Assembly (NCBI RefSeq): GCF_002222615.2
Contig: NZ_CP022412.2
Span: forward strand, 62,001-126,000
Reading direction: 5' to 3'
Length of the DNA: 64,000 nt
From: Bacteroides caccae
GTDB lineage: Bacteria; Bacteroidota; Bacteroidia; Bacteroidales; Bacteroidaceae
Made by a program: the position numbers and the translations under genes. This document shows, piece after piece, positions 1 to 64,000 of the stretch (the stretch's first letter is position 1; each line of letters starts with the position of its first letter). The notes under the pieces were generated by a model, which saw only the letters and a list, made by a program, of their open reading frames with translations, was not told the origin of the DNA and searched no databases.

Positions 1-1871
1 CAAATAATCGTACCGCAGGCATGCACACCAGTGCCACGAACGTTTCCTTCGAGCATCTTGGCATACTTGATCGTATCCCGTACCAAAGGATCGGAAGAGG
101 CTTCGGCAGCCTGCAACTCCGGGACATATTCTATCGCATTGCGGAGATTCAGTTTCTTATCGGGAATCTTATCGGGTACTAGTTTAGCCAGACGGTCGGA
201 TTCCGAGAGAGGGAGTTTCTGCACACGGGCAACGTCCTTGATAGCCAGTTTCGTAGCCATTGTGCCATACGTGATGATATGAGCCACCTTCTCTTGACCA
301 TATTTATTCGTTACCCAACGAAGTACCTCGCCACGACCGTCATCATCAAAGTCCACATCAATATCAGGTAATGAGATACGGTCCGGGTTCAGGAAACGCT
401 CGAACAGTAAGTCGTACTGGATAGGGTCGATCTTTGTGATACCCAGACAGTAGGCCACCGCCGAACCGGCAGCCGAACCACGTCCCGGACCTACCGACAC
501 TCCGAGCTCTTTGCGAGCGGCGTTGATAAAGTCCTGCACAATCAAGAAGTATCCGGGGAAACCCATCGTCTTCATGATGTACAATTCGAAGTTCATACGC
601 TCCTTCACTTCCTCCGTCAACGGTTCACCATATATTCTTTTTGCTCCGTCGAAAGCCAGTTTAGCCAGATAGTCCCCTTCAAGTTTGATACGATACAATT
701 TATCATATCCGCCCAGACGCTTGATTTTCGCCTTTCCATCTTCTTCACTCAACACCACATTGCCATGCTCATCTTGAGTGAACTCATCATAAAGGTCTTT
801 CTCCGTAAACTTCTGCCGGTATTCTTCTTCCGTTCCGAAATCCTCGGGAATGGCAAAAGTAGGCATGATAGGGGCATGGTCGATAGAATAATATTCTACT
901 TTATCGAGAAGTTCCAATGTATTACTCAACGCTTCCGGCACATCGGCAAAGAGCTCGTTCATCTCTTCTCGTGTCTTCATCCATTCCTGCTTGGTATAGA
1001 GCATACGGGTAGGATCATCCATATCCTTACCGGTACTCAAACAGATCAGACGGTCATGTGCTTCGGCATTTTCTTCATCCACGAAATGAACGTCATTTGT
1101 ACAAACCAACTTGACATTGAACTTCTTGGAATATTCCATAAGATATTTGTTCACTTTTACCTGCAAAGGGTAGCACTCGTGATTGGCCCGGGGAACAGTT
1201 GCTTTATGGCGCTGCATTTCAAGGTAAAAATCATCGCCGAACAGATTCTTATACCACTGAATAGCTTCTTCCGCTTCGGCAAACTGGTCATTGGTAATCC
1301 GCTTCGGTATCTCGCCACCGAGACAAGCGGAACAAACCATTAATCCTTCGTGATATTTTTCCAGTTCGCTGCGGTCTGTACGCGGACGCATATAATATCC
1401 GCGCGTCCATGCGTGCGATACTAATTTTATAAGGTTATGATAGCCAGTCTCATTCTTGGCTAATACAATCAAGTGATAACCGCTCTGGTCCTGTTTGCCT
1501 TCTTTCAGATCCATTGTGCGGCGGGCAACATACATTTCGCACCCAATAATCGGTTTGAACAGTTTGTTTTCCGCCTCCACTATCTTTGCTTTACAAGCTG
1601 CAACCTCCGCCTCTTTATCTTCACACTCTATGGAGCCGGCTTCAATTCCCACCAACCGTTTTTTCAGGTCCTTGATTTCACCTTTCGGACCACTATTCTT
1701 CTTATTGACGTAGTTCGTAAATTCCTTAATACCGAACATATTTCCATGATCGGTCACGGCAATACCCTTCATTCCATTCTGCATTGCTTTATCGACCAGA
1801 CGAGCGACGCTAGCCTGACCGTCCAAAAGGGAATATTGCGTATGGACGTGTAAATGAACGAAATCCTGCAT
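1..1871 (-). CDS. dnaE: DNA polymerase III alpha subunit (5' part only)
   Basis: This is the N-terminal ~623 residues of the replicative polymerase catalytic subunit; the rest lies beyond base 1. The frame opens at an ATG (complement of 1869-1871) with MQDFVHLHVHTQYSLLDG, the start of the PHP domain. The metal-ligand style HVHT and DHGN motifs of that domain are present. Further on, GPGRGSAAGS and the acidic motif PDIDVDFDDDGR match the family C polymerase palm (PolC/DnaE type), where the aspartates bind catalytic metal. The gene diverges from psd across a 160-base gap. A TATTTTTG box on the minus strand at 1924-1931 could be its -7 element, but its upstream TTG is only about 16 bases away, so that promoter call is weak. 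Identification as DnaE rather than Gram-positive PolC rests on the N-terminal PHP layout and the lack of an inserted exonuclease. Confidence 0.96.
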   Translation of the reverse strand, partial: MQDFVHLHVHTQYSLLDGQASVARLVDKAMQNGMKGIAVTDHGNMFGIKEFTNYVNKKNSGPKGEIKDLKKRLVGIEAGSIECEDKEAEVAACKAKIVEAENKLFKPIIGCEMYVARRTMDLKEGKQDQSGYHLIVLAKNETGYHNLIKLVSHAWTRGYYMRPRTDRSELEKYHEGLMVCSACLGGEIPKRITNDQFAEAEEAIQWYKNLFGDDFYLEMQRHKATVPRANHECYPLQVKVNKYLMEYSKKFNVKLVCTNDVHFVDEENAEAHDRLICLSTGKDMDDPTRMLYTKQEWMKTREEMNELFADVPEALSNTLELLDKVEYYSIDHAPIMPTFAIPEDFGTEEEYRQKFTEKDLYDEFTQDEHGNVVLSEEDGKAKIKRLGGYDKLYRIKLEGDYLAKLAFDGAKRIYGEPLTEEVKERMNFELYIMKTMGFPGYFLIVQDFINAARKELGVSVGPGRGSAAGSAVAYCLGITKIDPIQYDLLFERFLNPDRISLPDIDVDFDDDGRGEVLRWVTNKYGQEKVAHIITYGTMATKLAIKDVARVQKLPLSESDRLAKLVPDKIPDKKLNLRNAIEYVPELQAAEASSDPLVRDTIKYAKMLEGNVRGTGVHACGTII

Positions 1872-1975
1872 AATGATAAGTCTTTATTTGAAGGCATAAA
1901 ATTACTACCTCCCGCGTTATAAACAAAAATAATCCTCAAAAAGTTATCAACATTCACATTTCTATGCTGAATTAC

Positions 1976-2006
1976 TTGCTGATTTTTTAAATTAAGTATA
2001 TTTTTG
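1976..2006 (+). promoter_or_regulatory. Bacteroides-type promoter for psd-pssA
   Basis: A TTG at 1976-1978 lies 20 bases before TATTTTTG at 1999-2006. This fits the primary sigma consensus of Bacteroides (TTTG, 19-21 bases, TAnnTTTG). The psd ATG follows 25 bases downstream. Confidence 0.65.
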
Positions 2007-2031
2007 CAGACAATATCATTAAACAGCATTC

Positions 2032-2718
2032 ATGGGTCGACTAAAAAAATTAAAAAAGATACGTATTCACCGCGAAGGAACACATATATTATGGGGTAGC
2101 TTCTTGCTGCTGCTATTGATTAATGCCGCTCTTTATTGGGGGATCGATTGCAAAATACCTTTTTATGTGGTAGCAGTGGCGAGCATCGTTGTCTATCTGC
2201 TAATGGTGAACTTCTTCCGCTGTCCCATCCGCCTTTTCGGACAAGATACGGAAAAAATAGTCGTAGCCCCCGCCGACGGAAAGATTGTCGTCATTGAAGA
2301 AGTAGACGAGAATGAATATTTCCACGACCGCCGGTTAATGGTTTCTATCTTTATGAGCATCGTTAATGTGCACGCCAACTGGTATCCGGTGGATGGAACA
2401 ATCAAGAAGGTCGCCCACCACAACGGTAATTTTATGAAAGCCTGGTTGCCGAAAGCCAGCACGGAAAACGAACGTTCGACAGTCGTTATCGAAACTCCGG
2501 AAGGAGTAGAAATACTTACCCGCCAGATAGCCGGGGCTGTGGCACGCCGCATCGTCACCTATGCTGAAGTAGGCGAAGAATGTTATATTGACGAGCACAT
2601 GGGATTCATCAAATTCGGTTCCCGTGTGGATGTATATTTGCCCCTTGGTACAGAAGTTTGTGTCAGTATGGGACAGTTAACGACCGGTAACCAGACGGTT
2701 ATCGCCAAACTTAAATAA
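2032..2718 (+). CDS. psd: Phosphatidylserine decarboxylase proenzyme
   Basis: It makes phosphatidylethanolamine from phosphatidylserine at the inner membrane. The 228-residue size fits the short bacterial class of this family. Two hydrophobic segments near residues 18-36 and 43-60 anchor the protein. APADG (79-83) and VNVHANWYP (112-120, with His114) match conserved family blocks. GFIKFGSR holds the Gly196-Ser197 pair where self-cleavage would turn the serine into the pyruvoyl cofactor. The next gene, pssA, starts 10 bases downstream and makes the substrate, so the two steps appear co-transcribed. The ATG start is preceded by a good Bacteroides promoter. Confidence 0.95.
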
Positions 2719-2728
2719 TTCGGTCGCA

Positions 2729-3436
2729 ATGACAAACGTTATTAAAAATAATATTCCCAATACAGTAACCTGCCTGAACCTTTTCTCCGGTTGTATCGCC
2801 TGCGTTATGGCTTTTGAAGCCAAATATGAGCTGGCATTACTTTTCATCGTTTTAAGCTCTATCTTCGATTTCTTCGACGGACTGCTGGCACGTGCACTCA
2901 ACGCTCACTCAATCATCGGAAAGGATCTGGACTCATTGGCAGATGACGTCAGTTTCGGTGTCGCTCCTTCATTGATTGTCTTCTCTCTGTTCAAAGAGAT
3001 GTACTATCCGGCAACCATGGAGTTTATTGCTCCTTACCTACCCTATGCGGCATTTTTGATTTCCGTGTTCTCCGCGCTGCGCTTGGCCAAGTTCAATAAT
3101 GACACACGGCAGACAAGCTCTTTCGTAGGGCTGCCAGTTCCTGCAAATGCATTGTTTTGGGGTTCTTTAGTAGCAGGCGCACATGACTTGCTGGTCTCCG
3201 AAACCTGTCATCCTGTCTACCTTTTTATATTAGTATGTCTGTTTTCGTGGCTGTTGGTATCCGAGATACCGATGTTTTCCCTGAAATTCAAGAATCTCTC
3301 ATGGAAGGACAACAAAATAAGTTTTATATTCCTGATTATCTGCATTCCCTTCCTTGTATTTCTGGAAATTGCCAGCTTTGCAGCCATCATTGTATGGTAT
3401 ATTTTACTTTCACTTTTTACAAGAAAAATGAAATAA
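2729..3436 (+). CDS. pssA: CDP-diacylglycerol-serine O-phosphatidyltransferase
   Basis: It joins CDP-diacylglycerol and serine to give phosphatidylserine, the step before Psd. The CDP-alcohol phosphotransferase signature is complete: Asp47, Asp50-Gly51, Ala54-Arg55, Gly64, Asp68 and Asp72 at the usual spacing. Several hydrophobic segments follow, ending with two close to the C terminus, as expected for an integral membrane enzyme. Its 235 residues are normal for the Gram-positive/Bacteroidetes type. It sits 10 bases behind psd in the same operon. Confidence 0.95.
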   Translation: MTNVIKNNIPNTVTCLNLFSGCIACVMAFEAKYELALLFIVLSSIFDFFDGLLARALNAHSIIGKDLDSLADDVSFGVAPSLIVFSLFKEMYYPATMEFIAPYLPYAAFLISVFSALRLAKFNNDTRQTSSFVGLPVPANALFWGSLVAGAHDLLVSETCHPVYLFILVCLFSWLLVSEIPMFSLKFKNLSWKDNKISFIFLIICIPFLVFLEIASFAAIIVWYILLSLFTRKMK

Positions 3437-3503
3437 ACAATCTCTTGGCACGTTTGTTGTACTATGAGTTTTATCAAAGTTACAACTAAAAAATCATAGC
3501 CCG

Positions 3504-3788
3504 ATGCATATACTTTTATTTATACTCTTTTTTATTATTGCCATTATCGTATTTGGCCTCTCGATTGTAGGATTTCTGTTAAGAACAATTTTCGGGATCG
3601 GACGCCGTTCGTCATCGTCACATCACGGGAAGACCGGACAAAGCCAACAAAGCTACAATCAAGGGTCGTACAATTCTAATGATGATGAAGAGGAAATTCT
3701 GTCCGAGAATACTTCGGCAAGAAAGCACAAAAAAATATTCACCCAAGATGATGGTGAATATGTAGATTTCGAGGAAATAAAAGAATAA
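3504..3788 (+). CDS. Small membrane-anchored protein, DUF4834-like
   Basis: This 94-residue protein has one strong membrane segment at about residues 3-30, then a Ser/His/Gln-rich linker and an acidic tail (a DDEEEE-like stretch) ending in KIFTQDDGEYVDFEEIKE. The architecture resembles the DUF4834 family common in Bacteroidales, but I recognise it by general appearance only. It lies 67 bases after pssA in the same direction and may be read from the same transcript. Its stop is 3 bases from the stop of the convergent tadA. I cannot assign a function. Confidence 0.7.
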   Translation: MHILLFILFFIIAIIVFGLSIVGFLLRTIFGIGRRSSSSHHGKTGQSQQSYNQGSYNSNDDEEEILSENTSARKHKKIFTQDDGEYVDFEEIKE

Positions 3789-3791
3789 ATT

Positions 3792-4229
3792 TTATTTCCG
3801 TTTCGCCGCAAAGAATTCTCTCATAAGAGCAGCACATTCATCAGCCAATATGCCTTTTACAACAACTGTCTTAGGATGCAAAGCGTCTGCCGCATATCTC
3901 TGATATCCGCGTTTTTCATCTTCGGCACCAAACACTAGCTTTCCGGTCTGCGCCCAAGCAATGGCACCGGCACACATCACGCAAGGTTCAACAGTAACAT
4001 AGAGTGTGCATTCACTCAGATACTTACCACCAAGCACATTGGCAGCAGCAGTGATAGCCTGCATTTCGGCATGAGCCGTCACATCATTCAACGTTTCTGT
4101 GAGATTATGAGCACGTGCAATAATTCGTTCCTTACAGACAACGACTGCCCCTACCGGAACTTCTCCCCGTTCGGCAGCTTTGCCCGCCTCTATCAGGGCT
4201 TGTTTCATGAAGTAAGTATCGTCCAGCAT
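3792..4229 (-). CDS. tadA: tRNA-specific adenosine deaminase (TadA family)
   Basis: A cytidine-deaminase-fold enzyme that most likely converts A34 to inosine in tRNA-Arg(ACG). The zinc site is complete: His53-Ala54-Glu55 (TAHAEMQAI) supplies one ligand and the proton shuttle, and PCVMCAGAI supplies Cys83 and Cys86. The length of 145 residues fits TadA; a guanine deaminase would be the main alternative, but the PCxMCxGAI form and FGAEDEKRGY favour TadA. It follows a small conserved gene by 4 bases on the minus strand and is probably translated from the same message. Confidence 0.9.
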   Translation of the reverse strand: MLDDTYFMKQALIEAGKAAERGEVPVGAVVVCKERIIARAHNLTETLNDVTAHAEMQAITAAANVLGGKYLSECTLYVTVEPCVMCAGAIAWAQTGKLVFGAEDEKRGYQRYAADALHPKTVVVKGILADECAALMREFFAAKRK

Positions 4230-4233
4230 CTTC

Positions 4234-4467
4234 TTATCGTCTCATATCATGTTCTCCAAAAAGGGTCGGATAATCTTCTTCCATATTCTTGTGAATAAAC
4301 ATGAGAATCGTCTCGCGAAGCCAACGTGACTTGTTCGTTATCTTATACTTCTCAAGATAACGATCAACAATCTGTTGTTCGTCGTCGCTCAACAAAATGC
4401 TCATCCGTCGTTCCCGTTTGGTGCATTCGACGTGCATTTTCAGGCACTTTTTACTCCTTTTTCTCAT
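4234..4467 (-). CDS. Small conserved protein of unknown function
   Basis: This is a 77-residue protein rich in basic residues at its N terminus (MRKRSKK) with a C-terminal half (SDDEQQIVDRYLEKYKI, SRWLRETILMFIHKN) that could fold as two helices after a short strand. That layout resembles ribbon-helix-helix DNA-binding proteins, but this is inference. I chose the ATG at 4465-4467; a longer reading to 4542 would overlap the divergent YraN gene and begins with an unlikely hydrophobic stretch. It lies directly upstream of tadA with a 4-base gap, so it is likely the first gene of that operon. Confidence 0.6.
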   Translation of the reverse strand: MRKRSKKCLKMHVECTKRERRMSILLSDDEQQIVDRYLEKYKITNKSRWLRETILMFIHKNMEEDYPTLFGEHDMRR

Positions 4468-4534
4468 ATCTTCTGCAAAATTACTTTTACTTCTGTAAAA
4501 ACAAAGAATAAAAGCAGTAAATTTGCAAAAAAAG

Positions 4535-4900
4535 ATGGCCAAACATAATGATTTAGGGAAAGCTGGAGAAAACGCAGCAGCGGCTTATCTTGAGAAGGAA
4601 GATTATCTCATCCGCCACCGGAACTGGCGTAAAGGACATTTCGAACTGGACATTGTAGCAGCAAAAGATAATGAACTGGTGGTCGTGGAAGTAAAGACTC
4701 GCAGTAACACCGAGTTTGCTCAACCGGAAGATGCTGTGGATGTACCGAAAATAAGACGTACAGTACGTGCTGCGGATACGTACATAAAGCTATTTCAGAT
4801 TGACATTCCGGTTCGCTTCGATATCATTACGGTAGTGGGTGAAAACGGCAATTTCGAGATTGAGCATATCAAGGAAGCATTTCTTCCTCCTTTATTCTAA
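4535..4900 (+). CDS. YraN/UPF0102 family protein
   Basis: This 121-residue protein has the hallmarks of the UPF0102 (YraN) family, a small fold related to Holliday junction resolvases and restriction nucleases. GKAGENAAAAYLEKE gives the N-terminal helix with its conserved Glu. HFELDIVAAKDNELVVVEVKTRS carries the E-x-D...E-x-K pattern of a PD-(D/E)xK site. Its cellular role is not established. I chose the ATG at 4535 over an in-frame TTG at 4523. It diverges from the tadA operon, leaving only a 67-base gap for both promoters. Confidence 0.85.
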   Translation: MAKHNDLGKAGENAAAAYLEKEDYLIRHRNWRKGHFELDIVAAKDNELVVVEVKTRSNTEFAQPEDAVDVPKIRRTVRAADTYIKLFQIDIPVRFDIITVVGENGNFEIEHIKEAFLPPLF

Positions 4901-4981
4901 GAAGTTCCGAGGCTCATCACAGAAAATACAGAGTAACACGGAGTATGCAGAGTATACAGATTTATTATATAATTATTAGTT

Positions 4982-5338
4982 ATGAACGTAGAAACTGTCA
5001 GAGAATACTGCCTCAGCAAGAAAGGAGCAACTGAATCTTTCCCTTTCGATGATGTGTCACTTGTCATAAAAGTGATGAATAAGATGTTTGCCCTTATTGA
5101 TCTGGAAGGAGCAAACAGTATTGCATTAAAATGTGATCCGGAAAAAGCGATTGAACTGCGCGAACATTATGCCGGCATCGAAGGAGCTTATCATTTCAAC
5201 AAGAAATACTGGAACAGCGTCCGCTTCGACAGTGATGCAGATGATAAACTTATAAAAGAACTGATCGATCATTCTTATGATGAAGTAATCAAGAAGTTTA
5301 CTAAAAAGCTACGTACAGAATATGATGCGCTCCCCTAA
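4982..5338 (+). CDS. MmcQ/YjbR family protein
   Basis: This is a 118-residue protein with the typical MmcQ/YjbR pattern: an N-terminal VREYCLSKKGATESFPF, a central strand pair, IALKCDP, and the closing KYWNSVRFD. The fold resembles a CyaY-like or double-wing DNA-binding domain, but the function is not known. The next gene, the biotin ligase, begins inside its last codons (17-base overlap in another frame), which suggests translational coupling. Confidence 0.85.
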   Translation: MNVETVREYCLSKKGATESFPFDDVSLVIKVMNKMFALIDLEGANSIALKCDPEKAIELREHYAGIEGAYHFNKKYWNSVRFDSDADDKLIKELIDHSYDEVIKKFTKKLRTEYDALP

Positions 5339-6080
5339 ACGATTTCCGGTCCCATTGGTTCATATCAATGAAACGAACTCTACCAACAATTATTTGCAAG
5401 CTCTTTGCGCACGACAACAAACAGAAGAGTTCACCACTGTGGTTGCAGACTTTCAAACGTCCGGACGAGGACAACGTGGCAATTCGTGGGAAGCAGAACC
5501 TGATAAGAACCTTCTTTTCAGTTTTGTGATTTTTCCAGTCTTTTTGGAAGCCAGACAACAGTTCCTTATCTCTCAAATTGTATCATTAGCAATCAAGGAA
5601 GAACTGGATACTTACACCACCAATATTTCTATTAAATGGCCGAACGATATTTATTGGAAAGATAAGAAAATATGCGGAATGTTGATAGAAAATGACTTAA
5701 TGGGAAGAAATATCAGCCAAAGCATTGCAGGAGTAGGAATAAATATCAATCAGGAAGTGTTTCACAGCTCTGCTCCCAATCCCGTATCATTATTTCAGAT
5801 CACAGGAAAACAATATGATATATTCAATATATTAGAGCATATAATGCTACGTATTCAAATTTATTACGACTTACTTCAAAAAAACAATACGGCACTCATA
5901 ACCGCCCAATATGAAAGGTCGCTTTTTAGAAAAGAGGGAATGTACCGGTATAAAGACGTCAATGGCGAATTTATGGCTAATATTGTTTGTGTTGAACCTG
6001 AAGGAAGACTCATTTTAGAGGACGAAACACAAACAAAAAGAGGTTATATGTTTAAAGAAGTGGAATATTTATTGAAATAA
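5322..6080 (+). CDS. birA: Biotin-[acetyl-CoA carboxylase] ligase
   Basis: It activates biotin with ATP and attaches it to the carrier protein of acetyl-CoA carboxylase and related enzymes. The biotinyl-5'-AMP loop is present as SGRGQRGNSWEA, followed by KWPNDIYW, KICGMLIEN and GVGININQ, in the order expected for the catalytic domain. The 252 residues contain no N-terminal helix-turn-helix, so this is the monofunctional ligase without the repressor domain of E. coli BirA. It overlaps the end of the YjbR gene by 17 bases; the first of two adjacent ATGs (5322) is used here, but the second at 5325 is equally possible. Confidence 0.92.
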   Translation: MMRSPKRFPVPLVHINETNSTNNYLQALCARQQTEEFTTVVADFQTSGRGQRGNSWEAEPDKNLLFSFVIFPVFLEARQQFLISQIVSLAIKEELDTYTTNISIKWPNDIYWKDKKICGMLIENDLMGRNISQSIAGVGININQEVFHSSAPNPVSLFQITGKQYDIFNILEHIMLRIQIYYDLLQKNNTALITAQYERSLFRKEGMYRYKDVNGEFMANIVCVEPEGRLILEDETQTKRGYMFKEVEYLLK

Positions 6081-6147
6081 GTAGTCCACGAACTGATTTA
6101 AACATTATCTTTGGAACCAATGTTTTATATGAAAAACTCCCTTATTT

Positions 6148-7215
6148 ATGAAAACAAGATTAATTTTCCTGCTTCCATTATTATGGTTGCTTATTGGCTG
6201 TGAAGATTCCGAACCGGAGTCAAAACCGGATTCCACCGATCCTCCACTAATAGAATATCATTATGAACTTCCAGTTGTCTTTCATGTTCTCTATCAGAAT
6301 GAACAACAGAATATTAAAAAAGGACGAATTCAGGAGATCATAACAGACTGCAATAAATATTATCAAAATCGTTTGGGCAGTAACAGCGTAGATATGAACC
6401 TTGAATTTGTTCTCGCCACAGAAAATCCTCAAGGGGTAAAACTTGATGAGCCCGGTGTACATCCAATTCAAGTAAGCAATCCTGTGCAAGACTGTGAGGT
6501 TTTTATGACAGACAAAGCTAATCTTAAATATTTGTGGGATACCGACAAATACATAAATATCATGCTTTACCCTTTCAAGCAAGATGAGAATTCTGAAGGT
6601 GTAATTTTAGGTATATCTCATTTACCATATACAATCAAGCCCGATTATCTAGAAGGACTAAATCAATTAAATGGTATTCCCAGCCACAGTTCGCTCAAAT
6701 ATCCTCATTGTATTTCTATTAATAATACATATATAAACAGTACACCAAGTAATGAATCTAAAAAAATATATAGTTCTACTGATATAGTGGCAACAATCGC
6801 CCATGAATTAGCCCATTATCTCGGATTATTCCATACATTCTCCGAATCGGATGATGAAGGACTTAATACATGTATGGACACAGACTATTGCGATGACACT
6901 CCAACCTATGATAGAGAAGCATATAGCAATTGGATGCAAAGTTATATCGAATCAAAGAACGGCATAAAGAACATGAGTCTTAGCGAATTTAACAAATTGT
7001 TTGAACGAAAAGACTGCGTCACTAATCTAACATCCACTCCAAACAACATAATGGACTATGATATATCTTGGGTAAACCGTTTCACTCCCAATCAACAAGA
7101 ACGTATTCGCTATGTGTTGATGCATAGTCCTCTCGTTCCCGGTCCCAAAGTAGAAAGAACAACTACTCGTACGCTATCCGGGGAACAGGAACTTCCGATG
7201 AGAATGATAAAATAG
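6148..7215 (+). CDS. Secreted zinc metalloprotease lipoprotein
   Basis: A signal peptide ends in a lipobox (LLIGC, Cys18), so the mature protein should be a lipoprotein facing the periplasm or cell surface. The metzincin signature is intact: HELAHYLGLFH with His219, Glu220, His223 and His229, and a Met-turn NNIMDY further on. The FHTF plus CDDTP context resembles pappalysin-like M43 peptidases and the zinc-dependent lipoprotein proteases known in Bacteroides, including the group that contains fragilysin-adjacent proteins. The substrate cannot be predicted. A TATCTTTG box at 6106-6113 is a possible -7 element. The gene ends at a strong bidirectional terminator shared with the convergent TPR gene. 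Confidence 0.85.
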   Translation: MKTRLIFLLPLLWLLIGCEDSEPESKPDSTDPPLIEYHYELPVVFHVLYQNEQQNIKKGRIQEIITDCNKYYQNRLGSNSVDMNLEFVLATENPQGVKLDEPGVHPIQVSNPVQDCEVFMTDKANLKYLWDTDKYINIMLYPFKQDENSEGVILGISHLPYTIKPDYLEGLNQLNGIPSHSSLKYPHCISINNTYINSTPSNESKKIYSSTDIVATIAHELAHYLGLFHTFSESDDEGLNTCMDTDYCDDTPTYDREAYSNWMQSYIESKNGIKNMSLSEFNKLFERKDCVTNLTSTPNNIMDYDISWVNRFTPNQQERIRYVLMHSPLVPGPKVERTTTRTLSGEQELPMRMIK

Positions 7216-7216
7216 C

Positions 7217-7275
7217 ATTTATAATAGAAAAAGAGGTGAACCGCTTAGCGCTTCACCTCTTTTTCTATTATAAAT
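7217..7275. terminator. Bidirectional terminator with a 24-bp stem
   Basis: A perfect 24-bp inverted repeat (7217-7240 with 7252-7275) surrounds a small inner CGC/GCG stem and loop at 7242-7250. An A-rich left arm and a T-rich right arm provide U-runs on both strands. The loop holds the stop codon of the minus-strand TPR gene, and the right arm encodes its last codons. Confidence 0.85.
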
Positions 7276-7928
7276 ATCTTGTCCAACGTCTTTTGCGCCT
7301 CCGTAGAAGGAAACCTTAAAACAACCTTCTGCAAAGAATTTCTTGCCTTTTCATATCCCGTAGCAAATAATTTCGATAATCCATCGCGGTATCGTGCGTA
7401 CTGCATCTTTGTAGGGGAAGAAATTTTCTTATAATCGGTTTCCAACTTCTTTTTCTCCTGTTCCGCCATTAGATAATAATAATTACCCAAGAAGATGTTA
7501 GCAGCTAAGTTGTCCGCATCCAGTTGCAATATCGTCTCATACATTCGCAAAGCATCCTTTTCCTGCCCACGACATACCTGCATTTCTGCACAAGATTCCA
7601 GATAAGCTACATTATTGGGAGCCTTTTGAAGTAATTCTTTATAGAACAGATAAGCTTTGTCGTAATTTCGTTTCTTTCTAAATGCAATAGCCAGCTCGTT
7701 AGCCAACTTCACACTAATCTCACTGCTCTTATCAATATTTGTCCAATAATACATTTCCGTACGATCTATATTCAAGCTAATCGTTTGACGGAAATAGCTC
7801 ATAGCCTGCCCTTGCTGCCCGGCTTCAATAGCGGCAGACACTTTCTGCAACATCTCATCAACCGACTGTGCATTCAGCATCAGCGGCAATGAAAACAGAG
7901 ACAAAAAAAATATAGTTAAGGTTCTCAT
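7245..7928 (-). CDS. Secreted TPR-repeat protein
   Basis: This 227-residue protein begins with a signal peptide (MRTLTIFFLSLFSLPLMLNA, then QS). TPR-like helical pairs follow: NYDKAYLFYKELLQKAPNNVAYLE and EKDALRMYETILQLDADNLAANIFLG, plus a last degenerate repeat near residue 190. Such proteins serve as scaffolds in the periplasm; no specific partner is suggested here. Its last 20 or so codons form one arm of the terminator shared with the metalloprotease gene. The promoter is likely the TATCTTTG box on the minus strand at 7962-7969. Confidence 0.8.
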   Translation of the reverse strand: MRTLTIFFLSLFSLPLMLNAQSVDEMLQKVSAAIEAGQQGQAMSYFRQTISLNIDRTEMYYWTNIDKSSEISVKLANELAIAFRKKRNYDKAYLFYKELLQKAPNNVAYLESCAEMQVCRGQEKDALRMYETILQLDADNLAANIFLGNYYYLMAEQEKKKLETDYKKISSPTKMQYARYRDGLSKLFATGYEKARNSLQKVVLRFPSTEAQKTLDKIFIIEKEVKR

Positions 7929-7961
7929 AATCCGTTACATTGCTATTTAGTTCGTGACACA

Positions 7962-7969
7962 CAAAGATA
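7962..7969 (-). promoter_or_regulatory. -7 box for the TPR gene
   Basis: The complement reads TATCTTTG, the preferred Bacteroides -7 element, 34 bases before the TPR start codon. It is back to back with the MATE promoter box at 7990-7997, so the two divergent promoters overlap. Confidence 0.55.
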
Positions 7970-7989
7970 CAACAAAAAAATAAAAAACG

Positions 7990-7997
7990 TACCTTTG
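7990..7997 (+). promoter_or_regulatory. -7 box for the MATE gene
   Basis: TACCTTTG matches TAnnTTTG and lies 43 bases before the MATE start. No clear TTG lies 19-21 bases upstream, where the sequence is A-rich. Confidence 0.5.
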
Positions 7998-8040
7998 TTC
8001 ACAAAAAGAACAATCATTTAGATAAAAGTGTTTCTACAAG

Positions 8041-9369
8041 ATGATAAATATAAAATTGTACTCCGAAAACAGACGCATATTACAGATTGCCATACCGTCC
8101 ATTATATCGAATATCACCGTCCCTTTACTGGGATTGATTGACGTAACTATCGTCGGTCACCTCGGTTCTCCGGCCTATATCGGAGCCATTGCCGTAGGAG
8201 GAATGTTATTCAACATCATCTACTGGATTTTCGGTTTCCTCCGTATGGGGACGAGCGGCATGACCTCGCAGGCTTACGGGCAACATGACTTGAATGAAAT
8301 CACCCGGTTATTACTCCGCTCCGTCGGCGTCGGTCTATCCATTGCAATCTGTCTGTTAATACTCCAGTATCCTATCCTAAAACTTGCATTTACTTTTATA
8401 CAGACGACTCCGGAAGTTGAACAACTGGCAACCACCTATTTCTATATCTGTATCTGGGGAGCACCTGCCATGTTAGGGTTGTATGGATTTGCAGGCTGGT
8501 TTATCGGAATGCAAAATTCACGTTTCCCGATGTATATCGCCATTACGCAAAATATCGTCAATATCACAGCCAGCTTATGCCTTGTCTATCTGCTGGACAT
8601 GAAAGTGGCAGGAGTAGCTACCGGAACCCTTATCGCCCAATATGCAGGGTTCATAATGGCAATATTACTATATATCCGTTATTACAGCAAACTCCGCAAA
8701 CGAATTGCCTGGCGGGAGATATGGCAGAAACAAGCTATGTACCGCTTCTTTCAGGTCAACCGGGATATATTCTTCCGTACACTTTGCTTGGTTATCGTCA
8801 CTATGTTTTTCACTTCAGCCGGAGCCGCACAAGGCGAGATCGTATTAGCCGTAAACACATTGCTCATGCAATTATTCACTCTCTTTTCTTATATCATGGA
8901 CGGTTTTGCTTATGCCGGTGAAGCGTTAGCAGGACGTTATATAGGCGCAAGAAACCAACCGGCTCTCCGTAACACAGTCAATCACCTGTTCTATTGGGGC
9001 GTCGGTCTTTCTGCAGCATTCACCCTTTTGTATGCAATAGGCGGAAAAGGCTTTCTCGAATTACTGACTAATGACACTTCAGTAATAAACGCTTCCGACA
9101 CCTACTTCTATTGGGCACTCGCCATTCCGTTGGCCGGTTTTTCCGCTTTTCTGTGGGACGGAGTTTTTATCGGTGCCACTGCCACCCGTTCCATGCTTTA
9201 TTCAATGCTGATTGCTTCTGCCAGCTTTTTCCTCGTCTACTATGCTTTCCATGACTTTTTAGGCAATCATGCTTTGTGGCTCGCTTTCCTCATTTATCTT
9301 TCATTGAGAGGAATTGTACAAACCTTTATCGGAAGGCAAATCGTGAGAAAAGTAATCGTACCGCAATGA
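8041..9369 (+). CDS. MATE family efflux transporter
   Basis: A 442-residue inner-membrane antiporter with about 12 hydrophobic segments arranged as two halves of six. The N-terminal IAIPSIISNITVPLLGLIDVTIVGHLG is the standard opening of MATE proteins and carries the conserved Asp of helix 1. The second half shows the matching FAYAGEALAGRYIGA block. Such pumps export cationic drugs or metabolites using Na+ or H+; the substrate is not evident. It stands alone between divergent TPR and downstream pyrH, which has its own promoter. Confidence 0.9.
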   Translation: MINIKLYSENRRILQIAIPSIISNITVPLLGLIDVTIVGHLGSPAYIGAIAVGGMLFNIIYWIFGFLRMGTSGMTSQAYGQHDLNEITRLLLRSVGVGLSIAICLLILQYPILKLAFTFIQTTPEVEQLATTYFYICIWGAPAMLGLYGFAGWFIGMQNSRFPMYIAITQNIVNITASLCLVYLLDMKVAGVATGTLIAQYAGFIMAILLYIRYYSKLRKRIAWREIWQKQAMYRFFQVNRDIFFRTLCLVIVTMFFTSAGAAQGEIVLAVNTLLMQLFTLFSYIMDGFAYAGEALAGRYIGARNQPALRNTVNHLFYWGVGLSAAFTLLYAIGGKGFLELLTNDTSVINASDTYFYWALAIPLAGFSAFLWDGVFIGATATRSMLYSMLIASASFFLVYYAFHDFLGNHALWLAFLIYLSLRGIVQTFIGRQIVRKVIVPQ

Positions 9370-9390
9370 GGCTATCCAATAAATTATCTC

Positions 9391-9398
9391 TATATTTG
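9391..9398 (+). promoter_or_regulatory. -7 box for pyrH
   Basis: TATATTTG fits TAnnTTTG and lies 25 bases before the pyrH ATG, immediately after the MATE stop codon. No convincing TTG is seen at the standard distance. Confidence 0.5.
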
Positions 9399-9423
9399 CG
9401 GCAAATAATAAAATAAAAAAGGT

Positions 9424-10134
9424 ATGGCAAAGTATAAAAGAGTCTTGCTGAAATTAAGCGGAGAAAGCCTTATGGGCGAAAAGCAATATGGCATTGATGA
9501 AAAAAGACTGGCAGAATATGCTGCACAAATCAAAGAAATTCATGAACAAGGCGTACAGATCGGCATCGTGATTGGCGGAGGAAACATTTTCCGTGGTTTG
9601 AGTGGAGCCAATAAAGGATTCGACCGTGTGAAAGGCGACCAAATGGGGATGCTGGCAACTGTTATCAATAGTCTGGCATTGAGTTCGGCCTTGGTAGCTG
9701 CCGGGGTGAAAGCCCGTGTGCTTACAGCAGTCCGCATGGAACCGATCGGCGAATTTTATAGTAAGTGGAAAGCGATCGAACACATGGAAAACGGTGAAAT
9801 CGTCATCATGTCTGCAGGAACGGGAAATCCTTTCTTTACTACCGATACAGGATCTTCATTGAGAGGAATCGAAATCGAGGCAGACGTGATGCTGAAAGGG
9901 ACTCGTGTGGACGGCATTTATACAGCCGACCCGGAGAAAGACCCTACGGCAATCAAGTTCCACGACATCACTTACGATGAAGTGCTGAAACGTGGCCTGA
10001 AAGTAATGGATCTGACGGCTACTTGTATGTGCAAAGAAAACAACCTGCCCATTGTCGTTTTCGACATGGATACGGTAGGCAATCTGAAAAAAGTAATCAG
10101 CGGAGAAGAAATAGGTACAATTGTACACAACTAA
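9424..10134 (+). CDS. pyrH: UMP kinase
   Basis: It phosphorylates UMP to UDP in pyrimidine synthesis. The amino-acid-kinase fold is clear: [14 protein letters not shown] at the N terminus binds phosphate, [12 protein letters not shown] forms the glycine-rich loop, and [19 protein letters not shown] is the UMP site typical of bacterial PyrH. The length of 236 residues is normal. In many bacteria pyrH is next to frr and tsf; here frr lies 1.4 kb downstream with an EamA transporter in between, a loosened version of that arrangement. Confidence 0.97.
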
Positions 10135-10182
10135 TTATAAAAAGAGGACGTTCCCGGTAAATAAGGGAATTAGGATTTATTA

Positions 10183-10234
10183 TAGCGATGAGCGATAGAC
10201 AGAGCATATATACTCTCCTATCGCATTATCGCTA
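10183..10234 (+). terminator. Hairpin after pyrH
   Basis: The arms at 10183-10198 and 10218-10234 (TAGCGATGAGCGATAG against CTATCGCATTATCGCTA) pair with one bulge. A weak T-rich stretch follows. It is the likely end of the pyrH transcript. The rest of 10135-10584 holds the EamA promoter at its right end and nothing else I can support; a 67-codon minus-strand frame (10180-10383) has no recognisable features. Confidence 0.5.
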
Positions 10235-10528
10235 TTAATTTCTATAAATTTCTTCAACAAATCCGAGAAGCCGGATTTTACCTGCCCCCTGTTTATCTGT
10301 ACAAGACGAGAAACTCCCAAGCATTGGATAGGATACAATGAAAAAGGCGATTTGGTTCTAAGGGTACAATTTCTTCCGTGCATATAGTTTCCCTATTTGC
10401 CTAAGAATTATTCTTCCGGCTACACTTATTTAATCTTCCGATCGCATAAACAGGATTAGTTTTATGCAGCCAAAATAATAGTTTTTAGCACACGAAAGAT
10501 TAAATTATACTATCAACAGGCTAAACAC

Positions 10529-10559
10529 TTGTTTATCATCAGTGAACTGTGTACTTTTG
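10529..10559 (+). promoter_or_regulatory. Promoter for the EamA transporter
   Basis: TTG at 10529-10531 is followed after 20 bases by TACTTTTG at 10552-10559, a near-ideal Bacteroides promoter 25 bases before the start codon. Confidence 0.7.
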
Positions 10560-10584
10560 CACGCCATTTTAAAGACTTAAAGCA

Positions 10585-11496
10585 ATGAACAGCAAAACCA
10601 AAGGTTTTATTTATGGAGCGATTGCCGCCGCAAGTTACGGTATGAATCCTCTTTTTACACTCCCGCTCTATGCAGCCGGCATGAGCGTCGATACTGTTTT
10701 ATTTTATCGTTACTTTTTTGCTGTCATCGTACTAGGGATACTGATGAAGATGCAGCATCAATCTTTCGCCCTTCGTAAAGCGGATATTCTTCCGCTGGTT
10801 ATTATGGGATTGTTGTTTTCGTTTTCTTCCTTACTACTGTTCATGAGCTACAACTATATGGATGCAGGAATCGCGTCAACGATCCTGTTCGTTTATCCGG
10901 TAATGGTAGCGGTCATTATGGGAGCGTTCTTTAAAGAGAAGATTTCAGCAATCACCGTCTTTTCCATTCTACTGGCTCTCGCCGGCATTGCCCTGCTTTA
11001 TCAGGGAGACGGAGGCAAACCGTTGTCTACCATTGGAATCATCTTTGTCCTGCTATCATCGCTATCTTATGCCATATATATAGTAGGTGTCAACCGCTCG
11101 ACACTGAAAAACCTATCGACAACAAAACTCACTTTTTACGCTATTTTGTTCGGTCTGTCGGTCTACATCGTCCGTCTGAACTTCCTGACGGATTTGCAAG
11201 TGATACCTACCGCGTGGCTCTGGGGAGATGTATTGGCACTGGCTATCCTGCCTACTGCCGTATCACTGGTTTGCACAGCATTGGCTATCCATTACATAGG
11301 TTCCACTCCGACCGCCATACTGGGGGCTCTGGAACCTGTGACCGCTTTATTTTTCGGTGTCCTTCTGTTTCACGAAAAGCTGACACCCCGCTTAATGGTC
11401 GGTATTCTGATGATTATTACAGCAGTTACCCTAATCATCATCGGTAAGTCACTCATAAAAAAGATGAGTATGCTGTTGCAGGTGAACAAAAAATAA
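10585..11496 (+). CDS. EamA/DMT family transporter
   Basis: A 303-residue membrane protein with ten hydrophobic segments, organised as two EamA repeats of five (about 5-140 and 150-290). Conserved features include the Pro-rich second helix region and the closing GALEPVTALFFGVLLFHEKLT, typical of the drug/metabolite transporter superfamily (RhaT/YdcZ-like exporters of amino acids or metabolites). The substrate is unknown. It has its own promoter and is followed 51 bases later by frr. Confidence 0.88.
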   Translation: MNSKTKGFIYGAIAAASYGMNPLFTLPLYAAGMSVDTVLFYRYFFAVIVLGILMKMQHQSFALRKADILPLVIMGLLFSFSSLLLFMSYNYMDAGIASTILFVYPVMVAVIMGAFFKEKISAITVFSILLALAGIALLYQGDGGKPLSTIGIIFVLLSSLSYAIYIVGVNRSTLKNLSTTKLTFYAILFGLSVYIVRLNFLTDLQVIPTAWLWGDVLALAILPTAVSLVCTALAIHYIGSTPTAILGALEPVTALFFGVLLFHEKLTPRLMVGILMIITAVTLIIIGKSLIKKMSMLLQVNKK

Positions 11497-11547
11497 TATA
11501 CTTTTGCTACTTAATCAATCGAATAGCAACTTTAATTATCAAAAAAT

Positions 11548-12108
11548 ATGGTAGACGTAAAGACTTGCCTTGACAATGCACAAGAGAAAATGGATATGGC
11601 CATTATGTATCTGGAAGAAGCGCTGGCACATATCCGCGCCGGAAAAGCGAGTACCCGACTGTTGGACGGTATCCGCGTAGATTCTTACGGAAGCATGGTT
11701 CCTATCAGCAATGTAGCAGCCGTAACGACTCCTGATGCACGCAGCATCACTATCAAGCCGTGGGACAAAAGTATGTTCCGTGTAATCGAAAAAGCCATTA
11801 TCGACTCTGATCTCGGCATCATGCCCGAAAACAATGGTGAAATAATCCGTATCGGTATTCCCCCATTGACCGAAGAACGTCGTAAACAACTGGCCAAACA
11901 GTGTAAAGGAGAAGGTGAAACTGCCAAAGTGAGCGTACGCAACGCCCGCCGTGACGGTATCGACGCACTGAAAAAAGCTGTAAAAGACGGATTGGCAGAA
12001 GATGAACAGAAGAATGCGGAAGCCAAACTGCAAAAAATCCACGATAAGTATATCAAGCAAATAGATGATATGCTGGCTGAAAAGGATAAAGAAATCATGA
12101 CCGTTTAA
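11548..12108 (+). CDS. frr: Ribosome recycling factor
   Basis: It splits the post-termination ribosome together with EF-G. The 186-residue length and sequence are standard: [10 protein letters not shown] and [12 protein letters not shown] near the N terminus, [15 protein letters not shown], and [20 protein letters not shown] in the middle, followed by the VRNARRDG helix of the three-helix bundle. It lies 14 bases upstream of rsgA, another ribosome-associated factor, so the two are probably co-transcribed. Confidence 0.97.
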
Positions 12109-12122
12109 AAAACAAAAAGCAA

Positions 12123-13055
12123 GTGCACGGATTAGTAATCAAAAACACAGGCAGTTGGTACCAGGTGAAAACCGACGACGGACAATTTATTGAATGTAAG
12201 ATCAAAGGTAATTTCCGGTTAAAAGGGATTCGCAGTACCAATCCGATAGCCGTGGGCGACCGTGTTCAGATTATAACCAATCAAGAGGGCACTGCTTTTA
12301 TCAACGAAATAGAAGATAGGAAGAACTACATCATCCGTCGTTCTTCCAATCTTTCTAAACAATCGCATATACTTGCCGCCAACCTCGACCAATGTATGTT
12401 GGTGGTAACTGTCAACTATCCCGAGACTTCCACCATTTTTATCGACCGTTTTCTTGCGTCCGCAGAAGCCTATCGGGTTCCCGTCAAATTAGTATTTAAT
12501 AAGGTAGACGTTTACAACGAAGAAGAATTGCATTATCTGGACGCACTTATTAACCTGTATACGCATATCGGCTACCCTTGTTTCAAGGTTTCCGCAAAGA
12601 ACGGTGACGGAATAGACGAAATCAAAAAGGCGCTCGAAGGTAAGATTACTCTTTTCTCCGGACATTCGGGTGTAGGGAAATCGACTCTTATCAATGCTAT
12701 ACTGCCGGGAATTGAAACAAAAACCGGCGAAATCTCCACTTATCACAATAAGGGAATGCATACCACCACTTTCTCCGAAATGTTCCCGGTAGACGGAGAC
12801 GGATATATTATTGATACTCCGGGCATCAAAGGTTTCGGAACATTCGATATGGAGGAAGAAGAAATTGGTCATTATTTTCCTGAAATATTCAAAGTTTCCG
12901 CCGAGTGCAAATATGGCAACTGCACGCATCGTCACGAACCGGGATGTGCTGTGCGCAAAGCGGTAGAGGAGCATTTAATCAGCGAATCTCGCTATGCTTC
13001 TTATCTGAATATGCTGGAGGATAAAGAAGAAGGAAAGTACCGGGCTGCTTACTAG
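12123..13055 (+). CDS. rsgA: Ribosome small subunit-dependent GTPase A
   Basis: A late 30S assembly GTPase. It shows the circularly permuted motif order that defines this family: NKVD (G4) comes before GHSGVGKST (G1) and DTPGIKGF (G3). An N-terminal OB-fold begins the protein and a C-terminal zinc knuckle [14 protein letters not shown] ends it. The start is GTG at 12123, because no ATG is available before the OB-fold begins. It is 310 residues long and sits 14 bases after frr. Confidence 0.96.
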
Positions 13056-13179
13056 CACTCTTTTTTTCTTTCGATTGATTAACTCTTTTTTACCATTTCT
13101 CTCATTAAACCTTTCCTTTCAGAGAGTGTCTAAGTTTGTGAAGATATTATATAACATGCTATACATACGATACTAAACC

Positions 13180-14265
13180 ATGAATAAGAAAACTAAATGG
13201 GGCATCATTATCCTCGTTGGTGCCGGAATTATCGGAGGAGGAATCTACTCACAATTACCAAAGAAAAACGACGAACTGGTAGCCGCCGACAAAGTAATGG
13301 GTGGTAATCAAAAAAAAGGAAAACAAATCTTAAACGTAAATGCCAAAGTCATAAAACCACAATTATTGACGGATGAATTTACGACTACCGGTGTACTTCT
13401 ACCAGATGAAGAAGTAGATTTGTCTTTCGAAACTTCCGGAAAAATAGTCGAAATCAACTTTGAAGAAGGTACGTCTGTCAAGAAAGGCCAGTTACTAGCC
13501 AAGGTAAACGACCGACAGTTACAGGCACAACTACAACGACTGGTTTCACAACTGAAACTGGCAGAAGACCGTGTTTTCCGTCAGGACGCCCTGCTGAAAC
13601 GGGATGCAGTCAGCAAGGAAGCCTACGAACAAGTTAAGACAGATTTAGCAACGCTGAATGCCGATATTGAAATAGTGAAAGCGAATATCGAATTGACCGA
13701 GCTCCGTGCCCCGTTTGACGGGATTATCGGACTCCGACAGGTCAGTGTCGGCACGTACGCCTCTCCGACCACTGTCGTTGCGAAGTTGACTAAAATCGCC
13801 CCGCTGAAAGTAGAGTTCTCCGTACCGGAACGTTATGCCAAGCAGATTAAAAAAGGAACCAACCTGAATTTCAGCGTTGAAGGTAAACTAGATGCCTTCG
13901 GCGCACAAGTATATGCAGTAGAATCGGCAATCGACCCGAATCTGCACCAATTCACAGCCCGCGCACTTTATCCGAATGTAAACCACATCCTGCTGCCGGG
14001 ACGCTATACCAGTGTTTTATTGAAAAAGGAAGAGATTCCCGATGCAATCGCTATCCCTACGGAAGCTATTGTGCCGGAAATGGGGAAAGATAAAGTCTAC
14101 CTGTATAAATCGGGGAAAGCCGAACCGGTGGATATTATTACCGGTATCCGTACAGCATCCGAAGTGCAAGTGATAAGAGGACTACACATGGGAGATACAA
14201 TCATTACTTCAGGAACACTGCAGCTCCGCACCGGACTGGCTGTGAAACTTGATAACATTGATTAA
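13180..14265 (+). CDS. RND efflux periplasmic adaptor (MFP)
   Basis: This 361-residue membrane-fusion protein would link the inner-membrane pump to the outer-membrane channel. An N-terminal anchor (WGIIILVGAGIIGGGIY) is followed by a half lipoyl domain (FETSGKIVEINFEEGTSVKKGQ), a coiled-coil hairpin around residues 115-160, the second half lipoyl motif (ELRAPFDGIIG) and a beta-barrel domain. It is the first gene of a three-gene efflux operon; the pump starts 12 bases after it. The substrate range cannot be read from sequence. Confidence 0.92.
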   Translation: MNKKTKWGIIILVGAGIIGGGIYSQLPKKNDELVAADKVMGGNQKKGKQILNVNAKVIKPQLLTDEFTTTGVLLPDEEVDLSFETSGKIVEINFEEGTSVKKGQLLAKVNDRQLQAQLQRLVSQLKLAEDRVFRQDALLKRDAVSKEAYEQVKTDLATLNADIEIVKANIELTELRAPFDGIIGLRQVSVGTYASPTTVVAKLTKIAPLKVEFSVPERYAKQIKKGTNLNFSVEGKLDAFGAQVYAVESAIDPNLHQFTARALYPNVNHILLPGRYTSVLLKKEEIPDAIAIPTEAIVPEMGKDKVYLYKSGKAEPVDIITGIRTASEVQVIRGLHMGDTIITSGTLQLRTGLAVKLDNID

Positions 14266-14277
14266 TACCAGCGCCTT

Positions 14278-17200
14278 ATGAATATATCCGAATTAAGTAT
14301 ACGCCGCCCGGTATTAGCCACTGTATTGACAATCATTATTCTCCTGTTCGGATTTATCGGATACAATTATCTGGGTGTCCGCGAATATCCGTCAGTAGAT
14401 AATCCGATTATCTCTGTTAGTTGCTCATATCCGGGAGCTAATGCCGATGTTATCGAAAATCAGATAACCGAACCATTGGAACAGAATATCAATGGTATCC
14501 CCGGTATCCGTTCTTTATCCAGTGTCAGCCAGCAAGGACAAAGTCGTATTACCGTAGAGTTTGAATTGTCTGTCGACCTGGAAACCGCCGCAAACGACGT
14601 TCGTGATAAAGTTTCACGTGCACAACGTTATTTACCTCGCGACTGTGACCCTCCTACCGTATCAAAAGCGGATGCGGACGCCATGCCTATCTTAATGGTT
14701 GCTCTTCAAAGTGACAAACGTTCGCTGCTGGAGTTGAGTGAAATCGCAGATTTGACAGTCAAAGAACAGTTGCAAACAATTTCCGATGTAAGTAGTGTGT
14801 CTATCTGGGGAGAGAAACGTTACTCCATGCGTCTCTGGCTCGACCCTGTGAAAATGGCAGGTTACGGAATTACTCCTATCGATGTAAAAAATGCAGTTGA
14901 CAATGAAAACGTAGAACTTCCTTCCGGTAGTATCGAAGGAAATACTACCGAGTTGACGATCCGTACATTAGGACTGATGCACACGGCAGATGAATTCAAT
15001 GACTTGATTATCAAGGAGGAGAACAACCGAATTGTACGTTTCAGTGACATCGGACGTGCCGAGTTGGGGCCAGCCGACATCAAGAGCTACATGAAGATGA
15101 ACGGCGTACCCATGGTCGGCGTGGTAGTAATTCCACAGCCGGGTGCAAACCATATTGAAATCGCCGACGCTGTATACCAGCGTATGGAACAAATGAAAAA
15201 AGACTTGCCGGAAGACGTGCACTATAATTATGGGTTTGATAACACCAAATTTATTCGTGCGTCTATCAATGAGGTTAAGTCTACTGTATATGAGGCTTTT
15301 GTACTCGTTATCATCATCATCTTCCTTTTCCTGCGCGACTGGCGTGTGACACTGGTACCATGTATCGTGATTCCCGTTTCCCTTATCGGAGCATTCTTCG
15401 TTATGTATCTGGCGGGATTCTCTATTAATGTACTTTCCATGCTTGCCATTGTGTTGTCCGTGGGACTGGTGGTGGACGATGCGATTGTTATGACGGAGAA
15501 TATCTACATCCGCATTGAAAAGGGAATGAGCCCGAAAGAGGCAGGGATCGAAGGAGCGAAAGAGATTTTCTTTGCTGTTATTTCAACGACGATCACACTG
15601 GTTGCCGTATTCTTCCCGATTGTCTTCATGGACGGTATGACGGGGCGGTTATTCCGAGAGTTCAGTATCGTAATTTCGGGTTCGGTTATCATTTCTTCGT
15701 TCGCGGCACTGACTTTCACTCCGATGTTGGCAACCAAACTACTTATCAAACGGGAAAAGCAAAGCTGGTTCTATGCAAAGACCGAACCGTTCTTTGAAGG
15801 CATGAACCGGCTATACAGCCGTTCGCTAGCTGCTTTCTTGAACAAACGTTGGATTGCCCTTCCTTTCACTTTTATTACTATTTGCCTGATTGGAGTTCTG
15901 TGGAATGCTATTCCTGCGGAAATGGCTCCTCTTGAAGACCGTTCTCAAATCAGTATCAACACACGAGGTGCAGAGGGTGTCACTTACGAATATATTCGGG
16001 ATTATACGGAAGATATCAACCAGCTTGTCGATTCCATTCTTCCTGACGCAGAATCTGTTACCGCCCGTGTATCCAGTGGTAGCGGAAACGTGCGTATCAC
16101 GCTGAAAGACATGAAAGATCGTAACTACACGCAAATGGAAGTTGCCGAAAAGATTTCGAAAGAAATACGGAGCAAGACAATGGCACGTTCGTTTGTGCAA
16201 CAGCAGTCTTCTTTCGGAGGACGTCGTGGAAGTATGCCTGTCCAGTATGTGCTTCAAGCTACTAATCTGGAGAAGCTGGAAGAAGTACTGCCCAAGTTTA
16301 TGGCTAAAGTATATGAGAATCCGGTCTTTCAGATGGCAGACGTAGACTTGAAGTTCAGTAAGCCGGAAGCCCGTATTCAGATTAACCGTGACAAGTCCAG
16401 TATCATGGGAGTTAGTACCAAGAATATTGCTCAAACATTGCAATATGGATTGAGTGGCCAGCGTATGGGATATTTCTATATGAACGGAAAGCAATACGAG
16501 ATTCTCGGCGAGATCAATCGTCAGCAGAGGAATAAGCCGGCCGATTTGAAAGCCATTTATGTTCGCAGCAGCAATGGGGATATGATTCAGTTGGACAACT
16601 TGATTGAGTTGGAAAGTGGTATCGCTCCTCCAAAGTTATACCGGTATAACCGATTTGTATCAGCTACTATTTCCGCAGGATTGGCAGACGGAAAAACGAT
16701 CGGACAAGGACTAGACGAAATGGATAAGATTGCCAAGGAAACATTGGACGACACGTTCCGAACAGCTTTGGCGGGTGACTCCAAAGAATATCGTGAGAGT
16801 TCTTCCAGTCTGATGTTTGCCTTTGTCTTGGCTATTCTTCTGATTTACCTGATTCTGGCTGCGCAATTCGAGAGTTTTAAAGATCCATTGATTATCATGT
16901 TGACAGTACCGTTGGCTATTGCCGGAGCATTGGTATTCATGTATTTCGGAGATATAACAATGAATATTTTCAGTCAGATTGGTATTATTATGCTGATTGG
17001 TCTAGTGGCAAAGAACGGTATCCTGATTGTAGAATTTGCCAATCAGAAACAGGAGGCCGGAGAGGATAAAATGAGTGCTATCAAAGATGCCGCCCTGCAA
17101 CGTCTCCGCCCGATTCTTATGACAAGCGCTTCTACGGTTCTGGGACTTATCCCGTTGGCATTCGCCACCGGAGAAGGCTGTAATCAGCGTATTGCCATGG

Positions 17201-17310
17201 GTACGGCAGTAGTAGGTGGTATGGTCGTTTCTACCCTACTTACCATGTATATCGTACCGGCTATTTACAGTTATATCTCGACCAATCGAATCAAAAAACT
17301 AACCGAATGA
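14278..17310 (+). CDS. RND efflux pump permease (AcrB/MexF-like)
   Basis: A 1010-residue proton-driven trimeric pump in the inner membrane. The N terminus (ISELSIRRPVLATVLTIII) is typical, and GLVVDDAIVMTENIY near residue 400 carries the paired aspartates of helix 4 used for proton relay. Two sets of six membrane helices flank large periplasmic loops. It belongs to the hydrophobe/amphiphile efflux group. The downstream TolC-type gene overlaps its stop codon by 4 bases, so adaptor, pump and channel form one transcription unit. Confidence 0.95.
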   Translation: MNISELSIRRPVLATVLTIIILLFGFIGYNYLGVREYPSVDNPIISVSCSYPGANADVIENQITEPLEQNINGIPGIRSLSSVSQQGQSRITVEFELSVDLETAANDVRDKVSRAQRYLPRDCDPPTVSKADADAMPILMVALQSDKRSLLELSEIADLTVKEQLQTISDVSSVSIWGEKRYSMRLWLDPVKMAGYGITPIDVKNAVDNENVELPSGSIEGNTTELTIRTLGLMHTADEFNDLIIKEENNRIVRFSDIGRAELGPADIKSYMKMNGVPMVGVVVIPQPGANHIEIADAVYQRMEQMKKDLPEDVHYNYGFDNTKFIRASINEVKSTVYEAFVLVIIIIFLFLRDWRVTLVPCIVIPVSLIGAFFVMYLAGFSINVLSMLAIVLSVGLVVDDAIVMTENIYIRIEKGMSPKEAGIEGAKEIFFAVISTTITLVAVFFPIVFMDGMTGRLFREFSIVISGSVIISSFAALTFTPMLATKLLIKREKQSWFYAKTEPFFEGMNRLYSRSLAAFLNKRWIALPFTFITICLIGVLWNAIPAEMAPLEDRSQISINTRGAEGVTYEYIRDYTEDINQLVDSILPDAESVTARVSSGSGNVRITLKDMKDRNYTQMEVAEKISKEIRSKTMARSFVQQQSSFGGRRGSMPVQYVLQATNLEKLEEVLPKFMAKVYENPVFQMADVDLKFSKPEARIQINRDKSSIMGVSTKNIAQTLQYGLSGQRMGYFYMNGKQYEILGEINRQQRNKPADLKAIYVRSSNGDMIQLDNLIELESGIAPPKLYRYNRFVSATISAGLADGKTIGQGLDEMDKIAKETLDDTFRTALAGDSKEYRESSSSLMFAFVLAILLIYLILAAQFESFKDPLIIMLTVPLAIAGALVFMYFGDITMNIFSQIGIIMLIGLVAKNGILIVEFANQKQEAGEDKMSAIKDAALQRLRPILMTSASTVLGLIPLAFATGEGCNQRIAMGTAVVGGMVVSTLLTMYIVPAIYSYISTNRIKKLTE

Positions 17311-17327
17311 AACAGAAAGGAATTTGC

Positions 17328-18653
17328 ATGAAACGTATCATATATATAGTTACCGCATGTGCCTTCTTGTCAGTTTCTACTGCGAAGGCGCAACAAGTCC
17401 TCACACTGAAAGAGTGTTTGGAGGAAGGACTGCAAAACAATTACTCGTTGCGCATCGTCCATAACGAGGAACAAATCAGCAAGAACAATGCAACGTTAGG
17501 GAATGCAGGATACTTCCCTACATTGGATTTCTCTGCCGGATATACCGGAAACCTGGATAATATTGAAAGTAAGGCCCGTGCCACCGGAGAGATTACAAAA
17601 AACAATGGGGTCTATGACCAGACCGTCAACGTCGGGCTTAACCTCAACTGGACTATTTTCGACGGATTCAATATCAGTACAACGTACAAACAGTTGAAGG
17701 AATTGGAACGTCAGGGAGAAACTAACACCCGTATCGCCATTGAGGATTTCATTGCGGACCTGACCTCGGAATATTATAACTTTATCCAACAGAAGATCCG
17801 TCTGAAAAACTTTCATTATGCAATGTCGCTCTCCAAAGAACGCCTGCGTATAGCAGAAGCGAGTCATCTTGTCGGAAAGTTCTCAGGATTGGATTATCAA
17901 CAGGCGAAAGTAGACTTCAATGCAGACAGTGCTCAATATATCAAACAACAGGAATTGCTGCACTCATCGCGTATCCAGTTAAATGAGCTAATGGCTAACA
18001 AGAATGTTAATCAGGCTATTATAATCAAAGACTCCACGATCGACGTACATGGGGATTTGAAATTTGAGGAGTTATGGAATGGCACACTGGCAACGAACGC
18101 TTCTTTACTGAAAGCAGATCAGAATACGGTACTTGCGCAATTGGATTATAAAAAGGTAAATTCACGTAACTATCCGTACCTTAAACTGAATACGGGATAT
18201 GGATATACCTTTAATAAGTACGATATTAATGCAACCAGCCGGAGGGGAAACTTGGGCTTCAATGCCGGAGTAACTGTCGGATTTAATATATTCGACGGCA
18301 ACCGCCGCCGTGAAAAGCGGAATGCAACCCTTGCCTTCAAGAACCGCCGTCTGGAACGTCAGGAATTGGAGCTTGCCCTTCGCTCCGACCTTAGTAATTT
18401 ATGGCAGGCTTATCGCAACAACCTTCAATTACTGAATCTGGAACGTCAGAACCTCGTAACTGCCAAAGATAATCACGATATTGCCATGGATCGTTATATA
18501 CAGGGAGACCTTTCCGGTTTTGAGGTACGTGAAGCACAAAAGAGTTTGCTGGATGCAGAAGAACGCATCCTCTCCGCAGAATATAACACCAAACTTTGCG
18601 AGATCTCTTTGCTGCAAATCAGCGGAAAGATTACAAAATACCTGGAAGAATAG
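17328..18653 (+). CDS. TolC family outer-membrane efflux channel
   Basis: This is the exit duct of the tripartite pump encoded by the two genes before it. It has a signal peptide (MKRIIYIVTACAFLSVSTAKA, then QQ) and two TolC-like repeats with long helices, starting with LTLKECLEEGLQNNYSLRI and RRRLERQELELALRSDLSNLW in the second half. I prefer the ATG at 17328, which has AAAGGA before it and leads straight into the signal peptide. An upstream ATG at 17307 overlaps the pump stop codon and adds seven residues. The length of about 441 residues is normal. Confidence 0.92.
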   Translation: MKRIIYIVTACAFLSVSTAKAQQVLTLKECLEEGLQNNYSLRIVHNEEQISKNNATLGNAGYFPTLDFSAGYTGNLDNIESKARATGEITKNNGVYDQTVNVGLNLNWTIFDGFNISTTYKQLKELERQGETNTRIAIEDFIADLTSEYYNFIQQKIRLKNFHYAMSLSKERLRIAEASHLVGKFSGLDYQQAKVDFNADSAQYIKQQELLHSSRIQLNELMANKNVNQAIIIKDSTIDVHGDLKFEELWNGTLATNASLLKADQNTVLAQLDYKKVNSRNYPYLKLNTGYGYTFNKYDINATSRRGNLGFNAGVTVGFNIFDGNRRREKRNATLAFKNRRLERQELELALRSDLSNLWQAYRNNLQLLNLERQNLVTAKDNHDIAMDRYIQGDLSGFEVREAQKSLLDAEERILSAEYNTKLCEISLLQISGKITKYLEE

Positions 18654-18670
18654 AAAAACTACGTGAATAA

Positions 18671-18736
18671 TAAACGATGAACGGTGAACACAACTGGCAG
18701 CATATTGCGCAGTTTGTTCACCGTTTATCGCGTTTA
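18671..18736. terminator. Inverted repeat between convergent tolC and acyltransferase genes
   Basis: ACGGTGAACACAACTG (18681-18696) pairs with CAGTTTGTTCACCGT (18710-18724) with one bulge, and outer TAAACG/CGTTTA segments extend the stem. There is no long T-run, so terminator function is a guess from its position between two gene ends. Confidence 0.45.
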
Positions 18737-18755
18737 TAGTATATCGTTTTACAGA

Positions 18756-19916
18756 TTATCCCATGATGTATTTAGCAGGTTTACCGATACGATTCACCAA
18801 GTTTACAATCAACCAGGACACCAGAAAAGCGACTATCGCAGCTATCGGTATCTGTAAAGGAATAGGTATATTGAGTGTTCTTACCAATACCACTGACGGA
18901 CCGGTAAAGAAGTAATGTATCATATAGACACCGAAACCACATACGGTCAGGTTAGCCAATGCCTTCCGTACTCTTTCCGAACGGACATTGACTTTCTTAG
19001 CCAACATAAATACAGGAATTGTCATCATCACCACATTGAGAGAACAATAGGTAAAAAAGAGTTCCAACATTTCGTCCGTACAATCCGGCAAAGCTGTCAT
19101 GTAACGGAAACCAAAGAACGTCACGACATACCCCACCACAAACATCGGAATACCGATTGCCAATGTTTTCTTCAGGCTCCAATCGAGATCTTTCAGATAA
19201 TGTCCTAACAATAAGTATCCGTTGAAACCGGCAAATGCATATAACATTCCAAAAGAATTCCAAGAGCAAGAGCCCCATAAGTAAGGGGAAACAAACTGAT
19301 AATAATAAGGTAGCAACAATGTCACTCCCCAAGCCAGCAAGAACATTAACTTAGCCCGTTGCGAAGCTTTTTCCACCCATGCCGAAAAAACAGGCAGGTA
19401 AAGATAGAGTCCGATAAGCAGATAGATATACCACATGTGCACTGCCAAAAGGGAGAAGTTAAAAGGAATTGTCAGAATGTATTGTATAGTTACTGAAAGG
19501 GATTGCTGCATCACTTCTTCACCGGAATAAGGAAAGAAATCAAGGATAATCTTTGGGGCTAACCCCAATAAGCCGGTAATCCAAGGGAAAAGATTATAGA
19601 TAATAGACCAAATTAAGAACGGATAAAAAACACGGGGAATACGTTTTTTATAAAAAGTAGAAGCGTCACCCCGGACAGGCAAGAGCAATGCGCCTGTAAT
19701 CATTACAAACAGAGGCACACACGGACGAAGTACAGCACCGTAAATGGCTCCCCACAATTTTATTTCCCCAATATTGGGAGCTGTGCCCGGATAGAAGTTG
19801 AATGGGTCGGTACAATGGCAGCAAACAACTGTAAACATGGCAATAAGGCGTACTACATCCAACCAGACGATATGTTGGTTCTTCGGATTGTTTAATTCGA
19901 TTGTCGGTGGTTTCAT
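18756..19916 (-). CDS. Membrane acyltransferase (Acyltransferase 3 family)
   Basis: This 386-residue protein has about ten hydrophobic segments and starts with WLDVVRLIAMFTVVCCHCTDPF. That is the conserved opening of the acyltransferase 3 family, with a histidine in the first helix that is thought to be catalytic. It resembles WecH/YiaH-like O-acetyltransferases that decorate surface polysaccharides. The acceptor is unknown, and no glycan gene lies nearby. It is a single gene reading toward the RND operon. Confidence 0.82.
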   Translation of the reverse strand: MKPPTIELNNPKNQHIVWLDVVRLIAMFTVVCCHCTDPFNFYPGTAPNIGEIKLWGAIYGAVLRPCVPLFVMITGALLLPVRGDASTFYKKRIPRVFYPFLIWSIIYNLFPWITGLLGLAPKIILDFFPYSGEEVMQQSLSVTIQYILTIPFNFSLLAVHMWYIYLLIGLYLYLPVFSAWVEKASQRAKLMFLLAWGVTLLLPYYYQFVSPYLWGSCSWNSFGMLYAFAGFNGYLLLGHYLKDLDWSLKKTLAIGIPMFVVGYVVTFFGFRYMTALPDCTDEMLELFFTYCSLNVVMMTIPVFMLAKKVNVRSERVRKALANLTVCGFGVYMIHYFFTGPSVVLVRTLNIPIPLQIPIAAIVAFLVSWLIVNLVNRIGKPAKYIMG

Positions 19917-20022
19917 AATAGTTAGTGATTAGAAAAAGAGAGTTAGTAAAAAAGGGATGCCTATACGAATTTGACAGGTATCCCTTAAATAAATCATTTA
20001 TTGAATCAGAACTGCAAACAAA

Positions 20023-21660
20023 TTATTTAGTGCAATTCCACGGTTTTAACTGTTTGAAGAAGTCATTGCCCTTATCATCTACCAGAATGAATGCCGGGAA
20101 ATCTTCTACTTCAATCTTCCAGATAGCTTCCATGCCCAGTTCCGGATATTCCACACATTCGATGCTCTTGATATTATTTTGAGCAAGGATAGCTGCCGGA
20201 CCACCGATAGAGCCCAGATAGAAACCACCATATTTCTGACAAGCATCCGTCACTTGCTGGCTACGGTTACCTTTCGCCAACATAACCATGCTGCCACCGT
20301 GACTCTGGAACAGTTCCACATACGAATCCATACGTCCTGCAGTAGTCGGGCCCATTGAACCACAAGCCATGCCTTCCGGAGTTTTTGCCGGACCTGCATA
20401 GTAGATAGGATGATCCTTAATGTATTGAGGCAGGTCCTCGCCACGGTCCAAACGTTCTTTCAGCTTGGCGTGAGCAATATCACGACCTACGATAATCGTA
20501 CCATTCAATGACAAACGGGTAGATACCGGATATTTAGTCAACTCTTTCAGTATTTCGGACATCGGACGGTTCAGGTCAATCTTCACAACATCGCCTTCGC
20601 CTGCCTTACGTAATTCTGCCGGGATAAGTTCGCCCGGATTTGAATCCAGTTTCTCAATCCAGATACCTTCTTTATTGATTTTACATTTGATGTTACGGTC
20701 GGCAGAGCAAGATACTCCCAAACCTACCGGGCAAGAAGCACCATGGCGGGGCAAACGAATGATACGTACGTCATGAGCCAGATATTTACCACCGAATTGA
20801 GCGCCAAGGCCAATCTTGTGAGCTTCTGCCAATACTTCTTTCTCCAGTTCGACATCACGGAATGCACGACCGTATTCGTTTCCTGTTGTCGGCAGGTTAT
20901 CATAGAAATGAGTAGAAGCCAGCTTCACTGTCAGCAAATTCTTTTCGGCAGAAGTACCGCCGATAACGAAAGCGATATGGTAAGGAGGGCAAGCGGCAGT
21001 TCCCAATGTTTTCATCTTTTCAACCAGGAACGGAACCAATGTACCCGGATTCAGAATAGCCTTTGTTTCCTGATACAAATATGTTTTGTTGGCAGAACCA
21101 CCTCCTTTTGTTACACAAAGAAATTCATACTCCATACCTTCAGTAGCCTCAATGTCAATCTGTGCAGGAAGGTTACATTTTGTATTTACCTCATCATACA
21201 TATTCAGAGGTGCATTCTGAGAGTAACGCAGATTTTCTTCAGTATATGTTTTGTAAACACCCAGCGAAAGAGCCTCTTCGTCAGAATACCCTGTCCATAC
21301 CTGCTGTCCTTTTTCACCGTGAATAATAGCAGTACCGGTATCCTGGCAGAATGGAAGTATACCTTTCGATGCCACTTCTGCATTACGCAGGAAAGTCAGT
21401 GCCACGTACTTGTCATTCTCGCTGGCTTCCGGATCGCTCAAGATTTTTGCTACCTGTTCGTTGTGCGAACGACGAAGCATAAATGATACATCACGGAAAG
21501 CAGCATTGGCCATTGCAGTCAAACCTTCTTTCTCAATTTTCAGGATAGGGTTTCCTTCAAACTCACTTACCGACACATAGTCTTTCGTAAGCAGATAATA
21601 CTCAGTTGTATCTTTTCCCTTTTCAAACATGGGTTGATACTTAAACGGAGGTGTTGCCAT
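20023..21660 (-). CDS. Fumarate hydratase, class I (iron-sulfur)
   Basis: It interconverts fumarate and malate. The 545 residues correspond to the single-chain, oxygen-sensitive class I enzyme (like E. coli FumA/FumB). Cysteines in FCQDTGTA (Cys105), in AACPPYH (about 224) and in GVSCSADRN (about 318) are placed to hold the [4Fe-4S] cluster. The C-terminal beta half includes [25 protein letters not shown]. In Bacteroides this enzyme works in the reductive branch that yields succinate. A TACCTTTG box on the minus strand at 21699-21706 is the likely promoter. Confidence 0.95.
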
Positions 21661-21698
21661 AAGTTTCTTATTTTATTACGTAATGTTAGTTAGTGAGG

Positions 21699-21706
21699 CA
21701 AAGGTA
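21699..21706 (-). promoter_or_regulatory. -7 box for the fumarase gene
   Basis: The complement reads TACCTTTG, 38 bases before the fumarase start codon. A purine-rich simple stretch with AAGAATGA units follows at 21710-21765. Confidence 0.5.
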
Positions 21707-21784
21707 ATAATTAAGAATGAAGAATGAGAAAGGAAAGAAGAAGAATTAAGAATGAATAACGGAGAATGACGAGGTACAAATGAA

Positions 21785-21825
21785 GACGGTGAACGAATTG
21801 TACTTTATTGTACAATGTCCACCGC
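21785..21825 (-). terminator. Inverted repeat after the DUF4954 gene
   Basis: ATTGTAC (21797-21803) pairs with GTACAAT (21810-21816), and outer CGGTG/CACCG (21787-21791 with 21820-21824) closes the stem. It lies just past the DUF4954 stop on the minus strand. It resembles the repeat at 18671-18736 in sequence and layout. Confidence 0.4.
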
Positions 21826-21849
21826 TCATCGATTCATAGTTTGGTTCAC

Positions 21850-23838
21850 TTATTGTATATGTTCGATTCGTTTAATCAGTTCATTTCCTAAAGCAGTTTT
21901 GTCCTCGATGTGTTTCAAAACTGCAGTCACGAATGTATTGCTTTCAAAGTCACCACGTACTTGTTCGAAATCCTGTTTCATATCATCGCGAGAACCATCA
22001 ACACCGAATCCGGTCATTGAAGAAAGCGAGAACTCTTTCTTTGCGTCTTCATAAACCATTTTATCCAACCCTACCACAGCCTTCTGCCATGCTTTCACGA
22101 TAGTAACCACGTCCTGAGCAGTTACCGTTTCCGGATTCAAGCCATAAAATTCCTGAATCTTATTATATGCCCAGGTCCATTCATACGTGTAATAGTTTTC
22201 ATGCATTTCCGCAAAACTGGCATTAATAGATTTCAGGCGGTTAATAGAGCCGTTTTCGATACCGTCCAACAATCGGTCTATTTCACTCTTGGGAGCAATC
22301 AGTCCGGAGATGTCCACCCATTCGCCGACACCGATTTCCGTATCCGGTTTCAGGCGCTGGCGGATTTCGTCATTACTTTGGAAATTAATGCCTTCCAACC
22401 GTTTTATGATAGAGTTCCCCAAGAATTTGTTGATGGCAATTTCATAGAAACGAATCCCGTTATTCAAAGAAGAATTCTTGATCTTTGCACTCTGGTAAGA
22501 GTAGATTTCAGAGGTTTCGCCGGATACCCGTTTCAATTCCTTCAAAATAGAACGTCCCTTGAACATCTTTTGAATGGTATATGGACTCAAAAGGTTATAA
22601 TTGATATAATCAAGCCGGTTCGGATCTTTCCGTTTGTCACGTTTCGGCCATTTCTGGGCGTCACGGATTGTCCCGACACTTCTCAGATTCACTCCGGGAA
22701 CCAGATAAGTGGTATTCCGTTGTTCTATCAAATAGGAGAAAGGAAGATTGGAAGTGTCGGCATGGTTTACATGACGTCCCATTACCAAAGAAAAAGCTCC
22801 GACACGTGCCGGCCATAAGATATATGAATCAGAAGTCGTTTTTGCCCCTCTTTCCATGGTCCCCTGATGAATCGGTCCCAACTTATACATATGATTACTC
22901 TGATTAGATCCCGAACCTGCATTCATGAATGAGAACATTCCGGCAATCAACAAAGTCGATTTATGGTGAGTCACCGTGAAAGGGCCTGCGAAGATAGCGC
23001 ACGCTTCTCCATTTTCTCCCTGGCAGTTGCTAAAGAATAACGAGTCGGAAGCAGAATAATTGTGTCCCAGTTTACAAGCTTGTCCGACAAAGCAACGGCT
23101 TAGCATCGTTCCGTCGTCCACGTCTGAACCGGAAGAGATAATAAAGTCGTCGCAGATCACCCCGTGACCGATATGCACAGGTGTCGTCACATTACTATTG
23201 ATACTGCCATTGGTCAGCCGACAGGTTCCACAGATGTGGCAATAATCACCAATCCTGACATTTCTGATTGAACCTGTATTAAGAATCATCACATGATCAC
23301 CAATACTGCCGACAGTAGAAGCGTGCTTATTGGAATAGTAATCCGTAATCGCTTTCATGCGATTGATTAGTTCAGGACGATGACGGTACAACGCCAATAT
23401 GTAGGCCTGATGCGCTGACAACTTGTCGTTAATGAGTACTTCACGCCCTCCTGTTTCATTAAGAACTGTCGCCTCTACCCCATTACCGAAAGTAGTAAGC
23501 CGGTCCACCAGAATGATATCCACATTCTCAATGAAGGTATCATTACCGATCTCATAATTAGCAATGTAGTTCTGAATGTTTTCAATGCAGCAGTTATCCC
23601 CTACTGTCACATTGTGCAAAGTTACATGACGTAATCCGGAATGTTTCCTGATGCCTCCCGGCAATGTAAATTCAGCATCCAATACACCCAGTTTCACTTC
23701 TCCCGAAAAACGGGTGTGATGAACGTACTCACAATTAAACCCCTCTGCAACTGATACATTTCCCCAATCATCAGCCAGACACGACTGGCTCTTTAACTGA
23801 AGCACTTCATCTTCAGTTAGTCTACGATAATCTTTCAT
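21850..23838 (-). CDS. DUF4954 family protein
   Basis: A protein of about 662 residues. The N-terminal two-thirds carries many short repeats of the hexapeptide kind (VGDNCCIENIQNYI, IGNDTFIENV, IRNVRIGDYCHICGTCRL, IGHGVICDDFIISSG), which should fold as a left-handed beta helix as in acyl- or nucleotidyl-sugar enzymes. The C-terminal part is helical. It matches the DUF4954 family of Bacteroidetes, whose biochemical role is not established. I chose the ATG at 23836-23838 (MKDYRRLTEDE); a longer frame begins in an unlikely segment. It ends 17 bases beyond hflX in the same direction. Confidence 0.82.
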   Translation of the reverse strand: MKDYRRLTEDEVLQLKSQSCLADDWGNVSVAEGFNCEYVHHTRFSGEVKLGVLDAEFTLPGGIRKHSGLRHVTLHNVTVGDNCCIENIQNYIANYEIGNDTFIENVDIILVDRLTTFGNGVEATVLNETGGREVLINDKLSAHQAYILALYRHRPELINRMKAITDYYSNKHASTVGSIGDHVMILNTGSIRNVRIGDYCHICGTCRLTNGSINSNVTTPVHIGHGVICDDFIISSGSDVDDGTMLSRCFVGQACKLGHNYSASDSLFFSNCQGENGEACAIFAGPFTVTHHKSTLLIAGMFSFMNAGSGSNQSNHMYKLGPIHQGTMERGAKTTSDSYILWPARVGAFSLVMGRHVNHADTSNLPFSYLIEQRNTTYLVPGVNLRSVGTIRDAQKWPKRDKRKDPNRLDYINYNLLSPYTIQKMFKGRSILKELKRVSGETSEIYSYQSAKIKNSSLNNGIRFYEIAINKFLGNSIIKRLEGINFQSNDEIRQRLKPDTEIGVGEWVDISGLIAPKSEIDRLLDGIENGSINRLKSINASFAEMHENYYTYEWTWAYNKIQEFYGLNPETVTAQDVVTIVKAWQKAVVGLDKMVYEDAKKEFSLSSMTGFGVDGSRDDMKQDFEQVRGDFESNTFVTAVLKHIEDKTALGNELIKRIEHIQ

Positions 23839-23897
23839 ATTAATAAATATAAGTAATGTGCCGCTTCCCCCAATCAGCAAAGCAGCACATTGATTAA

Positions 23898-25154
23898 TTA
23901 TTCCTCCTCTTCGTAGGTCTGATAAAGAAAATCGTTATAGGGGTATTTCTGAACGTGTAGTTCTTTCACTCGTTGATAAACTACGCTTTTCAGTTCGTCC
24001 ATATTGATTCTTTCGCGGGCGGAAATAAAGAGACAGTTGTCTTCCATTTTTGCCATCCACGTCTTCATCAGTTCTTCGAGTGTTAAGTTTTCTTTCGTTC
24101 GGGGGGTAAGGTCATCCGGCGCTTTCTCCACATAGGTGTAAGCGTCTATTTTATTGAATACAAGTATCATGGGTTTGCCACCACCGCCAATTTCGGCAAG
24201 TGTCTTGTTTACCACTTCGATCTGTTCTTCAAATCCGGGGTGAGAAATATCGACTACATGCACAAGCAAATCCGCTTCACGCACCTCGTCGAGCGTCGAC
24301 TTGAACGAATCGACCAAATCAGTCGGCAATTTACGGATAAATCCTACCGTATCGGATAACAAGAACGGCAGGTTATCGATAATCACTTTACGCACAGTGG
24401 TATCCAGAGTAGCAAATAGTTTGTTCTCGGCAAATACTTCGCTCTTCGAGAGAAGGTTCATCATGGTTGATTTTCCGACATTAGTGTAACCTACTAATGC
24501 AACGCGTATCATGCGTCCACGATTTTTGCGCTGGGTAGCTTTCTGCTTGTCAATCTCTGCCAAACGTTCTTTCAGTAACGACATACGGTTCAAGATGATA
24601 CGGCGGTCCATTTCGAGTTGCGTTTCTCCCGGTCCGCGAAGCCCCACGGAACCTTTACCGCCACCGGCTCCGGAACCGCCTCCCTGGCGTTCCAAGTGAG
24701 TCCAGAGTCGTTGCAGGCGTGGCAACATATATTTATACTGGGCAAGTTCCACCTGCGTCTTTGCATTAGCAGTCTGAGCACGCATCGCGAATATATCGAG
24801 GATCAGTGATGTACGGTCAAGTATTTTAATTTTCAGCTCAGCTTCAATATTACGTATCTGTTTCGCAGAAAGTTCATCATCAAAGATAACCATTCCCACT
24901 TCACGTTCTTCTTCCTCCTCGTTCCGGATATATTGTTTAATCTCCTCCAATTTTCCTTTACCGACATAGGTCACCGAGTTAGCTGTCGGCAACTTCTGCG
25001 TAAATCGTTTCACTACTTCCGCCCCAGCCGTCTCGGCAAGGAACGCCAATTCATCCAGATACTCGTTCGTTTTACGCTCATCCTGCGTCTGAGTGATGAG
25101 TCCCACAAGCACTGCTATTTCTACTTTGGCTTCGGATATTACAAATTCTTTCAT
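23898..25154 (-). CDS. hflX: GTPase HflX
   Basis: A ribosome-binding GTPase that helps rescue or split stalled ribosomes. The 418 residues contain the N-terminal HflX domain, a Gly-rich hinge (QGGGSGAGGGKGSVGLRGPGE), then the G domain with GYTNVGKST (G1), DTVGFIRKLP (G3) and NKID (G4). It is the first gene of a probable two-gene unit with the DUF4954 gene, 59 bases apart. A TATCTTTG box on the minus strand (25189-25196) may be its -7 element. Confidence 0.94.
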   Translation of the reverse strand: MKEFVISEAKVEIAVLVGLITQTQDERKTNEYLDELAFLAETAGAEVVKRFTQKLPTANSVTYVGKGKLEEIKQYIRNEEEEEREVGMVIFDDELSAKQIRNIEAELKIKILDRTSLILDIFAMRAQTANAKTQVELAQYKYMLPRLQRLWTHLERQGGGSGAGGGKGSVGLRGPGETQLEMDRRIILNRMSLLKERLAEIDKQKATQRKNRGRMIRVALVGYTNVGKSTMMNLLSKSEVFAENKLFATLDTTVRKVIIDNLPFLLSDTVGFIRKLPTDLVDSFKSTLDEVREADLLVHVVDISHPGFEEQIEVVNKTLAEIGGGGKPMILVFNKIDAYTYVEKAPDDLTPRTKENLTLEELMKTWMAKMEDNCLFISARERINMDELKSVVYQRVKELHVQKYPYNDFLYQTYEEEE

Positions 25155-25219
25155 TCTTTACTTTTTTCTTTCCTATATAACACGGGGACAAAGATAATGA
25201 TTTCAATGAGATAATAAAA

Positions 25220-25260
25220 GAGAGTATGCTTACGTTTTTTTAAAACGCGAACATACTCTC
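25220..25260 (-). terminator. Terminator of the susC-susD-lipoprotein operon
   Basis: GAGAGTATG (25220-25228) pairs with CATACTCTC (25252-25260), with a run of A/T inside and AT-rich sequence on both sides. It follows the minus-strand lipoprotein gene ending at 25334. Confidence 0.65.
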
Positions 25261-25333
25261 TATTTATTCTTGTCAAGAAGAAATGATCTATTTCTTCATG
25301 TTAATCGTCTTTCAAATATTGATTAGATTCGAA

Positions 25334-26227
25334 TCACTCATCCTCAAGTATCAATTTAAAGTCATCCGGCACTGTAAGCACAGATTCTTTTTGTCCAATC
25401 AGACCATCCCCGTAATAATAGACATTGAGAGTCATCTTATGGCTTGTCGGATCATATTTAGAATCCACATCATCTACCCCTAAATAGTCCAATGAGCTAA
25501 ATCCTAGGATATCTGATCCTTCTTCTGTCAAGTACCCGGTATTATAACTATCGAAAGCGACTCCATTGTTTTTCGGATTAATCGTGAAGAACAAATATTC
25601 ATCCGGTTCACCAACTTCTTCTCCTGACTCTGCCAAAGCTTGCGAGAACGGATCAACAATGCGATAACGATTCTCGCCATCTACACGTTGTACTTTTACA
25701 TTATATTCTTTACCAGCATTATATTCATCAAATACCCAGTCTTTGAAAGCAAATGTTCCCGAAACATCCACCCATTTCAAACATTGAACAGTGAAACTAG
25801 CATGTCCGTTTCCTTTATATGGATTAACGGCAGCAGCTTCCAATGAGATTTGAAACGAATACTCCTCTTTTAGCTGTGCTTTTTCAAAAGTTATAACCAG
25901 ATCAGCCGTTGCCTGTCCGGCTGCAAAACTAACACTCTGAGGGATGTTGAAAATATTTTCCGTATTAGCCTGTACCTCAATTGCAACAGTTGCAGCCGCC
26001 TCTGTCTTATCCCGGCTAATTGTCAACGTCAGTTCTTTAGGATCAGTATCTTCCAACTCTTCATATCCAATATTATCTCCCACAAAAGAAGCACCAATAC
26101 AATTGGGATCAACTGCCGGAGAAGGAGTACGTCCATCATCATCGGAGCAAGCAGCCATGCTTAGCAATGCTATTCCTCCAATTAATAAAGCTATATATTT
26201 TGTTACTTTTTTCATTGTAGTATTCAT
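25334..26227 (-). CDS. Surface lipoprotein with Calx-beta-like domain, SusCD partner
   Basis: A lipobox (LLSMAACSDDDGR) makes this a lipoprotein; the acidic residues right after the cysteine resemble the signal that exports Bacteroides lipoproteins to the surface. Residues about 45-130 (ELTLTISRDKTEAAATVAIEV ... VSFAAGQATADLVITF) look like a Calx-beta beta-sandwich, and the rest is beta-rich. The start is taken at 26227, one base after the SusD stop codon region; an ATG at 26215 is equally reasonable. As the third gene of a susC-susD operon it probably captures ligand at the surface, but the ligand is unknown. Confidence 0.72.
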   Translation of the reverse strand: MNTTMKKVTKYIALLIGGIALLSMAACSDDDGRTPSPAVDPNCIGASFVGDNIGYEELEDTDPKELTLTISRDKTEAAATVAIEVQANTENIFNIPQSVSFAAGQATADLVITFEKAQLKEEYSFQISLEAAAVNPYKGNGHASFTVQCLKWVDVSGTFAFKDWVFDEYNAGKEYNVKVQRVDGENRYRIVDPFSQALAESGEEVGEPDEYLFFTINPKNNGVAFDSYNTGYLTEEGSDILGFSSLDYLGVDDVDSKYDPTSHKMTLNVYYYGDGLIGQKESVLTVPDDFKLILEDE

Positions 26228-26228
26228 T

Positions 26229-27854
26229 TTAATCAGTTGCACCATCTTTTAAATTCGGATTCTGCCCTGCTACGGGAAGGTTACCTCCGGTATTATTCAC
26301 GATACCGGCATTGTTATTGCTTTCTTTCTGCGGGATACGCAACAGCAACCAAGGGTCATCAGCAGCAATATTGAAACAGAAAGCATCCGGCCAGTTTCCC
26401 TTGTCACTTCCCTGGAAGCGAACAACAGGTTTACCCAAACGCATAATATCTGCCATAGAGAAGCCTTCACCCCATAATTCAATACGACGTTGCAACCAAA
26501 CATCATCAACAGTTACAGAACTTTTGTTCCAACTCGCATCACGCTCATCCATCAATACCTTAAGCTCTTTAGCAGCATTACCTTCGTCATTCTGTTGTGC
26601 CAAAGCTTCCGCTTTGATAAGAATCATCTCCTCGGCACGCATGATACACCAGTCATTGTCATTATTGGAGCTTCCTATACCACTTTTCATTCCGAACTTC
26701 ACATTGGTATATTTGATAAATTTCATTTTTACATCTTCTATTTCCAATGTCGAAATATCATTTCCAATTGCAGAGCCCCAGCTAAGTCCAGATAATGCGT
26801 CTGATTTCAGGTTTTCATCGACCCACCATTGTTTGCGGACATCTGATGTTGAGATTTTCTTATAAAGCAAGGAGTTTATAGTCTTATACATGGCTACTCC
26901 CGCCGTGTAAGCATAACTGGAGAATGACCCTAATTGTCCTGCCGGAGTTGCATACGCATTCTTATTCACCATAGGTACAGAAACGTTAATTCCCCACATC
27001 CAGTTATGATCGGATATATCATAAAAAGCAGGTTTGGACACTTCTTCCTTAGTATAAGGAGTATAGCCTTCCATTGCCTTATCAGCATCATTGTATGCTT
27101 CTTGCCACATTCCCATATACAAGTGAGCACGTGCACGTAACCCATAAGCAACCTGTTGGTCGATACGAGTCTTATCTCCCTGACGGTTATATCCTTCCAA
27201 CAAATCAATAGCACTATTCAAGTCACTTATAATTTGTTCGTAGACCTTACCTACCGTAGCACGAGGATTATTGACAAAATTAGTCGTTTCTTCCGTTATC
27301 AACGGCACACATGGAAGGTCTTTACTGGTAGCATAGCGGAACTGATAATAAGGTGCCAGACATAAATAATCAAACGCACGAACCGCCTTAGCTTGTCCTA
27401 AATAATACTTTTCAGTCTCACTCGCCGTCGCCGGATCAATAGAAAGAATAATATCATTAGCCGCTTTTATCTGATTATAAAAGATAGCATAACGTGCAAA
27501 GGGATTGGCATACGTAGCATAACGGTCACTATATTCACTGCTGACAGAAAACCAGTTATAACCATTATTGGCACAGATCATATCCGGGCCATTCAAATCC
27601 TGAGAAAGACAAACTGTCGGATAACCACCGTCATCATCTCTGGTATCAGAAGGAAATGCAGCACACACTGTCCCCATGCTGCTATACATACCTGCAATTT
27701 TAGCCTCCACACGGGAAGGGATGACAGATGTAGCATCATCTATCTGTTCACCTGTAATTCGGTAGCCCTCACTCTCAATATCATTGATGTCAGAGCAGGA
27801 AGCAAACGATAATGCTCCCAATATAAAAAGTGCAAACTTATTTATTCGTTTCAT
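26229..27854 (-). CDS. SusD/RagB family surface lipoprotein
   Basis: This 541-residue protein has a lipoprotein signal (LGALSFASCSDINDIE), then a SusD fold with TPR-like helices (YYLGQAKAVRAFDYLCLAPYYQ, RIDQQVAYGLRARAHLYMGMWQEAY) and a typical C-terminal block (WCIMRAEEMILIKAEALAQ, RRIELWGEGFSMADIMRLG). It should form the lid over the SusC barrel encoded 17 bases upstream in the operon. The cargo could be a glycan, peptide or other nutrient; no enzyme gene nearby narrows it down. Its expression depends on the promoter in the invertible segment upstream of susC. Confidence 0.93.
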   Translation of the reverse strand: MKRINKFALFILGALSFASCSDINDIESEGYRITGEQIDDATSVIPSRVEAKIAGMYSSMGTVCAAFPSDTRDDDGGYPTVCLSQDLNGPDMICANNGYNWFSVSSEYSDRYATYANPFARYAIFYNQIKAANDIILSIDPATASETEKYYLGQAKAVRAFDYLCLAPYYQFRYATSKDLPCVPLITEETTNFVNNPRATVGKVYEQIISDLNSAIDLLEGYNRQGDKTRIDQQVAYGLRARAHLYMGMWQEAYNDADKAMEGYTPYTKEEVSKPAFYDISDHNWMWGINVSVPMVNKNAYATPAGQLGSFSSYAYTAGVAMYKTINSLLYKKISTSDVRKQWWVDENLKSDALSGLSWGSAIGNDISTLEIEDVKMKFIKYTNVKFGMKSGIGSSNNDNDWCIMRAEEMILIKAEALAQQNDEGNAAKELKVLMDERDASWNKSSVTVDDVWLQRRIELWGEGFSMADIMRLGKPVVRFQGSDKGNWPDAFCFNIAADDPWLLLRIPQKESNNNAGIVNNTGGNLPVAGQNPNLKDGATD

Positions 27855-27871
27855 AGTTCTTTCTTTTTTAA

Positions 27872-30800
27872 TTAAAACGTAAGAGAAATTCCTCCTGTGA
27901 TAGTACGCATCGCAGAATATGAACTGGTAGTATTGGCACCACTTTCAGCAGTCGAGCTTCCCAGACCTAATCCCAAACGCGGGTCAAGACCTTTGCGTGC
28001 CGATAAAAGAGCTACATTGTCAGCCGTCAAATAAACCCTACAATGAGATAGTCCCAGTTTGCTGGTCAAACGTTTCGGTATTGTATATCCCAATGTAATA
28101 TTGTTAAGGCTGAGATAATCCGAGCTAACAAGGAAACGGCTGGAATCCTGTTGGTAGCTTGCATCACTTGCACTTAAACGAGGTACGTCAGTATAACGAT
28201 TGTCCGGTGTCCACGCTTTACGGATGTCCGTAGACCAGTTTGTACCTTGCATACCACTATTTCCATTGTGCATATATGCCTGATAAGCCCCGTCGTAATA
28301 TTTGCCGCCCAACTGATAAGAAAGCTGCAATGAGAAATCAAAACCGTAGAATCGCACTGAAGTCCCCAAACCACCATATACTTTTGGCAACGTAGTACCC
28401 TGATCCGCTTGTTGGGCTTCTTCATAGTTAGAAGTCTTTGTATAATCACCATTATCCGGATCCACATAATACAATGCCTTTCCCGTATCCGGATCTACTC
28501 CGGCGTATGTTTTCAAATAAGACTGGTAAAGAGATCCTCCTACCCGGTAAATATAATAAGAACCTTTTTGACCGCCATTTTTCTCCAAATCCGGATCCAA
28601 TGCAGTAATTTTATTGGTATAGTGCGTCAGGTTGAAGTTCATAGCCCATTCATAATCCTTTCCGCGAAGGATAATGCCATTCAAATCCAATTCAACACCC
28701 TTATTCATAATATCGCCCACGTTGGTCGGCTCATAGCCTGTACTGATACCGGATGATACAGGGATCGGTTTGTTATACAACAAATCGACAGTTTTTCTGC
28801 TGAAATATTCAATAGTACCATTCAAACGGTTGTTGAATAATTCAAAGTCAGTACCGATATTGAAAGCATAAGACGTTTCCCAAGTCAGATCTTTCGTTCC
28901 TTTATATTTGAGAATCAGTGAATATTGCCCGTTAGCGTAGTTCACATCATACTGGTCTTGATAAGCATACCAGTTGTCACGCTGTACACCGTTTACAGTA
29001 ATCAGCAGTCTGTCATTACCCTGCACACCCCAACTAGCTTTCAATTTCAACATATTCACCCATTTCACGTTTTCCATGAACTTTTCGTGGTTAATCAGCC
29101 AAGCTCCACCTACACTTCCGAAGTTACCCCAACGGTGATCTTTATGGAAACGTGAAGAAGCGTCACGACGATAAGAAGCACTGAGGAAGTATTTTCCGTC
29201 ATAGTTATATTGCAAACGGCTCAAAATACCTTCGGTCATATAATTGTCCGTATATGATTTCGCATTCTTCTTGTCTATACCTCCGGCATTATTCAACTCA
29301 CCGATATATGGGTTGTACAGATTGGTGTTTTCTCCGTAGAGTACTTGATTCTTATAACGGTATTGTTCATAACCGACCAATAAATCTGCATTATGCTTAT
29401 CGGCAAACGTACGTGCATAGGTTGCCAGATACTGGTTATTCACTCCCATCATTCTGGTATGCTGTACAAAAACAGAACCATCATCTGCCGATGCAGATCC
29501 GAAAGCACTGCTCAACTGGTTCAAACGGCTGTTCTGTACATTCGCAGAAATATTGGCAGTCAGCGTCAAACCTTCAATCGGAGTGATGTTAGCATACCAT
29601 TTTCCACTTAACAAATCGGTATATTCATGCTGACGGTTCAGTTCGATGTCTCTAGCCGCATTTCCAGTTACCGAAGGACGAGAAAAGCCGCTGTTGTTAC
29701 CCGAGTCATAGATTTTATACCCTGTGTTGGGATTGATAGCAATACTTCCGTCAGCATTACGTACATATAAAGGATAGATCGGTGCAATTGTATTGGATAC
29801 ATAAAATAAGTTAGCAGAACTTCCCCAAGAATCACCATCCTGATAGTCAGGAGCTTGTGAATCCGAATAAGTGTATGCAATGTTGGTTCCTACTTTTAAC
29901 CATTCTTTAGCTTGATAATCAACTTTTGCACGACCGGTATAACGTTTGTAAGCAGAATTTTGAATAATACCGGAATCATTCAGGTAACCGACACTTGCAT
30001 AGTAATTCAATTTGTCAGAACGGCCTGAGATATTAACATTGTATTCCTGACGGAAATTTGAACTGAATACTTCGTCATACCAATCGTCAGGAGTATAATA
30101 ATATTTACCATCAGAATACCCTAACTTAGCATTCGGATTAAGCTTGAAATTGTTACCAATCAATTTTTCACCATCAGGCACGGTATAAACAAGGTATCCC
30201 AATCCACCATTTTTTGCGTCCAACAAAGTTTTATCTGCATAATTATAAGCTTCGGCCTTAGAGGAACCGGTATAGATCTTGGAATTGTACAAAGTCTTGT
30301 ACTGCGTTTCGTAATATTCTGCCGTTCCAATTACATCATATTGAGGAACCATGCGCGAATTGGACCCCCATTTGGCATCAAATGTGACCTTTGCTTTTTC
30401 TGTTTTAGCAGATTTAGTTGTAATCAAGATAACTCCATTCGCTCCGCGTGCTCCATAAATAGAGTTAGCAGCCGCATCCTTCAATACAGAAAGGGATTCT
30501 ATATCTTGAGGGTTAATGGAAGACATATCACCATCATAAGGTACTCCGTCTACTACATACAACGGAGCATTGCTTGAACTCATAGAACCGATACCACGGA
30601 TACGAACTGTCGCAGACGCTCCCGGAGCTCCGTTAGCATTTACTGTCTGAATACCGGCCACCTGTCCGGAGAGGGCATTGGTGATATTCGACACAATTCT
30701 CTCTTCCAATTTATCAGCTTTAATAGTTGAAGCAGAACCGGTAAATGCTGATTTCTTAGCAGTACCATAAGCAACAACTATAATCTCATCTAATTGTTTA

Positions 30801-31096
30801 GCATCCGGCTTCAATGTGATTTTTAAATGGGGTTTAATTGCCACTTCTTGCGCCTGCATTCCAATATACGAAATCTGCAAAGTCTTTGCAGAACTTGGTA
30901 CATTTGCCAAATTAAAATTACCATCCACATCTGTGATTGTACCTTGAGTAGTACCTTTTACTAACACAGAGGCGCCAACAACTGGCTGCCCGTCTTCTTC
31001 AGAAATCACAACACCTGTGATCTTCTGAGTTTGGGCAGTTACCAGACTTATGCCCACAAAAAGGCATGCCAATAACAGCATCAATTTTCTTTTCAT
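27872..31096 (-). CDS. SusC/RagA TonB-dependent outer-membrane transporter (currently expressed copy)
   Basis: A complete 1074-residue SusC protein. It has a signal peptide (MKRKLMLLLACLFVGISLVTA), a carboxypeptidase-regulatory-like domain (ITGVVISEEDGQPVVGASV, about residues 25-100), a plug with IRGIGSM and YVVDGVP, and a 22-strand barrel ending in GGISLTF. The 46-bp repeat at 30854-30899 lies within codons for PSSAKTLQISYIGMQ at about residues 66-81. Everything upstream of that point (signal peptide, most of the first domain and the promoter) is on the invertible segment. After inversion this gene would lose its 5' end. It is the first gene of a three-gene operon. Confidence 0.95.
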   Translation of the reverse strand: MKRKLMLLLACLFVGISLVTAQTQKITGVVISEEDGQPVVGASVLVKGTTQGTITDVDGNFNLANVPSSAKTLQISYIGMQAQEVAIKPHLKITLKPDAKQLDEIIVVAYGTAKKSAFTGSASTIKADKLEERIVSNITNALSGQVAGIQTVNANGAPGASATVRIRGIGSMSSSNAPLYVVDGVPYDGDMSSINPQDIESLSVLKDAAANSIYGARGANGVILITTKSAKTEKAKVTFDAKWGSNSRMVPQYDVIGTAEYYETQYKTLYNSKIYTGSSKAEAYNYADKTLLDAKNGGLGYLVYTVPDGEKLIGNNFKLNPNAKLGYSDGKYYYTPDDWYDEVFSSNFRQEYNVNISGRSDKLNYYASVGYLNDSGIIQNSAYKRYTGRAKVDYQAKEWLKVGTNIAYTYSDSQAPDYQDGDSWGSSANLFYVSNTIAPIYPLYVRNADGSIAINPNTGYKIYDSGNNSGFSRPSVTGNAARDIELNRQHEYTDLLSGKWYANITPIEGLTLTANISANVQNSRLNQLSSAFGSASADDGSVFVQHTRMMGVNNQYLATYARTFADKHNADLLVGYEQYRYKNQVLYGENTNLYNPYIGELNNAGGIDKKNAKSYTDNYMTEGILSRLQYNYDGKYFLSASYRRDASSRFHKDHRWGNFGSVGGAWLINHEKFMENVKWVNMLKLKASWGVQGNDRLLITVNGVQRDNWYAYQDQYDVNYANGQYSLILKYKGTKDLTWETSYAFNIGTDFELFNNRLNGTIEYFSRKTVDLLYNKPIPVSSGISTGYEPTNVGDIMNKGVELDLNGIILRGKDYEWAMNFNLTHYTNKITALDPDLEKNGGQKGSYYIYRVGGSLYQSYLKTYAGVDPDTGKALYYVDPDNGDYTKTSNYEEAQQADQGTTLPKVYGGLGTSVRFYGFDFSLQLSYQLGGKYYDGAYQAYMHNGNSGMQGTNWSTDIRKAWTPDNRYTDVPRLSASDASYQQDSSRFLVSSDYLSLNNITLGYTIPKRLTSKLGLSHCRVYLTADNVALLSARKGLDPRLGLGLGSSTAESGANTTSSYSAMRTITGGISLTF
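30854..30899 (-). repeat. Left 46-bp inverted repeat (recombination site)
   Basis: Its complement is identical over 46 bases to 33346-33391. It holds a 19-bp dyad, TCTGCAAAG-A-CTTTGCAGA, the expected form of a tyrosine recombinase core site. Similarity continues beyond the repeat on the barrel-coding side but stops sharply on the promoter side. Confidence 0.9.
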
Positions 31097-31545
31097 AAAT
31101 TCTCTCTTAAAGTTTAACTTTACATTAATTGTTTCTTTACTCTAACAATTTGCAAATATATTAATAAATATGAAACTAACAATTCATTTAATAAAAAAAG
31201 GTTGCAAATATGGCATTCTGTTATTCAATTGCTAATATTTATGCTAATAAGCATAGATATTGGCTGCAAAAGTTTTGATTTCAAAACTCAGAAGCGACAC
31301 TTTGCAAAAGCAAAATGCTCATTTTAATATTTCACATACTCATTTTTAGTCACAAAACACCTCTATTAACAAACCTTTTTGCTTATTTTGAAAAAACATC
31401 AATAAAAAAGTGGCATTTAATTTAAAGTTTTGTGAATACTTCATTTTTGAGGATTTATTTTTTTAGAGATATTAATGCATATTCAACCCTGGCGTAGCAC
31501 AGAACTACGTCTAATTTGTTCTATTATTAATTAAAAAACTGAAGT
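31097..31545. promoter_or_regulatory. Divergent control region of susC and the recombinase
   Basis: These 449 AT-rich bases separate the starts of the minus-strand susC and the plus-strand recombinase and lie wholly inside the invertible segment. They contain the susC promoter, an 8-bp inverted repeat with a 2-base loop (AGTTTTGA/TCAAAACT near 31275) and a small hairpin CGTAG...CTACG just before the recombinase. No other gene is seen. Confidence 0.5.
31153..31182 (-). promoter_or_regulatory. Promoter of the left susC operon, inside the invertible segment
   Basis: On the minus strand TTG (31180-31182) is followed after 19 bases by TATATTTG (31153-31160), an excellent Bacteroides promoter 57 bases before the susC ATG. 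This promoter would drive the right-hand susC after inversion. Confidence 0.75.
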
Positions 31546-32739
31546 ATGGAAAAGATTAGTTACAACCTTGTGTTTAACAGAAAAAAAAGATTGAATAAAA
31601 AGGGAATGGCATTAGTACAGGTAGAAGCTTATTTAAATAGAAGAAAAATATATTTCTCTACTAAGATATACCTTAAACCTGAACAGTGGGATACGAAACG
31701 TAGAATGGTAAAGGGACATCCTAATGCAGACGTATTGAATCGTATGTTATACGAGCACATTGCGGCTATTGAACAAATAGAACTTGGATTATGGCAACAG
31801 GGGAAGAGTATTTCTTTGGAGTTATTAAAGGATTCCATCGATAAACCTGTAAGCAACGGTAGATCGTTCTTAACTTTCTTCAGAGAAGAAGTCGCTAATT
31901 CTTCTTTGAAAGAAAGCACCAGACAGAATCACCTGTCTACTCTGGAGCTACTCCAAGAATTTAAGAAGGAAGTACAGTTCACGGACCTGACATTTGAATT
32001 TGTGTCTTCATTTGACAATTATCTGCAATCCAAGGGATATCACCTGAATACGATTGCCAAACATATGAAACATTTGAAACGTTATGTTAACGTCGCTATA
32101 AATAAGGATTATATGGACGTGCAGAAATATGCATTCAGAAAATATAAAATAAAAAGTGTAGAAGGCAGACATAGTCATCTATCACCGGAAGAATTGCATA
32201 AATTGGAGGATTTACAGCTAGGAGGAAAATATGCTAAATTGCAAAAGACAAAAGATTCCTTTTTATTTTGCTGTTACGCCGGATTACGATACTCCGACTT
32301 TACCAATTTGACATCTGCAAATATTGTTGAGTTTCAACAGGAAACGTGGCTTATTTACAAATCAGTCAAAACTGGTATTGAGGTACGTCTACCATTATAT
32401 CTATTGTTTGAAGGGAAAGGTATTCATATATTGCAGCGCTATAAGGATGATCTTAATCGTTTTTTCAAATTGAAAGATAATTCGAATATTAATAAGGAAC
32501 TGAATATATTAGGGAAACTGGCAGAAATTGATAAACGTATATCATTTCATACCGCCCGCCATACAAATGCTACCTTATTAATATATAGTGGTGCTAATAT
32601 CACTACTGTACAAAAGTTGTTAGGACATAAAAGTGTAAAAACGACTCAGGTATATGCGAATATTATGGATATAACTCTTGTACGGGATCTTGAAAAAGCA
32701 ATCTACTCAAAAGCCGGTGGCAAACATAAAGGAAACTAA
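31546..32739 (+). CDS. Tyrosine recombinase (probable DNA invertase of the susC switch)
   Basis: A 397-residue phage-integrase family recombinase. It has an N-terminal arm-type DNA-binding region (about 1-100), a SAM-like core-binding domain (106-195) and a catalytic domain with every key residue: Arg248 (YAGLRYSDF), His335 and Arg338 (SFHTARHT), His361 (LLGHKSVKTT) and Tyr370. The family in Bacteroides includes the invertases that flip polysaccharide promoters and susC genes. It lies inside the segment it is predicted to invert, divergent from susC. A weak TAnnTTTG-like sequence precedes it. A mobile-element integrase is the alternative, but no other transfer gene is nearby and the dyad repeats flank it. 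Confidence 0.9.
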   Translation: MEKISYNLVFNRKKRLNKKGMALVQVEAYLNRRKIYFSTKIYLKPEQWDTKRRMVKGHPNADVLNRMLYEHIAAIEQIELGLWQQGKSISLELLKDSIDKPVSNGRSFLTFFREEVANSSLKESTRQNHLSTLELLQEFKKEVQFTDLTFEFVSSFDNYLQSKGYHLNTIAKHMKHLKRYVNVAINKDYMDVQKYAFRKYKIKSVEGRHSHLSPEELHKLEDLQLGGKYAKLQKTKDSFLFCCYAGLRYSDFTNLTSANIVEFQQETWLIYKSVKTGIEVRLPLYLLFEGKGIHILQRYKDDLNRFFKLKDNSNINKELNILGKLAEIDKRISFHTARHTNATLLIYSGANITTVQKLLGHKSVKTTQVYANIMDITLVRDLEKAIYSKAGGKHKGN

Positions 32740-32800
32740 TCCTAAATCTTCCAGGATTAAGCTCTCCGGATACTATTAGTTAGTACTCGTTATGCATAGC

Positions 32801-32898
32801 TTTATTCGTCTAACAACTGTTAAACTTTCGTCTGACAGTTGTTTCTCTTTCGTCTAACAGTTGTCAGACGAAAAAACAACATCTGTCAGACGAATAAA
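32801..32898. repeat. Nested repeat array of TTCGTCTRACA units
   Basis: Five copies of a TTCGTCTRACA-like unit occur: three on the plus strand (about 32804, 32827 and 32849) and two inverted (about 32862 and 32884). The whole forms a long imperfect palindrome, since TTTATTCGTCT at the left end matches AGACGAATAAA at the right. It lies 60 bases after the recombinase stop. It may end that transcript or bind the recombinase. The rest of 32740-33345 shows no gene. Confidence 0.6.
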
Positions 32899-33345
32899 AT
32901 TATGCAATAACAAAGATTGATTTATTAAGTACGAGAAGTAGATAGTTACTAACTTAAAAATAATCCACAACCGTACGGAAAGAAGTAAATCATTTTAATT
33001 TATAAAATAAGATACCACATAGAATAAATAAAACCTATTTTTATTAACATCTGAGGAATATTCTCAATTAAGTAATTCTAGTATTTGCATTCAATGGAAA
33101 TTGTTGTGGAACAAAATAACAAAGTCAAAGTGGGTTCTTTTCAAAGTCTAAACGATTATTTACTAAATACTTATCTCTTTTTCAAGTAGATATTTAGTAG
33201 CACAATTTCTGTTTTTATATCATTGCTACTATAAATAATAAGCTATAAATTAAAGATATAGGTTGTTTTTTATTAAGAAGAATGACAAGATACTTATGTT
33301 TTGCAAATAGTTATATTCTATTGATAATAAGAGCAATATCGAACG

Positions 33346-33391
33346 ACCAAGTTCTGCAAAGACTTTGCAGATTTCGTATATTGGAATGCAG
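33346..33391 (+). repeat. Right 46-bp inverted repeat (recombination site)
   Basis: This is the partner of 30854-30899, with the same dyad core. It encodes PSSAKTLQISYIGMQ in the frame of the downstream susC body. The sequence just upstream shows no promoter, signal peptide or ATG in that frame; a TAG stop closes the frame at about 33308. Confidence 0.9.
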
Positions 33392-36337
33392 ACTCAGGAA
33401 GTCATTATTAAACCGACCTTAAAAGTCATACTGAAAGCTGATGCACAAAAATTAGATGAGATAGTTGTGACAGCAATGGGTATTTCACGTGAGAAAAAAG
33501 CATTAGGATATGCTGTACAAGATGTAAAATCAGATGTACTGACACGGGCGGCCAATACGGATTTAGCAGGTGCATTACAAGGAAAAGTATCAGGTATTGA
33601 CATCACTCCTTCATCGGGTATGCCGGGAGCCTCTTCTAAAATAACCATTCGCGGTTCCCGTTCTTTCACAGGAGATAATACCCCTTTATATGTAATTGAC
33701 GGTATGCCAATTGCTTCTACTGCCGATGTTAGTACATCTCTTACTGACGGAGCATATGGCACAGACTATGCTAATCGTGCAGTCGATATTGATCCTAACG
33801 ACATCGAAAGTATTAATATACTGAAAGGACAGGCTGCTTCTGCATTATATGGAATGAGGGCCTCGAACGGTGTTATTGTTATCACTACTAAAAGTGGTAA
33901 AGGAGCAAATAAAGGGAAACCAAACATCACTTTTAGCACCAACCTTTCATTCGATAAGATCTCAACCCTGCCAGAGTTACAACAAGAATACGCACAAGGC
34001 TCTAAAGGAGTATTTGATCCCTTATCACCTTTTGCATGGGGTCCTAGAATCTCAGAATTACCTAATGATCCTAACTATGGTGGAAATACTAATAATAGTT
34101 ACACCAATAAGTATGGTAAACAACCAGACAGGTATTACGTTCCTCAGCTTGCAGCAGCCGGTATGGACCCTTGGGCTACTCCAAAAGCATATAACAACAT
34201 GAAAGACTTCTTCGAAACTGGTGTATCGTGGAGCAACAATGTGAATGTAGCCCAAAAATTTGATAAAGGGAACTACTCTTTCTCTATGGGTAATACCACT
34301 ACCAATGGTATTGTTCCCTCAACAGGTATGGATAGATACAATGTAAAATTATCAGCAGAAGCACAACTGCACCCCAACTGGACTACCGGATTTAATGGGA
34401 ATTTTGTGACTTCAAAGATCACAAAACAATCTACTGCCAACACAAGTGTAGTTGCTACTGTTTACAATGCTCCTGTTAGTTATAATATGGCAGGCATTCC
34501 TTCCCATATAGAAGGTGACCTATATACTCAAAATACCTATCGTAGTGATTGGATTGACGATGCTTACTGGGCTGTCGATAATAATCAATTTTCAGAACGT
34601 TCACAACGCTTCTTTGGAAATGCCTTTGTGAAATACTCCACTAAATTCGGGACCGACAACCATAAACTGGATATTAAGTATCAAATAGGTGACGATGCTT
34701 ATACAACTAACTATTCTGAAATTTATGGATATGGAAGCACTTGGGCCGCTACAGGTGAAGATTCGGAATATCACTATACTGTTAATGAGCTAAACTCATT
34801 ACTGACTGCCTCTTACACATGGAATATTAATGATGAATGGGCATTAGACGCTTTAATCGGTAATGAATTTGTTGATAAAAAGACAAAATACGAATATGCG
34901 TATAGCATGAATTTCAACTTTCCGGGCTGGAATCACTTAAATAATGCTTCTGTATTTTCCAATGAAAGTCAATACAATAAAAAACGAACCGTAGGTAATT
35001 TTGCAAATGTATCAGTTGCATGGAAAAATATGCTCTACTTAAGTGGAAGTATACGTAATGACATCGTTTCAAGTATGCCTCGTAACAATCGTTCTTTCAC
35101 TTATCCATCAGTCTCATTAGGATTCATTTTTACAGAATTGGCACCGTTAAAGAACAATATATTAACTTTCGGTAAAATACGTGCCTCCTACGCAGAAGTA
35201 GGTATGGCAGGAGATTATACTCAAAGCTATTACTACACTCCCGCTTATGGTGGCGGTTTCTATATGGGGAATCCTATTGTATACCCAATAGCCGGAGCAA
35301 TGGCTTATGTACCATACTATAAAGTATATGATCCCAACTTAAAGCCACAGAATACAAAATCATACGAGATAGGAGCTGATCTTACTTTCTTCAACGGATT
35401 GGTCACATTGAATTATACTTACTCACGTCAGAATGTAAAGGATCAGATATTTGAAGTTCCTTTAGCCGGTTCAACCGGAGCCTCAAGTATGATAATGAAC
35501 GGAGGTAAGATACATACTAATACTCATGAAGTGACCTTGGGCATTTCTCCGGTAGATACAAAGAACTTTAAACTTGATTTTGCCTTCAACTTCTCCAAAA
35601 TCGACAATTATGTTGATGAACTGGCTCCAGGAGTAGAAAGCATTATGTTAGGAGGTTTTGTTACTCCACAAGTACGTGCCGGAATTGGTGACAAATTCCC
35701 TGTAATCTATGGAAAAAGCTATATGCGCAATAATGAAGGTAAGATAGTTGTAGATCAAAACGGGCTCCCCATGCAAGGAGAAGATGCGGTCATCGGAACT
35801 GTATCTCCCGATTTCCGCCTGGGGTTCAATACTAATATTGAATTATACAAGTTCCGCATTTCAGCTGTATTTGATTGGAAACAAGGCGGTCAAATGTATT
35901 CCGGTACCGCTGGCGAGATGAACTATTACGGTGTGAGTAAATTATCTGGAGATATGCGTAAAACTGATTTTATTGTAGAAAACTCAGTTAAAGAAACGGG
36001 TAAAGATACCAATGGAAATCCGATTTATGCTCCTAATGACATAAAGGTATCTGATGCTCAATCCTATTTCACAAGAAGAAGGTCTATTGACGAGTCTTAT
36101 ATTTATGACAACTCTTATATTAAGTTACGTGAATTATCCATAAGCTATCCGGTCCTCTCCAAAAAATGGCTAAACGTAAACGTAAATGTCTTTGCACGTA
36201 ACATATTAGTTTGGTCAGAATTTAAAGGATTCGACCCAGAGGCTTCACAAGGCAATGACAATATGGGAGGCGCATTCGAACGTTTCTCTTTACCCGGAAC
36301 GGCCAGTTATGGCTTCGGATTTAATGTAAAATTCTAA
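33365..36337 (+). CDS. SusC/RagA transporter body lacking its 5' end (silent copy)
   Basis: The frame encodes 990 residues of an intact SusC: the end of the regulatory-like domain, plug (KITIRGSRSF, PLYVIDGMPI, ALYGMRASNGVIVITTKSGK) and a full barrel ending in YGFGFNVKF. Missing are the signal peptide and about the first 70 residues, so in this orientation it cannot be exported. The only possible start is a TTG inside the repeat. No stop or frameshift is seen in the body, which argues that the gene is kept functional and only waits to be fused to the promoter-bearing 5' end at 30900-31096. It is quite different from the left SusC outside the repeat, so the two likely import different cargo. 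Confidence 0.88.
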   Translation: MQISYIGMQTQEVIIKPTLKVILKADAQKLDEIVVTAMGISREKKALGYAVQDVKSDVLTRAANTDLAGALQGKVSGIDITPSSGMPGASSKITIRGSRSFTGDNTPLYVIDGMPIASTADVSTSLTDGAYGTDYANRAVDIDPNDIESINILKGQAASALYGMRASNGVIVITTKSGKGANKGKPNITFSTNLSFDKISTLPELQQEYAQGSKGVFDPLSPFAWGPRISELPNDPNYGGNTNNSYTNKYGKQPDRYYVPQLAAAGMDPWATPKAYNNMKDFFETGVSWSNNVNVAQKFDKGNYSFSMGNTTTNGIVPSTGMDRYNVKLSAEAQLHPNWTTGFNGNFVTSKITKQSTANTSVVATVYNAPVSYNMAGIPSHIEGDLYTQNTYRSDWIDDAYWAVDNNQFSERSQRFFGNAFVKYSTKFGTDNHKLDIKYQIGDDAYTTNYSEIYGYGSTWAATGEDSEYHYTVNELNSLLTASYTWNINDEWALDALIGNEFVDKKTKYEYAYSMNFNFPGWNHLNNASVFSNESQYNKKRTVGNFANVSVAWKNMLYLSGSIRNDIVSSMPRNNRSFTYPSVSLGFIFTELAPLKNNILTFGKIRASYAEVGMAGDYTQSYYYTPAYGGGFYMGNPIVYPIAGAMAYVPYYKVYDPNLKPQNTKSYEIGADLTFFNGLVTLNYTYSRQNVKDQIFEVPLAGSTGASSMIMNGGKIHTNTHEVTLGISPVDTKNFKLDFAFNFSKIDNYVDELAPGVESIMLGGFVTPQVRAGIGDKFPVIYGKSYMRNNEGKIVVDQNGLPMQGEDAVIGTVSPDFRLGFNTNIELYKFRISAVFDWKQGGQMYSGTAGEMNYYGVSKLSGDMRKTDFIVENSVKETGKDTNGNPIYAPNDIKVSDAQSYFTRRRSIDESYIYDNSYIKLRELSISYPVLSKKWLNVNVNVFARNILVWSEFKGFDPEASQGNDNMGGAFERFSLPGTASYGFGFNVKF

Positions 36338-36353
36338 TTAGCTAAAAAGAAAG

Positions 36354-37913
36354 ATGAAAACATATACTATAATTAAAGGATTTTTTGCCGTTGGCGTTTT
36401 ATCAGTTGTCCTTTCCGGATGTTCGGAAGATGCAATGGATAGAATAAATAAAGATCATGGACACACACAAAGCGTGGCTGGAAGATTTATCCTAACTGAT
36501 GTAATAACCTCTACCGCGTTTTCAAATGCAGGAGGAGACTTAAATACTTATCTATCTTCATATATTGAATATGAAGTAGGTGTTGACAATCAATTGTATT
36601 ATGCAGAAACCAGAGAAAGTGAACCGACATCATCTTCCACTTTCAATAATACATGGAACAACCTGTACTCAACATTAAAATCCGCCCGTATCATAATTAA
36701 CCAATGTAGTGATGGAGGGATAGATTACGGCAATTATACAACCAAAGGCATGGCCGAAGTATTAGCAGCCTACAACTGTGCATTAATAGCAGATATGTTT
36801 GGCGATGCTCCGTGCAGCCAAGCTGCCTTAGTTGACGAAAATGGTTCCCCCGTTTATCTAAATCCCAAAATGGATAAACAAGAGGATATTTATAAACAAG
36901 CAATGCAATATCTGGATGACGCTATTGCAGACTTACAACAAGAGGATTTAATAGATCCATCCAGTCAAGATTTACTTTACCAAGGAGATGCAGAAAAATG
37001 GCTCAAATTTGCATATGCCCTGAAAGCACGCTATACGATGCACCTACTTCAAAGGTCAACTAATAAAGACGCTGATATGGAGAAAGTGTTGGAGTATGTA
37101 AGCAAGTCTTTTAAAAACACAGAAGAACAGGCAGCATTCAGTGTATATGATGTCAATAACATAAATCCACTTTATGGTTTCTTCAAAGCACGTGCAGCAT
37201 TGGGAGCAAGCGAAAGCATGAGAAGCAAACTAGCTGAATATAATGACCCACGTCTGTCCAGGGCATTCATTACAAAACTAGACAAAGAGAAAGAAGGAAA
37301 AGCACAAGCTCCGGGGACTCCTGATACTGATGTATATGCACCTAGCGGAACACCGGAACAAGGAACCAGCAAATATGGTACATCTCTGTTTATGTATTCA
37401 GCAACAGCCCCTACTCTTTTAATGAGCTTCCATGAGTTAAAGTTCTTAGAAGCAGAAGCTTTATGCCGATTGGGACGTGATGCAAAAAGCGCCTTGAAAG
37501 AGGCTGTGGTAGCCGGATTGCTAAATGCAGAGAACAGTTTTAGTATTTCCAGAAAAGAATTGGGAAACACATTACTAAACCCAGCTAGCGCTATCACGGA
37601 AGAAGAAGCGAATAGCTATTTTGACAACACTGTAGAAGCTACATATACGAATGAGCCTCTGAAAACTACCATGATACAAAAATATTTTGCACTATGGGGA
37701 GCTTCCGGAGAAGCTACAGAATCTTATAATGACCTCCGTAGAATGACAGCACCTACTGAAAGTTTCATTCAATTACAGAATACCAAGCCTTTCCCCTTAC
37801 GTTGTCCATATGGCAATAGTGACACAACGACAAACGCAGAAGTGAAAGCTGCTTATGGAAATGGACAGTATGTTTATAACGAAAAAGTCTGGTGGGCAGG
37901 CGGTAACAGATAA
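36354..37913 (+). CDS. SusD/RagB-like surface lipoprotein, partner of the silent SusC
   Basis: This 519-residue protein has a lipoprotein signal (VLSVVLSGCSEDAMD) and SusD-type helices (GMAEVLAAYNCALIADMFGDAPCSQA, EKWLKFAYALKARYTMHLLQ, HELKFLEAEALCRLG). It starts 16 bases after the susC body and must share its transcript, so it should be off in the present orientation and on after inversion. It belongs to a different SusD branch from the left SusD. The ligand is unknown. A terminator follows directly. Confidence 0.9.
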   Translation: MKTYTIIKGFFAVGVLSVVLSGCSEDAMDRINKDHGHTQSVAGRFILTDVITSTAFSNAGGDLNTYLSSYIEYEVGVDNQLYYAETRESEPTSSSTFNNTWNNLYSTLKSARIIINQCSDGGIDYGNYTTKGMAEVLAAYNCALIADMFGDAPCSQAALVDENGSPVYLNPKMDKQEDIYKQAMQYLDDAIADLQQEDLIDPSSQDLLYQGDAEKWLKFAYALKARYTMHLLQRSTNKDADMEKVLEYVSKSFKNTEEQAAFSVYDVNNINPLYGFFKARAALGASESMRSKLAEYNDPRLSRAFITKLDKEKEGKAQAPGTPDTDVYAPSGTPEQGTSKYGTSLFMYSATAPTLLMSFHELKFLEAEALCRLGRDAKSALKEAVVAGLLNAENSFSISRKELGNTLLNPASAITEEEANSYFDNTVEATYTNEPLKTTMIQKYFALWGASGEATESYNDLRRMTAPTESFIQLQNTKPFPLRCPYGNSDTTTNAEVKAAYGNGQYVYNEKVWWAGGNR

Positions 37914-37940
37914 TTCATTCATCTGCAAACAACAAAAAAT

Positions 37941-37975
37941 CGGGTAGTGAGTAACTTTTCCACTACCCGGTTTTT
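37941..37975. terminator. Terminator between susD and marC
   Basis: CGGGTAGTG (37941-37949) pairs with CACTACCCG (37961-37969), followed by TTTTT. An A-run on the left side means it can also end the convergent marC transcript. Confidence 0.85.
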
Positions 37976-37983
37976 CACTATTC

Positions 37984-38643
37984 TTATTTTAAGACACCAA
38001 CCATCCCTTCTCTCACTATATCCACCAATATCGGTTTCAACCCACTGACGAAACATTCTACTGCGATCACCATTAAGATCAATCCCATAAGACGCATCAT
38101 TACATTATTCCCCGTCTCTCCCAAGACACTCACCAATTTCGTGGAAGCACGGAGAATAAAGAAAGTCAGCAGATAAATCAGTCCGATAGTTCCTATCAAA
38201 ATCCCTTTCATTTCGAAGTTGTGAGCATCCTGCATCAAAACAATAGCATTCGCTATCGCTCCGGGACCACACAACATTGGTATCCCGAGAGGAGTAATTG
38301 AAATATCATCAGCATAAGTTTTTATTTCTTCATCCTTCAACTTCATCGGCGTGTAGCGGGCTTGAAGCATATCAAAACCGATTTTGAAGATAATCACCCC
38401 ACCGGCAATACGAAATCCATCAGTAGAGATCCCGAAAAACTTAAAAAGAAACTGACCGGCAAAAACAAAAACCATTAATGTGACAAACGACACAATGGTG
38501 GCACGTTGCACGATAGACTGACGTTCCTTATCCGTCATTCCATGAGTCATTGTAAGAAAGACGGGCATTGTCCCCAAAGGATTGGTCAACGTAAAGAACG
38601 AAGTGAAACAAAGCAAGGCAAACGGGAGAAGTGTACTATCCAT
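37984..38643 (-). CDS. MarC family membrane protein
   Basis: This 219-residue protein has six hydrophobic segments and the family landmarks FFTLTNPLGTMPVFLTMTHGM at the N terminus and SITPLGIPMLCGPGAIANAIVLM in the middle. MarC proteins were once linked to multiple-antibiotic resistance, a link later withdrawn; their transport role is undefined. It is a single gene convergent with the switchable susD. Confidence 0.88.
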   Translation of the reverse strand: MDSTLLPFALLCFTSFFTLTNPLGTMPVFLTMTHGMTDKERQSIVQRATIVSFVTLMVFVFAGQFLFKFFGISTDGFRIAGGVIIFKIGFDMLQARYTPMKLKDEEIKTYADDISITPLGIPMLCGPGAIANAIVLMQDAHNFEMKGILIGTIGLIYLLTFFILRASTKLVSVLGETGNNVMMRLMGLILMVIAVECFVSGLKPILVDIVREGMVGVLK

Positions 38644-38705
38644 GGCAGTATCGCATTTTTATGCATTTATTAAACACGACAAAAATACGACTTAATCCAT
38701 AAAAT

Positions 38706-39401
38706 CTATAATAAATCTATCAAATCTTTCAAAGAATAAATGTGATAAGTAGGCTGAAAAGGAAATGAGGTACGACCGGTTACATTGTAAAAAGCCTGGT
38801 GCATCCCTATTCCATGTGCCCCGGTTATATCCGCTTCCCAACTGTCACCAATCATCAATGATTCGCGCAGTTCGGACTGAGTGGCGGAAAGAGCAAAGTT
38901 GAATATTTCAGGCCACGGCTTCAGTACCCCGAGATCTTCGGAAAGGATAACCTTTTTAAAGTAGATGTCTACGCCTGCTGAACGCATTTTACGTGATTGT
39001 AATTCCCGAAAACCGTTGGACAGTATATAAAGATTATATTTCGGAACCAGATACTCCAACACCTCTTTCGCATAAGGCATCAAACCGCTTTTGGTAGGAA
39101 TAATTGCGAAGAAATCTTCCGAGAACTTTTCAGCCAAGGTCTCATCCTCCACTCCTACCGCCTGCAAAGGATAAGAAAAACGTTGCCGGTTCAGTTCATC
39201 CTTCGTTATCTTCCCCTCACCATATTCAATCCAGAGTTCGGTATTCCGTTGCTGATAAATCGTATAATAATGATCGAACGAATCAAAATAACGTTCGAAT
39301 GAATATTTCCGATAGACTTCTTCAAAAGTATCGCGAGCATTACGGGAAAAAGCCCAGATAGTGTCGTCAAGATCAAAAAAAAGATTTCTATATTTCATCA
39401 A
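38706..39401 (-). CDS. HAD-family nucleotidase, YjjG type
   Basis: A 231-residue phosphatase of the haloacid dehalogenase superfamily. Motif I is FFDLDDTIW with the nucleophile and acid aspartates at 10 and 12. ILSNGF is motif II, a Lys in LKPWPEIF is motif III, and GDSWEADITGA is motif IV. The alpha-helical cap sits between residues 17 and 95. Its best fit is YjjG, which hydrolyses noncanonical pyrimidine nucleotides. It starts close to, but is not clearly in an operon with, the coiled-coil lipoprotein gene. Confidence 0.82.
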   Translation of the reverse strand: MMKYRNLFFDLDDTIWAFSRNARDTFEEVYRKYSFERYFDSFDHYYTIYQQRNTELWIEYGEGKITKDELNRQRFSYPLQAVGVEDETLAEKFSEDFFAIIPTKSGLMPYAKEVLEYLVPKYNLYILSNGFRELQSRKMRSAGVDIYFKKVILSEDLGVLKPWPEIFNFALSATQSELRESLMIGDSWEADITGAHGIGMHQAFYNVTGRTSFPFQPTYHIYSLKDLIDLL

Positions 39402-39432
39402 CAGTTACGGGGGTATATATAAGAAACAAAAA

Positions 39433-39475
39433 GCCAATGTGCTAATTTCTTGCATTCAGGAATCAGCACATTGGC
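39433..39475 (-). terminator. Terminator of the coiled-coil lipoprotein gene
   Basis: GCCAATGTGCT (39433-39443) pairs perfectly with AGCACATTGGC (39465-39475). On the minus strand the hairpin is followed by a T-rich stretch (complement of AAACAAAAA). Confidence 0.75.
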
Positions 39476-39496
39476 AATTCAAAAGAGGTGTCTACC

Positions 39497-40354
39497 TTAT
39501 TTTACCTGAATAACCAAGTATCTGGATATACTCCAGAATTCAGTAGGATTCGTAATCTTCAAAGTCAACTGACCTTTGTCATCTTTCACCAATTCGTAAG
39601 AACCGGCAGGATGAGTAGTCAACAACTCAGCACGTTTAGAGTACAACTTGATTTCTTTTGTTGTACGGATATCAATCTGAGTGAAATAATCCTTGTTGAA
39701 ATCAGCGCTTTTCAGCACATCACCACTTTGAAGAATTTTCTGGGCTTTCAGTTCGGATTTTGTTCCGAATACAAACCATGCAGCATTCAGGCTCTTATCC
39801 TGTTCGGCAACTGTCTTAGCTTTCGCTTCGTTTTCGGCAACCAGCGTTTCTTTGGCAGCAGATAGATCGCTTACAGCAGCATCCAGTTCCTGAATACGGA
39901 TATTCTTGGAAGCCAGTTCGGTTTGAAGTTCTTCGATACGTTGTTGTTTAGCATTCAATTCAGCAGTCAGAGCGGCAACCGCCTTTTTCATCTGAGCAGA
40001 ATTATAACTGCTATTTTTCAACTGAGCCTGCAATTTAGCAATCTGAGCTTTGTTTTCCTCCATCTGCTTGGAGATGAATTCAATATCAGAAGCGATTTGT
40101 TGTTTGGCACTAGCAGAATTTTCGGTAATAGTACCGCGCTGCAAGTCTACACGACTTTCGGCAGCATTGATCTTACGGAAACCTTCCTGAACTTCATTGA
40201 AAGTTCCCATCATATCATCCAGTTCAGCATTGCGCTGGTTCAGTTCCATCAACAGAGAGTCATTTTCAGCTTTCAGGTCCTTACTTCCACCTTTAAAGCC
40301 ATCACACGAAGCCAACATGGCTGCGCATACAAATAAAACTGCTAACTTTTTCAT
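39497..40354 (-). CDS. Coiled-coil lipoprotein of unknown function
   Basis: A 285-residue protein with a lipoprotein signal (VCAAMLASCDGFKGG), then a long heptad-rich region at about residues 28-190 (NDSLLMELNQRNAELDDMM, ITKLQAQL-like and ELQTELASKNIRIQELD stretches) that should form a coiled coil. A compact C-terminal domain of about 90 residues follows, with strands (TKEIKLYSKRAELLTTHP, SYELVKDDKGQLTLKI). Similar proteins are common in Bacteroidales, but I know no function. It follows rsmI by 34 bases on the same strand. Confidence 0.75.
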   Translation of the reverse strand: MKKLAVLFVCAAMLASCDGFKGGSKDLKAENDSLLMELNQRNAELDDMMGTFNEVQEGFRKINAAESRVDLQRGTITENSASAKQQIASDIEFISKQMEENKAQIAKLQAQLKNSSYNSAQMKKAVAALTAELNAKQQRIEELQTELASKNIRIQELDAAVSDLSAAKETLVAENEAKAKTVAEQDKSLNAAWFVFGTKSELKAQKILQSGDVLKSADFNKDYFTQIDIRTTKEIKLYSKRAELLTTHPAGSYELVKDDKGQLTLKITNPTEFWSISRYLVIQVK

Positions 40355-40388
40355 ACGTTTACGTTTTACGTTTTTAAATGAAGTTATT

Positions 40389-41063
40389 TTAATCGTCTAT
40401 TCCTGCTAATACTATCACAATCTCGCCCCGCGGTTCGGTAGCGGTAAAGTGTTCTATCAATTCCGCCAGACTGCCGCGAACCGTCTCCTCATGGAGCTTG
40501 GATATTTCACGCGACACGGTTACCTGACGTTCAGCTCCGAAATACTCGGCAAACTGAGTTAATGTCTTCAACAATCGGTGAGGCGATTCATAAAACACCA
40601 TTGTACGATGTTCTTCTGCCAATGCCTTCAATCGTGTCTGCCGTCCTTTCTTCTGAGGCAGAAACCCCTCGAAGCAAAACTTTTCATTCGGCAATCCCGA
40701 AGCTACAAGTGCCGGAACAAAGGCTGTCGCCCCCGGCAAGCACTCTACTTCGATACCGTTACGTACACATTCACGAACGACAAGAAATCCGGGATCGGAA
40801 ATTCCGGGCGTTCCAGCATCCGAAATTAACGCAACTGTTTCACCTGCCTTTATTCTATTAACAACACTTTCCACCGTTTTATGTTCATTAAATTTGTGGT
40901 GGGACTGCATTGCGTTCTTTATTTCAAAGTGTTTCAGCAAGATACCGGAAGTGCGCGTGTCCTCTGCCAGAATCAAGTCGACCTCTTTCAGAACTTTGAT
41001 AGCCCGAAAGGTCATGTCCTCCAGATTTCCTACCGGCGTAGGTACTACATACAACTTTCCCAT
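40389..41063 (-). CDS. rsmI: 16S rRNA (cytidine(1402)-2'-O)-methyltransferase
   Basis: It methylates the ribose of C1402 in the ribosomal decoding centre. The tetrapyrrole-methylase fold is evident from LYVVPTPVGNLEDMTFRAI at the N terminus, AEDTRTSG, LISDAGTPGISDPG (the SAM-binding glycine loop) and LPGATAFVPALVASGLP. The 224 residues are close to the family norm. It is 10 bases behind an uncharacterised acidic protein gene on the same strand. Confidence 0.95.
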   Translation of the reverse strand: MGKLYVVPTPVGNLEDMTFRAIKVLKEVDLILAEDTRTSGILLKHFEIKNAMQSHHKFNEHKTVESVVNRIKAGETVALISDAGTPGISDPGFLVVRECVRNGIEVECLPGATAFVPALVASGLPNEKFCFEGFLPQKKGRQTRLKALAEEHRTMVFYESPHRLLKTLTQFAEYFGAERQVTVSREISKLHEETVRGSLAELIEHFTATEPRGEIVIVLAGIDD

Positions 41064-41073
41064 ATATTTTTTA

Positions 41074-41679
41074 TTACGCTGATTGGTTAAAATACTTCTT
41101 TAACAACTCCAGAAAATCAATTGCTGCTTCATTTTCTTCGTTCATATCGGCTTTCGAGGAAAGAAATGCAACAGCAGTCTTGTAGGAGCTCATGACTGAT
41201 ATTTGTTCGATCACACGATTCATCAAGTCTGTATCTCCACCAAACAACTCGCGTGAGAAACGGAATGAATCATTCAGACTGATAGATTGACGTAACCCTC
41301 CGGCGGACAGTTTGATACTTTCTCCCAATACGGTCGGTTTACTCACCTCATCCTCAATAAATACAGACTCCTCTGTCACTGATTCATCAGCAACAGGTTC
41401 TTCCTCTTCCTCCTCAATTGTTTCTTCCACAACAGGAGGTTCCGGTTCCGCTACAAAAGTGTCTGATTCTTTATATTCTTCTACGATAGGAGAAGGCGGC
41501 AAACTTTCACAAACAGTATCCACATCCTGCAAGAGTTCATCCAAATGTCCCTGCATCCGTGTAATACTCCGCTTCAACAGTTCAGACAAAGTCTGAGTCG
41601 ACTCCTTTGAGAATGACTCCATGAGGTATTTCAACTCATGAACATCCAACTCGATATCTGTTAATAGCTTCTGTTTCAT
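41074..41679 (-). CDS. Acidic conserved protein of unknown function
   Basis: The 201 residues fall into three parts: a helical N terminus, a very acidic and Pro-rich linker (EEEEEEPVADES, about residues 70-110), and a conserved helical C-terminal block (SLNDSFRFSRELFGGDTDLMN ... ENEAAIDFLELLKKYF). That C-terminal block is widespread in Bacteroides proteins, but no function is known to me. It precedes rsmI by 10 bases and probably shares its transcript. Confidence 0.7.
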   Translation of the reverse strand: MKQKLLTDIELDVHELKYLMESFSKESTQTLSELLKRSITRMQGHLDELLQDVDTVCESLPPSPIVEEYKESDTFVAEPEPPVVEETIEEEEEEPVADESVTEESVFIEDEVSKPTVLGESIKLSAGGLRQSISLNDSFRFSRELFGGDTDLMNRVIEQISVMSSYKTAVAFLSSKADMNEENEAAIDFLELLKKYFNQSA

Positions 41680-41786
41680 GTCCGTCTATTATTTAATATG
41701 GTGCGAATGTAGGAATAATTTATGCAATAACTTAAAATAATGGATAATTTAACAGTTCTTGCATATTAAATTATGTACTAAAAAAC

Positions 41787-41833
41787 ATCCCCGAATGTAC
41801 TTTTCGGCAATGCAAAAAGATACATTCGGGGAT
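41787..41833 (-). terminator. Terminator of the susC-susD-phosphatase operon
   Basis: ATCCCCGAATGTA (41787-41799) pairs perfectly with TACATTCGGGGAT (41821-41833); the complement of the flanking A-run gives a T-tract on the minus strand. Confidence 0.85.
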
Positions 41834-41865
41834 ATTATCCATATTATCAGAATCGACAGTATCTA

Positions 41866-43704
41866 TTACTTATAGAAACCCAGAATTTTATCAAATAAGG
41901 ATGAGTTTTCAGCAAAACCGCAGAAATACTGTGAACAGGGGCCATAAGCATATAAAAGCGTTGGAATCCCTGTATGGTCATTCGTAAAGAAATTCCCAGT
42001 TACAGTTCCGGTTTTATAATCACCGTCCAATAAAGTCAATCCTCCCGTCTCATGATCAGAGAGTACAAGTATTAATGTTTCTCCGTTTTGATCGGCATAT
42101 TCGAGAGCTTTCCCCACCAAGCGGTCAAAAGACAGATATTCGTCCACCACTGTATACAAATCATTAGCGTGGCCGCCTTTATCAACTTTTGCTCCTTCTA
42201 TCATGGTGAAGAAACCTTTCTTACCTGCCGAAAGACGGGTTATCACTGTATTGAAAGATTCTTCTATCACCCGAAAATTCTTTCCATAGTCATCTCCTTG
42301 CAAACAGATAACACGCTGGTTTAAAGGAACCTGACTCAGCTGGGGCAATTGGTTACAGACTGCTATATTCTTCTCCCGCAATTGCTTCGTCAACAGACTA
42401 TCGTTTGCTGCAAAAGCCTCCACCGGTGCGGCTATCACCAGATCTGCAGGCGAAGTAAGCAAATCTTCCGCTATCTCTTGCCCCATGTCCCGTTCCGGTT
42501 GATGAGCATAGTAAGCGGAAGGAGTAGCTCCCGTGATTCCGTCATTACTGATGATTCCTGTCTGAACTCCTTTTGCGGCCAAAGCTTCCGTTATGTTTTG
42601 TATTTTATTACCCAGAGAGTCGGTACCGATACGGCGGTTACGGGTTTTCTGCCCGGTAGCCAATGCAGTTCCAGCTCCAGCCGAATCAGTCGTATAGTCA
42701 TTTGTCGGATTCGTTTTCAACAGTCCGATATTCTTCATTTGCATCAGATTCAGCTTGCCGCCATTAGCCGTAGCCGCAGCCCACATCTGCCCTTGCCCCG
42801 CACCGCCGTCGGAGATAAGCACAATGACATTCTTAGGCATTTTCTTGCTTCCGTCATTTTTATAGGTGGGTTGATAAATCTCATGAAACTTTCCCTTGCT
42901 GGTATAAAAGTTCTTCGGATAACGTTTCAGGAAATCATCCAGCAAAGCAGGATGGTCGGTATTCAGATAGTCCAATCCTAGTTTCATAAAAGTATTCCAA
43001 GCCGTTTTGGTATCGGGACACCCCCAGAAACGTGCCGCTTTCCCTTCGGCATGAGCTTTATCTATAAACGCTTTTACCTTGTTGTAATCGGTTTCTACCA
43101 TTCTTCCCAATCCGTTCCATTGAGTCAATGTCCGGAAAGAAGTACTCATCATAGGTATACGCAGGCTCTGTTCCGGCGTATAGATGAATCGGGGTCTTCC
43201 GTCGAAGAAAATAAAATCTGCGTAATTGGAAAATTCTTCCGGTGAAGGGAGAAAGCCACTGACAACCACCCGGACTGCCAAAGGATTCTTCTTTACATCA
43301 AAACAATCCCGATATTCCAATAGTTGCTGTTCCAACACCTTCATTGTTTCCTTATAATCTGTTTTCAAGTCAATCAGTAGCTGGAAGCTCTTTCCGTTCG
43401 GGTAACCGGAGCCGCCATTCATTTCAAATTGTTCCCTGATCGGATTCAAATAAAGATTCCGGAGTTTACGGGCTTTATTAATTTCATTCTCTTTATGAGC
43501 CACATACAACTCTCCGTCTACCAGAAACACATCAGCTTCGATAGAAGCACACCGTGCGGAGTATGCAGTATAAAAAGGTACATTCTGCAAATAATCATTA
43601 TGAGAATGTACATTCTCGACTGAAGAATAAACACGTGATTGAGCCGACAATAAACAAAAGGCCGACACGATCCACATTCCTACGATACTATATAACTTTT
43701 TCAT
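41866..43704 (-). CDS. GDPD-like domain fused to alkaline phosphatase
   Basis: An exported protein of about 612 residues with two catalytic modules. After a signal peptide (MKKLYSIVGMWIVSAFCLLSA), residues about 35-270 resemble the PI-PLC/glycerophosphodiester phosphodiesterase superfamily: VHSHNDYLQNVPF, SIEADVFLVDGELYVAHK with Glu and Asp metal ligands. Residues about 290-616 are an alkaline phosphatase: ISDGGAGQGQ, the serine nucleophile in TTDSAGAGTALATG, GGHANDLY and LSDHETGG for metal binding. The order suggests it opens a phosphodiester and then frees phosphate. It is the third gene of a susC-susD operon. I chose the second ATG because it begins the signal peptide; one 12 bases earlier abuts the susD stop. 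Confidence 0.87.
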   Translation of the reverse strand: MKKLYSIVGMWIVSAFCLLSAQSRVYSSVENVHSHNDYLQNVPFYTAYSARCASIEADVFLVDGELYVAHKENEINKARKLRNLYLNPIREQFEMNGGSGYPNGKSFQLLIDLKTDYKETMKVLEQQLLEYRDCFDVKKNPLAVRVVVSGFLPSPEEFSNYADFIFFDGRPRFIYTPEQSLRIPMMSTSFRTLTQWNGLGRMVETDYNKVKAFIDKAHAEGKAARFWGCPDTKTAWNTFMKLGLDYLNTDHPALLDDFLKRYPKNFYTSKGKFHEIYQPTYKNDGSKKMPKNVIVLISDGGAGQGQMWAAATANGGKLNLMQMKNIGLLKTNPTNDYTTDSAGAGTALATGQKTRNRRIGTDSLGNKIQNITEALAAKGVQTGIISNDGITGATPSAYYAHQPERDMGQEIAEDLLTSPADLVIAAPVEAFAANDSLLTKQLREKNIAVCNQLPQLSQVPLNQRVICLQGDDYGKNFRVIEESFNTVITRLSAGKKGFFTMIEGAKVDKGGHANDLYTVVDEYLSFDRLVGKALEYADQNGETLILVLSDHETGGLTLLDGDYKTGTVTGNFFTNDHTGIPTLLYAYGPCSQYFCGFAENSSLFDKILGFYK

Positions 43705-43716
43705 TCTATCTATCAT

Positions 43717-45237
43717 TTATCGATTAACATTTGTATTCCATTTCTGAGGTTGAAACCATACCATATCTGTTTCATTCACCATGCGTCCGATTTTCTCATT
43801 TGTCCATGAAATCAGATTCGGGTTGTTCTGCTCGTTATCCGAATAGATATAGCGCACGGGAATAGCACTTGATACCGATGTACCGACCTTCAACTCCGGA
43901 TACCCGGTACGCCGCCAATTTGCGAATGCCTCAAAACCATTCAGAAAACTATCAATCCATGCCTGTGTACCTATTTGTTTCAATGCTTCATTCTGAGCTG
44001 TATTCAATGCCACATCCGGACGTGCCAGATAGACGTCCACGTCATCAGAAGAAATAGCAGCCCACTTCTGCATAGAAGCTCTGATACCTTTGGCATATTC
44101 ATCGGCTGCATTCCCTGTTATCATACCTCGGATAATCGCTTCCGCTTTCAGAAACTGAAGTTCAGCAAAAGTCATCACGAAAGCACGGCTTTCGCTTCGG
44201 ATCATACTGCTCAATACTGAATAATCATCCTTATCAATCTCATTCTGCTCTGCCGCACTCAGTCCCGCCGGTTGCCCGCGATAGACAAAAGGTACAGAAG
44301 CATTTGCCCGATGTGCTTCAAAAGAATGCTTTGTCGGAGCAACATAAACCGGTAAACGAGGATCATCCTTGGTTTGCAGAGCATCTACTATGGCTTCACT
44401 TACCCGGAAATTATCTCCGAATATAACACCCGATCCGTCAGAAGGCAGGTTTTTAGGTTGTATATACCACTTGTAGAAATCAACGGTATTGTTATACACC
44501 AGTGTTGCCTGGTCGTCAATAGAAGTAAAGACGGGATATTCCTGTGCATTGTTGAAGATCGCAGCTATATCGGCAGACACATCTTTCTTCGCCGACTGGC
44601 GCATCAGGATACGTACTTTTAAAGAATTTGCATATTTACGCCATTTCACTGCATCTCCATTAAAAAGAATATCGTCACTAATAGTAGCGTCAGCCTTTAA
44701 TGACTTCAATAGCTGATTTGCAGTTTCAAGGTCGGCAAGCATTAATCGATACACTTCCTTCTGTTCCTGATAATGCGGAAATTCCAATCCGCTGACATCT
44801 CCTTTTCCAGCTTCATTATACGGAATATCACCATACGCATCCGTCATCAATGAGAGAACATATACTTTACAGATCAATCCCAATGCCTTATACTGAGGCT
44901 GATTGTTTTTCTCTGCAATATCAAGGATCTGATTAATATCCTTTACACTACGCATCGGAGCATTCCATTCTTCGCGGAAAGAAGCCCCGGTTATATTGAA
45001 ACGCCCGAAACTTTCGTTACTTCCTCCGATATAGTTAATGTGTTGGATAAACTGTCCGGCAGCTCCATTGCCACTACCCGTCATTGAAGAAACAGCAGTA
45101 CTGATAACAGTCGGCAAAAGAAGATTGGCAGGAACAGTCGGGGGATTATTGGGGTTGACATTAATCTCTTCGAAGTCACTACAACCACACACCAGTAGAA
45201 ATGCGGCAAGCAACAAAGTTATTTTATTTCTTTTCAT
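43717..45237 (-). CDS. SusD/RagB-like lipoprotein (SusD-like_2 type)
   Basis: This 506-residue protein has a lipoprotein signal (LLAAFLLVCGCSDFEEI) followed by NVNPNNPPTVPANLLLPTVIS, the hallmark opening of the SusD-like_2 group. Other helices (YKALGLICKVYVLSLMTDAYGDIPYNEA, VKWRKYANSLKVRILMRQS) fit as well. It pairs with the SusC encoded 15 bases upstream and is followed directly by the phosphatase gene, so the imported ligand may be a phosphorylated compound. Confidence 0.92.
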   Translation of the reverse strand: MKRNKITLLLAAFLLVCGCSDFEEINVNPNNPPTVPANLLLPTVISTAVSSMTGSGNGAAGQFIQHINYIGGSNESFGRFNITGASFREEWNAPMRSVKDINQILDIAEKNNQPQYKALGLICKVYVLSLMTDAYGDIPYNEAGKGDVSGLEFPHYQEQKEVYRLMLADLETANQLLKSLKADATISDDILFNGDAVKWRKYANSLKVRILMRQSAKKDVSADIAAIFNNAQEYPVFTSIDDQATLVYNNTVDFYKWYIQPKNLPSDGSGVIFGDNFRVSEAIVDALQTKDDPRLPVYVAPTKHSFEAHRANASVPFVYRGQPAGLSAAEQNEIDKDDYSVLSSMIRSESRAFVMTFAELQFLKAEAIIRGMITGNAADEYAKGIRASMQKWAAISSDDVDVYLARPDVALNTAQNEALKQIGTQAWIDSFLNGFEAFANWRRTGYPELKVGTSVSSAIPVRYIYSDNEQNNPNLISWTNEKIGRMVNETDMVWFQPQKWNTNVNR

Positions 45238-45252
45238 GATTTCTGTTGTTTA

Positions 45253-48200
45253 TTAGAGAGTTACGTTAAGATTGAATCCAAAGCTTCTGGTAGAAGGTAA
45301 AGACATTGTTTCTATCCCTTTCAGTTGCCCATCGTAAGAAGCAACTTCCGGATCAATGTTGGGGACATCCGTCCAGATAAAGAGATTACGTCCGAAAGCT
45401 GATACAGAGACGTTTTTCAACGGAGTATTCTTCAGCCATTTCTTTGGAAGGGTATATCCGATTTTCAGTTCACGCAGCTTCACGTAAGAAGCGTCGAAGG
45501 TGGCAATCATATCGTTGTCATAGTACGCCTGCACGTAGTTTCTCACCGGTACAGCCACTGTATTCTTCTGTCCCGTTTCCACATCGATACCGTCTGCTAC
45601 AATCATTCCGGCTCCGTCAGCATCACGCCATGCCAGAGATTCTTTCAACGAACCATTTCTCATCCCTTCAATATAAGTACGTGAGTAAACAGAACCTCCG
45701 TGCTGAAATCCGAAAAGCGCACTGAACGTCCAGTTCTTATATTTGAAATCCGTACCAAGACCACCCGTCCAATCAGGATTCACATTTCCCAAATATCCCC
45801 AGTCACCGTTTTCTTCTACCGGCAGGCCGTTTTTCAGTTGCAGTTGTCCGTCTTTGTATACCAGATAATCACCGTAAAGAGAACCATAAGAACCATCGCC
45901 CTTAGTGTTTTCAGTACGTAATTCCAGAGAGGCCCACCGTTCAATTTGGCGAATACGTGAGATTCCTTTATCTTCCGCCAAAGCAACTACTTTGTTCTTA
46001 TTCTTGGAGAAGTTGAAGTTCAAGCTCCATTCAAGGTCTTTGGTACGCACAGGAACCACGTTGACCATTAACTCTATTCCCTGATTAGTCATCTTTCCAA
46101 CATTCATCAGTTTCGTATCATATCCGGCAGACGGATTCAGCGTGATCGGAATAATCAAATCAGTAGTAATACTTTTATAGTAAGCCACATCGATCCCTAC
46201 GCGGCTATTGAAAAAGCGAAAATCACCACCAAACTCGTAGGATACTACTTTCTCCGGTTTGATATCCGGGTTTGGATAGTTATTATTGGCAGTTGCAGTA
46301 GAGTTACCTCCCCACCCTTGAGAAATGATAAAGTTGGAAGCCGTCTGATAAGGTTCCAAATCCCGACGTACCATAGAGGTACTTGTTCTTACTTTGGCAA
46401 ATGTCAGGATATTGCTCCTTATATCGAACAAGTCTGTCAGCACAGCACTCAGAGAAGCCGAAGGATAGAAATAAGAATTATTTTTCTTGGGCAACGCGCT
46501 TGACCAATCGTTTCTTCCTGTCAGATCAAGAAACAATCCGTTCAAATAGCTGAACTGTGCCGTTACATACAAACTGTTCACCTTCTTCTGTGTAAGAGAA
46601 TTACCCGCAAGAATCGGTTTAGCATTATTTGTCAGGTTGTATACCCCGGGAATAGTCAGTTCCGGTGCAATGGCCCCCAGTCGCTTGGATATCTGGTTCA
46701 TCATATTTCCTCCGGCAGAAATACTGAACCCGAAGTTTCTTACAGCCTCATCCGGCAGACGGTAACTCAACAGAAAGTCATTGTTTATTTCCATAAAAGA
46801 AACGTCATCTTCCTGATAATAACCGTTGAAGAAAGATTGTGAAGTTACGGCATGACGCATCGTTCTCTTGTCCGAATATACATCAAGCCCCGAACGGATT
46901 TGTAAAGACAGCCCCTTGAGAATATCATATTTCAAACGAAGATTTCCGTAGACACGATCGCGGGTATTTCCGTTGAGATTATTGTAGACCACAAAATAAG
47001 GGTTGTTGATTCCTGTAGACGTTTCATCACCGATAGGTGTATTCTGGGCTACATTTTCTTTTCCATCACGCCACTGCTGCTGCAAGGAATTCAGACTGAC
47101 ATTTCGCGGCATTTTCAAGAAGATAGCCATGATGTTGTCAGCGTTCTTCGCTCCCGTACTTGCCCGGTTGTCGCTGTTGGTATGTACATAGTTCATAGTC
47201 ACATCGGCACGCAACTGTGGAATGATCTGATATCCGGCAGACAAACCTATCGTATTCTTCGCCAGCCCGGTATTAGGGACAATACCCTTCTGCTGATTAT
47301 TAGTATACGTCAAGCGATAATTCAGTTTATCGTTCGAGTTACTCAGCGTGATTGTATTAGAGATATTATGTCCCGTCTGAAGGAAATCTTCCAATTGATT
47401 ACCTCCGGACACAAAAGGGATTGCAATCCGGTTTCCGTTATCATCCAACGGAGAGTCAAACTGAGTAATAAGCTGCCCGTTCATTGCGGGGCCCCAGTTG
47501 GCTACGTCCTTATCGTTCACACCACCTCCGGCACCGTCAACATAAGCGTATTTTCCTTCCAGCCCCTGGCCGAAACTGTTCTGAAATTCCGGAAGCCGAA
47601 GGGCAGTCTCAAAAGAAACGGTAGAGCTATATGTCACTCCAAGTCCTTTTTGCCCTTTCCCGCTTTTGGTGGTAATCAGAATCACTCCGTTAGCGGCACG
47701 TGCACCGTAAAGAGCCGAAGCGTTCGGACCTTTCAGAATAGAAACACTCTCAATATCTTCCTGATTTATCTCTCCGGCAGCGTTTCCGTAGTCTACTTCA
47801 GCTTCACCTGATGTAAAATTAGGATTATTGTAGTCCTGGCGTCCGGTGAAACTTCGAGTAGACTGCTCATTGTTATTACTAATAGGCACACCGTCTACCA
47901 CAAATAAAGGAGAGTTGTTATAGTTGTATCCGCCCACGAAGTTTTGACCACGTATCTGAATACTCGAAGAAGCTCCGATGCCACCAGAAGAATTCGTAAT
48001 CTGCACACCTGCAATACGGTTGCTCAACGCGTTCACAAAATTGGATTCGTGCGCTTGCACCACTCCGTCACCTCCCAACTTCTGTACCGAATATCCCAAT
48101 GATTTAGCCTCGCGGGTGATACCCAGGGCAGTAACCACGACTTCCCCAAGCACTTTGGTATCCTCTTCCATTATCAGACTGACAATCTCTTTTTCCGGTT

Positions 48201-48468
48201 TAAACACAACCTTTTTGAACCCTACACAAGCAGCCTCCAGTTCGCCTATCTTGTTCATAATCTTCAATACGAAGTTACCATTGACATCCGTTATGGTACC
48301 ATTAGTTGTTCCTTTCTCAATGATAGTAGCTCCGATAACGGGTTCTCCGTTCGGCGTTTTAATCGTACCTTTCACCTTTTCAACAGGCACAGGGGGATTT
48401 GCCATTGCAGCAGCCACACTGCACAACAGCATCAACAAACAAACTTTTACCTTAAACATTGTTTTCAT
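45253..48468 (-). CDS. SusC/RagA TonB-dependent outer-membrane transporter
   Basis: A complete 1071-residue SusC protein. It has a signal peptide (KVCLLMLLCSVAAAMA), a carboxypeptidase-regulatory-like domain (GTIKTPNGEPVIGATIIEKGTT), a plug (SIQIRGQNFVGGY, PLFVVDGVPISNNNEQ, ALYGARAANGVILITTKSG) and a barrel ending in SFGFNLNVTL. No 46-bp repeat of the switch is present, so this copy looks constitutively oriented. It is the first gene of a susC-susD-phosphatase operon. TACTTTTG on the minus strand (48506-48513) may be its -7 box, with no good TTG upstream. Confidence 0.95.
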   Translation of the reverse strand: MKTMFKVKVCLLMLLCSVAAAMANPPVPVEKVKGTIKTPNGEPVIGATIIEKGTTNGTITDVNGNFVLKIMNKIGELEAACVGFKKVVFKPEKEIVSLIMEEDTKVLGEVVVTALGITREAKSLGYSVQKLGGDGVVQAHESNFVNALSNRIAGVQITNSSGGIGASSSIQIRGQNFVGGYNYNNSPLFVVDGVPISNNNEQSTRSFTGRQDYNNPNFTSGEAEVDYGNAAGEINQEDIESVSILKGPNASALYGARAANGVILITTKSGKGQKGLGVTYSSTVSFETALRLPEFQNSFGQGLEGKYAYVDGAGGGVNDKDVANWGPAMNGQLITQFDSPLDDNGNRIAIPFVSGGNQLEDFLQTGHNISNTITLSNSNDKLNYRLTYTNNQQKGIVPNTGLAKNTIGLSAGYQIIPQLRADVTMNYVHTNSDNRASTGAKNADNIMAIFLKMPRNVSLNSLQQQWRDGKENVAQNTPIGDETSTGINNPYFVVYNNLNGNTRDRVYGNLRLKYDILKGLSLQIRSGLDVYSDKRTMRHAVTSQSFFNGYYQEDDVSFMEINNDFLLSYRLPDEAVRNFGFSISAGGNMMNQISKRLGAIAPELTIPGVYNLTNNAKPILAGNSLTQKKVNSLYVTAQFSYLNGLFLDLTGRNDWSSALPKKNNSYFYPSASLSAVLTDLFDIRSNILTFAKVRTSTSMVRRDLEPYQTASNFIISQGWGGNSTATANNNYPNPDIKPEKVVSYEFGGDFRFFNSRVGIDVAYYKSITTDLIIPITLNPSAGYDTKLMNVGKMTNQGIELMVNVVPVRTKDLEWSLNFNFSKNKNKVVALAEDKGISRIRQIERWASLELRTENTKGDGSYGSLYGDYLVYKDGQLQLKNGLPVEENGDWGYLGNVNPDWTGGLGTDFKYKNWTFSALFGFQHGGSVYSRTYIEGMRNGSLKESLAWRDADGAGMIVADGIDVETGQKNTVAVPVRNYVQAYYDNDMIATFDASYVKLRELKIGYTLPKKWLKNTPLKNVSVSAFGRNLFIWTDVPNIDPEVASYDGQLKGIETMSLPSTRSFGFNLNVTL

Positions 48469-48505
48469 TTAATTATATTAATAAATAAATCCTGATTTAC
48501 GGCTG

Positions 48506-48513
48506 CAAAAGTA
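48506..48513 (-). promoter_or_regulatory. -7 box for the third susC operon
   Basis: The complement reads TACTTTTG, 38 bases before the susC start. The upstream TTG is not at the usual distance, so an activator may be needed. Confidence 0.4.
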
Positions 48514-48585
48514 TCGGAGCGGATTTACAAAAGCGAGACAAGAAAGTTACAATGCCAACACTATTTTATTTCAAAAAAGTTATGC

Positions 48586-48593
48586 TACCTTTG
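48586..48593 (+). promoter_or_regulatory. -7 box for tdk
   Basis: TACCTTTG matches the Bacteroides -7 consensus and lies 41 bases before the tdk ATG; TTATTTC is the nearest upstream T-rich block. Confidence 0.55.
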
Positions 48594-48633
48594 TACACAC
48601 ATTTATTTAATCAAGGAAGCACGAAATCATATC

Positions 48634-49233
48634 ATGGTATTATTCTCAGAAGATCATATACAAGAGACTAAAAGAAGAGGTAGAATCGAAGTTATCTGCG
48701 GCTCCATGTTTTCCGGAAAGACGGAGGAACTAATTCGTAGAATGAAAAGAGCCAAGTTTGCCCGCCAACGTGTGGAGATATTCAAACCAGCTATCGACAC
48801 CCGTTATTCGGAAGAAGATGTGGTTTCACACGATAGTCACTCTATCGCTTCTACTCCTATCGACTCATCGGCAAGTATCCTGCTATTCACTTCCGAAATA
48901 GATGTAGTGGGTATTGACGAAGCTCAGTTTTTCGACAGCGGACTAATTGATATCTGCAACCAGCTTGCCAATAATGGTGTACGTGTCATCATCGCCGGAC
49001 TGGATATGGACTTCAAAGGGAACCCTTTCGGACCAATGCCTCAGTTATGCGCCATTGCAGACGAAGTATCAAAAGTGCACGCTATCTGTGTGAAATGCGG
49101 ACAGTTGGCTTCTTTCTCGCATCGCACGGTGAAGAATGACAAACAGGTTCTTTTGGGAGAAACAGCAGAATATGAGCCTCTCTGCAGGGAGTGTTATCTC
49201 CGTGCGCTCGAAGAGGACGGACAAAAAATATAA
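48634..49233 (+). CDS. tdk: Thymidine kinase
   Basis: It salvages thymidine to dTMP. The type II (TK1-like) enzyme is recognised by [20 protein letters not shown] (P-loop), GIDEAQFFD (Walker B) and the lasso with Cys pairs CVKCGQ and CRECYLRA that hold structural zinc. The length of 199 residues is standard. The next gene starts 17 bases later in the same direction. Confidence 0.97.
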
Positions 49234-49249
49234 ACTAACAATTACATAT

Positions 49250-50383
49250 ATGGAAAGGAAAAAAATAACATTCGACAGTTTTATACGTGGTGCCATCGGA
49301 TGTGTATTGGTGGTAGGAATATTAATGCTGGTGGAACGACTGAGCGGAGTGTTATTGCCCTTCTTTATTGCGTGGCTGATCGCTTACATGGTTTATCCGC
49401 TGGTCAAATTCTTCCAATACAAGCTGAAGTTGAAAAGTCGTATCGTCTCTATCCTCTGTGCATTATTCCTGATTACAGTTGTCGGAGTATCCTTATTTTA
49501 TCTGTTAGTACCGCCAATGATTTCGGAAATCAGCAGAATGAATGACTTGCTCGTGACTTACCTCACCAACGGTGCCGGCAACAACGTCCCTCAAAATCTT
49601 TCCGAGTTTATCCATGAGAATATCGACCTTCAAGCGCTCAACCGTATATTAAGCGAGGAGAATATTCTTGCAGCTATCAAGGATACCGTGCCCAGGATGT
49701 GGGCTTTGCTTGCAGAATCTCTCAATATTCTATTTAGCATTCTTGCGTCCTTTATTATCTTATTATATGTTATTTTTATATTGCTGGATTATGAAGCAAT
49801 AGCCGAAGGGTGGTTGCACCTGCTTCCGAACAAGTACCGTACATTTGCCTCCAATCTGGTTCATGACGTGCAGGACGGTATGAACAGATATTTTCGTGGT
49901 CAAGCTTTGGTGGCATTTTGCGTAGGTATCCTGTTCAGCATAGGTTTCCTCATTATTGATTTTCCAATGGCTATCGCTCTGGGACTTTTCATCGGTGCTC
50001 TCAACATGGTTCCTTATCTGCAAATCATAGGTTTCCTTCCCACTGTATTGCTAGCTATCCTCAAAGCAGCGGATACGGGGCAGAATTTCTGGATTATCAT
50101 TGCATGCGCATTAGCTGTCTTTGCTATCGTACAAATTATACAGGATACTTTTCTCGTCCCCAAAATTATGGGAAAGATTACCGGCCTAAATCCTGCTATT
50201 ATCCTTTTATCACTTTCTATCTGGGGCTCATTAATGGGAATGTTGGGAATGATTATTGCTTTACCGTTAACAACTTTAATGCTCTCTTACTACCAACGCT
50301 TTATTATCAACAAAGAAAAGATAAAATATGATGAAGTAGAAACAACTGATAATCAAGAAACAAGCAGTAAAAAGGAAAAATAA
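49250..50383 (+). CDS. AI-2E family transporter (PerM/YdiK-like)
   Basis: A 377-residue membrane protein with about eight hydrophobic segments. The N-terminal helices (GCVLVVGILMLVERLSGVLLPFFIAWLIAYMVYPLV) and the conserved core (GLFIGALNMVPYLQIIGFLP, then PKIMGKITGLNPAIILLSLSIWG) are typical. Family members transport diverse small molecules or ions; none is known for this branch. I chose the ATG at 49250, 17 bases after tdk, because an upstream reading would run inside tdk. Confidence 0.88.
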   Translation: MERKKITFDSFIRGAIGCVLVVGILMLVERLSGVLLPFFIAWLIAYMVYPLVKFFQYKLKLKSRIVSILCALFLITVVGVSLFYLLVPPMISEISRMNDLLVTYLTNGAGNNVPQNLSEFIHENIDLQALNRILSEENILAAIKDTVPRMWALLAESLNILFSILASFIILLYVIFILLDYEAIAEGWLHLLPNKYRTFASNLVHDVQDGMNRYFRGQALVAFCVGILFSIGFLIIDFPMAIALGLFIGALNMVPYLQIIGFLPTVLLAILKAADTGQNFWIIIACALAVFAIVQIIQDTFLVPKIMGKITGLNPAIILLSLSIWGSLMGMLGMIIALPLTTLMLSYYQRFIINKEKIKYDEVETTDNQETSSKKEK

Positions 50384-50407
50384 TTGGAACTTTTTTCCAC
50401 GAAACGC

Positions 50408-50437
50408 TTGCAAATTAAATAAAAGTCACTACCTTTG
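50408..50437 (+). promoter_or_regulatory. Promoter of the tRNA-Lys gene
   Basis: TTG at 50408-50410, 19 bases, then TACCTTTG at 50430-50437: a near-perfect Bacteroides promoter 41 bases before the tRNA. Confidence 0.75.
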
Positions 50438-50477
50438 CACCCGCAATCAGGAAATAACTGATTTGCAAATAAGGATT

Positions 50478-50550
50478 GATTCGCTAGCTCAGCAGGTAGA
50501 GCACAACACTTTTAATGTTGGGGTCCTGGGTTCGAGCCCCAGGCGGATCA
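50478..50550 (+). tRNA. tRNA-Lys (anticodon TTT)
   Basis: The 73-base gene folds as a normal cloverleaf. The acceptor stem GATTCGC pairs with GCGGATC (one T-G wobble). The D arm has GCTC...GAGC, the anticodon loop is CTTTTAA with anticodon TTT, and the T arm is CTGGG-TTCGAGC-CCCAG. The discriminator base is A and CCA is not encoded. A terminator hairpin follows at 50575. Confidence 0.95.
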
Positions 50551-50574
50551 CTGAAAACAAAAGAAAAATCAAGC

Positions 50575-50613
50575 AAATCCCTGATAATCAAGCATTATCA
50601 GGGATTTCTTTTT
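50575..50613 (+). terminator. Terminator of tRNA-Lys
   Basis: AAATCCCTGATAAT (50575-50588) pairs perfectly with ATTATCAGGGATTT (50594-50607) across a 5-base loop, followed by a T-run. Confidence 0.9.
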
Positions 50614-50664
50614 TCTGGCAGGTAGCAGAAAATAGCCGTTTCAAGCATATTATCGGTGAATAAA

Positions 50665-50701
50665 TCGTGGGACTAAAATTTAGTCGGAAAAAGTCCCACG
50701 A
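50665..50701. repeat. Inverted repeat of unknown role
   Basis: TCGTGGGACT (50665-50674) and AGTCCCACGA (50692-50701) are perfect complements separated by 17 bases. There is no T-run. It lies between the tRNA terminator and the IS66 element. Confidence 0.5.
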
Positions 50702-50782
50702 ATTTGTGTCTTTCTCGCTGATTCATAGCATTTTGCATAGACTTGCTTTGGAAGAGAAAACTCTCGGTTTAACTGAACCATG

Positions 50783-50810
50783 GTAAGCATCCGATAAAGT
50801 ACACATTGTA
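50783..50810 (+). repeat. IS66 left terminal inverted repeat
   Basis: This 28-base repeat is identical to the complement of 53331-53358 and abuts the GAACCATG target duplicate on its left. Confidence 0.95.
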
Positions 50811-50853
50811 GACCTAAAAACTCTTCTATTACTTTGCGTTCAAAAACGTAGTT

Positions 50854-51210
50854 ATGAAACGATCAATGAGTAAAGAAGAGTTTTTAGCGCTATATCAGCG
50901 CCAACAGTCCAGCGGACTAACCATAAAGGATTTCTGTGATAATGAATCGTATCCTGCTTCCTGTTTTCATTATTGGAAGAAGAAATATGGATTGAGTCAC
51001 CCATATACCAAACACACCGAACCTACAGGTGATTCGTTTATCCCTCTTAATATTAATCATACTCCTGCCATTCCCACTTCATCATGTGGTGACAGGCATG
51101 TAACCATAGAACTTCCATCCGGCATAAAGATCCACCTCAACATCCTAAGTAATCCGGAGATTATTTATGGCCTGATCAGTAAATTATGTAGCCATGTTCT
51201 GCCTGAATGA
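50854..51210 (+). CDS. IS66 accessory protein TnpA
   Basis: A 118-residue protein with an N-terminal helix-turn-helix-like region (MSKEEFLALYQRQQSSGLTIKDFC, then CFHYWKKKYGL) and the C-terminal RHVTIELPSGIKIHL that is typical of the first gene of IS66 elements. It is needed for transposition of this family, but its exact role is unclear. It overlaps tnpB by 17 bases. Confidence 0.9.
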   Translation: MKRSMSKEEFLALYQRQQSSGLTIKDFCDNESYPASCFHYWKKKYGLSHPYTKHTEPTGDSFIPLNINHTPAIPTSSCGDRHVTIELPSGIKIHLNILSNPEIIYGLISKLCSHVLPE

Positions 51211-51562
51211 TACGATGCGCTACTTCCTGTGTCCCGGGAAGACAGATATGCGCAAAGGAATAAATTCCCTTTGTGGGCTTGTTCATGATAAAATGGGATA
51301 TGACGTTCGACTTGGCGATGTGTTTATCTTTGTCAACCGAAGCAGAACAACCATGAAACTTCTGCATGCCGAAGACGGAGGTATGGTTTTATACATAAAA
51401 CGCCTTGAGGAAGGTACCTTCAGACTTCCTTCCTATGATAGTGAAAGCCGTTCCTATCCCATGGAATGGCGTGATTTAGTACTGATGGTGGAAGGCATAA
51501 CCGATAATCCGAGTGATAGACTCAAACGTCTTAAAGCCGGTCGAAAAGAAGGATTTTATTGA
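51194..51562 (+). CDS. IS66 accessory protein TnpB
   Basis: A 122-residue protein of the IS66 Orf2 family. The core PGKTDMRKGINSLCGLV and the strand-rich DVFIFVNRSRTTMKLLHAEDGG are diagnostic. The ATG at 51194 lies within the end of tnpA, so translation is probably coupled. Confidence 0.92.
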   Translation: MFCLNDTMRYFLCPGKTDMRKGINSLCGLVHDKMGYDVRLGDVFIFVNRSRTTMKLLHAEDGGMVLYIKRLEEGTFRLPSYDSESRSYPMEWRDLVLMVEGITDNPSDRLKRLKAGRKEGFY

Positions 51563-51637
51563 TTAAAAAGAGCTTCCTAAACTTGTATAGCTGTACGATT
51601 TTCAGTATCTTTACATTATAATAAGATACTAAAAAGA

Positions 51638-53251
51638 ATGATTCATACAGATACGATGGAACTAATAATCAAGAATCAACAGGAGCAAATAAAAGGGCTT
51701 CTGGAGACAAATCGTACCCTTGTAGAATCAAATCAGAAACTTATGGAACAGACGGGAGAACTGCAGCAAAAAGTACAGGAACTCCTGTCGCAAGTAGCCT
51801 GGTTAAACAGACAGCTTTTCGGCAGAAAGAGTGAAAAGCTGGCATCCTTGGATCCCAACCAGCTTGCCTTGTTTGATACCTTGGCTAATCCCAGGCAAGA
51901 GGAAACGGATCTTGTGGAGACTGGCGTAGGCACTAGGACATGTAAACCGGACGGAAAGAAAAAAGAATCCCGCCGTAATCGGGAACTGTTAGAGGGGCTG
52001 CCCGTTGTGGAAGTCATTGTCGAACCTGATAATGTGGATCTGAATCGATATCGTCGTATAGGTGAAGAGCGCACACGTACGCTTGAATTTGAACCGGGAA
52101 AGCTATATGTCAAAGAGACAGTACGTCCCAAATACGGACTCAAAAATAATTTAAGTCTTCCCAAAGAGGGTGAAAGCGGTGTCATAATAGCACCGCTTCC
52201 ACCTTCCCCTATATACAAATGTCTGGCAGGACCTTCCTTGCTAGCCGAAATACTTCTGCAGAAATATGAATATCATGTTCCCTTTTACCGTCAGGTAAAG
52301 GAATACAGACATTTGGGTGTACGACTGCCGGAAAGTACTTTAAGCGGGTGGTTTAAGCCGGTATGTGAGTTATTAAGTCCTCTTTATTCGGAATTAGTAA
52401 AGCTCGTAACGGGCAGCGGATATGTTCAGGTCGACGAAACCACAGTACGGGTCATCAACAAAGGAAAGGGAAAAACCGATAAGGAGTATTTATGGATGGT
52501 CAGGGCAGTTATGGAAAAACAGGTCATCTTCCATTATGATGACGGTTCCCGATCCGGACAGACAATCAGAAATTTATTAAAGGACTTCAAAGGATATCTT
52601 CAAAGTGACGGATACAGTGCCTACAATGCGTTTGATGGCACTAAGGACGTGTGCCTTATTGCCTGTCTGGCCCATATCAGAAGACATATGGAGCTGGCAC
52701 TGGATGAAAATAGATCACTTGCTGAATATGCTCTTAAACAAATACAGGAACTATATCATATTGAGCAGATAGCAGATGCCCGGAAACTCGATGCGCAGGG
52801 ACGATGTGCACTCCGCCAGCGTTTGGCAACTCCCATACTTGACTCCTTTGAAAAATGGGTGGAACAGACTTATGGCAAAGTACCACCAAGAAGTCGCATG
52901 GGACAAGCTATTACCTATACTTATCCTCTTTGGCCAAGAATGAAGAATTACCTGAAAGATGGAAATCTGAAAATCGATAATAATCTGGCGGAAAATGCGA
53001 TTAGACCACTTACTTTGTCCAGAAAGAACTTCCTCTTTTGTGGTAACCACGAGGCTGCTGAAAATACAGCAATCATATGCTCACTATTAGCTACCTGTAA
53101 AGCACAGGAAATTAACCCAAGGGAATGGCTGAATGATGTCATAGCCAAACTTCCATACTATCTGGAAAAGGACTCCGGGAAAAATGTTCGTGAACTTCTT
53201 CCGGATGTTTGGAAGTTAGAGAAATCCAACACGAATCCAATTGGAGTTTAA
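51638..53251 (+). CDS. IS66 transposase TnpC
   Basis: A 537-residue DDE transposase. An N-terminal coiled coil (about residues 10-60: KNQQEQIKGLLETNRTLVES) is followed by the leucine-zipper-like WLNRQLFGRKSEKL, a zinc-finger-type region and the catalytic core. The catalytic acids are likely Asp in YVQVDETTVRV, Asp in LQSDGYSAYN and Glu in KIDNNLAENAIRPL. No stop or frameshift interrupts it. It is 75 bases downstream of tnpB. Confidence 0.95.
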   Translation: MIHTDTMELIIKNQQEQIKGLLETNRTLVESNQKLMEQTGELQQKVQELLSQVAWLNRQLFGRKSEKLASLDPNQLALFDTLANPRQEETDLVETGVGTRTCKPDGKKKESRRNRELLEGLPVVEVIVEPDNVDLNRYRRIGEERTRTLEFEPGKLYVKETVRPKYGLKNNLSLPKEGESGVIIAPLPPSPIYKCLAGPSLLAEILLQKYEYHVPFYRQVKEYRHLGVRLPESTLSGWFKPVCELLSPLYSELVKLVTGSGYVQVDETTVRVINKGKGKTDKEYLWMVRAVMEKQVIFHYDDGSRSGQTIRNLLKDFKGYLQSDGYSAYNAFDGTKDVCLIACLAHIRRHMELALDENRSLAEYALKQIQELYHIEQIADARKLDAQGRCALRQRLATPILDSFEKWVEQTYGKVPPRSRMGQAITYTYPLWPRMKNYLKDGNLKIDNNLAENAIRPLTLSRKNFLFCGNHEAAENTAIICSLLATCKAQEINPREWLNDVIAKLPYYLEKDSGKNVRELLPDVWKLEKSNTNPIGV

Positions 53252-53330
53252 ATATTTATGTTGAAGAATAAAAAAAACTCGATATTAGCTTTTGACTAAA
53301 GTTGATATCGAGTTTTCTATTTTATGAAAA

Positions 53331-53358
53331 TACAATGTGTACTTTATCGGATGCTTAC
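53331..53358 (-). repeat. IS66 right terminal inverted repeat
   Basis: This is the 28-base partner of 50783-50810, followed at once by the second GAACCATG target copy. Confidence 0.95.
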
Positions 53359-53387
53359 GAACCATGTAATCCAGCACAATTCAGGCA

Positions 53388-53420
53388 TAAAAAAAGAGAG
53401 TTACTTTCGTGTAACTCTCT
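53388..53420 (-). terminator. Terminator beside the tRNA-Lys fragment
   Basis: AGAGAGTTAC (53395-53404) pairs perfectly with GTAACTCTCT (53411-53420). The A-run at 53388-53394 is a T-run on the minus strand, so it ends minus-strand transcripts. It lies right after the tRNA 3' fragment in that direction, as the terminator of a lost tRNA gene would. Confidence 0.8.
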
Positions 53421-53428
53421 GATTTCTA

Positions 53429-53443
53429 AGTGATCCGCCTGGG
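53429..53443 (-). other. Truncated tRNA-Lys 3' end, probable island attachment site
   Basis: On the minus strand these 15 bases read CCCAGGCGGATCACT, identical to the 3' end of the tRNA-Lys at 50538-50552 including the acceptor strand. The tRNA body is absent: upstream bases do not fold with it. A terminator follows. Together they look like the stump left when an integrative element inserted into the 3' end of a second, convergent tRNA-Lys gene. The exact extent of the crossover is unknown. Confidence 0.6.
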
Positions 53444-53681
53444 ATTCTCCTTACAGAGATACCACGCTGATATTTAAAACTTTATATTTCTTGCTTCAAG
53501 CATATCCCATGAATTATCCCACTAATTTGCTACGTGCTTTTGCGGTAGTTTGCTCATGGAGAATACTAGGGGCAAAGATAGCTTAAAATCTCTTATGAGA
53601 AATAGTAATTTGAAAAAATAAAATGAAATATCAAAAACAGATCAAATAATCGTTTTTAGTTAAAAGACAACTCTCATTGAA
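53444..53681 (-). promoter_or_regulatory. Island left-end non-coding region
   Basis: These 238 bases hold no convincing gene. On the minus strand TATCTTTG (53573-53580) is a -7-like box, but no TTG lies at the standard distance. A transcript from it would run about 150 bases into the tRNA terminator. The 11-codon frame it contains is not supported. Confidence 0.3.
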
Positions 53682-55466
53682 TCATATGGCATTTTCAAAA
53701 TATTTTGCATATATATCTTTACCCATTTTTCTATATTGGCTAGATTTGTATTTTTTAAAGTCAAATTTGTCGATGTCTTTTAACTTTTCTTTATAGTTTT
53801 GAATATCTGATATTTTATTATTCTCAATTAGTAATCTTAATACATTTAACACTCCATTTATAAATGTAACATTTAACATTCCATTAGGATTTTGAGGAGT
53901 ATATGTTTCCCATTTGTCTGAGCTTAATTCGGATTTAAATGCAATTAAAAGATCTCTTATTTTCGTAATGCAAAAACTAATATATTCATTCAATATTTGA
54001 TATTCTTCTGATTTCCTTTCTTTTAACCTGGCTTTATCTTGATTTTCCCATAAGCTGTATAAACTATCTTTGCTTTTTATGTCGTCAAGTTTAATTAATG
54101 GTTTTAAACCAAAACTGACAATTGAAGCTGTTTTAATTTTGCCCTTTTCAAAAGAGTATTGCTCAATCAAATTACTTAATGGTCCATTCGAATTCAGCCC
54201 TTTTAAAATTCTTTTACCTATAGCGATATTTGAGAATGGAGTAATCATTAATTCTATTTCTTGTTGCAATTTAGGCTTTACTTTGGTCTGGTTTAAATTA
54301 ATTTCTAAAAATAGATTAGCTTCAAACTTTAATCGGCTTTCTTTACTTTCCTTTTGAGGAAATAAAATTCCAGTAACTAATAAATTTTGTATCTTTCTCA
54401 GTTTGGCAATATGAGGTTCGTAGATATCATCTCCTTCATGATAAGCATAGGTTCTATGTTGGCCATCAATTAGTCCTATGATATTACACTCATCGTTAAT
54501 CTCTATCAAAGCCGGAGTTACATTTGTAGAAGCATTATCTCCTTCAAATTCACCTTTATCATTTATAATAATAGGATTTCCTTTGCGATCAAATAGTTTA
54601 ATTTGGTTTTCTGCAATTGTAGAAATAATATTGTTTATAAAAACTCTGCTATTTTCCGTCAAATATTTTCTCATACTTGATATTTTTTTTGCTTCGAACA
54701 TTCTTTGGTAGTAGCCTATGTTTTCTTTTTCTCTCCAACCTTCTTGGCGCAAAACATAAGCTCTTTTTATTAATGATTCAGCATCAATATAGAAAGATAC
54801 AATTTTATAACCTTCTTTGAAAGAACTTTTTTCTTCTGGTAAAATATGTCCAGAGAATTTGTTGATGGAAATATGTCCTGATCCTAATATGTTTTCACCA
54901 AATTCGTTAAATGGGATGCCTATAAATTCTAAGAATTCGTATTTACTTGATTTTTTTATTACTTTTGTCAAACTTTTAAAATATTGTACTATGTGATAAT
55001 CAAAATAAATAACATCATTAACAACACTTTTATGTTCTTCTGATATGCTTTTTTTAGAGCAATATAAGATTTTCACTCTTAATTGATTAATGGAATATTT
55101 ATCTTTAATGTTATCTTGGTAATACTTTTTAAAACTGCTAAGCTTTTCTTCTTGCAGCATAAAATTTATGAAGGCTTTTTTATCACTATTAACTCTGTCA
55201 TAGAATATACTTTTCTTTAACAAATGAGGATCTCCAATGGTGTATTCTGTTAGTAAAATAACATTCTCAAATATAAATATATCATCTAATTCCGATGTTC
55301 TCCCTTCATAATTAAATTCTTTACCATCAATATAAGATAGCTTCTCGAAACCTATATTTTTAAGGATATCGCATATCTCTTTTTTCTGATTTCGTTGCTC
55401 GTTGCGTTGAGAAATTTCGGCAGAAGAGAGTCTTTTCTTGGTTTTCTTTGTATTTTTCTTAGCCAT
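53682..55466 (-). CDS. DGQHR-domain protein (DndB superfamily)
   Basis: A 594-residue protein with the motif GLIDGQHRTYAY at about residue 330, the defining signature of the DGQHR family that includes DndB, the regulator of DNA phosphorothioation. FLEINLNQTKVKPKL downstream also fits that family. The N terminus is lysine-rich (MAKKNTKKTKKRL). Residues 54-76 (GRTSELDDIFIFENVILLTEYT) look like a PD-(D/E)xK nuclease motif whose lysine is replaced. It starts 13 bases after the methyltransferase on the same strand, so the two form one unit. The AT-rich composition suggests recent transfer. The function is unknown; DNA modification or defence is an inference from the partner. Confidence 0.72.
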   Translation of the reverse strand: MAKKNTKKTKKRLSSAEISQRNEQRNQKKEICDILKNIGFEKLSYIDGKEFNYEGRTSELDDIFIFENVILLTEYTIGDPHLLKKSIFYDRVNSDKKAFINFMLQEEKLSSFKKYYQDNIKDKYSINQLRVKILYCSKKSISEEHKSVVNDVIYFDYHIVQYFKSLTKVIKKSSKYEFLEFIGIPFNEFGENILGSGHISINKFSGHILPEEKSSFKEGYKIVSFYIDAESLIKRAYVLRQEGWREKENIGYYQRMFEAKKISSMRKYLTENSRVFINNIISTIAENQIKLFDRKGNPIIINDKGEFEGDNASTNVTPALIEINDECNIIGLIDGQHRTYAYHEGDDIYEPHIAKLRKIQNLLVTGILFPQKESKESRLKFEANLFLEINLNQTKVKPKLQQEIELMITPFSNIAIGKRILKGLNSNGPLSNLIEQYSFEKGKIKTASIVSFGLKPLIKLDDIKSKDSLYSLWENQDKARLKERKSEEYQILNEYISFCITKIRDLLIAFKSELSSDKWETYTPQNPNGMLNVTFINGVLNVLRLLIENNKISDIQNYKEKLKDIDKFDFKKYKSSQYRKMGKDIYAKYFENAI

Positions 55467-55479
55467 AGTAGGAAGTCAT

Positions 55480-56733
55480 TTAGTCGTAATCTTTTTCGTT
55501 TAAATCAACACAGATATCGCTTATCACTTTAACTTTTGGGGATGATATATCAATATCTTTAATATATGAATAGGAATTAGTTTTTGAATAACCAAAAATA
55601 TTTTTTGATTTTACTTTATTTTCTTTTACGCACTTAAATATTGCTTCTATTCCAAATTTTGACAAAGGAGGCTTGACTATAATTTCGTTGATAAGTTTTA
55701 AAATATTATTTGATTCAGCATCACCTATAATTTGATATTCGGCAACTATAGACTTATTTCTTTTACTACTTTTATTTTTTATCGTAACAAAAATTTTAAA
55801 ATCATCCCTTGCTGTTTCTTCTTCAATTTTATTTATAAGTAAACGAGCAAATTTTAGTGCCCTTAAATTTAAGATTTGTGTCTCAAAGTTACTCTGATTA
55901 TTTTGTTGCTCCAATAATTCATATTCTTTCCGGTATTTTTTTATCGTTCGCTTAATATAATTTTCAAACATTTTTATATATTCATTATTGAGTTCAAACC
56001 CAATGTAGTTCCTTTTCATATAAGCAGATTGAGTTAGCACTGTTCCACTTCCTGCAAAAGGGTCTAATATTATATCATTTTCATCTGTGCTTATTTGTAT
56101 CATGGTTGCTACTAACTCTTTTGGTAGTGGACAAAAATGACGAATATACTCATCTCCCCAAGATCCTTGAACAGGAATAGGGAATTCCCATATTTCATCT
56201 AATGCTTTTCCTTTCGGATTATATCTTTCTGGGTATTTAACCCACCATTTTTTTAATTGTGAGGTGTCGTAGATTCTTACTTTATCTTTGTTCGACTTAT
56301 ATTTCGGAGACTTTGAAAAGAATAATATGTATTCAAATTTTCTTTGCATAAATCCATTTGTAGACCAAGGTACTGTTTTATCTTTTTTCCAAATAATTAT
56401 ATCTTGGAGAAACCAACCTATATCTTTAAGTTTATTAGCTAGATCAAAAGGTAGAGAAACTACTTGATTATTTCTTTTGAAAGTATCAATTATAATCCAA
56501 AGTGTACCATCATCTTTTGTGATTTTCAAGATTTGTCCAAATATGTTTTGCAAATCATTTAAGTAGTCTTCATATATCTGTCCATAGCCAACTTGATTTT
56601 CAGAACCGTAATCTTTCATGTCGAAATACGGTGGTGATGTGATCGTAGTCTGGATTTCTATATTTTGCGGTATTGATTCAAGAATATGCCTAGAGTCAAT
56701 ATTGTATACTTGATTTAATTTGTTTTTTGCCAT
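55480..56733 (-). CDS. Site-specific DNA methyltransferase, beta class
   Basis: A 417-residue amino-methyltransferase (N6-adenine or N4-cytosine). The catalytic motif TITSPPYFDM (residues 31-40) comes before the SAM-binding motif DPFAGSGTVLTQ (224-235), the order of the beta class. The SPPY form favours N4-cytosine, while some N6-adenine enzymes also use it. NYIGFELNNEYIKMF completes the SAM pocket. A C-terminal extension of about 150 residues is unlike the core and may recognise DNA or a partner. No restriction endonuclease gene is recognisable beside it; the neighbour is the DGQHR protein. The region is notably AT-rich. Confidence 0.87.
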   Translation of the reverse strand: MAKNKLNQVYNIDSRHILESIPQNIEIQTTITSPPYFDMKDYGSENQVGYGQIYEDYLNDLQNIFGQILKITKDDGTLWIIIDTFKRNNQVVSLPFDLANKLKDIGWFLQDIIIWKKDKTVPWSTNGFMQRKFEYILFFSKSPKYKSNKDKVRIYDTSQLKKWWVKYPERYNPKGKALDEIWEFPIPVQGSWGDEYIRHFCPLPKELVATMIQISTDENDIILDPFAGSGTVLTQSAYMKRNYIGFELNNEYIKMFENYIKRTIKKYRKEYELLEQQNNQSNFETQILNLRALKFARLLINKIEEETARDDFKIFVTIKNKSSKRNKSIVAEYQIIGDAESNNILKLINEIIVKPPLSKFGIEAIFKCVKENKVKSKNIFGYSKTNSYSYIKDIDISSPKVKVISDICVDLNEKDYD

Positions 56734-56944
56734 CTTTCTTTTACGATGTATGTATACTTATTTAAATCATATCAGTTAAACAAGTTTACTAGATGTAGAC
56801 TTATTAGTAAGTGGGTTTCACTTATGGAGTACAAAAATACAAATAAAAACAAAAAAGTAGTATAACTTTGTCTTCAAATGTTTTACCAACTTGATTTTAG
56901 TGTGCTAAAGTAACTTTATCGTGCTATTTAATAGTTAGTGTTGA

Positions 56945-57823
56945 TTATAGTCTTAGAGATTTTTTCTTTTTCTTCTTATTAGGTTTGGGTATGTGTTCAT
57001 TATGTTGGGATGAAAAACTTGTTTCAGATGAAATGAAAGAATTAAGCGAACTGCATATTTTGTCTTTTTCAAAATCGATAGAAATAAGGCTTTGCTGATT
57101 GCTATACTGATCGACTTCTATTATTCTTTCATCGAATTTAACTTCTTGCCCTTGTAGCTTAAGCTGTTCATATATAGAACCGTTCTTCATGGTATTGGCA
57201 TACTCAAATGATTCAGATAGTTGGCGATCATAGCGAAAGAGTTTGTCAAAGCCCTGTTCTGCTTGTTGAAAGAGGTTCACTCGGTCAAAACCACCTATGA
57301 TTATCCCTTTCTTGGTGCTTTTGTGATTTGTAAGCGGTGACAACTTCTTTTTGTTGGATTGGTCTTTTCGACTGACAATCAAATGACAGTGCATATTCAG
57401 TTCATTATCTGAACGGTTGCGGGCAAAGTGAATCTTCCCATAAAACTTTATATCCGAAGCGGATAGTTCTTTATTGAAGTTTTGGGCATATTCAGGAATA
57501 AACACCTCACGGATATAGCGTTTCATTGCTTCGGTTTGTTCTTGTTCTGTGTTACCCATCGCTCGGAGTTCTCTCTCCGATGGACTGACATGAATAGCGT
57601 AAAACTTAGCATCTGTTTTTAGGAGTTGCCCGATATTGCTATCTATATCTTCTATGACGGCTGATTTACATATATTATCCTCCGTCAGGTTGAAAAAGCC
57701 TTCGGTATAAATACCTTTTTCCATCCGTTCCAAATCTTCGTGCTCCAAATAGCTTGCCAGTTGTCGGCTACTCCCTGCATTGTTGTATGTTCCTTTCGAG
57801 GGTGGGGCAAAATCGATGTGCAT
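56945..57823 (-). CDS. Relaxase-like mobilization protein (DUF5712 type)
   Basis: A 292-residue protein starting MHIDFAPPSKGTYNNAGSS, followed by KFYGKIHFARNR and ELNMHCHLIVSRKDQSNKKK, where His145 and His147 form the HxH metal-binding pair of HUH-type relaxases. This matches the DUF5712 mobilization proteins of Bacteroides elements. It would nick and lead the DNA strand at oriT during conjugal transfer by a helper. A Lys-rich tail (PKPNKKKKKKSLRL) ends the protein. It lies 4 bases after the BfmA/BtgA-like gene in one operon. Confidence 0.8.
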   Translation of the reverse strand: MHIDFAPPSKGTYNNAGSSRQLASYLEHEDLERMEKGIYTEGFFNLTEDNICKSAVIEDIDSNIGQLLKTDAKFYAIHVSPSERELRAMGNTEQEQTEAMKRYIREVFIPEYAQNFNKELSASDIKFYGKIHFARNRSDNELNMHCHLIVSRKDQSNKKKLSPLTNHKSTKKGIIIGGFDRVNLFQQAEQGFDKLFRYDRQLSESFEYANTMKNGSIYEQLKLQGQEVKFDERIIEVDQYSNQQSLISIDFEKDKICSSLNSFISSETSFSSQHNEHIPKPNKKKKKKSLRL

Positions 57824-57827
57824 AAGC

Positions 57828-58412
57828 CTATGTATTTATCAGGTTGATAATCTCTACTTTTAGGCTCTCTTTCCGTTTGCTATCCATCACACCACAAGCG
57901 GATAACTCCGAATAGAGCTGTATTAGGTGAAGTAACTTTTTATAATCTCGTTGGTGTATCTGGTAGAGTGCGTTAATCTGTTTGGACTGGTTGTTTATCA
58001 CATCGGCATGATTGCCGAACTGTTCGCTTAACTTTTTCAGCACGGCTGTTTGTCTCTCCTGACTGGCTTCCAGTTGAGAGAGAATAAGAGTTTCCATAGT
58101 TTTGCCGATAGTATCAAAGCGTAAAGCGATAGAATTTGTAGCCCGTATCATGGGATTCAGTTGTTCTTCCTCATAGTGACGGATGAAACGGATAATATCA
58201 TCCTGTCTCTTATTTATTTTCGCCAGTTCCAATTTTACAGATTCCGGTGCTTCGGATGGGTTGATATGTGCCTTGTCTATATATCCGAACGCCAGTTTTA
58301 CAACTTCACTCTTTTTCAGTGAATAGCGTTTGCATATCTTCTCTACCAAAGCTGCCGTTTCCTTGTCTATGGAAATGGTAGTGAATATCGTTTTTCGACT
58401 GTTGTTTGGCAT
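57828..58412 (-). CDS. BfmA/BtgA-family mobilization protein
   Basis: A 194-residue protein. The N-terminal KTIFTTISIDKETAALVEKICKRYSLKKSEVVKLAF resembles a ribbon-helix-helix DNA-binding motif, and a long helical middle follows (KLELAKINKRQDDIIRFIRHYEEEQ ... LEASQERQTAVLKKLSEQF). This fits the BfmA/BtgA mobilization family that helps the relaxase at oriT. The oriT-like hairpins lie just upstream of its start, where such a protein would bind. Confidence 0.85.
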   Translation of the reverse strand: MPNNSRKTIFTTISIDKETAALVEKICKRYSLKKSEVVKLAFGYIDKAHINPSEAPESVKLELAKINKRQDDIIRFIRHYEEEQLNPMIRATNSIALRFDTIGKTMETLILSQLEASQERQTAVLKKLSEQFGNHADVINNQSKQINALYQIHQRDYKKLLHLIQLYSELSACGVMDSKRKESLKVEIINLINT

Positions 58413-58446
58413 GGTAATTACTTTTTTATAGAAATATGAATAGATA

Positions 58447-58546
58447 AATGCTTGATAATAAGCATTGCAAAGAAAATGCTTATTACAGGTATCATTACAG
58501 CGTGTTTTTGTAACACGCTAAAGCCGAAGGCTTTGCCCCGCAGGGC
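58447..58546. other. oriT-like cluster of inverted repeats
   Basis: Several perfect short stems are packed into 100 bases: AATGCTT/AAGCATT (58447-58453, 58460-58466), TAATAAGCATT/AATGCTTATTA (58456-58466, 58475-58485), AGCGTGTT/AACACGCT (58499-58506, 58512-58519), AAAGCC/GGCTTT (58520-58525, 58529-58534) and GCCC/GGGC (58535-58538, 58543-58546). The first two compete for the same bases. The position just before the mobilization genes suits a transfer origin; no nick site can be named. Confidence 0.55.
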
Positions 58547-58696
58547 AAGAGTGAAGAACAGGACTTGTCCAGTTCCCTCTTGCTCGATTTAGCGAAACAA
58601 GCTGAACCGATAGGTGAGGCAGTTTGTGCTAAATCGGGGTGGTAGCACAAAGGAATAGCCTGAACACAGGCTTCTTTCCTCTGCTACTTTTTGCTA

Positions 58697-59029
58697 TCAG
58701 GGCTGATTAGCCAACTGATTGGCTTTTTCAAACTGTTTGTAGGTTTGAGAATCGGCATATTCACGGACAAAAGCCCGGATATCGCTGGCTCTATAATACG
58801 TTTTCCGTCCGATGGTAAAGTAGGGAAGTACACCTTTTGCCCGATAGCGTTGCAAGGTTCTGAAAGATGCTTTCAACAGAAAGGCTAAGTCTTGATTATC
58901 TAATAGCCTTTCGTTTTCATCGAACACAGTATCAGTATTGATAAGAGATTTCAAGTCTTGCCCGATTTCGGTGAGTTTCTTGGATAGCTTCTCCATCCAT
59001 TTCTCGAAGTTTTCGTTGTCTATATACAT
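58697..59029 (-). CDS. Excisionase-like helix-turn-helix protein
   Basis: A 110-residue protein. The C-terminal half, NQDLAFLLKASFRTLQRYRAKGVLPYFTIGRKTYYRASDIRAFV, is a MerR/excisionase-type winged helix that binds DNA. The N terminus (NEFEKWMEKLSKKLTEIGQDLKSL region) is a helix that may dimerise. Such proteins are common in Bacteroides transferable elements, where they aid excision or regulate transfer. The gene stands alone upstream of the oriT-like region. Confidence 0.75.
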   Translation of the reverse strand: MYIDNENFEKWMEKLSKKLTEIGQDLKSLINTDTVFDENERLLDNQDLAFLLKASFRTLQRYRAKGVLPYFTIGRKTYYRASDIRAFVREYADSQTYKQFEKANQLANQP

Positions 59030-59191
59030 TTTGCTTCAATTTTAAGTTCAATATTATTGTTTTCAATCAATTGATGAAGCAAAGTTCTGCAAAACAAGGT
59101 TGCAGAAAAAGAGGAGTAGTTACCTACTCCCCGAAAAATAGCTTATAAACCGCTATAAATAAGCAATTTGTAGAATCATCTTTTCTAATCT

Positions 59192-59614
59192 TTATTTGTT
59201 TCTGCGTTTACGGTCTTCTCTGGCAATAGCATTTCGCAAAGCGTCCAAAGTTTTAGTAAGATTGTACGGTTTACGAGTAAACACTTCACCGATCTTATCG
59301 TAGATACTACCAAATTTCAGATTGAAAAGCTGCTCAAAGCCACGAGCCAACTGAATTTTTGGGACTGGCTTTCCATTTTCCCCAACGATTTTTCCCAGTA
59401 GAAAGAGAGCTAGTACAATTTCAGCAATACCTATAATCCCCAATTCTTTAGACTTTGGGAGTACATATAGGTCTGATTTGAACTCTGTAGAAACAGGTGA
59501 ATTAAACTGTTCGGGATGGGTAATCTTCAGATTGAGTAACTCTAATTCTGCATCAATTAAGGATAATGCTTTATGAATGTATAGATTTTTAAGCGCATTT
59601 TTCCCCCTGCCCAT
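59192..59614 (-). CDS. RteC-like C-terminal domain protein
   Basis: A 140-residue protein whose end (LARGFEQLFNLKFGSIYDKIGE, then RKPYNLTKTLDALRNAIAREDRKR) resembles the C terminus of RteC, the regulator that controls excision of the Bacteroides tetracycline-resistance elements. The N-terminal half of RteC is not present here; a short overlapping frame precedes it. The start is the ATG at 59614 that overlaps the end of that frame by 26 bases. Whether it regulates this island is unknown. Confidence 0.55.
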   Translation of the reverse strand: MGRGKNALKNLYIHKALSLIDAELELLNLKITHPEQFNSPVSTEFKSDLYVLPKSKELGIIGIAEIVLALFLLGKIVGENGKPVPKIQLARGFEQLFNLKFGSIYDKIGEVFTRKPYNLTKTLDALRNAIAREDRKRRNK

Positions 59615-59822
59615 CCTGATACAACCCCTTTAAAGGGGCTATCTCAATACGGGTGAGATTCAGCATCCGGAAGATATGAGTATAGTCTTCCGAATTACTA
59701 ATTGTTACTATTTGCTTCACAAAATTTTCATAAGCATCTTGCATTTCTGTGTTAATAACTTCTTGTGAGGTATCAGCCAGTAAGATGAAAAACCTCGTTC
59801 TCAATAAATCATTCATAGGCAT
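59589..59822 (-). CDS. Small overlapping protein before the RteC-like gene
   Basis: A frame of 77 codons (from MPMNDLLRTRFFILLADTS to DGQGEKCA) that ends 26 bases inside the RteC-like gene in another frame. It may be a separate short gene or the N-terminal part of a longer RteC-like protein broken by a frameshift. I see no clear similarity. Confidence 0.4.
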   Translation of the reverse strand: MPMNDLLRTRFFILLADTSQEVINTEMQDAYENFVKQIVTISNSEDYTHIFRMLNLTRIEIAPLKGLYQDGQGEKCA

Positions 59823-60093
59823 AAAATTTAATTGTGAATAAATTATATATATCAAAGCATTAGCTTTGTATGCTGAATGATTTCTTGTTTTGTTTGTAGT
59901 TCCTCTGCTAATCAGAATGATTCAAGGGGTATTCAGCCTTATTGGTCGCAATTCCAGAAATGGTGAACTTCAAATTCCTGCTTCTTACAAATATAATTCA
60001 CTGACATGAGTTCTAAAATAGCGAAATGTAGCTATGCAGAAGAACTGCGACCTGCATCAATCCTTGTTAATGATTTCTTTATAGAGTTCATAA

Positions 60094-60741
60094 TCAATCT
60101 TTCTTTATAGTAAGTAATTCATTGATTTTTCCCTCCATAATATATGGCAAACACTGGCGTATATTATCAGCAGACCAATCCCACCATTTCAGCATGAGTA
60201 ATTGTTGAATAACCTCTGCATCAAAGCGTTTTCGTATTTCTTTGGCAGGAGTGCCGCCCACAATCGTATAAGGCGGGACATCTTTCGTCACTACGGCACG
60301 TGCGGCAATAATTGCTCCGTCACCGATATGAACACCCGCCATAATCACAGCTTCGTAGCCGATCCATACATCATTGCCGATTACAATATCGCCTTTATTG
60401 TCCCATGCAGTAGTAATATTCGACTTCTCCAATTCCCATTCTTCATAGAATAAAGGGAAGGTATAGGTAGACAGGGATTTCAATGTATGATTCGCACAAT
60501 TAAACAGAAACTTCGTGCCACAGGCAATAGAACAGAACTTGCCAATGATTAACTTCTCCCGATGGATGGGATAATGATAAAGCACATTGTTCTTCTCAAA
60601 CAGCAAGGGATTAGCTACAAAATCATTGTAAATGGTATAATCGCCTACCTCAATTTGAGGATCTTTAATCACGGCATTCAGATAGACTGTTTGGTTATCT
60701 CCGGTGCGTGGATATATTTTTGTCATCATAACTTGATTCAT
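60094..60741 (-). CDS. Vat/CatB-type O-acetyltransferase
   Basis: A 215-residue left-handed beta-helix acetyltransferase of the xenobiotic family (streptogramin A Vat and chloramphenicol CatB enzymes). The hexapeptide region includes [19 protein letters not shown] and [20 protein letters not shown]. The catalytic histidine is likely His85 in [10 protein letters not shown], placed as in Vat(D). LKWWDWS at the C terminus also fits. The N-terminal extension differs from classic Vat, so the true drug, if any, is uncertain. It is 2 bases after the MATE gene, so both are co-transcribed. Confidence 0.78.
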
Positions 60742-60743
60742 TT

Positions 60744-62036
60744 TTAATAGTGTTTACTTTTCAGATAAATAATAGATTGCAGTGCCAGCAGAATCACAAA
60801 CAGATATTCTGCCGTCAAGTAGAGGGCTAAAGATGCTTCTATACAGAAGCTCAACCAGTAGAGATACACTAAATAGACACAGGTGGTTGTCACTTGGAAC
60901 AGAAAGGTGATTTTGTTTTTTCCCGTTCCCCCGACCGCATTGAGATATACATAGCCGGGTAGTGCAAACGTGTAATTCAATAGCATCACCACGAAAGGAG
61001 CAAATGCTAATTCTATCAATAGTTCATTATCGGTGTAGAAACTGACAATCCAACGGTTACAGAGTAATGCAACTACTACCAATGGGAAGCCAACAGCATA
61101 GCCTAATTTCAGGATCTTGTGACAAATCGGGAAAAGCTCGTTTCTCGCTCCGGCTCCAATAGCATTGCTCACTAATGAACCTGTAGTGACGGCAAAGGAG
61201 TTGGCGATTACGAAAAAAATAGCCGATACGCTTCGGGTGATATTGGAAATAGCTAACTCTGTTTTCCCTAAATGCTCGATTGCCACGAAAAATAGAAACC
61301 AAGGGGCTACGCTGATAAAGGCATGAAGCATACTCCACACAGACAGATTCAGGACTTTGATAAGTAACCGTCCATCATACACGGGCTCCAATCCGTATTT
61401 TTCTTTGTCAATTTTCGCTCTTGTGTAGATACAGAGCACAACCAAAGAACCCATTTCCGCTAAAGATGAAGCGATGGCTGCTCCCGAAATACCTAATTCC
61501 AGTGTAAATATTAAGAAGTAGTTCAGCGGGATATTAATCGCCACCGCAGTAACAGCCGACCACGATAAGGCTTTCGTGTGCGTTATTCCAACGAAAAAAG
61601 ACCGGATAGCCAAAAAAGGAAATGAGAATAACAGCCCGAAGCTGCGCCAGTCCAAATAGTGGATTACCACCTGATAAATCTCCGGTGAGGAAATTAACCG
61701 TTTCAATAGATAAGGAGAAACGGCATGAATCAATAGGCAAAGCAAGACGGCTAATCCCGATAAAAAGAATAGCCCCTGAAAGAAAGTCTTTCCTGTTGCC
61801 TTATAATTCTGTTCCCCGTTTCTCCGGGCAATCATTACTTGCAATCCAATACTGAACCCGAAGCCCAGCATATAGACTGCTAGATAATAAATTCCGGCAA
61901 TAGCGGATGCTCCTAATTCCACCTCGCCTACGTGACCTAAAAAGACAGCATCCGTTATATTGATTAACTGCTCCATTAAGATGCTCATCATGACCGGAAA
62001 GTTGATGAGCCATATTTGTTTATATGTATAATTCAT
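60744..62036 (-). CDS. MATE family efflux transporter (island-borne)
   Basis: A 430-residue multidrug transporter with about 12 hydrophobic segments. The first helix [43 protein letters not shown] carries the conserved aspartate region of MATE pumps. It differs clearly from the chromosomal MATE at 8041-9369. It is the first gene of a pair with the acetyltransferase, suggesting joint protection against a drug. The upstream leader has several short hairpins. Confidence 0.88.
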
Positions 62037-62391
62037 TGCTCAACTACAAAATAGCACGATACAAACAGACCTGCATAACATGGTTTGCCTGCTCGTAAAT
62101 TCATAAATAAAAGGATATAAAATCTCTGTGGCAAATAAATCGTTATTTGTCAAATAGCTGAATAGCTTTCTTGAAGGGGGCTATTCGCAGGAGCGTAGCT
62201 ATATACAGAGTTTCATAAGAAGTGAATACTATTTGTTAATTGATATAGCGCAAATATATGAAAAATTAAGAATTTCAACCTATCAATTCATGGATTTCAT
62301 ATGCAGGTGCAAATTAATTTGAAATACTGCTGTGCGCATGGCGGTAAATATAGGCGTTAATCTCCGCATGACAATAAAACAAGCCGAAAAT
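62037..62391 (-). promoter_or_regulatory. Leader region of the MATE-acetyltransferase operon
   Basis: There is no gene here. On the minus strand TATATTTG (62251-62258) is a -7-like box with a TTG 17 bases upstream, slightly too close. Between it and the MATE start lie CAAATAA/TTATTTG (62132-62138, 62143-62149) and GAATAGC/GCTATTC (62160-62166, 62180-62186), which could act as an attenuator. The leader would be about 210 bases. Confidence 0.4.
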
Positions 62392-64000
62392 TTAGATGAA
62401 TAGCGTGTGTTTTGTTCCGCTATATGTCAGTGTTAAACGGTGCATTGCCCTCGTGACCGCCACATATAGCATACTCCGGTCGATCTCTGAATGATAATTC
62501 TTATCGTCTGTCTGTGGAATAATTACCTCATCAAATTCCAAACCCTTTGCCATGTGTGCAGAGGTGATAACAATACCCTGCACAAAAGCCGAACTTTGGT
62601 TCGATAGGAAATGAATATCAGGAATTTGCAATTTATCTGCCATCTCACAGGCTTGCGATTCGGTTTTGCAGACAATCCCCAGCGATTTGTAGGCGGATGC
62701 CTGAAAGGTAACTATTAAATCTTTAATAGCAGATAGTTCTTCTTTCTCATTATTAAATTGTAATACTTTCGGTTTCTCTCCATGCCGTGCGACTGGTTCA
62801 AGATCGGTATTTGTCCGTATTTTCTGTGCAAAATCAGTGATCTCGCAAGTAGAACGGTAGCTCTTGCACAGCTTCATCACCTCGCCTGTGACAAGAGCTT
62901 TCTGAATCATATCCGCAGTAGACGAGCCATAAGGATTGACCGACTGGCTGGTATCACCCAATACCGTTTTCCGACAAGGGAATAGCTTTTGTGTTACCTT
63001 ATACTGGATTGGAGAATAATCTTGCATTTCATCTACCAGCAAATGTTTAACATAGTTCTTTGTACCACCTTCCAAAGCGATATGCAGATACGCCAATGGT
63101 GCTAAGTCGGCATATTCAAGTGTGCGGTTCTTCCGCATTTTAAACAGTTCCGGCTTATCCATCCATGCGAAGAAATCTTTATAGACTTGCAGATCATTGT
63201 TTCCGGCAAACATTCGCTTAATCTCTTTCTTAAGGAAATTCCGTTCGGCAGTCGTCACAGTGAAAGCGTATTGTACTTTCATCATATCGAGAATATAATC
63301 CGTCATTGCCTCAAACCGCTGGCGCATGGGGTAGCGGTTGAAACGGTGGAATTGCTCTTCGATAAATTCAGCCGGGACGGTGATATGCTTGGTTAGCTTC
63401 ACATCCTCTGCTCTAAAGTAGTGGTTTTCGATGTGCAAAATAAAGCGATCCAGACTGGCGATGAAGTCGAAAGATGATTTATATTCGATTCGTTCAATAA
63501 AGTCCGGTGTTGGTTTTGTCAGCACTTCATTCACTTGCTCGAAAAAGCTAAGGTATTTATATTTGTGATTCAGTACTTCGGAAAGTATCTGCTCCATGCT
63601 CATTTCGGGTACGGTTTCTTCTCCCAGTTCGGGCAGGACGTTAGAGATGTAATCGGCAAACACCTTGTTCGGAGAAACGATCAATATGTCTTTTGAAGAG
63701 ATATTACCCTGAAAAGCATACAGCAAATAGGCGATGCGGTGTAGGGCAATAGAAGTTTTGCCCGAACCTGCTACACCCTGAATGATGAGCGTTCGGGCTT
63801 CCTCATTACGGATAATTAGGTTTTGTTCTCGCTGGATGGTGGCAACGATGTTCTTCATTTTATCATCTGCATTAGAACTTAGTTCCTTTTGCAGAATATC
63901 ATCGTGGACGGTCAGCGCATTTTCGATCATGAATTCCATCTTTCCAGCCCGAATCCGGTATTGCCGTTTCAATGAAATATCCCCTTTTATCTCTCCCGAT
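62392..64000 (-). CDS. HelD-like UvrD/Rep-family ATPase (partial)
   Basis: The visible 536 or so residues run off the window at the N-terminal side: the frame stays open to base 64000 (SGEIKGDISLKRQYRI before RAGKMEF). The Walker A motif is GVAGSGKTSIALHR, Walker B-like is LLVDEMQDYS, and GDTSQSVNPYG and VAVTRAMHRLTLTYSG are later helicase motifs. This layout fits HelD, which removes RNA polymerase from DNA; some HelD proteins protect against rifamycins. On this island it may be cargo of the resistance group. It ends 355 bases before the MATE gene. Confidence 0.82.
   Translation of the reverse strand, partial: SGEIKGDISLKRQYRIRAGKMEFMIENALTVHDDILQKELSSNADDKMKNIVATIQREQNLIIRNEEARTLIIQGVAGSGKTSIALHRIAYLLYAFQGNISSKDILIVSPNKVFADYISNVLPELGEETVPEMSMEQILSEVLNHKYKYLSFFEQVNEVLTKPTPDFIERIEYKSSFDFIASLDRFILHIENHYFRAEDVKLTKHITVPAEFIEEQFHRFNRYPMRQRFEAMTDYILDMMKVQYAFTVTTAERNFLKKEIKRMFAGNNDLQVYKDFFAWMDKPELFKMRKNRTLEYADLAPLAYLHIALEGGTKNYVKHLLVDEMQDYSPIQYKVTQKLFPCRKTVLGDTSQSVNPYGSSTADMIQKALVTGEVMKLCKSYRSTCEITDFAQKIRTNTDLEPVARHGEKPKVLQFNNEKEELSAIKDLIVTFQASAYKSLGIVCKTESQACEMADKLQIPDIHFLSNQSSAFVQGIVITSAHMAKGLEFDEVIIPQTDDKNYHSEIDRSMLYVAVTRAMHRLTLTYSGTKHTLFI

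Follow-up and report, generated by a model that had tools for sequence, protein, structure and literature searches.

Structure of the probable switch locus

A locus of Bacteroides caccae is, with high probability, a two-position DNA inversion switch in which a tyrosine recombinase (Tsr) would flip a segment and one SusC/SusD importer would replace another. It is one of the Tsr0667-type SusC/SusD switches, which are found in many Bacteroides, and represents a further member of a kind that is already known. As proposed from the sequence, Tsr would recombine two in-frame sites, flipping a segment of about 2.5 kb that carries the promoter, the 5' leader, the signal peptide, the first 67 susC codons, and tsr itself. 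With each flip, one susC body would gain the only head and the other would be left without promoter and export signal, so that one importer should replace the other. Tsr of the segment would be the switch enzyme, and expression would follow the DNA state at the switch.

In the window, i.e. the whole stretch of 64,000 nucleotides that was analysed, two inverted repeats of 46 bp are identical at 46 of 46 positions, and together they delimit genome positions 92854-95391. The left repeat (30854-30899, minus strand; 15-mer core at 30881-30895) lies within the headed susC and the right repeat (33346-33391, plus strand; 15-mer core at 33350-33364) lies at the 5' end of the headless susC, with the same codon phase in both copies (SSAKTLQISYIGMQ). 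Tsr0667-type switches likewise have inverted sites at the start of each alternative susC gene. The homology has an abrupt 5' edge and is lost gradually, within about 70 nt, in the 3' (coding) direction; the extended alignment covers 117 nt with 83% identity overall. Exact copies of the 21-base core AGTTCTGCAAAGACTTTGCAG occur twice in the 4.57-Mb genome, both at the switch locus; three further matches are found with three mismatches, two of which are the same sites on the other strand and one of which lies elsewhere. Both sites fit, on the reverse complement, the motif AGTYYYN4GDACT, which Nakayama-Imaohji in 2009 reportedly gave for the sites of the Tsr0667 SusC/SusD shufflons of Bacteroides fragilis. 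This motif fits 84 of the 94 sites of the surveyed loci (see below).

The left susC body (27872-30895, minus strand; Pfam and NCBIfam), which is headed in the present assembly, is accompanied by a susD (26229-27854, minus strand; Pfam). Its mobile head (30896-31096, minus strand) consists of the start codon, a signal peptide (judged by eye), and the first 67 codons; the 67-aa sequence is MKRKLMLLLACLFVGISLVTAQ...NVP, and the 3' limit falls within the CarboxypepD_reg-like (NTE) domain. The adjoining 5' leader (31097-31160, minus strand) contains TATATTTG at 31153-31160, and this block is nearly invariant in an alignment of 13 loci. TATATTTG fits the Bacteroides -7 box TANNTTTG. The right susC body (33350-36337, plus strand; Pfam and NCBIfam) is headless and presumably silent in the present assembly. 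In its frame, the last stop before the site lies 12 codons away, 995 codons are then open, and a susD (SusD-like_2; 36354-37913, plus strand; Pfam) comes next.

Between the repeats lies tsr (31546-32739, plus strand), which encodes 397 aa with Arm-DNA-bind_5, SAM-like_5, and Phage_integrase domains (Pfam). Arm-binding, SAM-like, and catalytic domains are likewise expected of the recombinase of a Tsr0667-type switch. Its frame is intact, as are the candidate catalytic residues R248, K275, H335, R338, H361, and Y370; in an alignment of 48 Tsr sequences, each of these residues is absent from two at most. The initial annotation had described perfect 46-bp repeats that lie within two susC genes and share their codon phase, a promoter and signal peptide on the left susC alone, an intact right body followed by susD, and a tyrosine recombinase in between, and all of these elements were confirmed: leader, promoter, and head are present on the left side only.

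Distribution of the probable switch and its genomic slot

The slot that holds the locus is bounded by flank A, a GTP-binding GTPase gene (23898-25154, minus strand) followed by a DUF4954 gene (21850-23880), and by flank B (37984-41063, minus strand), which contains genes for a NAAT transporter, a YjjG-like nucleotidase, a Cbp1-family lipoprotein, and a 16S rRNA methyltransferase. The survey comprised 48 Tsr loci: 30 of the 31 loci named first, 17 of 20 stretches fetched later, and the 64-kb window. L041, with a distant recombinase, was left out, as were L083, L087, and L093, which are the same contigs as L021, L028, and L038. The 20 later stretches were higher-scoring Tsr matches, taken to be new to the set, from a comparison of 95 genomes; many of these genomes were viewed for Tsr alone.

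A headed site lies beside the Tsr relative in 37 of the 48 loci, in both orientations; its position relative to the Tsr start is -664 to -669 in 36 of them and -949 in one. It faces flank A in 13 loci and flank B in 11, while the other 13 have no assigned facing. Uniqueness of the design was therefore rejected. Since the design recurs in the genus, and since opposed SusC/D pairs with an invertase have been described in B. thetaiotaomicron (PMC6080902), the earlier claim that it is specific to this locus is wrong. Five loci (L017-L020 and L081) have Tsr in the slot without a recognised susC, and in two more (L032 and L034) no susC was recognised near Tsr; therefore, Tsr can persist without the switch. 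The conserved slot holds different outer-membrane importers behind one head, varying by Bacteroides species, and so bears on the nutrient niche. This variety may also bear on phage and immune recognition.

Occurrence of both states

The product predicted after inversion, the 67-aa head joined to the 995-aa right body (1062 aa), is present in public protein sets with one or two residue differences, the reverse state of the B. caccae locus being known from these protein records and not from a contig. P0002 differs from the prediction at one position and P0007 at two, both with 67/67 in the head, and P0005 (1057 aa) differs at one position, with 62/62 in the head. Headless 990-aa versions of the right body are also found in public protein sets. 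Among the 120 matches listed of 5421, where clustering may hide one, none was a near-identical copy of the left susC without the head.

In Bacteroides sp. GM023 (L011) the right-hand cassette is headed, with 93% amino acid identity. B. acidifaciens and a MAG about 99% identical to it (L013 and L014) share 98.9% identity over 8044 nt, and only one of them has the head on the A-side cassette, with breakpoints at the repeats. Since the other cassette has also been replaced, this pair is not a clean inversion. The existence of the predicted inverted product and of relatives in the reverse state shows that the opposite state occurs in nature; both orientations come from sequence data of different sources rather than from one culture. 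The reverse arrangement that the initial annotation had suggested looking for in relatives was thus found in GM023 and in L013/L014, and its reading of the locus as an invertible either/or switch that moves promoter and signal peptide between two susC/susD operons, with the recombinase inside, is supported by these relatives, the protein records, and the intact silent copy (see below).

Alternative explanations

N-terminal coding sequence is conserved between the two susC genes, and the right one has neither a start upstream of the site nor a signal. It could be argued from this that the right susC has lost its 5' part and is a relic, the repeat being conserved coding sequence common to paralogues, but such an explanation is extremely improbable. 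When the silent right susC is compared with its active orthologue in GM023, there are no stops and dN/dS is 0.022, and headed 1062-aa versions with one or two differences exist; a pseudogene was rejected on these grounds, and the silent gene is, by the substitution pattern, under selection. Of 61 headless sites, 38 have an open frame of 850 codons or more behind them, in 21 the frame reaches the end of the available stretch, and in 2 it is short. In 32 loci, the headed and headless sites of one locus are more alike than sites from different loci in six of six blocks (12-15 nt) downstream of the core, and in permutation tests of the six blocks 0, 0, 0, 2, 2, and 3 of 2000 permutations reach the observed identity. 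In the 12 nt upstream of the core, headed/headless identity is 0.23 in these loci, which is near random. Therefore, susC paralogy alone does not explain the repeat; together with the 46/46 match and a core whose exact copies in the genome are both here, the block identities led to the rejection of chance or mere paralogy.

It is very unlikely that a different recombinase inverts the segment or that RecA-type homologous recombination acts on the 46-bp repeats instead. The genome does contain 30 matches to Tsr, itself counted; however, the best other match is 31% identical (residues 36-385 of 397), and the highest identity of any other match is 40% over about 63 residues. Furthermore, the core of the site is kept among loci but the sequence upstream of it differs, the 37 loci mentioned above (loci that were found via Tsr) combine a Tsr relative with a headed site, and no motif pairs of up to 1.5 kb were counted in five genomes where Tsr is broken or missing. 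It is also very unlikely that the switch is a frozen remnant of past inversions, with none now at a useful frequency. One genome (G143) has a decayed Tsr with two sites remaining around it, as a remnant would. On the other hand, near-identical headed and headless versions exist, and flipping within culture passages is on record for another site pair of the B. caccae genome with the same motif (PMC11892184).

A candidate invertase for inverton group 131

Seven more inverted site pairs are found in the B. caccae genome, all of them adjoining operons that encode a SusC-like receptor (Pfam), and one has the coordinates of a member of inverton group 131 (PMC11892184). In this 2025 survey, group 131 is the largest Bacteroidota inverton group and has no linked invertase group, and the matching inverton was seen to flip in B. 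caccae ATCC 43185 (PMC11892184).

Site pairs were counted by eye as motif matches on opposite strands, 100-1500 bp apart, with at most one mismatch between arms. The genomes were hand-picked, mostly for completeness, and those without Tsr are smaller, three of four being in many contigs. Further pairs of up to 1.5 kb were present in six of six genomes with an intact Tsr and switch and in none of seven with an orphan, broken, or no Tsr, the latter count depending on the 1.5-kb limit, which was set after viewing the B. caccae genome. G156, with an orphan Tsr, has two pairs at 1.73 and 1.75 kb whose neighbours have no susC match, and a third pair, with identical arms, that encloses a susC/susD operon at a spacing of 5.3 kb. 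G013 has at least 12 pairs (4.97 of 6.8 Mb covered) and two that the pair rule excludes, one for its spacing of 5.3 kb and one for its two mismatches. In G016 (L082; 5.2 Mb), presumably B. fragilis, four susC genes accompany a Tsr of 75% identity, and there are nine further pairs of up to 1.5 kb; one at 1.8 kb and longer ones fall outside the rule. As single genome matches, the motif showed no enrichment (63 versus 84 for the reversed pattern), and only its inverted pairs stand out.

It is conceivable, at somewhat less than an even chance, that Tsr is the missing invertase of group 131, encoded in the slot and setting a SusC/SusD network by promoter flips and head grafting. In this reading, species would also exchange importer cassettes through the slot, with the head remaining nearly constant. 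Tsr is a testable candidate enzyme for group 131.

Relation to known systems

SusC/SusD shufflons of Tsr0667 have been described in B. fragilis (PMC4747536, PMC11852207), where nine other regions are reported besides three clusters (PMC4747536). The B. caccae locus resembles them in its tyrosine recombinase, inverted sites, predicted alternative SusC/SusD expression, and putative further invertible regions, but differs in having two cassettes and one Tsr. Tsr may be orthologous to BF0667 of strain YCH46; its 75%-identical relative in G016 lies at a multi-susC locus. Only two sites were found at the locus, with no third alternative segment as in a multi-cassette shufflon; therefore, it is a binary switch and not a multi-gene shufflon. 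In the R64 pilV shufflon, the tyrosine recombinase Rci joins a constant 5' part to alternative 3' gene parts. The same division into constant and alternative parts is seen here, although the proteins and the host are different.

The B. thetaiotaomicron locus BT2264/BT2263 - BT2267 - BT2268/BT2269 (MAFF) has two opposed SusC/D pairs, as here, together with a homologue of the B. fragilis invertase; of the pairs BT2264/63 and BT2268/69 one fell and the other rose, and the authors proposed inversion (PMC6080902). The cassette sequences differ from those of B. caccae, and the passages on the locus do not mention in-frame head grafting (PMC6080902). The PDB chain of BT_2264 (5fq6) starts at the internal Met of the site, i.e. 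an importer of solved structure was deposited from this residue, and BT_2264 is identical over 202 aa to the headless cassette beside Tsr in B. faecis (L016). Some susC genes in databases may seem to lack a signal peptide since the entry shows the silent side of such a switch.

In region EE, an intergenic shufflon of B. fragilis, inverted repeats overlap the start of ragA/susC homologues, and inversion brings alternative susC/susD pairs into expression, as proposed here; unlike the present locus, region EE is downstream of an invertible promoter, and the passages describing it do not give the recombinase position or head grafting (PMC5729914). Inverton group 131 is likewise an inverted-repeat family enriched near TonB receptors and SusD, but it is linked to no invertase group, and its description, as far as available, makes no mention of the B. 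caccae switch locus (PMC11892184).

A long hairpin lies between tsr and the silent susC (32780-32925, plus strand; -52.2 kcal/mol, z -8.9) and is possibly a terminator or insulator. As a terminator conserved in sequence it was rejected, since relatives do not share its sequence. TTCGTC/GACGAA words number five in the hairpin region and zero to one in the gaps of relatives (first 400 nt). Many of these gaps also fold better than their shuffles (20 simple mononucleotide shuffles each).

Anatomy of the proposed switch

The genome is a single contig of 4.57 Mb, of which the window occupies positions 62001-126000. Perfect 46-bp inverted repeats had been described within two distinct susC frames that share one codon phase, and the sequence bears this out: the left repeat (30854-30899, minus strand) lies within the left susC frame and the right repeat (33346-33391, plus strand) within the right one. 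The start codon of the left susC is 67 codons upstream of the repeat site, a signal peptide is present as assessed by eye, and a promoter-like TATATTTG is found 64 nt ahead of the start. In an alignment of 13 loci, the ~65 nt directly preceding the susC start codon are nearly invariant and the intergenic region beyond them is largely variable. The right susC lacks a start codon upstream of the repeat site; its frame is open over 995 codons, and a gap of 16 nt separates it from susD. The tyrosine recombinase Tsr (31546-32739, plus strand), encoded between both susC genes, has 397 aa, all three expected domains, and conserved candidate catalytic residues. An imperfect hairpin of ~50 bp with repeated TTCGTCTGACAGTTGTT units (five matches in the window against 0.16 expected) separates the Tsr gene from the silent susC (32780-32925), and could terminate Tsr transcription ahead of the silent operon. 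Another imperfect inverted repeat, of 26 nt with a 1-nt gap, is located at 41784-41836.

Occurrence of both orientations

From this anatomy, the product after inversion is predicted to be a 1062-aa protein carrying the head (start codon, signal peptide, and first 67 codons of susC). Among the best 120 of 3402 protein matches to the right susC, 85 have 1062 aa, 21 have 990 aa, and 14 have other lengths. The database proteins P0002, P0007, and P0005 differ from the predicted product by one, two, and one differences, respectively, and their heads equal that of the window exactly over the part present; the headless 990-aa copies P0001, P0003, P0004, and P0006 show 100% identity (rounded). The reverse arrangement, which the initial annotation proposed to look for in relatives, is found in Bacteroides sp. 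GM023 (L011), where the head faces the transporter/methyltransferase side of the slot (flank B), opposite to the window, and sits on the right cassette's orthologue (93% aa identity). Bacteroides acidifaciens DSM 15896 (L013) and a MAG (L014) are 98.9% identical across 8044 nt; one cassette is headed in the former and headless in the latter, with breakpoints coinciding with the repeats, and the second cassette is replaced too. Overall, these sequences argue strongly, but not finally, that both states of the switch exist, since wrong joins at repeats are possible in principle in short-read assemblies.

Maintenance of the silent susC

By sequence, the nearest solved structures are BT_2264 (PDB code: 5fq6) for the right susC and RagA for the left one. 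The junction of head and body falls within the CarboxypepD_reg-like NTE domain, and a different SusC, once its NTE had been deleted, supported no growth on its substrate that could be detected at 24 h (PMC7782687). Therefore, a headless SusC would probably be useless even if made. Accumulated stops, suggested earlier as a sign of decay, were sought in the right susC between the window (headless) and GM023 (headed) and none was found. As judged from this comparison, the silent right susC is maintained: dN/dS is 0.022 for susC, 0.065 for susD, and 0.04 for the head, the susC and susD values being rough because dS of 1.4-1.6 is near saturation.

Distribution in Bacteroides

A Tsr scan of genome contigs gave 31 loci, and a Tsr match at E<=1e-100 is present in 95 of 158 genomes of the genus. 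In a survey of 48 loci, chosen among the better Tsr matches rather than from all matches, a headed site was found near Tsr in 37, in 36 of them at 664-669 bp before the start of Tsr; contrary to what had been supposed, the design is thus not specific to this locus. At least one gene flanking the slot was recognised in 35 of the 48 stretches and both in 15. The headed site is directed to flank A (the GTPase side) in 13 loci and to flank B in 11, with 13 left without assignment. Many surveyed loci contain at least three susC. Two or more matches to Tsr occur in some genomes, e.g. B. fragilis Q1F2 (L022/L023) and B. salyersiae (L024/L025), with two Tsr copies and several susC cassettes per chromosome.

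Under the site pattern used, no headed site was found in 11 of the 48 loci. In five loci (L017-L020, L081), Tsr is in the slot with an open frame and no susC was recognised; no susC was recognised near Tsr in L032 and L034 either, and in L036, L037, L091, and L094 the site pattern was unmet or the contig short.

Further motif pairs and Tsr

AGTYYYN4GDACT, which we take to be the site motif of Tsr0667, the B. fragilis SusC/SusD shufflon recombinase, fits the reverse complement of the sites in the window. It forms seven more inverted pairs in the window's genome, spaced 261-884 bp; the reversed control motif gave no inverted pair among its 84 matches there. A SusC-like TonB receptor operon adjoins all seven (Plug domain in 7/7), and the receptor gene is first in the operon at five, being preceded by a FecR gene in L099 and a TIG/NHL gene in L102. 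Six of the pairs (L096, L097, L099-L102) are 261-382 bp apart. L098 (genome 963534-964432) resembles a one-gene head switch, with a promoter and signal-peptide head directed away from a headless susC and reversed relative to it across 884 bp in the same phase; its 899-bp segment contains no recombinase-sized frame. The pair at genome 1936310-1936332 has coordinates identical to an inverton of B. caccae ATCC 43185, whose orientation shifts within passages (PMC11892184); this agreement suggests ATCC 43185 as the strain behind the window. The study places the inverton in group 131, its largest, which it linked to no invertase group. The literature passages searched yielded no description of a group-131 invertase or of in-frame head grafting.

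Further pairs within 1.5 kb occur in 6/6 genomes with intact Tsr and switch (seven in the window's genome, at least 12 in G013, two in G026, nine in G016, four in G020, one in G154) vs 0/7 with an orphan (G003, G156), broken (G143), or no Tsr match (G049, G019, G027, G060), a comparison made with the presumed Tsr0667 motif, by-eye counts, and a limit chosen after the fact, and uncorrected for kinship and genome size. G003 and G156 represent genomes of the L017-L020/L081 type, with Tsr and no recognised susC. The nine pairs of G016, counted by eye, are additional to four sites at its Tsr locus. This pattern fits a trans-acting Tsr, without amounting to proof. Counting against it, G156 carries pairs beyond the 1.5-kb limit: two, spaced 1.73 and 1.75 kb (L103, L104), whose neighbours have no match to susC, and one with identical arms 5.3 kb apart that flanks a susC/susD operon (L105). 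Therefore, targets may remain for an orphan Tsr, and motif pairs do not all involve susC. By eye, L103 and L104 enclose paired short genes facing each other, and the neighbours of L104 resemble phage genes.

Relation to known systems

In B. fragilis, Tsr0667 is reported to drive shufflons at three SusC/SusD clusters, along with nine further regions (PMC4747536). Regions in or near susC/susD are among those differing in orientation in inflammatory bowel disease (PMC10939037). Exposure to phage was accompanied by a shift in a nutrient-receptor shufflon of B. thetaiotaomicron (PMC12548429). In B. thetaiotaomicron, BT2264/BT2263 and BT2268/BT2269 are oppositely oriented and accompanied by BT2267, which is homologous to the invertase of B. 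fragilis; the two pairs showed opposite expression changes, and the authors proposed an inversion in 2018 (PMC6080902). The BT_2264 PDB chain starts with MQTQEV, at the Met internal to the site, and over its first 202 residues it agrees exactly with a headless cassette adjoining Tsr in B. faecis (L016). Therefore, the BT2264 locus is very probably, as far as these sequences indicate, of the same kind as that of the window.
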